DNA of 34,864 nt, from assembly GCA_028714615.1 (NCBI GenBank), contig JAQTMA010000015.1:1-34864 (forward strand). Reading direction: 5' to 3'. Below the pieces are notes generated by a model. That model did not search any database, was not told the origin of the DNA, and saw only the letters and a list, made by a program, of their open reading frames with translations. Each line of letters begins with the position of its first letter. Position 1 is the stretch's first letter. Of this stretch, positions 1 to 34,864 are shown piece after piece. The position numbers were made by a program, and so were the translations under genes. The DNA comes from Anaerolineaceae bacterium (lineage in GTDB: Bacteria; Chloroflexota; Anaerolineae; Anaerolineales; Anaerolineaceae).

Positions 1-449
1 TCAAAGAGTTCAGCGAAGACGAGATCGAGACGGTGCTGGCGCACGAGCTGGGCCATCACGTACACCGCGATATCCCGGTGGGGATTCTGATCGAAACGGT
101 CATCACCTTGGTGGGATTGTTCCTGGCCGGCCAGGTGCTGAACCTGGGCGCCGATCTGGCCGGGCTATCCACTCCTTCCGATCCGGCTTCGCTGCCGTTG
201 CTAGCCCTGGTATTCGGTCTCTACGGTTTGCTGACCATGCCCCTCACCAACGCCTACCTGCGCTACCGCGAGCGTCGTGCGGACGAATATGCCCTGGTCG
301 CTACCGGCAATGGCCCCGCCTTCGCCTCGGCGCTCATGCGATTGGCCAACCAGAACATGGCCGAGGCCGACCCGGAGCGTTGGGTGGAACTGCTGTTTTA
401 CTCGCACCCTGCCCTGCAAAAACGCATCGCGATGGCATTGAAGCAATAG
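1..449 (+). CDS. M48 family zinc metalloprotease, C-terminal part (HtpX/Ste24-like), 5' truncated by window
   Basis: The reading frame is open from the first bases of the window, so the start lies upstream. The visible part begins just before the zinc motif HELGHH (bases 42-59), the HExxH signature of M48 peptidases. Two hydrophobic stretches follow, as in the membrane-bound HtpX/Ste24 proteins. The motif RYRERRADEYAL then supplies the expected third zinc-ligand region. The end SHPALQKRI is also typical of the family. The protein is probably an integral membrane protease acting on membrane or misfolded proteins. It is followed by decayed genes and has no visible link to the defence cluster. 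Which M48 subfamily it belongs to cannot be decided from this fragment. Confidence 0.9.
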   Translation, partial: KEFSEDEIETVLAHELGHHVHRDIPVGILIETVITLVGLFLAGQVLNLGADLAGLSTPSDPASLPLLALVFGLYGLLTMPLTNAYLRYRERRADEYALVATGNGPAFASALMRLANQNMAEADPERWVELLFYSHPALQKRIAMALKQ

Positions 450-468
450 ATTAAATCTGGGTTCCCCG

Positions 469-1020
469 TTAAGGCAGACCGTTCCAACCGGCCAGCCGCG
501 CAACCATCCACCAGAACGCCTGGCTTTTGATCTTGCACAGCAGGGGGTGGGTATGCGCGCAGTCGCCGATCTGGCTGAGGTTCGCACAATCGGAAGCATG
601 CCCATCGCACCACGTCTGGCACCAGGGACAGCCGTCGCTTACCAGGTTCATCGGCACAGGCGTCCCATCCGGCCTGAATTTCTCCATATCGGCAAAATCG
701 AACAATAATTTGTTGTGAGTCCGCGCAAAATCCCGCACCCTATCGTTCTGGGCCGGGTCTTCTCCGCTGCTGGTGTGGACGGTCATATACACGAACCGGA
801 CATTGGGGAAGTCCTGTTCCAACTGGTTCATATCATCCAGGTATTGTTGCACCTCGCTATCGCTGTACAAGGCCAGTTGGCCGCACCACGACCACATCAC
901 CAAATTGCGGTTGTTCCCGGGGGTTCGCAGGTAAGCTCGCGTATCGGCCGCCCAACTCGAACTGCCCAAATCGCCGCCGGGATTGTGCCGGACACCCTGG
1001 ATGGTTGTTATAACTGTCAT
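469..1020 (-). pseudogene. N-terminally truncated secreted SGNH-hydrolase-like protein
   Basis: This frame encodes 183 aa resembling the later part of secreted SGNH/GDSL-like proteins. It has the segments SSSWAADTRAYL, VMWSWCGQ, FVYMTVHT and NKLLFDFADMEKF, and a cysteine-rich tail (CPWCQTWC, DCAN, DCAH). The N-terminal part, which should hold the signal peptide and the catalytic GDS block, is absent. The first available ATG lies at the point where a cytochrome remnant on the opposite strand begins. I therefore read it as the surviving 3' part of a deleted gene. The family call rests on recalled similarity and is moderate. A short intact protein starting at the ATG at 1020 cannot be excluded, but it would lack any export signal. 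Confidence 0.55.
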
Positions 1021-1383
1021 CCTGGACCGACCACGAATTGCCTGCGTGACGTTATGTCAAGCCGGCATGGAATGGATTGCATCTCCTGTCACGGTACGAT
1101 GAACCGCGTTTCTATGAATTTGAATCCCTGGTAGAACGAACCGCGTTGTGACAATCCGGCTTGCCGCGGCACAAAGTATTCCCAAAATATGGCCCTCTAT
1201 CGCCAATCCACTGGTCACGGTGGCGTGTACTGCGAGGCCTGTCACGACAGCACACATGCAATCGCTCCAAGCACCCAACCTCGCGATGGAATCAAATTCA
1301 TTCAGTTGCAAGGCCACTCAGGGCCGTTAGCTATTTGCACAGTATGCCACCTGACGCAACCGGCTACGGGAAGCATCCATTAG
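1003..1383 (+). pseudogene. Multihaem c-type cytochrome remnant with an in-frame stop
   Basis: In one frame the sequence encodes four haem-binding CxxCH motifs: CYNCH (1006-1020), CISCH, CEACH and CTVCH. The spacing and intervening text are typical of periplasmic multihaem cytochromes. An amber codon at 1132-1134 interrupts the frame directly after NLNPW. The same frame then continues with NEPRCDNPAC, and NPWLNEPRC is the kind of text such proteins carry, so a Leu codon (TTG) may have become TAG. The N-terminal part and signal peptide are missing because sequence upstream of about 1003 belongs to the opposite-strand SGNH-like gene. The frame ends at 1381-1383. It is a nonfunctional remnant of an electron-transfer protein. 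Confidence 0.7.
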
Positions 1384-1416
1384 TCCGAGGTCTGGCTGGC
1401 AAAGACCAGGCCTATC

Positions 1417-1931
1417 TTATCGTGAGGCCGCCGGCCAGGTTTCCATCACCTGCCGGAGGTTGGCAAACTCCCCGATGTGGTAGGCGCTGTGATCCGCAAC
1501 CAGCAAGATCTCCCGCATGATAGTATACCCGGGTGCGTGCGGGATCGGCGCAGTCAGTGACACGCGGGCACACCTGCACAGACCGCAGGTACTGTGTCGT
1601 TCACTATTGCCTTCAGATCGGCCAGGTCGGTTTCAAACCGGCGCAGGGTTTCTTCCCAACCATCCCGCTCCGTCTGTTCATCCGGCGCCGGCCAATACCC
1701 AACCGGCCACTCCGGTGAGACATACTTCGGGTCCCGGATGAACTCCAGGATGTCCAATTGCGTCCGGCGCAGGTGTTCCAGCAGGTGCCAGGGAGTGTAA
1801 GGCACGTTGGGCGGCTGGATATTCATCGCCGCCTCAGGAAAGCCGGCCGCCGCCTCTTCCAGGGGCATGTGCGCATTCCCACCCCGCAACAGCGCTAGCA
1901 GCTCTTGTCGCAAGATTGCATCAGATTCCAT
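1417..1931 (-). pseudogene. DinB-like four-helix protein, interrupted by a frameshift
   Basis: A good start is present: the minus strand reads AGGGGAGGAAAG immediately before the ATG at 1931. The first 125 aa carry YTPWHLLEHLRRTQ, which fits the first metal-binding histidine helix of DinB/YfiT-like proteins. The frame stops at 1554-1556. In another frame the expected ending follows without a gap: LTAPIPHAPGYTIMREILL, then VADHSAYHIGEF with the second histidine pair, ending at a TAA at 1417-1419. The two halves are complementary parts of one gene of about 170 codons, joined by an indel near 1555-1580. DinB-like proteins are often metal-dependent thiol transferases; this one could also have an unrelated role. 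The frameshift may be real or a sequencing error. Confidence 0.75.
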
Positions 1932-1980
1932 CTTTCCTCCCCTTGATTGGTTGGACAGCTACTTGGCAGTTTACTTATGA

Positions 1981-1993
1981 ATGGACCGTCCAT
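1981..1993. repeat. 13-bp perfect palindrome ATGGAC-C-GTCCAT
   Basis: Six-base arms flank one central base. It lies between the DinB-like gene (-) and the start of the BREX cluster (+), about 50 bases upstream of the DinB ATG, a position where a regulator of that gene could bind. No protein can be assigned. Confidence 0.35.
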
Positions 1994-2091
1994 TTGTGTT
2001 CTGATTTTACTGAGTGTTAGGATCGGCGAAGATGGATTGATCATAGTAGGGAATCGACCGATTATGCAAACCAATTGTAAGCAATGCCCGC

Positions 2092-2120
2092 TTGACTTCA
2101 TCCTAATAAGATGCAATAAT
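2092..2120 (+). promoter_or_regulatory. Candidate sigma-70-type promoter of the BREX operon
   Basis: TTGACT (2092-2097) and AATAAT (2115-2120) are separated by exactly 17 bases. Transcription would start near 2127, inside an inverted repeat at 2122-2143, and the first gene begins at 2175. This is the only convincing promoter between the divergent DinB-like gene and the first defence gene. The call is by motif only. Confidence 0.55.
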
Positions 2121-2121
2121 A

Positions 2122-2143
2122 AAGAATAACCCCAATTATTCTT
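2122..2143. promoter_or_regulatory. Perfect 8-bp inverted repeat at the predicted start site (candidate operator)
   Basis: AAGAATAA (2122-2129) and TTATTCTT (2136-2143) are perfect reverse complements separated by CCCCAA. The repeat begins two bases after the predicted -10 box, where a bound repressor would block initiation. The small HTH protein encoded 30 bases downstream is the obvious candidate binder, which would make the operon autoregulated; that link is inference. As RNA it could only form a weak AT-rich hairpin. Confidence 0.5.
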
Positions 2144-2174
2144 GACAATCGACAGGGGGAGCATCGAGGCTGGT

Positions 2175-2399
2175 GTGCCTGACGAACCCACAGAAATTCT
2201 TACCATTGAAGAAGCAGCGGCTTACCTGCGCATCCCCACCTCGTCGGTGTACAAGCTGGCGCAGGCGGGGAAGATCCCCGCACAAAAGGTGGGGCGACAT
2301 TGGCGCTTTTACCGCCCATCCCTGACCCAATGGATCGCCTCCGGCCAGCTTAACCCGGACGCCAAGAAAAACAAGCCTGAGAAACTGGATTTCACGTAA
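2175..2399 (+). CDS. Small excisionase-type (MerR-superfamily) HTH DNA-binding protein
   Basis: The 74-aa protein carries ILTIEEAAAYLRIPTSSVYK followed by AGKIPAQKVGRHWRFYR. This is the classic text of the HTH_17 / excisionase domain (winged helix of the MerR superfamily). It fills residues of about 7-60, and a short basic tail (KKNKPEKL) follows. I chose the GTG at 2175 because GAGG lies at 2166-2169; a TTG at 2142 would overlap a TTGACA hexamer and lengthen the protein with text foreign to the family. It is the first gene of the operon, ending 5 bases before the next ATG. The likely role is transcriptional control of the BREX cluster from the inverted repeat at 2122-2143. Single-domain proteins of this type also act as recombination directionality factors, but no integrase is visible. 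Confidence 0.85.
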   Translation: MPDEPTEILTIEEAAAYLRIPTSSVYKLAQAGKIPAQKVGRHWRFYRPSLTQWIASGQLNPDAKKNKPEKLDFT

Positions 2400-2404
2400 A
2401 CCGT

Positions 2405-3568
2405 ATGCCGAAACAGAACTCTCTACCCCACGAGGGGCACCGCGAGCGCTTGCGTACCCGCTTCATTGATCGTCCCGATGCACTTTCCCGGGAGGAAACC
2501 CTCGAGCTCCTGTTGAGCTATGCCATCCCTCGCCGGAATGTAGCCCTTTTAGCCAAAGATCTTCTGACCAGATACCACTCCATCCAGCACATTGTATCCG
2601 TTCCATTTGAAGAGCTGGTTGAGTTTCCGGGACTGGGGGAAGCGACCGCAGCCTACCTGAAGTTGATCGGCGATGTGATGAGAAAAAACCCTACGGACCA
2701 ACCCCAGCTCCCGGTGTTTGCGCTGGAGCCCGATGCGCCTCGGGCGAGCCGGGCGAACCCGCGCCAAGAGCGCTCGATGCGTGTATTTGCCAACGACGAG
2801 GTGGCGAATTCGCTCCGTTTCCTGCCCAAAGCGGCCTCTTTTGGATCTCTCCCAGAATACCAGGAATATCTGGAGGCAGAGCTCCCCTATAATTCCATCG
2901 AGACGCGCCGCCGCCGGGCAAGATACTTCATCGACCGCTATTTCCCCGCCGGTCAATGGGATACCCCTCTGCGATCTTTCTTGTTGAGCTCGAAATCGCA
3001 GGAGGGTCTCCAGCCCATCACCTTCTACCACATCTTGAAATCGGAGCCAGCCGCAGCCAAGATCGCCGAGGAATTGATCTACCCGGCCCTCCCCGTTGGC
3101 CAGGTTGACCGGGACCGGCTGCGCGAGTTCGCCCTAACGTTCCTACCGGATGCCAGCGCGTCTTCCATCAAAAACATGCTCCTATCGATTTTCTATACCT
3201 ACAGCCTGCTCGGGGTGGGGACGACCAGCGGCGATCTACTGCGATTTCGCCTTCACAAAGGCAATCTGGAAGCATTCGCTTACGTGTTTTCTTCGGAATT
3301 TCCACAGCCCGGCATTTATTCGTACGAAACGCTCTACCAAGGGCCGGCCCACCGCTGGCTGCTGTGGGATAAAGAATGGATCCGCCGGCAGCTCTATAAC
3401 CTGCGGGATTTTGGCATTCTCTCGAAAATCAGCGAAATCGATACTGTCCACCAGTTCACCGTCGCCCTCGACCAAAAGGCTGCGCTCTCGCGTTTCTTCG
3501 AGTTCCTCGCGCAGAAGCCAGAAGGGCTGCGGGATGACGACGAGGAACCACCGTATATCACGCCGTAG
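2405..3568 (+). CDS. RadC N-terminal (UPF0758) HhH domain fused to an uncharacterised, possibly BrxA-like domain
   Basis: Residues 7-92 of this 387-aa protein match the N-terminal domain of RadC. They include LPHEGHRERL, then SREETLELLLSYAIPRRN, and the helix-hairpin-helix text FPGLGEATAAYLKL (74-87). The JAB/MPN metalloprotease domain that normally follows in RadC is absent. A polar linker rich in Arg, Pro and Ala (about 95-125) leads instead to an all-alpha domain of about 260 aa. That domain has no motif I can name with certainty. Its size, Arg-rich beginning (ETRRRRARYFIDRYF) and place near brxC suggest a BrxA (DUF1819)-like protein, a DNA-binding BREX component. The RadC-N part is confident; the BrxA assignment is position-based inference. 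It is translated 5 bases after the HTH gene, with a poor ribosome site. Confidence 0.65.
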   Translation: MPKQNSLPHEGHRERLRTRFIDRPDALSREETLELLLSYAIPRRNVALLAKDLLTRYHSIQHIVSVPFEELVEFPGLGEATAAYLKLIGDVMRKNPTDQPQLPVFALEPDAPRASRANPRQERSMRVFANDEVANSLRFLPKAASFGSLPEYQEYLEAELPYNSIETRRRRARYFIDRYFPAGQWDTPLRSFLLSSKSQEGLQPITFYHILKSEPAAAKIAEELIYPALPVGQVDRDRLREFALTFLPDASASSIKNMLLSIFYTYSLLGVGTTSGDLLRFRLHKGNLEAFAYVFSSEFPQPGIYSYETLYQGPAHRWLLWDKEWIRRQLYNLRDFGILSKISEIDTVHQFTVALDQKAALSRFFEFLAQKPEGLRDDDEEPPYITP

Positions 3569-3618
3569 TTCGTATTTGAGCATCCACCCAGGGATGCTCG
3601 TCCAACTCAGGATAGCCT

Positions 3619-4161
3619 ATGACGAAGTTCAGTGGGCCCCAGACCACCCATCTGCTCCGCGAGAACTTGCAGCGCGATATCGGCCGGCACCTGTATGCGG
3701 TGCTCGCCTCCTACGAGCAACTGTCTGCCTTTGAGGAGAGTGACCTGTCTCAGGTGAAGCTGCCGGACGGGACGCCCTTTCCCGCGCCGGTCAATCTGAA
3801 CCAGGCTCTGCTCAACCGCCTGGGAGATGACGACCTCAAGGCCCTGGTGAAAAATGAAAGCAAGCGCCCTCAGGCCATCCAGCGCCGCTTGAGCCTCGAA
3901 TTCGATGCCCTCCTGGCCGGCCAGCTCGAGCCGTGCCATTTCCTTGCCATCAAGCAGATCGAATTGTTGTTCGCTTTCGATCTGCCCCTGGAAACCTTCC
4001 GCGCCCGAGCGGCCAATCAAAACCACATCCTGCTGCTCCTGCCCGGAGAGAAGCGCGGGGATCACGTGCTGCTGTTTTCCCAGGCCGATCCTCGTTTCCA
4101 CCGCACGCTGCCCGAGCAATTGATTACCGATAACCACTTATGGGAGTTAGACCATGCCTGA
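3619..4161 (+). CDS. Small BREX protein in the BrxB/BrxF position
   Basis: This 180-aa protein starts at the ATG at 3619, behind AGGAT (3609-3613). Its last 8 bases overlap the start of brxC, which implies translational coupling. It has no Walker A motif, so it is not a standard BrxF. The end HILLLLPGEKRGDHVLLFSQ resembles the strand-PGE-strand text near the C-terminus of BrxB (DUF1788) proteins. The first 130 residues are helical and give no clear match. BrxB-type proteins are small partners needed for BREX defence, and the immediate coupling to brxC fits that role. The name is a positional guess supported by the weak C-terminal resemblance, so I give no symbol. Confidence 0.5.
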   Translation: MTKFSGPQTTHLLRENLQRDIGRHLYAVLASYEQLSAFEESDLSQVKLPDGTPFPAPVNLNQALLNRLGDDDLKALVKNESKRPQAIQRRLSLEFDALLAGQLEPCHFLAIKQIELLFAFDLPLETFRARAANQNHILLLLPGEKRGDHVLLFSQADPRFHRTLPEQLITDNHLWELDHA

Positions 4162-7100
4162 TGCCCCCCAACTCAGACTGTTCCAGCGCAAGCCGCTCGA
4201 CCAGATCACCCGCGTCCCGGATGACATCATCAGCGTGTACGTGGTCGAGCAGCACATCTGGTCCAACAAGGGCGGCGAGGCGGAGCGCCAGCAGGCTCGC
4301 AAGAAGCGCACAGCCGAATCGCAAACGGTCGAGGAGTTCCTTATCGACCCGGTGCGCTCCTTCCTGGTGGATTTCTTCCGGCAGCTCTCGGCCCCCTACC
4401 AACCTGGGCGCAAAGACAGCCCGGTTGGCCAGGGCTACTGGATCCAGGCGGAATTCGGCTCGGGGAAAAGCCACCTGCTCTCCTTCATCGGGGCGCTGGC
4501 CCTGGGCGGAGCCAAAGAGTGGGGCATCATCAAAGAAAAAGAAGAGAAGGCCGGCAAAGGCAAGCGGGAAAGCCTGTTTTCCTTCTTTGAAAATGGGCTG
4601 GCCAAAAAGACCCAGGAGAGCAAGGGCGTCTTCGTCGCCGTAAAAACCCTGGTCGGGCAGGGGGGTGGTAACGCGGGGCTGGCAGGCGCCGAGAAGACCC
4701 TGGCCGATTATGTGCTGGACGCGGTGGGGGAGCAGTTCTACCTGGAAAACGACCGCTCGCTGCCCTTGTATCCGACTGAGATCCTGGCGGAGCGCTTCTT
4801 GCAGAACGACCTGGAGCGCTACAGCCGCGACCTGGCCAAATTTCTGAAAGATCCCGCCTATTTTGACGATGAGAAGCAAGAATCGCTGGAAGAATTCCTC
4901 AACGACCTGCAGAACAACCCCGATCCGGGCGTGCAGCGCGACTGCGGCCAGCGCCTGTGGGATTTCTATAAACAGTACCTGCACGTCACCCCCGACATCC
5001 CGCTCGACCCAGAACCCAAGCTCAAGCATATGGTCGGCCGGCTGCTGGACGCAGGCTATGCCGGGCTGCTGCTCATCCTGGACGAAGTCTCGCTGTTTAT
5101 GAAAGGTCGCAGCGACATGCAGCGGGCGGAAGACGAGCGCGCACTGGTGATACTTTCCAACCGCCTGGCCAAGGTGGAGTCGCTGCCGGTCTGGACGGTG
5201 TGCGCCGCGCAACAGGCCATCGAGACCAAGCTGGTCGGGGTCAAGAACATCATCGCCGACGAGCGCCTGAAACTAGTCCCGCTGCTCAACAAAGAGGGCG
5301 ATTACTATAATATCGCCCTCGCCCGCGTGCGCGAGATCGTCGATTCCAGCGCCGTCAACACCTACTACGAAGATTACAAGCGCAGCTTCAGCTGGCCGCA
5401 GGCCGTGGGGAAGGACGAGTTTATTCGCTTCTTCCCATTCTACAAGCCTGCCATCGACGTGGTGCGCGCGGTTTCCTACAACTTGACCACCGTGCGCTCG
5501 GCGCTGTACTTCATGCTGCAAACTTTGAAGACCCAGCGCAAGCAGCAGTCCCGTGAGCTCATCACCTTGTGGCAGCTCTTCGACGACGTGGTCAGCTATG
5601 AAGAAGACCCCTCCGGCACCAGCCGCAGCATCGCCAGCATCAAGACCAAGTTCCCGGACGAGTGGCTGGCTTACGATGAGGCCCGGCGCCAGATTGACGA
5701 CGCCATCTCCGGGCCGCTCAAGGCCTACCGCAGCCGCTGTGAAAAGATCGTCAAAACCCTCTTCCTGTATCATATTGCCAACCTCTCGCCCGACGGCCTG
5801 GGGTTTGAAGAGCTGATGAACGGGGTGATGGAGTGGAAGGACCACGAGAAGGGCCAGGCAACCGATCTGCAGGATAACCGCGACCATTACGAGCTGCTGG
5901 CCGAGAAGCTCGATCTGGAGCTCATCCAGGTTGAGAAGGTCGGTACCAAATACCGCTTCAATATCCAGGGGCGGGGTATCGACCCGCAGCTCATCTTCCA
6001 ACAGGCGCGCGCCCTGGTGCAGCAGGACGAATTGCTGCGCCAGGCGGCCTGGCACCAGCTGCTCAGGATGGACGGCTGGCCGATCGAGACCGGCGTGATG
6101 ACGCTCGACCTGGCGCCTGGCGTGAAGTCCATCTTCAATTCAATTGCCCCGGAGAGCCAGCAGGATGTGACCCTCAAGTGGCACAACCGCGAGATCAGCG
6201 GGCGGGTGTACATGCGCAATCTGCTGGATACTGCCCGGCGCGGCGGCCTGCTGCCCTCCATCAACAGCGCCGAGACCGGGCTGGACTTTTCCGTCTTCAT
6301 CAGCAACACCCCAGCCGGAAGCGACTTACAAAAGCTGGTCAAAGACAAAGGCGACCCGCGCGTGCTGTACTGGTCGCCGGACGCCCTCTCCCCGGGGGAA
6401 GCCTCGCTGCTCATCGATTTTGCCGCCTACGGCGAGATGGTCAAGGAAGCTAAGGGGAAAGAGACCGAAAAGGCGCGCGTACTGCTGGAGTGGGTGCAGG
6501 GCCGCCTCGGCGCGCAGATGGGCACCATTTACCGCATCGTCCCCGACAGCTACGGGCGCGGCCGCATCACCGCCTCTGACCATGCGGCCATGAACTTCCA
6601 GGTGCAGGGCGAGCTCTCCGCCATCTTGACCCCGCTGGTCGGGCAGGTGCTCGATTCCACCTATACCTGCAAAGATATGACCTTTGACGCCCCGGCGCCT
6701 TTTAATGACGTCAACGCCGCCAACGTGATCAACGGCATCGTCAAGCTGGGCGAGTTCCCCCGCGGCATCAAACCCAGCAAAGAGGTATCCGCCTCGCAGA
6801 ACTACGGCTTCGCGCTCGGCATCCTGTGGAAGGGGAACGACCACAAGTTGGACCTGCGCGCTTGCCGCTACACGCGCGAGCTGATGGACTGGCTCGAAGA
6901 GAAGATCGCATCGAGCGGAACGAGCATGGGCGCGGCCACCATCTACAAGAACTTCATGGGCACCGGGGGTCCCAACGGCATCCACTATGGCTTGAGCAAG
7001 CGTATGGTGCAGCTCTACCTGCTGTGCCTGGCGCGCGAAGGCCGCATCCGCATCACCCTGGCGGGGAGGAATCTCCCGGTAGAGGCCATCGATTACACCA

Positions 7101-8452
7101 CCATCGCCGCGATCGACTTCAAATCGGCGGTCTTCGACGCGTTCGACCAGGTGCAGCGTCTGAAACCCCCGGAAGGCTGGGAGGTGCTGGCGCCCTTCGC
7201 CGCGGTCTTGTTGAACGACGAGGCGGTCAAAGTCGTCCGTGAGGACGCCGAAATACAAGCGGCCGTCCATCGCCTCCTGGACTTCAAGCAGCAGGCGCTC
7301 AAGCCTTTCCGCGCCTCCCGCAAGGAGCTGGAAGATTTGTTCTTCGAGATGGGCCAGCCCTTGCCCATCTCGGATCGGCTAACCGGTTGGGAAAGCTTCC
7401 TGGCCTGCACGGTCGACCCGCTGGACGCCATCCCCTTCCTGCGCAGCGGCCTGGCTAAAGCCTTCGAATATCCCGTCTACCCGGAGGAGACCGTTCTGCC
7501 GGAGGAAGTGGATGACCTGGCTACCCGGCGCATCGAGGTCGAGGCCGCTGGGCGCTTCCTGGCGCATAAGGAAGAGATGCGTGCAGCGGTGCGCTACCTG
7601 ACCGTTGAATTCCCGGAGACCGCGGAATTGGTGGGGCTGAAAGGGGCATTCGATGCTTGCCGGGCGCGCCTTCCGGAAATCTCAGCCTGGCTGGCGAGTG
7701 AATCGCGCCTGAGCAACGAGTTCCTTGCACCGATGGCCGAAGCTATCGCCAGCTACCAGGTGCGCTACCTGCAAGCCTTCGACCAGGTGGCTTCGCACAC
7801 CGAGCAGGTGCGCCAGCAACTGGGCGAGCTGGAGCAGACCCCGGCGTTCAAAGCGCTCGTGGCTCTCGCCGAGGTGAGCGCCCTGGGCGCAGACCCAAGC
7901 CCGGTGCTGCGCCAGCAGATCTTGCAGGCGCGCCTCTCGGCAGAGCTCTTCCCCACGGCGCTTACCCGAGGCAGCATCGAGCGCGACCTGCGCTACTGGC
8001 CGCAGCCCGCCGGCTGCCCGCTGACGATCGAAAATGGTACGGAATGGCTGGCGCAAGCTGACCGGCTATTGGCCGCCCAGGCGCTGGCGGTACAGGAGGC
8101 GCTGCTGGGAAAGGCGAGGCTGCTTGCCAGCCCGGCGCTGAGAGAGCGGTTGGAGCAGGGCAGGGGAGAGGCGTTTGTCGCTGAGATTCTGGATGTGCCA
8201 AATCCGGATGAACTAGCGGTTGTGCTGTGCCTCAAGCTGAATGCCCCGGACGCAAACGGTAAAGCTAATTTGCTCACACACTATCTCAAGCGCATCACAG
8301 TGAAGCGAATATCACTGGCAGATTTCCATCCGAGCAAGAGAACGTTGGAGCCAGGCGATTTACAACAGGTGTTAATGGAATTCGAGGAATTTTTAAGGAG
8401 ACAGTTCCAATTGAGTGAAGAGGATGAGTTACCTATCCTCGAGATTGACTGA
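4154..8452 (+). CDS. brxC: BREX P-loop ATPase BrxC/PglY
   Basis: This 1432-aa protein is the large cytoplasmic ATPase of BREX. The Walker A motif FGSGKSHLL lies at residues 101-109, near the N-terminus as expected, preceded by a WIQAEFGSG strand typical of BrxC/PglY. Walker B is LLLILDEVS, with D310-E311. Many helical segments follow, and the acidic C-terminus (EEDELPILEID) is distinctive. It is larger than the roughly 1200-aa BrxC of type 1 systems and closer to the longer PglY forms. The frame overlaps the preceding gene by 8 bases. Codon use is strongly GC-rich, like PglZ and BrxL. BrxC is required for defence and for the BREX methylation state in studied systems; its biochemical role is still debated. 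The family is secure, the exact subtype less so. Confidence 0.88.
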   Translation: MPDAPQLRLFQRKPLDQITRVPDDIISVYVVEQHIWSNKGGEAERQQARKKRTAESQTVEEFLIDPVRSFLVDFFRQLSAPYQPGRKDSPVGQGYWIQAEFGSGKSHLLSFIGALALGGAKEWGIIKEKEEKAGKGKRESLFSFFENGLAKKTQESKGVFVAVKTLVGQGGGNAGLAGAEKTLADYVLDAVGEQFYLENDRSLPLYPTEILAERFLQNDLERYSRDLAKFLKDPAYFDDEKQESLEEFLNDLQNNPDPGVQRDCGQRLWDFYKQYLHVTPDIPLDPEPKLKHMVGRLLDAGYAGLLLILDEVSLFMKGRSDMQRAEDERALVILSNRLAKVESLPVWTVCAAQQAIETKLVGVKNIIADERLKLVPLLNKEGDYYNIALARVREIVDSSAVNTYYEDYKRSFSWPQAVGKDEFIRFFPFYKPAIDVVRAVSYNLTTVRSALYFMLQTLKTQRKQQSRELITLWQLFDDVVSYEEDPSGTSRSIASIKTKFPDEWLAYDEARRQIDDAISGPLKAYRSRCEKIVKTLFLYHIANLSPDGLGFEELMNGVMEWKDHEKGQATDLQDNRDHYELLAEKLDLELIQVEKVGTKYRFNIQGRGIDPQLIFQQARALVQQDELLRQAAWHQLLRMDGWPIETGVMTLDLAPGVKSIFNSIAPESQQDVTLKWHNREISGRVYMRNLLDTARRGGLLPSINSAETGLDFSVFISNTPAGSDLQKLVKDKGDPRVLYWSPDALSPGEASLLIDFAAYGEMVKEAKGKETEKARVLLEWVQGRLGAQMGTIYRIVPDSYGRGRITASDHAAMNFQVQGELSAILTPLVGQVLDSTYTCKDMTFDAPAPFNDVNAANVINGIVKLGEFPRGIKPSKEVSASQNYGFALGILWKGNDHKLDLRACRYTRELMDWLEEKIASSGTSMGAATIYKNFMGTGGPNGIHYGLSKRMVQLYLLCLAREGRIRITLAGRNLPVEAIDYTTIAAIDFKSAVFDAFDQVQRLKPPEGWEVLAPFAAVLLNDEAVKVVREDAEIQAAVHRLLDFKQQALKPFRASRKELEDLFFEMGQPLPISDRLTGWESFLACTVDPLDAIPFLRSGLAKAFEYPVYPEETVLPEEVDDLATRRIEVEAAGRFLAHKEEMRAAVRYLTVEFPETAELVGLKGAFDACRARLPEISAWLASESRLSNEFLAPMAEAIASYQVRYLQAFDQVASHTEQVRQQLGELEQTPAFKALVALAEVSALGADPSPVLRQQILQARLSAELFPTALTRGSIERDLRYWPQPAGCPLTIENGTEWLAQADRLLAAQALAVQEALLGKARLLASPALRERLEQGRGEAFVAEILDVPNPDELAVVLCLKLNAPDANGKANLLTHYLKRITVKRISLADFHPSKRTLEPGDLQQVLMEFEEFLRRQFQLSEEDELPILEID

Positions 8453-8511
8453 TAAGGCCCAATTAGTCGATCGGCTAAGGTTTGGTTACTCATTTCTTTC
8501 TGGGTGGTGGA

Positions 8512-8539
8512 TTGCATCATTCAACTGCATAACAATATT
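8512..8539 (+). promoter_or_regulatory. Weak candidate promoter before the lipoprotein gene
   Basis: TTGCAT (8512-8517) and AATATT (8534-8539) are 16 bases apart in the 114-base gap after brxC. The lipoprotein gene begins 27 bases downstream. This may let the inserted accessory genes be expressed separately from the BREX operon. The boxes are imperfect. Confidence 0.3.
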
Positions 8540-8566
8540 TAATTCAGAAACCAGATCAGGGAAAGG

Positions 8567-9982
8567 ATGGATAAGAACATGTCTAGGAGAATCGCGCTAT
8601 CTCTCGTATTGGTTATGCTGTTGGGTGTTGGCTTGGCCTGCAGCAGTTCGACGTCCAATGATCTTTCTGCTGCTGCGGTCGCGTCAACCAAAGAAGCTGG
8701 TCAGAGCGCTGCAAAGCCTGCAACTACAGCAACACCTCAATCTACCAAGAATGCCGAAACAGTACCCACCACGGTACCAACGGAGCCAGTGCCCACCCAG
8801 GTTCCGACCCTAGCGCCTGAAGCTTTAAAGGTATCGGAAATTCAAGGCTTTGTTCAGGATGATATCCATCTCATCTCGGTCTTTATGGTGGAGAATCCGA
8901 ATCAGGACCAGGCCATTGAAAGATCGGAATACCAGGTGGCTATCTACGATGAAGCCGGTACAGTACTAAAGACAGACAGCGGGTATCTGACCTTGATTTT
9001 GCCAGGCGAAAAGACCGCACTCATCGCCGAGTCCTATCTCGAAAAGGGACAAAAAGCTGCGAAAGTTGAAATTCAGGTAAATTCAGGCGATGCTTCGTCG
9101 CTTGACCTGAATGCCGCTCCATACTCGGTCGACCAAATTAAGTTTCTCCCCGATAACTATTTCCCGAAGGTTACAGGCGTAATTAAGAATGGCCTGAACC
9201 GGAACATCTCGGAAATGCGTGTTGCGGCAGTAGCTTATGACAAGTCTGGCGTGATCATCGGGGGCGGGTATACCTACCTGAGTTTCTTGCCTGCATCAGG
9301 GCAAGCACCCGTGGATATTTCAATGGTGGTGAAAGGCAATCCAGATAAAGTAGAAATCTACCCTGGCCTTTCTGGGCTTTCGGATTTTGAAGAGGCCACG
9401 ATTGGAGATGATGTTGTCCATCTGGTTAGTTATGGTTTCGGTCAGAGCAGTTCGCAAGTAGCAGTAGCGTTCATCGTTGAAAACCCCCAGAGTGGTACTC
9501 CATTGGAAGGAACACAGTACCAGGTAGGTATCTACGATGAAGCTGGCAACGTGCTCGACACTGAGTCGGGATATGTCAATCTTATCTTCCCTGGCGAGAA
9601 ACAGGCAGTTGTTGCAAGTGCGTTCGTACCAGATGGAAAGAAAGCCGTAAAAGTCGATGTTCAAATTAATCCTGGTCGATCCGTAACACACGAGTTGTCG
9701 GCAACTCCCTTTACTACAGACCAGGTGAAATTTACTCCGGGCAGTTATACAGCAAAGGTCACCGGGGTTGTCCAAAATACATTGGACAAGCAGGTGAAGC
9801 AGGTTGAAGTTGTGGCGGTTGCTTACAACGAACAAGGTGAGATTATCGGCGGTGGCTACACCTACCTGGATTTTGTTCCTGCAAACGCGAAATCTGCAGT
9901 TGAGGTTAGTGTAACTGTAACCGGTAAACCCGCCAAAGTTGAACTCTATCCTTCTCTAACCAGTATGTCGGAAATCGAATAG
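8567..9982 (+). CDS. Secreted lipoprotein with a 196-aa tandem duplication (FxLYD-like beta domains)
   Basis: The 471-aa protein opens with a lipoprotein signal peptide: MDKNMSRR, a hydrophobic core, and the lipobox GLAC with Cys at residue 25. A Ser/Thr/Ala/Pro-rich linker (about 26-90) follows, then two near-identical halves. YQVAIYDEAGTVL (from residue 122) recurs as YQVGIYDEAGNVL (from 318), and KVTGVIKN recurs as KVTGVVQN; both pairs are exactly 588 bases apart. Each half holds two beta-sandwich units of the kind seen in FxLYD/DUF3426-like extracellular proteins (IIGGGYTYL, VEIYPGLS). It should be anchored on the outer face of the membrane. Position inside a BREX cluster is unusual for such a protein. 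Base composition is more AT-rich than in brxC, which suggests later insertion. Function is unknown. Confidence 0.75.
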   Translation: MDKNMSRRIALSLVLVMLLGVGLACSSSTSNDLSAAAVASTKEAGQSAAKPATTATPQSTKNAETVPTTVPTEPVPTQVPTLAPEALKVSEIQGFVQDDIHLISVFMVENPNQDQAIERSEYQVAIYDEAGTVLKTDSGYLTLILPGEKTALIAESYLEKGQKAAKVEIQVNSGDASSLDLNAAPYSVDQIKFLPDNYFPKVTGVIKNGLNRNISEMRVAAVAYDKSGVIIGGGYTYLSFLPASGQAPVDISMVVKGNPDKVEIYPGLSGLSDFEEATIGDDVVHLVSYGFGQSSSQVAVAFIVENPQSGTPLEGTQYQVGIYDEAGNVLDTESGYVNLIFPGEKQAVVASAFVPDGKKAVKVDVQINPGRSVTHELSATPFTTDQVKFTPGSYTAKVTGVVQNTLDKQVKQVEVVAVAYNEQGEIIGGGYTYLDFVPANAKSAVEVSVTVTGKPAKVELYPSLTSMSEIE

Positions 9983-10036
9983 ACAAATAATTTGGCGATC
10001 AACTCGATCATTTCAATAAGAAATGAGGCTCCTAAG

Positions 10037-10435
10037 ATGAACGCGTCAGTAGAACATTACGAACCTTTGGAAACCCAGCGAACGGGCAGGAAGCAAAGCT
10101 ATAAACCTCTCTTGTTAACCATCTGCCTATTGTTGATTGTTTTGGTGGGGCTTACAACTTACCAAGCAATCACTAATTTTCAGCAGAATCAAATCGCAGC
10201 CAACCGCGCCGCTTCTTATCAGGAAAGAGTAAAAGCTGCCCAAGCGCTCGCAGATACTCAGCAAACCACCATCCTTGGACTAATGGATGACTACAACAAA
10301 GCAGCTTATAAGAGCAGTTCTGTCGACCGAATTAGCGAACAACAATTAATCGCAGCAGAATACAACCTGGAGGCCTTACAAGTTTTGGCTATTCAAAATA
10401 GCCAGGTGATTCAGTTGCTCTCGAATATGCCTTGA
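10037..10435 (+). CDS. Single-pass membrane protein of unknown function
   Basis: The 132-aa protein has a basic, polar N-terminus, one strong transmembrane helix (residues about 25-42: LLLTICLLLIVLVGLTTY) and a long helical C-terminal part rich in Gln and Ala, likely a coiled coil outside the membrane. The ATG at 10037 has GAGG eight bases upstream; the frame could be read from a TTG at 9992, but without a ribosome site. It follows the lipoprotein gene by 54 bases, with similar composition, so the two probably form one unit at the cell surface. I recognise no family. It may hold or organise the lipoprotein, which is inference. Confidence 0.6.
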   Translation: MNASVEHYEPLETQRTGRKQSYKPLLLTICLLLIVLVGLTTYQAITNFQQNQIAANRAASYQERVKAAQALADTQQTTILGLMDDYNKAAYKSSSVDRISEQQLIAAEYNLEALQVLAIQNSQVIQLLSNMP

Positions 10436-10611
10436 TTCTTTCACTGGCTGCTGGTGAAAATATCCACCTGCAGCCTGGTATGCTGATCGTTTTCATCCAG
10501 GCGCAAGGGTTACATGGCGCCCGGGACGCCACTTCCAGTTGGTTTTATTGGACGGCGATTTCATCATTCATCAAGGATTAATTCGCTGCTAACAAAGAAG
10601 GAGGGGTTGAG

Positions 10612-11052
10612 ATGAGTGACATTGAGGTGGTATCGGATTTGAAGATGATTTCACAAGATTTTATGGAAAGAGGTTTTACCATCTGGGATAATCCCGAATT
10701 CCATGCCAGTTGGCCGCATATCAAACAAAGTGGATATCCTAGTATATATGTCAAGCCATTGATGGGGAATACACTCTTTAAAGCGATTATGACAACTAAG
10801 GCTGACGCAGTGGAATACCCCGAGAAATTTCTTGAATTTGCGAATAGGGCAAATAGCGGGTCTTATATCTGTAGGTTTCATATCACAGAGGATTTCTTTG
10901 ATCCAAAATTAATCGCTAATGGATATTTGCTAGGCGGGTATGATCGTGATATTTTCGACTTTTTTCTTCGTCTATGGGAAGAGGATATGAAGAAATTATC
11001 CCATCTCACCGACCGTTCAAGATTCCTCGTGTCTTTTGAGTCGCACCAATAG
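10612..11052 (+). CDS. 146-aa protein of unknown function
   Basis: The start is secure: AAGGAGG at 10598-10604 precedes the ATG at 10612. The protein is soluble, rich in aromatic residues, with alternating strands and helices (YPSIYVKPL, YICRFHITEDFF, DIFDFFLRLWEEDMKKL). There is a distant resemblance in layout to YbjN-like folds, too weak to name. It ends 8 bases before the methyltransferase gene, so it is probably co-transcribed with it. It is clearly more AT-rich than the 5' part of that gene. A role tied to the neighbouring PglX, for example as an inhibitor or guard, is possible only as speculation. Confidence 0.6.
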   Translation: MSDIEVVSDLKMISQDFMERGFTIWDNPEFHASWPHIKQSGYPSIYVKPLMGNTLFKAIMTTKADAVEYPEKFLEFANRANSGSYICRFHITEDFFDPKLIANGYLLGGYDRDIFDFFLRLWEEDMKKLSHLTDRSRFLVSFESHQ

Positions 11053-11060
11053 CAGTTGCT

Positions 11061-13646
11061 ATGAAAAAACAAAAAACTTCTTCAAACCAGCCCTCCCTCT
11101 TCCATCGCCCCGTCCCGCAGATGCCCGAGGGCTACTATTCATCCGGACCCAACCCCAACCTGCGCCAGTTCGTGGAAGAGCATGCCCATTACTACGACCC
11201 GACCACCGACATCTACGACTGCCCGCCCTTCGACCAGCCCATCACCACCACCAAGGCCACGGCCATCTACAACATGCACACCTACTGGTCGAAGAAGCCG
11301 CATGATGCCATCCAGCAGTACATCCGCCACTATACCCAACCAGGCGACCTGGTGCTGGACCCCTTCTGCGGCTCGGGCGGTACTGCCCTGGCAGCCCTGA
11401 TGGAGGGACGCGCTGCCGTTGCCATCGATCTCTCGCCGGCGGCGACCTTTATCACAAAGAATTATTGCACGCCGGTGGACGTCGAAGAACTCCAGCGGGC
11501 TTTTGAAGAGTTGAAAGCCAAGGTTAAGCCGGAGATGGACTGGCTTTACGAGACCCGTTGCGACCGCTGCGATGGGCGCGCGACGACGGCTTACACGGTT
11601 TATTCGTACGTTTTCGAATGCCCGAAGTGCGGCGAGCACACGCCTTTGTTCGACTGCCCAGAAGTACAGGTAGCTGGAAAAGATGGCAAACCCAAGACGA
11701 TTACAGTATGCCCGCAGTGCCAGGTGCGCAAGGCGGGCGACCCGGAAGACTACGAGATCAGCACGAGGACCAGCAAACGCTTTGACCCGATCCCTGTCCT
11801 GGTGAGCTATCTTTGTGAGGAGGGTTGCAAGCCCCAGCGGGGGGAGCGCCGGCCTAACGACAAAGACCCTAAGAAGCGCGAATACTTTGAGAAGTATGAC
11901 CTAGGCAAACTGCGGGAAATCGAAGAGAAGCCCATTCCTTACTGGTACCCGCCAAACCGCATGATGAACGTAGAGAGTGATACCGAGTCTTGGGGGGATA
12001 AATGGCGATCTGGATCAAGTAGTTTTAGAACGGTTGCACAGCTATTTACAAAGAGGAATTTATGGGCATTAGCACTAATTAAGGATAATAGCAAAACTCA
12101 ATTATTAAGTTCTATATTCGATTTTTCTTTGACTGGTTCTTCATTGCATTGTTCTACAATGGCCACTCATAAAGAAACAGGTGGTGGATTTATGATGGGG
12201 ACATATTATGTTCCTCAGATATCCAAGGAACGGAATGTATGGAATACCTTTTCAAGGAAACTTAAAGAGAATTATCAAGGTTTAGAGACTATTTCTCTTA
12301 AGTCTGTTAACCTTCTTATTTCATCTCAGTCCGCAACAGATTATTCCGAGATAAGCGATGATTCGATAGATTACGTTTTTACTGATCCCCCATACGCAGA
12401 TAAAATCCAATACGGAGAATTGAATTTTGTTTGGGAAGCTTTGCTAGATCTGAATACTAAATGGCAGACAAATGAAATAATTGTCAATCACACGAGGGGG
12501 AAGACAAATGCTATTTGGGCTGATCTACTACATGAAGCTATGTCAGAATGTTATCGTGTACTAAAACCTGGAAGATGGATATCCGTGTGCTACCATGATT
12601 CTAGTGAAGGCACATGGCAACTTTTACAAGACATTATGGCTGAGGTTGGATTTATCTCGGAACAAACAGAAACAACACTATTTATTGATGCAGGACAAAA
12701 ATCTTATAACCAGCTTAATGCTGATAAAGCAACCAAACGCGATCTTGTCATCAATTTCCGCAAGCCGCGGGTAGGCGAGACGGCTGGAAAGCTGATTCTG
12801 ATAGGTGACGAAGATGCAACCACTTTCTTAAATAAAGCACGCGCTATCTTAATCGAAGCATTGGATGCTCATCCGGGGTCGACAACTGACCGGCTGTATG
12901 ACGAGCTGGTATCGCGCATGGTGCGGCGTGGGGAATTCGAACGGCATAACTTCGACGAGCTGCTGCGCAGTGTGGCCGAACCTGTCATCGAGCCGGCGAT
13001 GAAAAACCTGTTCGAGAAAGAAGAGCCCAACCTGTGGGGCACGCATGAGACCGTGCGCTGGTATTTGATTGAATCTGCTGGCCTGGTGGATGAAACCGAA
13101 GCGAAAAAAGAGACCGCCGCCGCTGCGAAGTTAGAAGCGTTCATGCAAACCCAGCTCAAAGCCCATCCCTCCGAACCCGGGGTGCATTACTCCGACCTGT
13201 TCGAGCTGTACCTGCCCATCCAAGACAAACCCCGCCGGCTGCTGGCCGACTGGCTGCCCGAGTTCTTCTTCAAGACCCCGGAAGGTACCTGGCGTCCGCC
13301 TAAAGATGAAGAAGAGCGCCAGCAAAAACTCGGCCTGCGCCTGTCGGGCACCCTGCGCCAGATCAAGCATTTCGTCAATGCCCTGCAAGAAGGCGTGCCG
13401 CCCTCTGAGCGGGATAAACCTGCCAACGCTGCGACACTTGCGGATTGGATCTACCAGTGCCGGCGGGCGGGGTTGTACGAGCTGGGGAATGTGCTCTACG
13501 AGAAAGGCGGGCTGCAGTTTGACGGCTTGAGCGAGGAGTCACGGCTGCAGGTGGAGGAGGATTACCAGATTTGCGTGAAGCGTGGGAAGACGGCACCAGA
13601 GAAACTGCGCAAGTCCAACAGAGCCGTCCAGCTTCCCCTGGAATAA
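11061..13646 (+). CDS. pglX: BREX adenine-specific DNA methyltransferase (PglX type I, Zn-ribbon)
   Basis: This 861-aa protein belongs to the adenine methylases with a zinc ribbon (COG1743/DUF1156 style) used as PglXI in type 3 BREX. The SAM-binding motif DPFCGSGGTALAA begins at D100, preceded by the family text TYWSKKPHDAI. The zinc ribbon follows, with CDRC (167-170), CPKC (187-190) and CPQC (217-220). The catalytic motif DPPY begins at D442 (TDPPYADKIQYGELNFVWE). The C-terminal 250 aa are helical and probably contact partners. The enzyme should mark host DNA so that BREX ignores it. It starts 8 bases after the previous gene. The central third (bases about 11970-12740), including DPPY, is much more AT-rich than both ends, which suggests replacement of the target-recognition region. 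Function is confident, target site unknown. Confidence 0.85.
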   Translation: MKKQKTSSNQPSLFHRPVPQMPEGYYSSGPNPNLRQFVEEHAHYYDPTTDIYDCPPFDQPITTTKATAIYNMHTYWSKKPHDAIQQYIRHYTQPGDLVLDPFCGSGGTALAALMEGRAAVAIDLSPAATFITKNYCTPVDVEELQRAFEELKAKVKPEMDWLYETRCDRCDGRATTAYTVYSYVFECPKCGEHTPLFDCPEVQVAGKDGKPKTITVCPQCQVRKAGDPEDYEISTRTSKRFDPIPVLVSYLCEEGCKPQRGERRPNDKDPKKREYFEKYDLGKLREIEEKPIPYWYPPNRMMNVESDTESWGDKWRSGSSSFRTVAQLFTKRNLWALALIKDNSKTQLLSSIFDFSLTGSSLHCSTMATHKETGGGFMMGTYYVPQISKERNVWNTFSRKLKENYQGLETISLKSVNLLISSQSATDYSEISDDSIDYVFTDPPYADKIQYGELNFVWEALLDLNTKWQTNEIIVNHTRGKTNAIWADLLHEAMSECYRVLKPGRWISVCYHDSSEGTWQLLQDIMAEVGFISEQTETTLFIDAGQKSYNQLNADKATKRDLVINFRKPRVGETAGKLILIGDEDATTFLNKARAILIEALDAHPGSTTDRLYDELVSRMVRRGEFERHNFDELLRSVAEPVIEPAMKNLFEKEEPNLWGTHETVRWYLIESAGLVDETEAKKETAAAAKLEAFMQTQLKAHPSEPGVHYSDLFELYLPIQDKPRRLLADWLPEFFFKTPEGTWRPPKDEEERQQKLGLRLSGTLRQIKHFVNALQEGVPPSERDKPANAATLADWIYQCRRAGLYELGNVLYEKGGLQFDGLSEESRLQVEEDYQICVKRGKTAPEKLRKSNRAVQLPLE
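11970..12740 (+). other. AT-rich mosaic segment inside pglX
   Basis: The gene is GC-rich up to about 11970 and again from about 12740, but AT-rich between. By hand count, bases 11401-11460 hold 37 G or C of 60, while 12061-12120 hold 17 of 60. The frame is intact across both borders. Borders are approximate. Confidence 0.6.
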
Positions 13647-13703
13647 CCATTGTTGATGTTGCCTCTGCAACAATCCACCCTTACCCAATGATGAGAGGAC
13701 AAA

Positions 13704-14795
13704 ATGTGTCTGATTTGCGAACAGAAAGTGAAACGACTGCAAGACCTATCAGACGGCCGCGGGATGCACTCAGACGGTCATCCGCAGTATCTGGTTTGGA
13801 CCGAGTGTACGGCGGGTGATCCATGCGGCGGCGGTAGTACCGTGTCCGCGGGGTTTGATACGCTGGATGAATTCCTGGAGTACCTGACCCTCCTTCCGTA
13901 TGTGTTCGGGGAGGGGCGGTTGGGCTGCCAGGACCTGGCGAATATCCATGAGCGAGTCTCTGGGCTGGTCGCAGCCTACGGCCGCTGCGAGACGCCGGCC
14001 ATGGAGGCGGTCGCGGCTGTTAACGAGGCGCTACGGCAGACGGATATTAAGATTGAGACGATGGGTTCTTTCACCCAGTACTGTTCCAGCCCGGAACCAA
14101 TGTTTGTGACGTTCCGCGAGGACGCCCGCGAAGAGCGCCTGCAACGCGGGGACAGCCAGGGTGATGGCCGGGCGTTCGATGCCGCAGAAGTGGGTTTGTT
14201 TGAGGCCTGGCTCGAAGGTGGTGGTTACCTGTTGGGAGAGTCCTTTAACTTCGACGCAGCCGATGAGTCGAATGAAATGGTGGATGAGATCATTTCCAAT
14301 CTCAATCTCGGCTCCAAGAAGAGCCTGCAATACTGGTTTGCCCATGAAGAATTACCCTGGCGCGTTCGTCTCCACCCGGACCGCTTCTATCAAGGTGTCT
14401 CCGGAAACCATGCGGATGCCTATCTCCGCCAACTATGGAAAAAATTGTCGGAGGGAACGGAAGGCTGGGGTGTTGTAACTCCGCCAACTTTCCAGGTAGC
14501 GAAACACATTCTGGACGTGGGCGTGGAAGCATACATCATCCACTTGCCTCAGCCGAAGGTATCACCAGAAGCGCTGTTTGCAGCCGCTATCTTCTGGACC
14601 GGGAACAGTCAGCCTGAACAGGCGATGCCAGTCTGGCGTTATTTCACCTGGGATTTGGGATCTGATATCACCGGCGTGTTCCCCTATTGCTTTTGCGAGT
14701 GGGATGCGCAGGGCAATCATTTTAACCGTGGGGTGCATAAGGGAAGCAGTGAAGCAGACTTTTTGACAGTCTTGAAAGATTTCTTGAAAGTGTGA
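13704..14795 (+). CDS. 363-aa protein of unknown function between pglX and the helicase
   Basis: The ATG at 13704 is preceded by GAGAGGA at 13693-13699. The N-terminus MCLICEQ carries a CxxC pair, and CTAGDPCGGG follows near residue 35; these could bind a metal, but a full site is not evident. A middle segment (YCSSPEPMFVTFREDAR) and an aromatic C-terminal part (VWRYFTWDLGSDITGVFPYCF) give no family I know. No membrane helix, P-loop or nuclease motif is visible. It lies 57 bases after pglX and 33 bases before the helicase gene, and is nearly as GC-rich as the core, so it may be a long-standing member of the operon. Function cannot be inferred. Confidence 0.6.
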   Translation: MCLICEQKVKRLQDLSDGRGMHSDGHPQYLVWTECTAGDPCGGGSTVSAGFDTLDEFLEYLTLLPYVFGEGRLGCQDLANIHERVSGLVAAYGRCETPAMEAVAAVNEALRQTDIKIETMGSFTQYCSSPEPMFVTFREDAREERLQRGDSQGDGRAFDAAEVGLFEAWLEGGGYLLGESFNFDAADESNEMVDEIISNLNLGSKKSLQYWFAHEELPWRVRLHPDRFYQGVSGNHADAYLRQLWKKLSEGTEGWGVVTPPTFQVAKHILDVGVEAYIIHLPQPKVSPEALFAAAIFWTGNSQPEQAMPVWRYFTWDLGSDITGVFPYCFCEWDAQGNHFNRGVHKGSSEADFLTVLKDFLKV

Positions 14796-14828
14796 TCAGA
14801 TCAGCAGTAGACGGGTGAAAGGGGTCTG

Positions 14829-17800
14829 ATGAAAGTACCTGTCAGTGCATTTCTGAAATATGCTGGAACGAACCCCGACCGATGGGACCAACTCGTCGGT
14901 CGGGAGATCAACCACCCCACTTTTGGCAGTGGGCAGGTCAACTATGTGTTGGTGGAAGGCAGCGACATCTCAATTTACGTCGAATTTGCGAGCGCCTCAG
15001 AAAGCGGACGCCAGCGCTGCTTCGGGACGAAAGGCCTGGTCCCGGTTGAGAATATCGATCTGCCCACCCCGCTGGCCGAGAAAATCGTTGGGCCAGCCGT
15101 CCCTGGATTCCGGAGAATCCGGTATGGGCCAGTTCAAACCCCACTGAATCCGCCAGTTACTACCCCTCTTGAGGCTAGTGATACTTCACACCCAGAACCG
15201 AAGTTCTCTGCCGGAGAAGAAGTATGCTTGAAGTTTGACCGCACCCAGCGCGGCCGGATCATTAAAGCCCGCATCTTCAGCGCAGGGGAATGGAATTATG
15301 AAGTGTATTTTTCCGCGGACGACCAGCGCATCATCCGCGAGACGGAGATTGAGCTTTGGCAGCCTACCATCATCTGGGGCAGCCTTAACGAGCTGTTATG
15401 CGACCTGGCTCTGGTCAAGCTGCGCCAGCCCTTGGGAGATGCGCTCTATGCGCTCTACTCCTCGCGGACCCTGTTTGAGGTTTACCAGTTCAAACCAGCG
15501 CTCAAGTTCCTGGCGAACCCAGAGCAGCGCATGCTGATTGCTGATGAAGTTGGCTTGGGGAAAACGATCGAAGCTGGGATCATCTACCTCGAGTTGCAGG
15601 CGCGGCTGGAACTAGACCGGGTGCTTATCGTCTGCCCATCCAGCCTGCGTCAAAAGTGGCAAGACGAAATGAAAGCCCGTTTCGACGAGGAATTCGTCAT
15701 CCTCGACAGCCAGGGAGCCCGACGCTTCCTGGATCAATTACGGTTGTACGGGGGTGCAGCTCGGCTGCGTGGCATCATTTCACTTGAACTGATCCGCCGG
15801 AAAGATCTGGCAGAAGCCTTCAGTGATGTCCGGTTGGACCTGCTGATCATCGACGAGGCCCACCACTGCCGCAATACGGATACGCTGGCCAATGCAGTCG
15901 CCTCTGTCCTGGCTGAGAATGCGGATGCAGCCTTATTGTTGACGGCCACACCGCTTCAAATGGGCCAAGCAGACCTGTTTAACTTGTTGAACATTCTCTC
16001 CCCGGGTGAGTTCGACAATTTCGACGCTTTCATCGATCGCTTAGAACCGAACCAGTTTATCAACCGGGCTGCACAAATTCTCTCGACAGGAGATTCCACA
16101 GCTGCCGCGGTTGAGCTGCGCAAAGTTGAGACCACCAACCAGAAGCAGCGTTTCCTCGGAAGTCCATATTATCAGGAAGTTCTGCGAATCCTGGATCGAC
16201 CGTATCCCAGCCAACAAAAATTGATCACCGCTCAACGCCGGTTGATCGAGCTGAACACTTTATCGTCTGTTTTCACCCGCACCCGCAAGCGAGATATCCA
16301 GGAGAAGATCCCGATCCGCACTGCCCAGACCCTTCCGGTAACCTTCACGCCGGAGGAGAAACATTACTACAACCAGGTGATCGAAGAGGTACGAGAGGAG
16401 TTTTACCAGTCGCATCGGACTGGTATGGGCAGCGGGTTTGTCACCATCATGAAAGAGCGCCAGGTGGCTTCCTGTATTACCGCTTATATGCGCCGCCAGG
16501 ACAAAGTAGACCCTGAGACCTATGCAGAAGATCTGGCATTCGAGAGTGATTTTGTCAGCGAGGACGAGAAATTCGATGCGGATTCAGATGGAGAGGCATC
16601 TCCAATGGCGGCATTCTTTAACCGGTCGCGTCGAGTACATAAGCTTCAACCCCGGACCCGTAGTGGGTGGCACGATTCGAAATTCGATATATTCTGGACG
16701 GCGTTAAAAAAGGTTTTGGATGAGGACCCCCAAACCAAAGTGTTGGTGTTCTCCTTCTTCCGCGATACGATCGATTACCTGGAGGAAGAGCTTTCGAAAC
16801 GCAAGGTTGATGTTCGAGCAATTCATGGGGGTTATAAAGTCCTCGACCGCTATCAAATCATTGAACAATTCCGTGATAATCCGCAAATCAGAGTGCTGAT
16901 TTCGTCCGATGTGGGTTCCGAGGGTCTCGACTTTCAATTCTGCGATACGCTGTTTAACTATGATCTTCCCTGGAACCCGATGAAAGTGGAACAGCGCATC
17001 GGCCGCATCGACCGCTTCGGGCAGGTATCTGACCGGGTGCGGATTTTCAATCTAGTAATTGAAGACAGCATTGAATCACGCATCCTTTACCGCCTCTACG
17101 AACGCATCGAGCTATTCAAACGCTCCATTGGGGACATTGAAGCGATCTTGGGTGAACAGATTCGTGAGCTAACCCAGGTCGTTTTCAGCAAGCATTTATC
17201 CCCACAAGAAGAAATTAATCGGGCTGACCAGGCGGCCCATAACATCCTAATGCGGAAACAGGAGATGGATGAATTCGAGCAGAAGAAGCTGCAGTTCCTG
17301 GGTCAAGAGGCCATTTTCTCGACCACCGTCGAGAAAACGATCGAATCAGGCCGCTATATTTCGGATGTTGAGATTAAAGCACTAGTAGGAACTTACATTC
17401 AGGCAAAATTTCCCCTCTCCAGAGTGGAGTGGAATGGTCCGGGGGACGAGAGCTTCACGCTGTTTGCGAATGATGACCTGGTGACGGAAGTCAAGGCTTT
17501 TATCTTTCAAAAACGCAAGAACGACCCCTCTTCCCAGCAATTCCTCCAAAAACTTCGCCCTGGCCAGGAAATTCCAATGACTTTCCGCAGCGACCTGGCC
17601 TTCCAGCGTAAGTTGCTTGAGTTCATTACACCGCGCCATCCGTTAGCACAAGCAGCCCTGGAGTATTGGAAAGGAAAATCTGGTGGGATCAAGAGGGCAG
17701 CCTGTATCCGGTTGGATACGAAGACTGTGCCCTCAGGGAGATATTGTTTCTTTATTTTTACGTTCCGATCGGCTGGCATCGATAAAGATACGCGCATCAT

Positions 17801-18248
17801 CCCGATCGTTGTATCAGCAGAAAACGGTGACGTTTACAATGATTTCAGCAAACAGTTCCTTGGTCTGGCACAAACTTGCGCTTTGCCCTACGATGGCGGA
17901 ATTGCCTGTTTAGATCCATCTACGCTTGACCAAGCTGAAGAATCGGCTTTGTTGTACATGACCCGTGAGCGTGACGTCCTTTGTCAGGAGATGAAGGAAT
18001 CAAACACTGCGTTGCTGAATGCCCGCCGGAGTGCAGTCGAGCAATCCTACCAAGCAAAACGAAAACGCATCGACACCGTACGGCAAAAGGTGAACAACCA
18101 AAGCATCATCCGCATGTACGAGGGGCAGCTACGCAATATGGAAGCCCGCTACCTGGCTAAAATTCGTGATATTCAGAGCAAAACCGAGGTCCAAGTGAGC
18201 TTCTCGCTTGAGCTGCATGGGTTTGCGGAAGTCGTCCGCTGCTTGTGA
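14829..18248 (+). CDS. brxHII: SNF2/RapA-like superfamily 2 helicase (BrxHII position)
   Basis: The 1139-aa protein has an N-terminal beta-rich region (about 1-190), then a SNF2-type motor. Motif I is DEVGLGKTIEAG (from D239), motif II is DEAHH (from D342), motif III is LLLTATPLQM, and the second RecA domain carries SSDVGSEGLDFQF and motif VI QRIGRIDRFGQ (from Q722). A coiled C-terminal part (about 1040-1120) ends the protein. This architecture matches the helicases called BrxHII, found in type 3 and type 5 BREX, and also RapA/DrmD-like helicases. It probably translocates on DNA while the BREX complex samples it. The ATG follows GAAAGGGG by four bases. The family is certain; the BrxHII name rests on context. 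Confidence 0.85.
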   Translation: MKVPVSAFLKYAGTNPDRWDQLVGREINHPTFGSGQVNYVLVEGSDISIYVEFASASESGRQRCFGTKGLVPVENIDLPTPLAEKIVGPAVPGFRRIRYGPVQTPLNPPVTTPLEASDTSHPEPKFSAGEEVCLKFDRTQRGRIIKARIFSAGEWNYEVYFSADDQRIIRETEIELWQPTIIWGSLNELLCDLALVKLRQPLGDALYALYSSRTLFEVYQFKPALKFLANPEQRMLIADEVGLGKTIEAGIIYLELQARLELDRVLIVCPSSLRQKWQDEMKARFDEEFVILDSQGARRFLDQLRLYGGAARLRGIISLELIRRKDLAEAFSDVRLDLLIIDEAHHCRNTDTLANAVASVLAENADAALLLTATPLQMGQADLFNLLNILSPGEFDNFDAFIDRLEPNQFINRAAQILSTGDSTAAAVELRKVETTNQKQRFLGSPYYQEVLRILDRPYPSQQKLITAQRRLIELNTLSSVFTRTRKRDIQEKIPIRTAQTLPVTFTPEEKHYYNQVIEEVREEFYQSHRTGMGSGFVTIMKERQVASCITAYMRRQDKVDPETYAEDLAFESDFVSEDEKFDADSDGEASPMAAFFNRSRRVHKLQPRTRSGWHDSKFDIFWTALKKVLDEDPQTKVLVFSFFRDTIDYLEEELSKRKVDVRAIHGGYKVLDRYQIIEQFRDNPQIRVLISSDVGSEGLDFQFCDTLFNYDLPWNPMKVEQRIGRIDRFGQVSDRVRIFNLVIEDSIESRILYRLYERIELFKRSIGDIEAILGEQIRELTQVVFSKHLSPQEEINRADQAAHNILMRKQEMDEFEQKKLQFLGQEAIFSTTVEKTIESGRYISDVEIKALVGTYIQAKFPLSRVEWNGPGDESFTLFANDDLVTEVKAFIFQKRKNDPSSQQFLQKLRPGQEIPMTFRSDLAFQRKLLEFITPRHPLAQAALEYWKGKSGGIKRAACIRLDTKTVPSGRYCFFIFTFRSAGIDKDTRIIPIVVSAENGDVYNDFSKQFLGLAQTCALPYDGGIACLDPSTLDQAEESALLYMTRERDVLCQEMKESNTALLNARRSAVEQSYQAKRKRIDTVRQKVNNQSIIRMYEGQLRNMEARYLAKIRDIQSKTEVQVSFSLELHGFAEVVRCL

Positions 18249-18387
18249 TTTGATATTCGGTTTGATGTGGTGCAATGTTGGTTGAAGGTGGCTTCGACGT
18301 AGTCGAGTGGAAAATGAGCCCGATTCATTGATCCGGATGAGTAGCCGGTGGTGTGAAATCAATCGTGTCGCAGAAAGCGAGAAAATC

Positions 18388-21300
18388 ATGAAGGAAAATT
18401 CTGACCAGAAGGAAAATGAGATAAGCATCGGCGGTTACACGATGTCCATAACTGATCAGCTGGCACAGAAAATGATCAGCGCCGCTATAAAAGAACTTAA
18501 AAGCCCAACTCCTGACGCAGATCAAATCGCCAGATGGAAGACAGTCATCGAAAAACGCATCCGGATACCCAATATTAATGATATCGATAAGGCGAACCCT
18601 GGGCAGATTCGCCGCGCACTGCAGGGCATTTGGTGTAATTATGAGGATCTAGCAAGTGTCCTTTTCGAAATCTGGATGACCTATAACCAGCCCTTGATAA
18701 GTGAATGCACCGAATCGTTGAATGGCCATAACCTTTATGAGATCAGACAATTTGTTCGGGATATGGAAAAAGCTAAGCAAGATGAGCCTAATAAAGAGCC
18801 GGTAATTTTGGGAGAAATGGTTCGTACAATCTTCAGAAAAATATCTGGCCCATACAGTGAAGAAGAGATCAGGCTGGGAATACTGGCATCAATCAATATT
18901 AATGTCGAATACAAAAAAATCGTTGAGGAAGAGGAAGAAGAGCTGAAACAGAGTGGAGTTTCTTCTCGACAAAGCCGACAAGCACCGAGCCAATGGGAAG
19001 CGATCCTCGATGAGCTTCGGCAAATACCCGCTGACGATCCGGCTTGGAATTCGATGGATAAATTTATCCAAGCCGCCACTGAGATCGCTTCTCAAAAACT
19101 TTCAGAAAGAATAACCCATGAAGAGAAGCAAAAACTAAGTGACGCGTTGAATCGATATGGAGAGGATATCAAGCGTAGGGCAGCCTATCTGGAGATCAGC
19201 GGGGTAGAAGAGTGGACTGTAGATCGGGTACCTACTGACCAAATAGAGGATGCCTGCACCTCGATCCAGTCTCTCGACGAATTATTACAAGAATTTTCCC
19301 GGCTAGATAGCCTGCCATATCCTTCGGTTCGTTCCGAACGTTTGAAATTCGAGGATGATCGTCGGAAAGCTGAGGAGAGGTTGATTGAAGGATATCGGGC
19401 AGCGCAACGTTTTTTTCAAATAAGGGGCGAAATGGTAGAAACGAAGTTGCCCAGCACCCCCGAATCCTTAGTAGATACTCCCGAAAATTTGGCGGTAGAT
19501 GACGAGGGAACTATATACCCAGAGACTGGTCAAGAGAGTGCGCCAAGTAATATCTCTGACCTGCCAGAAACCACATCCGAGCGGTGCATTGAAGGGGCCA
19601 AAGAGCCTGTCGAGCTGGTTACCCTGCAAACCGAAGTATTTGTCCACCCAGTTGCCATTGAGCCGCCGGTAGAAATAACAGGCGGTCTGTCCGGGTCGGT
19701 GGATCAAACTCGAGACAGCTCACTAGCAACAACGTTGGAAGGTCAAGACTCGCGACATGTTGAAGACCAAGGAGCGGGTGAGGTTCAAGTCATTCTCCCA
19801 CAAATACCAGCTCCAGAGATCAAACCCGCGACGTTATTAAGCCACTCGAATACGAACCTAGCAAGCTGCATCGAAGCACGAGATTTGAGCGTAGCATACT
19901 GGCTGGCCTGGGCGATGGAGCAGCAGGGAGAAGAAAGCTTGATCCCTTCTTGGCTGATTGCAGCGGTTCAATCCTGCATATGGTCGATTTCACTTTGGCC
20001 AGAACAATCCCCCGACCTGCATGAAAGCCTATGCAACCTGGTCTCACCGGAACAAAAACCCAGCCAACCAGAAAACGACGCCACTGCCTGGCTTCGCTTT
20101 ATCTGCGGCATGTATTTTACGCTGGTAATACCACGCCAGGGTTGGGCAAAATGGGTACAGGTGCCGGGCAGCCATAATATCCCACAACTGAACCAGCTCA
20201 CTGAATTAGTCTTGGATTATTACACAAAGGGGCTGCGTTTAGATCCTGAGTTGGTCCAGATGATCATCAATAAAGAGGAAACGGATCAGCTCGTGGATGA
20301 CCTTGCTAGGCAGGCAAAACAATGGCTCAGCCAGGCTCCCAGCCGGACGACACGCAACCATCGTGCCAAAAATCTATGGCAGGAACTCCTTCGCGTTGGC
20401 CAAGGTGAACTCTATTTATTAATTGAGCCGGTTGCGTCCAATCGACGCTCGGCTGCCAAACAGGTACAGACCCAGTTGGCAAACTGGACAGATCGGCCCT
20501 GGTTGGAAAGGATGGTCCAGAGACTGGACCAGGAGCTTCGTCTTCGAAATGAATTTTCCATCATTGGCGAGGCTAAGCAACAAATCATCAACTGGATTCT
20601 CGACGTTTGTACGATCGCTGATCGTTGGAGCAGTATCATCATCCATCAAGATGAACTTATCAATGGCGATAGCTGGTCTTATAGCCAAACCAGGGAATTG
20701 TGTTATGCATCCCGCCAGATCTTAAGAGGGGTTAACCCCGAGCTGATTGAATCCCAGAAAAATGCTTTCCAGCCTGGAATCCATGCTGTGCTTGGCATTG
20801 TCGCCTGGGTTTTTGAAGGATTAGAAGCTATCTTGGGGGAAAATACCAGAGCAGCATCGGCTACCTGGCTGAAGCCCAATTTCCCGGATGTGCCCTTCGA
20901 TAGATCCTCCCATACATTCATACGTCGCTGTCTTGCGCAGCCCCTGATTTTTCAACCCGAATTAAACCTCGATAATAACGGTGTGCCTGGAGATGAACAG
21001 GCTTCGCAGGTACTATCCATCTTAGAGAAGGGACCGAACCACAGCGCAGTCGAAGCTATTCAAGGCTGGTTGGATCGACGAGATTATCGATTCATTGATC
21101 AGCTTTTGGAAGACATTCCCGATCGGGATGTATGGGTAGAGCGCTGTCGCGAGGCATTTCATTCAGATTTGCAGTGGATAGAGAATAATTCCATCTACGA
21201 AACTGATGTAGATGTCGAGCAGTCAAAAATTGAAAACCTGATCTCCGACCAAGAATACATCGAATATAAGAACCGAATTGAATCCGTCCAGAAGAATTGG

Positions 21301-24300
21301 CGGCAAGCTGATTGGGAAACGAACCGACGGATCTCTTTTGATCTATTAGTGAAGCGGCTACAAGGAATCCGTGACCAAATCGGGAAAAGACGCCAGGCAA
21401 AAATCGATCATTTGAAGGAACGCTGGAAGAATATCCGTTATGATGTATTGCCATTACTTGGCGATGACCACGATCTATCCGAAAAAATCGCTAATGCGAT
21501 CGAAGGCAGCTTAGCAAGCAATGATCCTCGATCCGTGAATGCATACATCGAACAACTTCAAGATGCAATCAGCAAAGGGAAAAAGCCGGCGCAATCGTTA
21601 TTCGAAGTGAAAACTGCTGAAGAAATCGACATCCTAAAGCAATTCCACAATCTTCTTCCAGCATATGTCGATTTGTTTGAACCTTTCGGGCGGAAAATGA
21701 CTCTGCAAGGCATTGCCGATATGATCAAGCGAGATGAACCCCTACCTGGGATGCCGCATGTCAGTCCTTCTTCCAGCCGTCGGATTGAAGCACATCGAGC
21801 AATTGAAGCCTGGCAGCTGTTAAAGCGATCAGGCCCCGAATATGACCCCCGTCAGAATGAGAACATAAAGACCATTCTCTCCTATCTGGGTTTCATCCTG
21901 CGGACTGAGAGCCCTGTAACTGTTGGCCGGTCAGGAAATATCATGCCGAACTTCCTGCATTGGCACGTCAAGATGAATGCTCCTGACAGTGCGCCGGTTG
22001 CTATGTTTGGGTCAGAGAGGAATGGGGAGTATGAAGTTATCGGCGTTTGGCAACGGCCTGGCATCGAAGCCATTACTTCTCAAGTCAATGCGCTCATGCA
22101 GCAAACAGCTAACCAGCCTGCCATCTTGTTTTACTTCCACTACCTTACATCTACACGGCGTGATCAACTGCTTTCAGCAGCGCATCGGGAAAGTTTACCA
22201 ATGCTGGTGATCGATGAACCTTTGATCCTTTACCTGGCGCGCATAAATGATACCCGTTTGAAACCGATGTTCTATTGCACCCTACCATACGCGTTAGTGG
22301 ACCCATATTATCCCTTCGTCCGCGGGAAGGTGCCATCAGAAGCTTTTAAGGGACGTGGCGATTATGTCCAACAGTTGATGGACCCTGCCGGACCGGTGAT
22401 TGTTTACGGTGGAAGGCAGTTGGGTAAATCTGCGCTCCTTCATCAAGTCGAGCTCTCATTCCACCAGCCCGACGATAACCGTTTTGCAATTTATCGTGAC
22501 ATCAAGTCGGTTGGCGATCCGGCATCAGGGATTAACTATCAACGGGATCTCTGCGATCAACTGGCTAAAGAGTTAACTGGGACTAGTCCCAAACTAATCG
22601 AGGACCGGCGCTCCTATGATATTGATCGATTAGTCTCGCAGCTTCAAGAGAACATAATCTCAAAAAATAGAAGGATCATCCTGTTATTGGATGAGGCTGA
22701 TCACTTCCTGGATGCCGACGCGGAGAAGAACTTCTACGTTGTCCACAAACTGAAAGATTTGATGGACAAAACAAATCGCCGCTTCAAAATTGTCCTGGCC
22801 GGTTTGCACAACGTGCAGCGTTTCCAGCGTATGAGCAACCAACCTTTGGCCCATTTTGGCAAAATTGAGATCGGACCGCTGGATTTCAAACCTGCGCGAG
22901 AACTGTTAGTCCAACCATTACATGCACTGGGCTATTACTTCGGGAATGACCCAGATAAAGAAGACAGCTCTTTACCCCTCCATATCCTTTCTTATACGAA
23001 TTACCATCCTGGCTTGATCCAGTTATTCGGTAGGCATCTAATTGAGCACCTCAAGAATAAGTATCTCCTACCTGTTCACCCACCTTTGTCTATCACGCGG
23101 GCCGATGTAGAAGCCGTTTATCGTACAAAAGAGGTACGCGAAGCCTTGTGTGATCGATTCAATTTGACACTTTCATGTGATTCGCGGTATGAAGCGATCA
23201 CCCTGGCATTAATCCTTGAACAATGGGACGAGCAGAACGGCTTCGATCGCCAATTTTCATCCAGAGAGCTTCATAAGATGGCCCAATATTGGTGGCCCAA
23301 AGCATTTGAGGAAGAAGCGATCGCTCAAGACAGGTTCACTGGCCTTTTAGACGAAATGTGCAGCCTTGGAGTGCTCTCAACTAGCTCGGACGAGAATTCT
23401 TATCGCTTGCATAGTCCCAATTTGGTTCACCTGATGGGGACCCAAGAGCAGTTGTTTTACCGGATAGATTCTCTGGCGAAAACACCTCCGCCGGAGAAAC
23501 AGGCACTTGATAGCTCCCGCGCCCGCCTCGAAGATTCAAGGGAGTTTAGTCCACTCACTTTTGCTCAGGAACGTGTCCTGAATCATCCTCATTCTGGCGT
23601 TGCGCTCATCTTTGGATCGAATGCAACGGGGTTGGCAAACCTTGCTCCTGCCCTTCAACGTTTACTACCATCTAGCCCAAAGGGTTTTCAGGAGATCCAC
23701 ATCGTAGCCCACGGGTCGGAGGCTATCCAACAGCAGCTCAGGCAGTTAGTGCGAGATGAACAAGAAGCTAATTTTCTGATTGCTCTTCGCGAACTCTCAG
23801 GTGAACCTGATCAGGTGATAGATGAAGTAATAGGGGCGATGCAGTATTGCCGTCAGGTTCAAAAGCGGGTTTTGCGTGTTTGTTTTACTATTGATCCGCA
23901 AACTGCCTGGCAGTGGCAACAAATTCCGACCGTGAATCGGGATGAAATTGAACAACAAGCCATTACAACGCTATCCTTGTCCCGCTGGGATCGGATCGGG
24001 GTAAAACAACGCCTGGAAATGGAAAGCTGGGATGGTGGAGAAATATCACCGACTGACCGGCTCATCACCAAAGTACTAGAGGTTACTGGAGGGTGGCCTT
24101 GCCTTGTTGATGAATATGTCTCGCGATGTAAGAAAAATGACCCCAATCTCGTTGTCGACGAGATTAAGAATGATATGTCGAAACCAGGCAATGTACTTTC
24201 TAGTATGTTGATAAACCAGCTCGGCATTTACGATTATTTACCCCGCTCGATAATCAATGCCCTTCGTGAAAATCGTGTTCGCAAACTGATCCATGCAGGC

Positions 24301-24456
24301 AACCCCCCGGTAGAGACGCTGGAAGCAGAACTCAAAACCCAAAAAGCTGAGAACATTGCGGAAGCTATCGATTACCTTAAGCGGCTCGGGACTATCATTA
24401 CTGATCCACATTTCGATCTTGAGCCCGTTATTGCACGGAACTGGTATGATGCCTGA
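18388..24456 (+). CDS. Giant multidomain AAA/STAND-like ATPase, uncharacterised
   Basis: From the ATG at 18388 the protein has 2022 aa. The start is uncertain: the frame is open from a GTG at 18307, ATG 18442 is also possible, and no good ribosome site marks any of them. Residues 1-350 are helical and charged; about 355-490 is an acidic, Pro/Ser/Thr-rich linker; a long helical section follows to about 1200. The active ATPase has Walker A GGRQLGKSALL (from G1341) and Walker B IILLLDEADHF (D1435-E1436), in the style of Orc1-like AAA proteins. A winged-helix region lies near 1600-1690. A second, degenerate ATPase follows: GSNATGLAN near 1743 stands where Walker A should be, yet TGGWPCLVDEY is kept. 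The stop overlaps the next gene. It may be a sensor or scaffold for that protein. No described BREX component matches. Confidence 0.7.
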   Translation: MKENSDQKENEISIGGYTMSITDQLAQKMISAAIKELKSPTPDADQIARWKTVIEKRIRIPNINDIDKANPGQIRRALQGIWCNYEDLASVLFEIWMTYNQPLISECTESLNGHNLYEIRQFVRDMEKAKQDEPNKEPVILGEMVRTIFRKISGPYSEEEIRLGILASININVEYKKIVEEEEEELKQSGVSSRQSRQAPSQWEAILDELRQIPADDPAWNSMDKFIQAATEIASQKLSERITHEEKQKLSDALNRYGEDIKRRAAYLEISGVEEWTVDRVPTDQIEDACTSIQSLDELLQEFSRLDSLPYPSVRSERLKFEDDRRKAEERLIEGYRAAQRFFQIRGEMVETKLPSTPESLVDTPENLAVDDEGTIYPETGQESAPSNISDLPETTSERCIEGAKEPVELVTLQTEVFVHPVAIEPPVEITGGLSGSVDQTRDSSLATTLEGQDSRHVEDQGAGEVQVILPQIPAPEIKPATLLSHSNTNLASCIEARDLSVAYWLAWAMEQQGEESLIPSWLIAAVQSCIWSISLWPEQSPDLHESLCNLVSPEQKPSQPENDATAWLRFICGMYFTLVIPRQGWAKWVQVPGSHNIPQLNQLTELVLDYYTKGLRLDPELVQMIINKEETDQLVDDLARQAKQWLSQAPSRTTRNHRAKNLWQELLRVGQGELYLLIEPVASNRRSAAKQVQTQLANWTDRPWLERMVQRLDQELRLRNEFSIIGEAKQQIINWILDVCTIADRWSSIIIHQDELINGDSWSYSQTRELCYASRQILRGVNPELIESQKNAFQPGIHAVLGIVAWVFEGLEAILGENTRAASATWLKPNFPDVPFDRSSHTFIRRCLAQPLIFQPELNLDNNGVPGDEQASQVLSILEKGPNHSAVEAIQGWLDRRDYRFIDQLLEDIPDRDVWVERCREAFHSDLQWIENNSIYETDVDVEQSKIENLISDQEYIEYKNRIESVQKNWRQADWETNRRISFDLLVKRLQGIRDQIGKRRQAKIDHLKERWKNIRYDVLPLLGDDHDLSEKIANAIEGSLASNDPRSVNAYIEQLQDAISKGKKPAQSLFEVKTAEEIDILKQFHNLLPAYVDLFEPFGRKMTLQGIADMIKRDEPLPGMPHVSPSSSRRIEAHRAIEAWQLLKRSGPEYDPRQNENIKTILSYLGFILRTESPVTVGRSGNIMPNFLHWHVKMNAPDSAPVAMFGSERNGEYEVIGVWQRPGIEAITSQVNALMQQTANQPAILFYFHYLTSTRRDQLLSAAHRESLPMLVIDEPLILYLARINDTRLKPMFYCTLPYALVDPYYPFVRGKVPSEAFKGRGDYVQQLMDPAGPVIVYGGRQLGKSALLHQVELSFHQPDDNRFAIYRDIKSVGDPASGINYQRDLCDQLAKELTGTSPKLIEDRRSYDIDRLVSQLQENIISKNRRIILLLDEADHFLDADAEKNFYVVHKLKDLMDKTNRRFKIVLAGLHNVQRFQRMSNQPLAHFGKIEIGPLDFKPARELLVQPLHALGYYFGNDPDKEDSSLPLHILSYTNYHPGLIQLFGRHLIEHLKNKYLLPVHPPLSITRADVEAVYRTKEVREALCDRFNLTLSCDSRYEAITLALILEQWDEQNGFDRQFSSRELHKMAQYWWPKAFEEEAIAQDRFTGLLDEMCSLGVLSTSSDENSYRLHSPNLVHLMGTQEQLFYRIDSLAKTPPPEKQALDSSRARLEDSREFSPLTFAQERVLNHPHSGVALIFGSNATGLANLAPALQRLLPSSPKGFQEIHIVAHGSEAIQQQLRQLVRDEQEANFLIALRELSGEPDQVIDEVIGAMQYCRQVQKRVLRVCFTIDPQTAWQWQQIPTVNRDEIEQQAITTLSLSRWDRIGVKQRLEMESWDGGEISPTDRLITKVLEVTGGWPCLVDEYVSRCKKNDPNLVVDEIKNDMSKPGNVLSSMLINQLGIYDYLPRSIINALRENRVRKLIHAGNPPVETLEAELKTQKAENIAEAIDYLKRLGTIITDPHFDLEPVIARNWYDA

Positions 24457-25666
24457 TCTCTCAGCTGCGTTATGGACGCTTCCAGGTCCAAACAGGTTCA
24501 TTCAAAAGGCTGGGCAGCAAATGGAGGATGGATTTAATCTCATCATTTTGCTGCCCAAGCTTATTGACAGATCGCATTTTCGCCAATCGCTGCTCAATTA
24601 TCTGGAAAACGATAAGCATCTAAACATCCAGGTGATTGACTTGACATACTCAAATGGATGTTCTCCATTCGAGTTTTTAAAGGCTGTGTTTGTGAGTCTA
24701 CAGAAATACAGAATGTTAGAAATGGCGGTCAATGACCCTTCTCTACCGAGCGTTATACTGCTCGACAATCTTCAAGCGTGCCCGGTGAAGAATCGCGCTG
24801 AATGGCTAATTGCTATTGCCCGCTGGTCAGATGCAAGCAGCCGCTGTGCTGGGGAACACTGCTTTGTTCTAATTACCGACTATCAAGCTGTCGAAGGGGT
24901 TAAGCTACCACTAGCTGATGTAAAGTTGGCATACGATCATTGTTCTGGAATCCCTACAGCTCTAGATGTCAAAATGCTTTGCCGCATAAAGGCCCAGCGG
25001 ATGGATGCAGAGAATCAATGGCGCGAAAACCTATTGGCATCCTTGGCCGGTAATGATATAGATCTGGCTGCCGAATTATGGGACACGATCCTATGCGAGG
25101 AAAATGAGATAAATCAGGTATTGCTTGATTATGCAAACGGGATGGGGTGGGATCCTTTGAAGGAAAAAGGCCGGCTAAACCAATGGCATCCAAAGCCACC
25201 TGGAATTAATATTTCTTCGATAACAGACCAAGAATCTCTTTCCCTCCTAAATGATGGAATTACGGTTTATACACCCGAATATGGTGAAGAAATTCATTCG
25301 GCATTCTTAGCCTTACTTAGTCGACGGAACGACATCCATCACCGGATCTGGAGAGCTCAAGCCAATATTTTTCTTCCCCTGATTGATGATGTCCGGCGAC
25401 GTATTTGCGATTACATTAATCAAAATGGAGTAGAAATTAAAGGGTATCATTTTGAAACCCCCGTCGAATTAAAAGACTTAAAGAATTATATCGATGAACT
25501 CGATAAACAATCGTATGTTAGACGTCAATGGGAGTATGGGATTAAGATAGCCTTGTCATCGCGTAACTCGCTTGCCCACTACGAAACGATCACTTATCGT
25601 TCTTTTAGTGATTTCTGGCGATTCTACATAGGTGTGCATAATGTTCTATTCCAACTCTCAAACTGA
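24446..25666 (+). CDS. 406-aa protein: degenerate NTPase-like part plus C-terminal HEPN-like domain
   Basis: The tandem ATGs at 24446 and 24449 overlap the end of the giant ATPase gene by 8-11 bases, so the two should be translated together. The first 200 aa look like a P-loop fold without a P-loop: NLIILLPK stands where Walker A would be, and PSVILLDNLQA resembles Walker B. The last 130 aa are helical and contain SSRNSLAHYE, with R373-N374 and H378. This R-N-x3-H text is the signature of HEPN RNase-type domains, similar to Swt1- and ApeA-type versions. If so, this is the toxic effector and the giant ATPase its controller; that is inference. It is moderately AT-rich, ends 15 bases before PglZ, and is unlike any standard BREX protein. 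Confidence 0.6.
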   Translation: MMPDLSAALWTLPGPNRFIQKAGQQMEDGFNLIILLPKLIDRSHFRQSLLNYLENDKHLNIQVIDLTYSNGCSPFEFLKAVFVSLQKYRMLEMAVNDPSLPSVILLDNLQACPVKNRAEWLIAIARWSDASSRCAGEHCFVLITDYQAVEGVKLPLADVKLAYDHCSGIPTALDVKMLCRIKAQRMDAENQWRENLLASLAGNDIDLAAELWDTILCEENEINQVLLDYANGMGWDPLKEKGRLNQWHPKPPGINISSITDQESLSLLNDGITVYTPEYGEEIHSAFLALLSRRNDIHHRIWRAQANIFLPLIDDVRRRICDYINQNGVEIKGYHFETPVELKDLKNYIDELDKQSYVRRQWEYGIKIALSSRNSLAHYETITYRSFSDFWRFYIGVHNVLFQLSN

Positions 25667-25680
25667 GTAAGGTGAAACCT

Positions 25681-28467
25681 ATGCTCGAATCCTGGATCCT
25701 CGCCAAGCTCGAACCTTATCATGCCTCGCGCACCATCATCCTGCGCGATCCGCAGCGTATGGTCCAACCCGGCGCCCGGGCGGTAGACGGCTGGGCGCAG
25801 GAGCACGGCTTTACCGTGCTATTCTGCACTGGCAACTTGGCCCTGCGTGAGATGGTCGAGCCGCTGCGCGGCGATCCCGATGCCAGGGTGCTGCTGGTGG
25901 ACCGCAGCCGTGGGGATGGCCTACTCTTCTATCCCGACCTGGAACCCACTGCCCCGCAACACCCGGTCGAGATCTCGCTTCGCGACTACTTGGTGGAGAA
26001 AACCGGTGACCCCGCCTGGCCTGGGCTGGTCAACGATCGCAACCTGTCCCGCCTGATCCTGGGCAACCTGGATGGGACGATGGCGGCACACGGCAACCTG
26101 CGCGGCATCTCACCCACCCGCTTCAGCGACAGCGATCTGTACAAGATCATCCTGGGAGCGGTATTGAGCATCAACCCGTTCGCAAAGCTCAGCCCAAGCC
26201 AGGTGCGCCGGCTGTGCCTGGAGCAGCACGCCGCGCTGGACGAGCTCAACCGCGTCCTGCCGCCAGAGATCAGCGAGACATTGCGCAAAATGGTCGAGAG
26301 CGCCCCGCGCCCCTTCTGCTGGCTGCTGGACCGCGACCCGGAGCTAATCATCCGCGCCTTCGCGCTCTCTGCGCTGCTGCACCAGCACGGCCTGGACCAC
26401 GCGCTATTGTTGCCCAACTTTGACCCAGCCCTGCATGAGTATAAAGTTATCGAGGCGGCTACCCTGGATGCCTCCCTGCAAGACCAGCTGGAGAGCGACC
26501 CCGACCGCACCCTGGCGGACGTCCAGAAGGTGGAAGACTTCCTCCGCGAAGACCCGCAGCGCTTGCGCCTGCTGCTGCACGACCAGCTCAATATCGGCGA
26601 TGGGCAGGCGGCTCAGGAAGTGCTCAAGCAGGAGCGCCTGTCGGGCCTGCTGCGCAGCATGGCGTTGGCCTCGCTGCTGGTCGACCTGGTACTGAACCAG
26701 GACTGGCGGAAACACCGCAAGGTGCTGGCGCAGATTGAAAAACAGGAGCAGGGCGCCAAATTCCCGGTGATGCGCCGGCCGACCGAGCAGTGGCAACAGT
26801 TGTTGGCTGCTTACCGCCGCGGCATCGCCCTGTATGAACTGACGGAAAAGCTCAGGGAACAATATCTGGATCTGAAGGTGGCGCAAACGGAGAACCTTGA
26901 ATTTGCCCGCTTCGACCAGTTGTGGAACCATGAACGGCTCAACCGCCTGGATTATTTCGTCTCCGATCTGGAGCGTATGCTGCGTGTGGGGGATATCCTG
27001 CCGGTTTCGCATGCTGCCCTGTGGCCGGAATTTGAGCAAACCTGGAACGCCGCCCGCCAGAAATTCAAGGAAACGAGTGAGGTCATCGATCAGGTCTTCC
27101 GGGTGATCAACCGCCAGTTCCAGGACCTCTACCTCAAGAATTACACCAAGTGGATCCAGCAGCCCGATTCCCCGGTCGTGTTCACCCACCAGTTCCTGCC
27201 GCGCCTGCTCCAGGCGCACTGGGATCCGAAGTCGGGCCAAAAAGCTGTGGTGCTGGTGTTTGATGGACTGCGCACCGACGCCTGGGACGAGCTGGTCCGC
27301 CCGGTGCTGGAAGAGCGCTACGAGCTGCTCGAAAGCCGCCCTGGCAGCGCCCTGATCCCGACCGAAACGGAGTTGAGCCGCAAGGCGATTGCCGCCGGCT
27401 GCTTGCCAGCCGACTTCCCCATTAAGAGCAAGCGTGAATTGGACCTGCTCTCCGCCTGGCTCAAGAGCCACATGGGCATCGCCCCTCAGTTTGAGGTGGT
27501 GCGCGACGTTGATACGGTCGCTTCGGGGATGACCGTGCAGTACCGCTCGAAGCAGCTCGACTACATTGTCTTCAACTTTACCGACGATAACCTGCACCAC
27601 AACCCGCAGGAGCTGGCCCTCATCTATAAAACGACCGTGAATGAAATTATCCGCCAGGACGTGCGCAGCGTGCTGCGCGAGCTGCCCAGCGACGCGCTCG
27701 TCTTCGTCACCAGCGACCACGGCTTCACCCCGATGGCTTCCGACCCGATCGACGTGGGAGAAGCGGTCGTGGGGGATGCAAACCTGGTCAAGTACCCCTG
27801 CGTGCGGGCTGCCCATAACTTCAGCGGAGCGGACGCCAAAAAGGTGGTTTCGTTCGACATCCGCGCCCTCAAGATCCCCATCCCGGATGTTGCGCACGGC
27901 ATGGATGCGGTGACATGCGTACTGTTTGCCCGCCCGGGGTACGTGTTCCGCAGGCAGGCCTGTCGTACCAGCCCCGACCGCTACGGTCACGGCGGCTTGA
28001 GCCTGGCTGAATGCATGGTCCCGATGGTGGTGATGGGACCCAAGAAGCAGGAACAGGGGGTTCTCTCTCTGGAAGAAGTTCACCAGACTGGGACCATGAT
28101 CGAGGGTGAGCCGCTGGAGATGGAGATCCGGGTCAAATCGAGCCAGTGGATAGTGAACGGTTTCCCCATCACCATCTCTTTCAGCCAGAATCATATCCCA
28201 ACCCGCAAAGAGTTCTATAACGGGGTGGAAAAGACCTACCGGGTCGGGTGGAAACCGGTGATGCCGGAAATTACGGAAGAGCACCGCAGCCGGGGAACTG
28301 TCGAATTTCCGGTGACGGTCATGCTGAGCTACCGGCTGAAGGAGCAGTCCTACCGGGTGAGCAAGACGGTGGACATGCGCGTCCGGCTGGATTCGACGCG
28401 CCTACGCAGGAGAATCGATTCTAAGCTGGATTTGATGATGGGAAAGCTGCCCAAAGAGACGAAATAA
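25681..28467 (+). CDS. pglZ: BREX alkaline-phosphatase-superfamily protein PglZ
   Basis: This 928-aa protein carries the PglZ domain in its second half. The metal-site text VLVFDGLRTDAW (D528) is followed by NFTDDNLHH, VFVTSDHGFTP (D679-H680) and RYGHGGLSLAECMVPMVV, in the order seen in alkaline-phosphatase-superfamily enzymes. The first half is helical and probably binds BrxB-like partners. I chose the ATG at 25681 because AAGGTG ends six bases before it; a GTG at 25672 lies within that ribosome site. PglZ is the hallmark protein of BREX and is essential in tested systems, though its substrate is not settled. Codon use is GC-rich, like brxC, and contrasts with the genes on both sides. Confidence 0.92.
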   Translation: MLESWILAKLEPYHASRTIILRDPQRMVQPGARAVDGWAQEHGFTVLFCTGNLALREMVEPLRGDPDARVLLVDRSRGDGLLFYPDLEPTAPQHPVEISLRDYLVEKTGDPAWPGLVNDRNLSRLILGNLDGTMAAHGNLRGISPTRFSDSDLYKIILGAVLSINPFAKLSPSQVRRLCLEQHAALDELNRVLPPEISETLRKMVESAPRPFCWLLDRDPELIIRAFALSALLHQHGLDHALLLPNFDPALHEYKVIEAATLDASLQDQLESDPDRTLADVQKVEDFLREDPQRLRLLLHDQLNIGDGQAAQEVLKQERLSGLLRSMALASLLVDLVLNQDWRKHRKVLAQIEKQEQGAKFPVMRRPTEQWQQLLAAYRRGIALYELTEKLREQYLDLKVAQTENLEFARFDQLWNHERLNRLDYFVSDLERMLRVGDILPVSHAALWPEFEQTWNAARQKFKETSEVIDQVFRVINRQFQDLYLKNYTKWIQQPDSPVVFTHQFLPRLLQAHWDPKSGQKAVVLVFDGLRTDAWDELVRPVLEERYELLESRPGSALIPTETELSRKAIAAGCLPADFPIKSKRELDLLSAWLKSHMGIAPQFEVVRDVDTVASGMTVQYRSKQLDYIVFNFTDDNLHHNPQELALIYKTTVNEIIRQDVRSVLRELPSDALVFVTSDHGFTPMASDPIDVGEAVVGDANLVKYPCVRAAHNFSGADAKKVVSFDIRALKIPIPDVAHGMDAVTCVLFARPGYVFRRQACRTSPDRYGHGGLSLAECMVPMVVMGPKKQEQGVLSLEEVHQTGTMIEGEPLEMEIRVKSSQWIVNGFPITISFSQNHIPTRKEFYNGVEKTYRVGWKPVMPEITEEHRSRGTVEFPVTVMLSYRLKEQSYRVSKTVDMRVRLDSTRLRRRIDSKLDLMMGKLPKETK

Positions 28468-28484
28468 CAGAAATGCAAAGGATA

Positions 28485-28508
28485 AATCGGTTGAATTATT
28501 GACCGATT
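28485..28508. promoter_or_regulatory. Operator-like inverted repeat of the TAC module
   Basis: AATCGGT (28485-28491) and ACCGATT (28502-28508) are perfect reverse complements separated by 10 bases, so equivalent bases lie 17 bp apart. The right arm overlaps the -35 box of the module's promoter. HigA-type antitoxins repress their own promoters through such repeats; the assignment here is inference. Confidence 0.6.
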
Positions 28509-28527
28509 ATATCTTTTGTGATATATT
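28499..28527 (+). promoter_or_regulatory. Promoter of the toxin-antitoxin-chaperone module
   Basis: TTGACC (28499-28504) and TATATT (28522-28527) are spaced by exactly 17 bases. The start point would be near 28534, and the toxin ATG is at 28548. It shows that the module can be transcribed independently of the BREX operon around it. Confidence 0.65.
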
Positions 28528-28547
28528 TGCTGACATCAGGAGCAATC

Positions 28548-28904
28548 ATGCCATTCCAACCAACATGGAAGGTCGACCCATTTGTTGATGAAGGTGGGGT
28601 CTGTCCGGTCATGGATTATATCTTCACTGGCCATAGCGAAAAAGAAGTCGCTATTATCATGCAGGTTATCACCACGCTTCAAAACCGAGGTCCTGAAATT
28701 CGAGGTTCAAAAATGGACGATCGGATCCGAGGACCAATCCGTGAGTTGCGGAAGGACAGGCATCGCATCCTGTATGCCCAAGTAGGTAATACTTTTGTTC
28801 TCCTATCAGCATTCTTGAAGGAAACACAAAAAACACCACCAGAAGAAATCGATCTAGCAGAAAGGCGCTTGGAGATATACAGGCGTACTCATCCAGATGG
28901 CTAG
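28548..28904 (+). CDS. higB: HigB-type toxin (RelE fold, phage Gp49-like)
   Basis: This 118-aa protein has the text of Gp49-like HigB toxins: IRELRKDRHRILYAQVGNTF, followed by VLLSAFLKETQKTPPEEI and the helix DLAERRLEIYRR. HigB toxins cleave mRNA on or near the ribosome. The ATG at 28548 has CAGGAG 5 bases upstream; the frame opens earlier at a GTG (28518), which would lie inside the promoter. Toxin-first order, with the HTH antitoxin downstream, is usual for HigBA. It stands between two BREX core genes and has its own promoter and operator. The arginines in the REL-R-R stretch are consistent with an active toxin. Confidence 0.85.
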   Translation: MPFQPTWKVDPFVDEGGVCPVMDYIFTGHSEKEVAIIMQVITTLQNRGPEIRGSKMDDRIRGPIRELRKDRHRILYAQVGNTFVLLSAFLKETQKTPPEEIDLAERRLEIYRRTHPDG

Positions 28905-28945
28905 TCGTGTGGCAGCGAATAATAAATGATGAAAGGTAGCAAATC

Positions 28946-29440
28946 ATGGGAGACTTTAACGAGTTCCTGAAAGAGCAGTTGAAAAACCCGAAAATCAGGC
29001 GGGAGTATTACCGTTTAAATCCTTATTATCGACTAAGTGACCTGCTAGTATTGCTCCGGAAACTTCGTGGTATCACTCAACAGGAGCTTGCTCAGAAATC
29101 AAATACGACTCAAGCGGTGGTTTCACGGCTAGAGAACGTTTCCGTTCATTGTTCTTTGGAAACTGTCGTACGGCTGGCCGAAGCAATGGATGCCGTGGTT
29201 GAACTGAAGCTCGTTCCAGTTGAGGAACTTCAAGCCGAGCTGGAGGCTGAGCAAACGGGTAGCGGGTGTTCTGAAGGAGGCGGCACAATGGGCGAGCAAG
29301 GGGCGGTTTTCTTTGGGAAGTCGGAAAAATCCGCACAGCCCAGCATCCAGTGGTACCAGGCTCCCGCTACGGCGTTTGGAGTCACGATTGGCGCTGCACC
29401 CAAACAGGGACGGAAAATCAAGCATCCGGAGATTGCATGA
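28946..29440 (+). CDS. higA: HigA-type antitoxin with extended C-terminus (chaperone-addicted)
   Basis: The 164-aa protein has a Cro/C1-type HTH domain at residues 31-90 (LVLLRKLRGITQQELAQKSN, TTQAVVSRLE). The remaining 70 aa are unusual for HigA: a Gly/Ser/Glu-rich stretch, then QPSIQWYQAPATAF around W136, then a basic tail. In the known TAC systems a C-terminal extension of the antitoxin (ChAD) makes it unstable unless a SecB-like chaperone binds it; this extension fits that part, and the gene for such a chaperone follows directly. The stop overlaps the next start in ATGATG. It should bind the repeat at 28485-28508 and neutralise HigB. The antitoxin call is firm; the ChAD role is inference from family knowledge. 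Confidence 0.8.
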   Translation: MGDFNEFLKEQLKNPKIRREYYRLNPYYRLSDLLVLLRKLRGITQQELAQKSNTTQAVVSRLENVSVHCSLETVVRLAEAMDAVVELKLVPVEELQAELEAEQTGSGCSEGGGTMGEQGAVFFGKSEKSAQPSIQWYQAPATAFGVTIGAAPKQGRKIKHPEIA

Positions 29441-29946
29441 TGGCAAGACGCAAGAGCACCCCACAGCCTACCGAGATGGACGTCACCTCGCCCGAGAAGC
29501 AGTACCCGATTCAATGCGAGTCCGTCTGTCTGGTCACCTCCTCCTTCCAACCGTTAGATCTTGCAAAAGAGGAGTGCAAAGACTCCCGGTTTACGTTCAA
29601 GATCCGCGCAGATGTAGATGAAAACCATGCCTTCTCCCAGTTAGACACCCGCGTGGTCTTCATCCCCGGTGCAGAAAATGAGCCTCCCCGGGGATATGTG
29701 CTGCAATTCGTGCTTCTGGGTGTCTTTACCGCATCTGAGCCAACTCCGGCGGAGGTATTGACCGATTTCGCCCGCATGTTTACCCTCTCCATCCTGTGGC
29801 CGTATGCGCGCGAGTACGCCAGCGACCAGTTCCGCCGGGCGGGTGAAGTCTTCGATGCGTTACCGATTATCAATCCTCAGGTGGTGACAGAGGGCTTGTT
29901 GAAGAACAATTTGATTGAGGTAAGGCAGACATCCTTGCCCGCCTGA
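29437..29946 (+). CDS. SecB-like chaperone of a TAC module
   Basis: The 169-aa protein resembles SecB. It has beta-strand text in the middle (YVLQFVLLGVFTASE) and the well-conserved closing motif WPYAREYASDQFRRAG (from residue 121), followed by LPIINPQVV, which corresponds to the LPPINF ending of SecB proteins. The N-terminus is basic and extended. Translation starts at ATG 29437 (overlapping the antitoxin stop) or 29440. It probably binds the C-terminal extension of the antitoxin and so keeps the toxin inhibited, as with SecB-TA of Mycobacterium tuberculosis. It is unlikely to be the cell's general export chaperone, given its place directly behind HigA. Confidence 0.8.
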   Translation: MMARRKSTPQPTEMDVTSPEKQYPIQCESVCLVTSSFQPLDLAKEECKDSRFTFKIRADVDENHAFSQLDTRVVFIPGAENEPPRGYVLQFVLLGVFTASEPTPAEVLTDFARMFTLSILWPYAREYASDQFRRAGEVFDALPIINPQVVTEGLLKNNLIEVRQTSLPA

Positions 29947-30006
29947 GGTAACGGCTGACAGGGATGTCCGCTTTTACTTTTCGCGGATTCCGCAGGCACC
30001 GGGACA

Positions 30007-30024
30007 GGGTTATCCGCCTAACCC
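30007..30024. repeat. 6-bp inverted repeat GGGTTA-N6-TAACCC
   Basis: Perfect arms lie 61 bases after the SecB-like gene and about 85 bases before the next gene. There is no T-run behind it, so it is a poor intrinsic terminator. It could be an operator for the following genes. Nothing else stands out in the 161-base gap. Confidence 0.3.
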
Positions 30025-30107
30025 ATCCCCTCGTAGGTTGTTCTATGTTCGATTGGTGAACTCCAATCACAAAAACTGAGGTGAGGGGAAACGAGACAAG
30101 ATTAAAA

Positions 30108-30872
30108 ATGTTTGTGAGTGGCATATCGGATTCCGCCATCAAACGCTTGATAAATACTGAACTCTTCTATCCCTGTAGCGGAGAAGATTTTTATGCTCCC
30201 ATCGCTACCTTTTCACCCTGGGTATCTGATTTCTGGTTTGTCGATATCGCTTACTTCAATAATGCCCACCCAGAACGATGCCGTCCACTTTTGAACAATA
30301 ATCCGGATTATGACCTACTTGGAATAAAAGTACGTCTTCCACACATCCCAAATTCGGATTGGACCTCAGATCCGATGTATAAAAACAATCCCCCATATAT
30401 TCTGACAGAGACTTACCTGCATACCCCAACCGGACGTACTATCCAAATTCACCGGCACCGCCGGCGTGGTCCTTCAGCTTTGCGTTCAGAAATAAAACGA
30501 TTAGGGGTTTTCTTTTACCGCCGGGATAGTGATGAGGGTGGGAGCGCAACCCATTGGTTGGTTTTTCGACAGAGGGCAGTCTTGAAAGACCATGTCAAGC
30601 CACTGATCTATGAAGTGTTGGAAAAAACCGTGGATGGAGGCCTGATTGTGACAGATGGCTCTATGATGGAACTGCCGATTTATCCACACAACCCATACGC
30701 TGAGCTCGCCCGGTTCCATTGTAAAAACGATTCCCGAGGTGAGCAGGCCAGTGACCTCATGGAACCCTTTATTGACCTGCTTGGTAATCAATTTACATGT
30801 ATCGGTTATTTGGGGGAGGGTTATGGACCAACCCTCATATGGAAAGTCGATAAGCCAAAGTATTTAGGGTAA
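30108..30872 (+). CDS. 254-aa protein of unknown function
   Basis: The protein has a compact globular sequence with YPCSGEDFYAPIATF near the N-terminus, then SDFWFVDIAYF. The central basic segment IQIHRHRRRGPS could contact nucleic acid. VFFYRRDSDEGGS and YLGEGYGPTLIW follow. No family is recognised with confidence. The ATG at 30108 lacks a good ribosome site; a GTG at 30081 in the same frame would add 9 residues and is a real alternative. It is the first gene of a group that continues with an ADP-ribosylglycohydrolase and a CxxC protein. A functional tie to the glycohydrolase is plausible from position alone. Confidence 0.55.
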   Translation: MFVSGISDSAIKRLINTELFYPCSGEDFYAPIATFSPWVSDFWFVDIAYFNNAHPERCRPLLNNNPDYDLLGIKVRLPHIPNSDWTSDPMYKNNPPYILTETYLHTPTGRTIQIHRHRRRGPSALRSEIKRLGVFFYRRDSDEGGSATHWLVFRQRAVLKDHVKPLIYEVLEKTVDGGLIVTDGSMMELPIYPHNPYAELARFHCKNDSRGEQASDLMEPFIDLLGNQFTCIGYLGEGYGPTLIWKVDKPKYLG

Positions 30873-30948
30873 TGCACGAGATCAGTATAGCCCAGCAATG
30901 TTTTGTTTCTTTGAAGTGTATCTGCTGAAGGGATTTGGAGGAGATTAT

Positions 30949-31749
30949 ATGATCGGAGCTATTGCTGGTGACATTATAGGATCCGTCTACGAAGGCAGGC
31001 GAAGGAACATAAAGACGACGGATTTCCCGCTTTTCTCTCCTTACTGCCGCTTTACGGACGATACTGTTCTTACAGTAGCCCTGGCTGATTCCATCCTCAC
31101 TGGGATTCCTTACGTTGGTAAGCTAAAGGAATACTATCGTGCCTATCCTGACGCTGGGTACGGTGGTTCATTTCATCAGTGGGCAAGTTCAGATGACTGT
31201 AGCCCGTACTATAGCTATGGAAATGGATCGGCGATGCGGGTCAGCCCGGTAGGATTTGCTTATAACACATTGGAGAAGGTACTTCTAGAAGCGGAACGAA
31301 GCGCCGTAGTGACTCATAACCATCCGGAGGGGATCAAAGGCGCGCAGGTGGTTGGTGCCTGTATCTTTCTAGCGCGCCAGGGTGAGGCAAAACCCAGAAT
31401 CCGGTCGTATGTCGAAGAAACATTTGGATATGATCTGTCGGAAACGATCGATCATATCCGGTCTTGGTACAGTTTTGATGTCAGTTGCCAGGGGAGCGTC
31501 CCCCAGGCGATCACGGCTTTTTTGGATTCGGAAGATTTTGAAGACGCCATTCGCAAAGCGATCTCGATTGGTGGGGACAGCGATACGATTGCGTGTATCG
31601 CCGGCGGGATTGCCGAAGCTTATTATGGGGGAGTTCCGCTAGCCATCGTAAATACTGTTCATCAAATTCTTGATGCCAAGCTGCAAGGGATGGTAACACG
31701 GTTTCGGAGAGAATATCCCTTCCCAACCGTGCCACCTTGTGAAATCTAA
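30949..31749 (+). CDS. ADP-ribosylglycohydrolase family protein (DraG-like)
   Basis: The 266-aa protein begins IGAIAGDIIGSVYEG, the standard opening of the family. It carries the metal-binding motif FTDDTVLT (TDDT at 36-39) and the C-terminal motif IGGDSDTIACIAGG (D210 and D212). All the acidic residues of the two-metal site appear present, so it should be an active hydrolase that removes ADP-ribose from a modified target. I chose the ATG at 30949 because GGAGGAG lies 5 bases upstream; a longer reading from 30898 would add a hydrophobic stretch foreign to the family. It ends exactly where the next gene starts. In this setting it may reverse ADP-ribosylation linked to phage attack or control an unseen transferase. 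The target is unknown. Confidence 0.88.
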   Translation: MIGAIAGDIIGSVYEGRRRNIKTTDFPLFSPYCRFTDDTVLTVALADSILTGIPYVGKLKEYYRAYPDAGYGGSFHQWASSDDCSPYYSYGNGSAMRVSPVGFAYNTLEKVLLEAERSAVVTHNHPEGIKGAQVVGACIFLARQGEAKPRIRSYVEETFGYDLSETIDHIRSWYSFDVSCQGSVPQAITAFLDSEDFEDAIRKAISIGGDSDTIACIAGGIAEAYYGGVPLAIVNTVHQILDAKLQGMVTRFRREYPFPTVPPCEI

Positions 31750-32589
31750 ATGGAAAACCTGATCGATTTCATCCTCAACCATCCCAAATGCACGAAATTG
31801 ATGTGCCCCACTTGCGGCGGACTTCTTGCTTTCAACAGCGAACTACATATTTGGATCGAGGCAAATTCAATCGATCTCCAAAAAGAAGTGGAAAGGCTGT
31901 CTCCAGAATCCCTCGAAGGTCTCGAAAATTGGCCTGTACTGATGGATCAGGTTCTGCATGCATTTCCAAAAAATAGTGACCTTGAGCATATTTATCAATC
32001 GTGGCAAAGGCAGACTGGCCGGGTACCGGGCTTTGATCGCTTTCTGATCACCCATGCCCCCGCAGGCAGTTGCGTGATCGAAGAGGACTCGCACTGGATA
32101 GAAGCCTGTCTGACCGGTGAGCTGCATTCATTTAGTGAAGATGAGCTCACGATGGTTGAACAATTCCTTGGGCAAGATATTCATTTATTTCCAAGCGTTC
32201 AAAGGCAAAGACAATTCCTCCAGGATATGCGTGTAGCCAGAAACGAATTGAAGCAGCGCGAAAATGAGGAAAAGCTCGCCCGAGCGGATGCTAATAGGAT
32301 TGAGTGGAATGAGACGGTCCGCCGGATAAGCGGGCTGGATGCTTTAACTCGACTGCGAGAAATCCTACTCGATGAGAGATGGCCATTATGCGATTTTCCA
32401 AATGAATGGGCAGATATCCCCACGGCCTGTTTCGACGGTCTCAGTAGCAGCGAACTTACACTCTGGATCCGCCGATTGACGAGAAGAATCAGCCGCCACG
32501 AGAAAGGTCCGTGGAAGGATCTACGATCCAGATTGTTCCATCAGCGGCAAACCGTTTACAATCAGGAACATCTTCGAAAAACCGATTGA
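31750..32589 (+). CDS. 279-aa protein with N-terminal CxxC motif, unknown function
   Basis: The ATG abuts the stop of the glycohydrolase gene with no spacer, so the two are translationally coupled. Residues 14-24 (CTKLMCPTCGG) look like half a zinc knuckle. A second metal-binding pair is not evident, so metal binding is uncertain. The rest is helical and charged, with a coiled-coil-like stretch (QRQRQFLQDMRVARNELKQR) and a basic C-terminus (LWIRRLTRRISRH). I know no family for it. The coupling suggests it works with the glycohydrolase, perhaps as its target or adaptor; this is inference. BrxL begins 15 bases after its stop. Confidence 0.6.
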   Translation: MENLIDFILNHPKCTKLMCPTCGGLLAFNSELHIWIEANSIDLQKEVERLSPESLEGLENWPVLMDQVLHAFPKNSDLEHIYQSWQRQTGRVPGFDRFLITHAPAGSCVIEEDSHWIEACLTGELHSFSEDELTMVEQFLGQDIHLFPSVQRQRQFLQDMRVARNELKQRENEEKLARADANRIEWNETVRRISGLDALTRLREILLDERWPLCDFPNEWADIPTACFDGLSSSELTLWIRRLTRRISRHEKGPWKDLRSRLFHQRQTVYNQEHLRKTD

Positions 32590-32604
32590 TAGAAAGAGGC
32601 TCTG

Positions 32605-34644
32605 GTGAACCTTCATTTCAAAGAGACCTTTGCCGGCAAAGTCGTCAACAAGAAATTGACCTTCAACACCGGGATGGACGAGTTCCCTCGCTATGTGCTC
32701 GAGTACCTGATCGACAACTACTGCTCCGAAGAGACCTTCGAAGAGGATTTCGAGCGGGTTAAACGGCGCCTGCGCGAGAATTTCGTGCACGGGGCGGAAG
32801 CCGAGCGTATCCGCTCCTATATCCGCGAGCACCGCGAGCATTCCATCATCGCCAGCCTGGAAGTGCGCCTGGTGGAAACCGAGGACAAGTATTGGGGCAC
32901 GATCGGTGCGATCAACGAGAGTTTTGTCAACATTCCCGAGGTGATGGTGAAGCAGTACCCCATGCTGCTGGCGGGCGGCATGTGGGGGACGATCTCCCTG
33001 ACCTATGATGAGAGCGAGGTCCATAATAAGAAGATCCGCCCCTTCAAAGTCATCGATTTCACCCCGTTCCAGATCTCGATGATCGACCTGCCAGAATTCC
33101 TCCAAAAACGCAAAGAGTTTACGGACGGGGAGTGGCTTGATATTCTGGTAAATTCCTTTGGGCTCAATCCGGGTCGCATGTCCCGGCGCGAGAAGCTAAT
33201 CTACATCAGCCGGGCCGTGCCGCTGGTGGAATCCAACCACAACATGATCGAGCTGGGTCCGCGAGAAACCGGCAAGACCTACCTCTTCCGCAATATGTCT
33301 TATTATGCTCATGTGCTCAGTGGGGGCAAGGCGACCCCCGCGGGATTGTTCATTAACTTGAATACCGGCACCGTCGGCCTGGTCGGCACCCGCGAGGCGG
33401 TGGTGTTCGACGAGATCGCCAACACCGATTTTACCGACCCTAAGGCGATGGTCAGCATGATGCAGGGCTTTATGCAGGACGGCAAGTTCAGCCGCGGCAA
33501 GAAGGAGATCCTGGCGTTCGGCTCGATCGTCCTGGTGGGAAATTTGGACGTGCAAGGCAGGCTGCCGCACGAAAAGTATTACACCCTGTTCGACCCGCTC
33601 CCGAGTTTCTTGCAAGTGGAGGCGCTCATCGACCGCTTGCACTACTATTTGCCCGGATGGGAAGTGCCCAAGATCAGCCCCGAATCGGCCAGCCAGGACT
33701 ACGGCTTTATCACCGACTATTTCTGCGAGATCATGCACGAGCTGCGCCGCATCGACGTCAGCGCACCGCTCAAGAGCCGCTTTGAGCTGTTCGACGCTGC
33801 CGGAGCCGGTCCGGGCTTGACCTCCCGTGATGTGCGCGCTATCTACAAAACCCTCTCTGGGCTGCTCAAGCTGATGTATCCCCACGGCCAGGTGACCGAC
33901 GAACAGTTGGAGGAACTGCTGCTTCTGGCGATTGAAGGACGCCAGCGCGTGCGTAACCAGCTTCACCTGATGGCCCCGGGGGAGTATGCCCCTACCCAGA
34001 TCGCTGCCCGCTTCGTTCAGGCCGGCAATGTCGTTTGTCCAAAACTGCTGGAAGGGGACCGCAAAGTCCACATCGAGATGCCCACCCAACCCGCAGTAGG
34101 GGAGGTAGTCGGCCTGGCTGTTGCCGGGGAGCAGGGGGTCATCCTGCGTTTCGAGATGCAGGTGAGCAAAGGCCACGGCCGCATCGTCCCGTTGGGGTCG
34201 ATCCAGAAGGTGATGCGCGAATCGATTGAAGCCGCCACGCAGTACATCAAGGTCTATGCGGCCGATCTGGGCGTTCCACCCGATTGGAAAGAGAATTTTG
34301 ACGTGGCGGTCCTGGCGACACAAATGGGCATCCCCAAAGAAGGCCCTTCAGCCGGCATCACCATCGTCACGGGCATCGTCTCAGCATTGAAGAACGTTCC
34401 GGTGCGCCATGACATTGCTATGACGGGCGAGATCACCATTATGGGTAAGGTGCTGGGCATCGGCGGGGTGCAGCCAAAACTGATGGCAGCCATTGACGCC
34501 GGGGTGAAAACCGTAATTATACCGGCCGAGAATGAGCGGGATGTTCAGAATCTCCCCGATTACATTCAAAACAAGATTGAAGTGAAATACGTCAGCGATA
34601 TTCGTGAAGTGCTGGCTATTGCCCTTTTCCTCCCCAATAGTTAA
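32605..34644 (+). CDS. brxL: BREX protein BrxL (AAA ATPase with Lon-like protease domain)
   Basis: The 679-aa length equals that of known BrxL proteins. It starts at a GTG behind AGAGG. The N-terminal domain (about 1-190) opens with [17 protein letters not shown], typical of BrxL. The AAA part has Walker A GPRETGKT (218-225) and Walker B VVFDEIAN (D269-E270). The C-terminal third is a Lon-type domain with the catalytic serine in KEGPSAGIT (S582) and lysine in [12 protein letters not shown] (K625), so the Ser-Lys pair is intact. BrxL forms DNA-binding rings in type 1 systems and is needed for defence there. It is GC-rich like brxC and pglZ, and closes the cluster. BrxL belongs to types 1 and 4, so it is unexpected beside a type 3-like methylase and helicase. 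Confidence 0.92.
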
Positions 34645-34675
34645 TCCTTTGAATGAGTTGGAGAATTGAAAAGCA

Positions 34676-34736
34676 CCTCCCCTAAGATTTCGTTCTTTGG
34701 ATTTTTGGGGGAGGCAAGGAGGGGGTTCCTCCCTCC
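34676..34736. terminator. Possible transcription-end hairpins after brxL
   Basis: CCTCCCC (34676-34682) can pair with GGGGAGG (34708-34714) across about 25 bases, and GGAGGG (34718) with CCCTCC (34731-34736) across a short loop. A T-run lies inside the first loop, not after the stem, so this is not a classical intrinsic terminator. The remaining bases to the window end are AT-rich and hold no gene that I can support. Confidence 0.3.
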
Positions 34737-34864
34737 AACCTATCAACTAATTCCCAATCCCCCTTGCCAAAACAGAACATATATTCTATAATATCCCCCT
34801 CAACCTTTACCCCTGCACCTTTCCAACTGCATACAAGCTTATCGATCCAGGCATATCCTTGTCA

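Follow-up and report, generated by a model that had tools for sequence, protein, structure and literature searches.

A giant STAND NTPase and a HEPN-type partner, a probable portable defence module carried in a type-3-like BREX operon

A BREX operon of an Anaerolineaceae bacterium (contig JAQTMA010000015.1) includes two neighbouring genes, encoding a giant STAND NTPase of 2022 residues and a 406-residue partner that ends in a putative HEPN domain. Most probably the pair forms a portable two-component defence module of the toxin type, with a type-3-like BREX operon as its carrier; HEPN RNA cleavage would be switched by the ATP-driven giant, and from sequence comparisons and structure models we give this reading a probability of about 0.68. 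If true, the operon contains an RNA-level second line. The window referred to below is the whole stretch of 34,864 nucleotides that was analysed, and all features described in it lie on the + strand.

The giant open reading frame runs from 18307 to 24456 (GTG start, 2049 aa) and includes an ATG at 18388 that yields the 2022-residue protein. The partner frame runs from 24356 to 25666, with ATG starts inside it at 24446 and 24449. The giant stop and the partner start overlap by 11 bases (24446..24456) using the first of these and by 8 bases using the second, as stated in the first-pass annotation, which was made from the sequence alone. Both are real genes, because a search of 5.8 billion proteins recovered 26 partner homologs and 68 giant homologs besides the window's own entries; a chance overlap of two frames was also rejected. 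Ten contig sizes are common to the two lists of homologs.

Relationships of the two genes were compared at 80 genome loci, the best 80 of 543 giant relatives. A full-length HEPN-type partner, defined as a frame of at least 350 aa matched by a profile built from the window and the 26 homologs, is present at 49 of them, counting L001, in which the first ~60 residues are in another frame (a 75-aa ORF), and L049, in which 3.7 kb separate the two genes. Four loci have a partial partner and 27 have none. Partner starts could be measured at 50 of the 53 loci with a partner match and, taking the start codon nearest the giant stop, a choice that favours short distances, 27 are at -4 (an ATGA-type overlap) and 46 are no more than 40 bases from that stop. 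The 27 loci without a HEPN partner comprise ten with sigma-70-fused giants, six with a beta-CASP partner, six with fewer than 700 bases downstream, and five unexplained giants with neither partner type (L044, L047, L054, L062 and L068).

The giant (18388..24456; AAA_22, 1.5e-10) had been read in the first-pass annotation as one intact ATPase, a winged-helix region and a second, degenerate ATPase, and all three are borne out. The model, covering residues 823-2022, has a pLDDT of 86, and its core (residues 1304-1685; 22297..23442) resembles NLR, CED-4 and ORC chains, with matches in the fold search that span the AAA+ and winged-helix parts. The Walker A motif GGRQLGKS (residues 1341-1348; 22408..22431) and the Walker B motif LLLDE (residues 1432-1436; 22681..22695) correspond to GGRQ[LM]GK[ST] and DE.D, which are kept in all 28 aligned giants (the window fragment and 27 of the 69 proteins from the homolog search). 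An intact P-loop and Walker B, an NB-ARC/ORC-type AAA+ domain and a winged helix are together the features of a STAND NTPase. R1478, a candidate arginine finger, is kept in at least 98% of the 51 sequences used in a separate conservation count. The second ATPase (residues 1718-2022; 23539..24453) lacks the P-loop lysine both in the window and in the family consensus. Residues 1177-1283 (21916..22236) form an alpha/beta segment with a PD-(D/E)XK-like strand order but without the conserved D..ExK, which would make it an inactive REase-like domain; ATPase domains fill the fold search of residues 823-2022, and both this segment and the fold of the second ATPase are our own reading of the model. 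The N-terminal region (residues 1-1170; 18388..21897) is alpha-helical over the modelled residues 823-1150, and the giant is least conserved at residues 1-180 and 361-480; this divergent region is the likely candidate for a sensor. NCBIfam gives only a weak ORC1 match (0.0019) to the giant and none to the partner, and no PADLOC family matched either protein.

The partner (24446..25666) is modelled with a pLDDT of 91. Its residues 1-293 (24446..25324) have a degenerate ORC/Cdc6/STAND ATPase fold without the Walker A lysine, in keeping with the degenerate P-loop fold first proposed; an arginine finger was not recognised there, no arginine in this part being invariant or nearly so in an alignment of 27 sequences (the window and 26 homologs). 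Structure prediction, suggested earlier as a check, gives a tail (residues 294-404; 25325..25657) of four helices (294-326, 342-351, 357-377 and 384-404), which leaves a HEPN fold standing. The motif R373-N-S-L-A-H378 (25562..25579) ends the third helix, a topology read from DSSP of the model, since the fold search of the whole partner is filled by the ATPase part and did not isolate the HEPN domain. This is where the motif, defined as R-x4-6-H, is placed in HEPN domains (PMC3710099, in the part on motif definition), and R373 is followed by a polar residue, N374. The R-N-x3-H pattern had been picked out from the window sequence; in the 27-sequence alignment, which was not selected for these residues, R373 and H378 are two of nine invariant columns and N374 is kept in at least 90%. 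All 49 full-length partners at the 80 loci have R-x4-H, with a polar residue after the R in 48; in the exception, L017, a second R follows. Retention of R and H amid a sequence that has otherwise largely diverged is as expected of an active site.

Profile comparison of the tail, also proposed at the outset, gives a split result. The window's own 115-aa tail alone matches no HEPN family, whereas HEPN_Swt1 matches 20 of 40 family tails (best 8.6e-05), a proportion helped by the choice of tails partly by motif, and other HEPN families match a few; the L072 tail scores 18.5 bits with a HEPN family whose cut-off is 27.5. The tails were drawn from 49 with the motif pattern (48 from full-length partners, L017 not included, and the partial L022), leaving out L009, L025 and L058 by script and L007, L018, L023, L048, L053, L063 and L070 by hand, so that the final set is 39 loci and the window. 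Forty control positions gave 37 fragments (none from L016, L019 and L060); no family matched more than three of these, and HEPN families are absent from the 25 listed of 70. Sequence searches of solved structures with whole-partner and tail profiles gave no credible relative. Taken across the family, rather than from the window tail alone, the resemblance of the partner tail to Swt1-type HEPN domains is well supported.

The loci without a HEPN partner show that the output can be exchanged. Six actinobacterial loci (L051, L067 and L077-L080) encode a metallo-beta-lactamase/beta-CASP protein after the giant, assigned by Pfam in L077 and by similarity to L077 in the other five, and in these 6 of 80 loci one RNase class replaces the HEPN partner. 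We also note a more distant metallo-beta-lactamase in Edaphobacter (L038), which is upstream of the giant and accompanied by a HEPN partner downstream. Ten of the 80 giants, all cyanobacterial, start with sigma-70 regions, which Pfam identifies as 1.2 to 4 in L030 and L033 and which similarity identifies in the others, and the Brasilonema plasmid pBOCT2 carries another sigma-70-fused giant. None of the eight sigma-70-fused loci whose downstream sequence reaches 1 kb or more has a HEPN partner. With these giants and the five unexplained ones lacking that partner, the core would have outputs besides RNA cleavage.

A different arrangement is seen in alphaproteobacterial plasmids, in which the giant appears to be fused to pPIWI-RE; this was found by domain scan in P0095, and the same fusion is suggested, from an RNaseH domain-containing annotation and the protein length, in Azospirillum, Bradyrhizobium and Microvirga. 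The gene that follows pPIWI-RE-type giants encodes an inactive STAND domain, then an Rx4H tail and, at the C-terminus, a kinase-like AAA_33 domain, and an Agrobacterium partner has the same layout (AAA_33 at 20.7 bits, below the cut-off of 27) next to a giant of ordinary length. Substitution of HEPN by pPIWI-RE was considered and rejected, the Rx4H partner being kept in all three such plasmid loci examined. HEPN cleavage leaves 5'-hydroxyl ends on which such kinases act, and the HEPN-kinase fusion therefore fits an RNA substrate. The other product is a 2',3'-cyclic phosphate end (PMC3710099).

The chances seem about even that a single STAND core acts as a hub on which outputs can be exchanged, every one of them acting on RNA or on transcription. 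These outputs would be an RNase supplied in trans, either HEPN or beta-CASP, a HEPN-kinase partner combined with a pPIWI-RE (Argonaute-like) fusion, or a covalently joined sigma-70 factor. If true, suicide RNases, a sigma factor and an Argonaute-like module would all share one ATPase core, so that one switch could be tested with several readouts. Through an attached sigma-70, a switch of the immune type could then reprogramme transcription without an intermediate step, and linking such a factor to an NLR-like core would be an uncommon way of passing from sensing to gene expression. In the accessible portions of the open-access literature searched, we met no account of the variants with sigma-70, pPIWI-RE or beta-CASP. 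The ten sigma-70 giants, with which no HEPN partner was found, could also be taken to mean that the pair is a regulator rather than a toxin, with a HEPN that serves in structure or in RNA binding, and some HEPN domains have indeed lost the motif (PMC3710099). We consider this improbable, since the motif R and H persist in the partners despite the divergence around them and the alternative beta-CASP partner is likewise of an RNase class.

In the window, the pair is part of an operon transcribed in one direction that includes a BrxC-like (DUF6079) ATPase (4154..8452; weak matches), a PglXI-like adenine methyltransferase (11061..13646; 6.2e-112), an SNF2 helicase directly upstream of the giant (14829..18248; DrmD is the best PADLOC match, and BrxHI and BrxHII models match too), the pair itself, PglZ (25672..28467; BREX_PglZ_3, 8.9e-21, 73.8 bits against a cut-off of 250) and BrxL (32605..34644). 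Insertion directly before pglZ, as first described, is correct, with the partner frame ending 5 bases ahead of the pglZ frame. This position between helicase and pglZ raises the alternative that this BREX variant uses the pair as one of its working parts, the inactive ORC/STAND domain being a BrxB- or BrxF-like scaffold and the HEPN a built-in backup effector that acts together with PglZ and the helicase. BrxB and BrxF themselves have STAND/ORC folds that are inactive, and operons related to BREX repeatedly contain HEPN effectors (PMC12839542, in the part on these components); the giant-partner pair is not among the HEPN effectors, BrxB and BrxF that this part lists. An SNF2 helicase adjoins the giant or the partner in 13 of the 80 loci. 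Moreover, of the 119 PglZ homologs listed besides the window's own (the best 120 of 282, the window's included), four are on contigs with the sizes of those carrying pair homologs (75384, 41803, 16691 and 27429), compared with a chance mean of 0.21 (P 1.5e-4, from jittered sizes). On this indirect evidence, BREX relatives carrying the pair probably exist.

Other BREX loci lack the pair. In L097 and L098 the order is unk387, unk180, BrxC and PglZ in a row, without the pair in the stretch covered of L097 or between BrxC and PglZ in L098, the contig of which ends after PglZ. In L090 and L091, methyltransferase, PglZ and BrxL follow one another with one small gene between and no pair in the stretch covered. 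The pair is therefore not a BREX core component present across these operons. Conversely, when the window's BrxC, PglZ and BrxL were compared with the 80 loci, a test blind to other BREX types, only BrxL matched, in L021; the blindness shows in L047, which has BrxC/BrxD-type genes following a giant that has no HEPN partner. The earlier statement that the pair matches no BREX component agrees with these comparisons, and we regard a functional part in BREX as unlikely. Since related loci without the pair exist and loci with it probably exist, the pair is recurrent but optional cargo in the BREX operon.

The survey of neighbourhoods outside BREX, recommended with the first-pass annotation, places the pair near BREX and SIR2-HerA in L021, a DSR2-like gene in L010 and a type IIG enzyme in L004, and a mainly non-defence setting was not seen in this uncontrolled comparison. 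We count these neighbours, the beta-CASP exchange, the kinase-extended partner and the sporadic spread described below towards reading the pair as an RNase-type defence module. In such a module the giant would be an ATP-driven STAND switch whose N-terminal region senses an infection cue and whose AAA+/winged-helix core, judging by its modelled fold, is an NLR-like motor. Because the two proteins belong to one fold class and their genes overlap, we infer that the partner binds the giant through its inactive STAND domain. ATP-dependent assembly would then bring HEPN domains together and turn on RNA cleavage, so that an infected cell would stop growing or stop producing phage.

The closest known system is nSTAND2, predicted as a mobile operon of two STAND proteins, one active and one with eroded NTP-binding motifs, with the arginine finger kept in both and the inactive protein most often fused to GT4 or HEPN (Kaur et al. 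2021, eLife, PMC8195603, Fig. 6C and the accompanying section). The first-pass annotation had proposed an undescribed module of a large controller and a HEPN effector. A STAND-type controller, a separate partner and a HEPN-type domain stand, but the claim that the module is undescribed finds no support, a two-gene STAND and inactive-STAND-HEPN operon having been predicted in 2021. Like nSTAND2, the pair has one active and one inactive STAND protein with HEPN on the inactive one, and compared by description the two are probably the same class. They differ in that GT4 fusions are reported there and not seen here (none in the 53 loci with a partner match, and none in 687 genomes searched with an inactive-STAND profile, whose six matches lie in frames of 391-472 aa, too short to suggest GT4), and in that the partner's arginine finger is not recognised here. 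The nSTAND2 section of PMC8195603 says nothing of how large the giant is or of variants with sigma-70, pPIWI-RE, beta-CASP or a kinase, and pPIWI-RE contexts are described without the giant's ATPase in the corresponding part of PMC3702460. What is new is that the pair sits within a BREX operon and that one core exchanges outputs acting on RNA and on transcription.

Other systems are more distant. The DUF499-HEPN proteins of type-1 BREX-related (Hma) systems also join an Abi2/Swt1-type HEPN with an AAA+ ATPase of the ORC/Cdc6 class, next to genes for a methyltransferase and an SNF2 helicase (parts of PMC12839542 and PMC3710099), and L001 has the order DUF1156 methyltransferase, giant, partner and SNF2 helicase with a weak PLD match. 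However, their HEPN is N-terminal on the DUF499 ATPase, whereas here it is C-terminal on an inactive ATPase with a separate active giant, and DUF499 gave no match in giant or partner at E 0.1. Unlike Avs-type and other STAND defence proteins, the pair keeps its effector domain apart from the giant, on another chain that has an inactive ATPase domain of its own.

The pair is portable and sporadic across phyla. Of 396 genomes from the class to which the Thermoflexales genome G001 belongs, 6 have the giant (G001-G004 were known beforehand) and 3 have PglZ, and the partner occurs in 2 of 400 genomes of the phylum; the inactive-STAND domain is in 1/194, 1/198, 3/146 and 1/149 genomes of four phyla, the seed genome counted in each. 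One viral-contig scan yielded a single relative, L102, with a HEPN-type partner. Among plasmid relatives, for which 11 of 24 records were examined, the family is carried in records from Salinibacter, Brasilonema and Azospirillum, which provide a concrete set for testing the 2021 nSTAND2 prediction.

The BREX operon of the window (2405-34644) combines type-3-like parts, namely the PglXI methyltransferase, the SNF2 helicase and PglZ (whose nearest NCBIfam model is type-3), with BrxL, a component that type 3 BREX is reported to lack (PMC12839542). It also carries an FxLYD-domain gene (8567-9982; match 2.5e-24) between the BrxC-like and methyltransferase genes, and an ADP-ribosylglycohydrolase gene (30898-31749; match 7e-39) between pglZ and brxL, flanked by genes for uncharacterised proteins of 263 and 279 aa.

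Several other loci carry relatives of the giant STAND NTPase. At locus L001 (3286-17186) the gene order is DUF1156 methyltransferase, giant, HEPN partner and SNF2 helicase, the last with a weak PLD match, and the pair sits where a BREX-related system would have its DUF499 ATPase, as if substituting for it. At L047 two BrxC/BrxD-type ATPases (14453-17415) lie downstream of the giant, which has no recognisable HEPN partner at the locus. A metallo-beta-lactamase/beta-CASP protein replaces the partner downstream of the giant at L051, L067, L077, L078, L079 and L080.

Giants with N-terminal sigma-70 regions are present at 11 cyanobacterial loci, 10 of them genome loci: L030 (5990-13186), L033 (5897-13252), L113 (4434-11303), L027, L037, L039, L040, L042, L045, L046 and L064. 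Complete versions are about 2300-2450 aa long, a range that excludes the shorter or cut L039, L040, L045 and L046 proteins. A SNF2 helicase gene adjoins the fusion in 8 of the 10 genome loci, and at L033 this helicase carries a PLD nuclease domain.

By domain scan, the giant core of protein P0095 is fused to a pPIWI-RE module, and annotation and length suggest a similar fusion at plasmid loci L103, L109 and L110, where the giant is followed by an inactive-STAND/Rx4H/AAA_33 partner.
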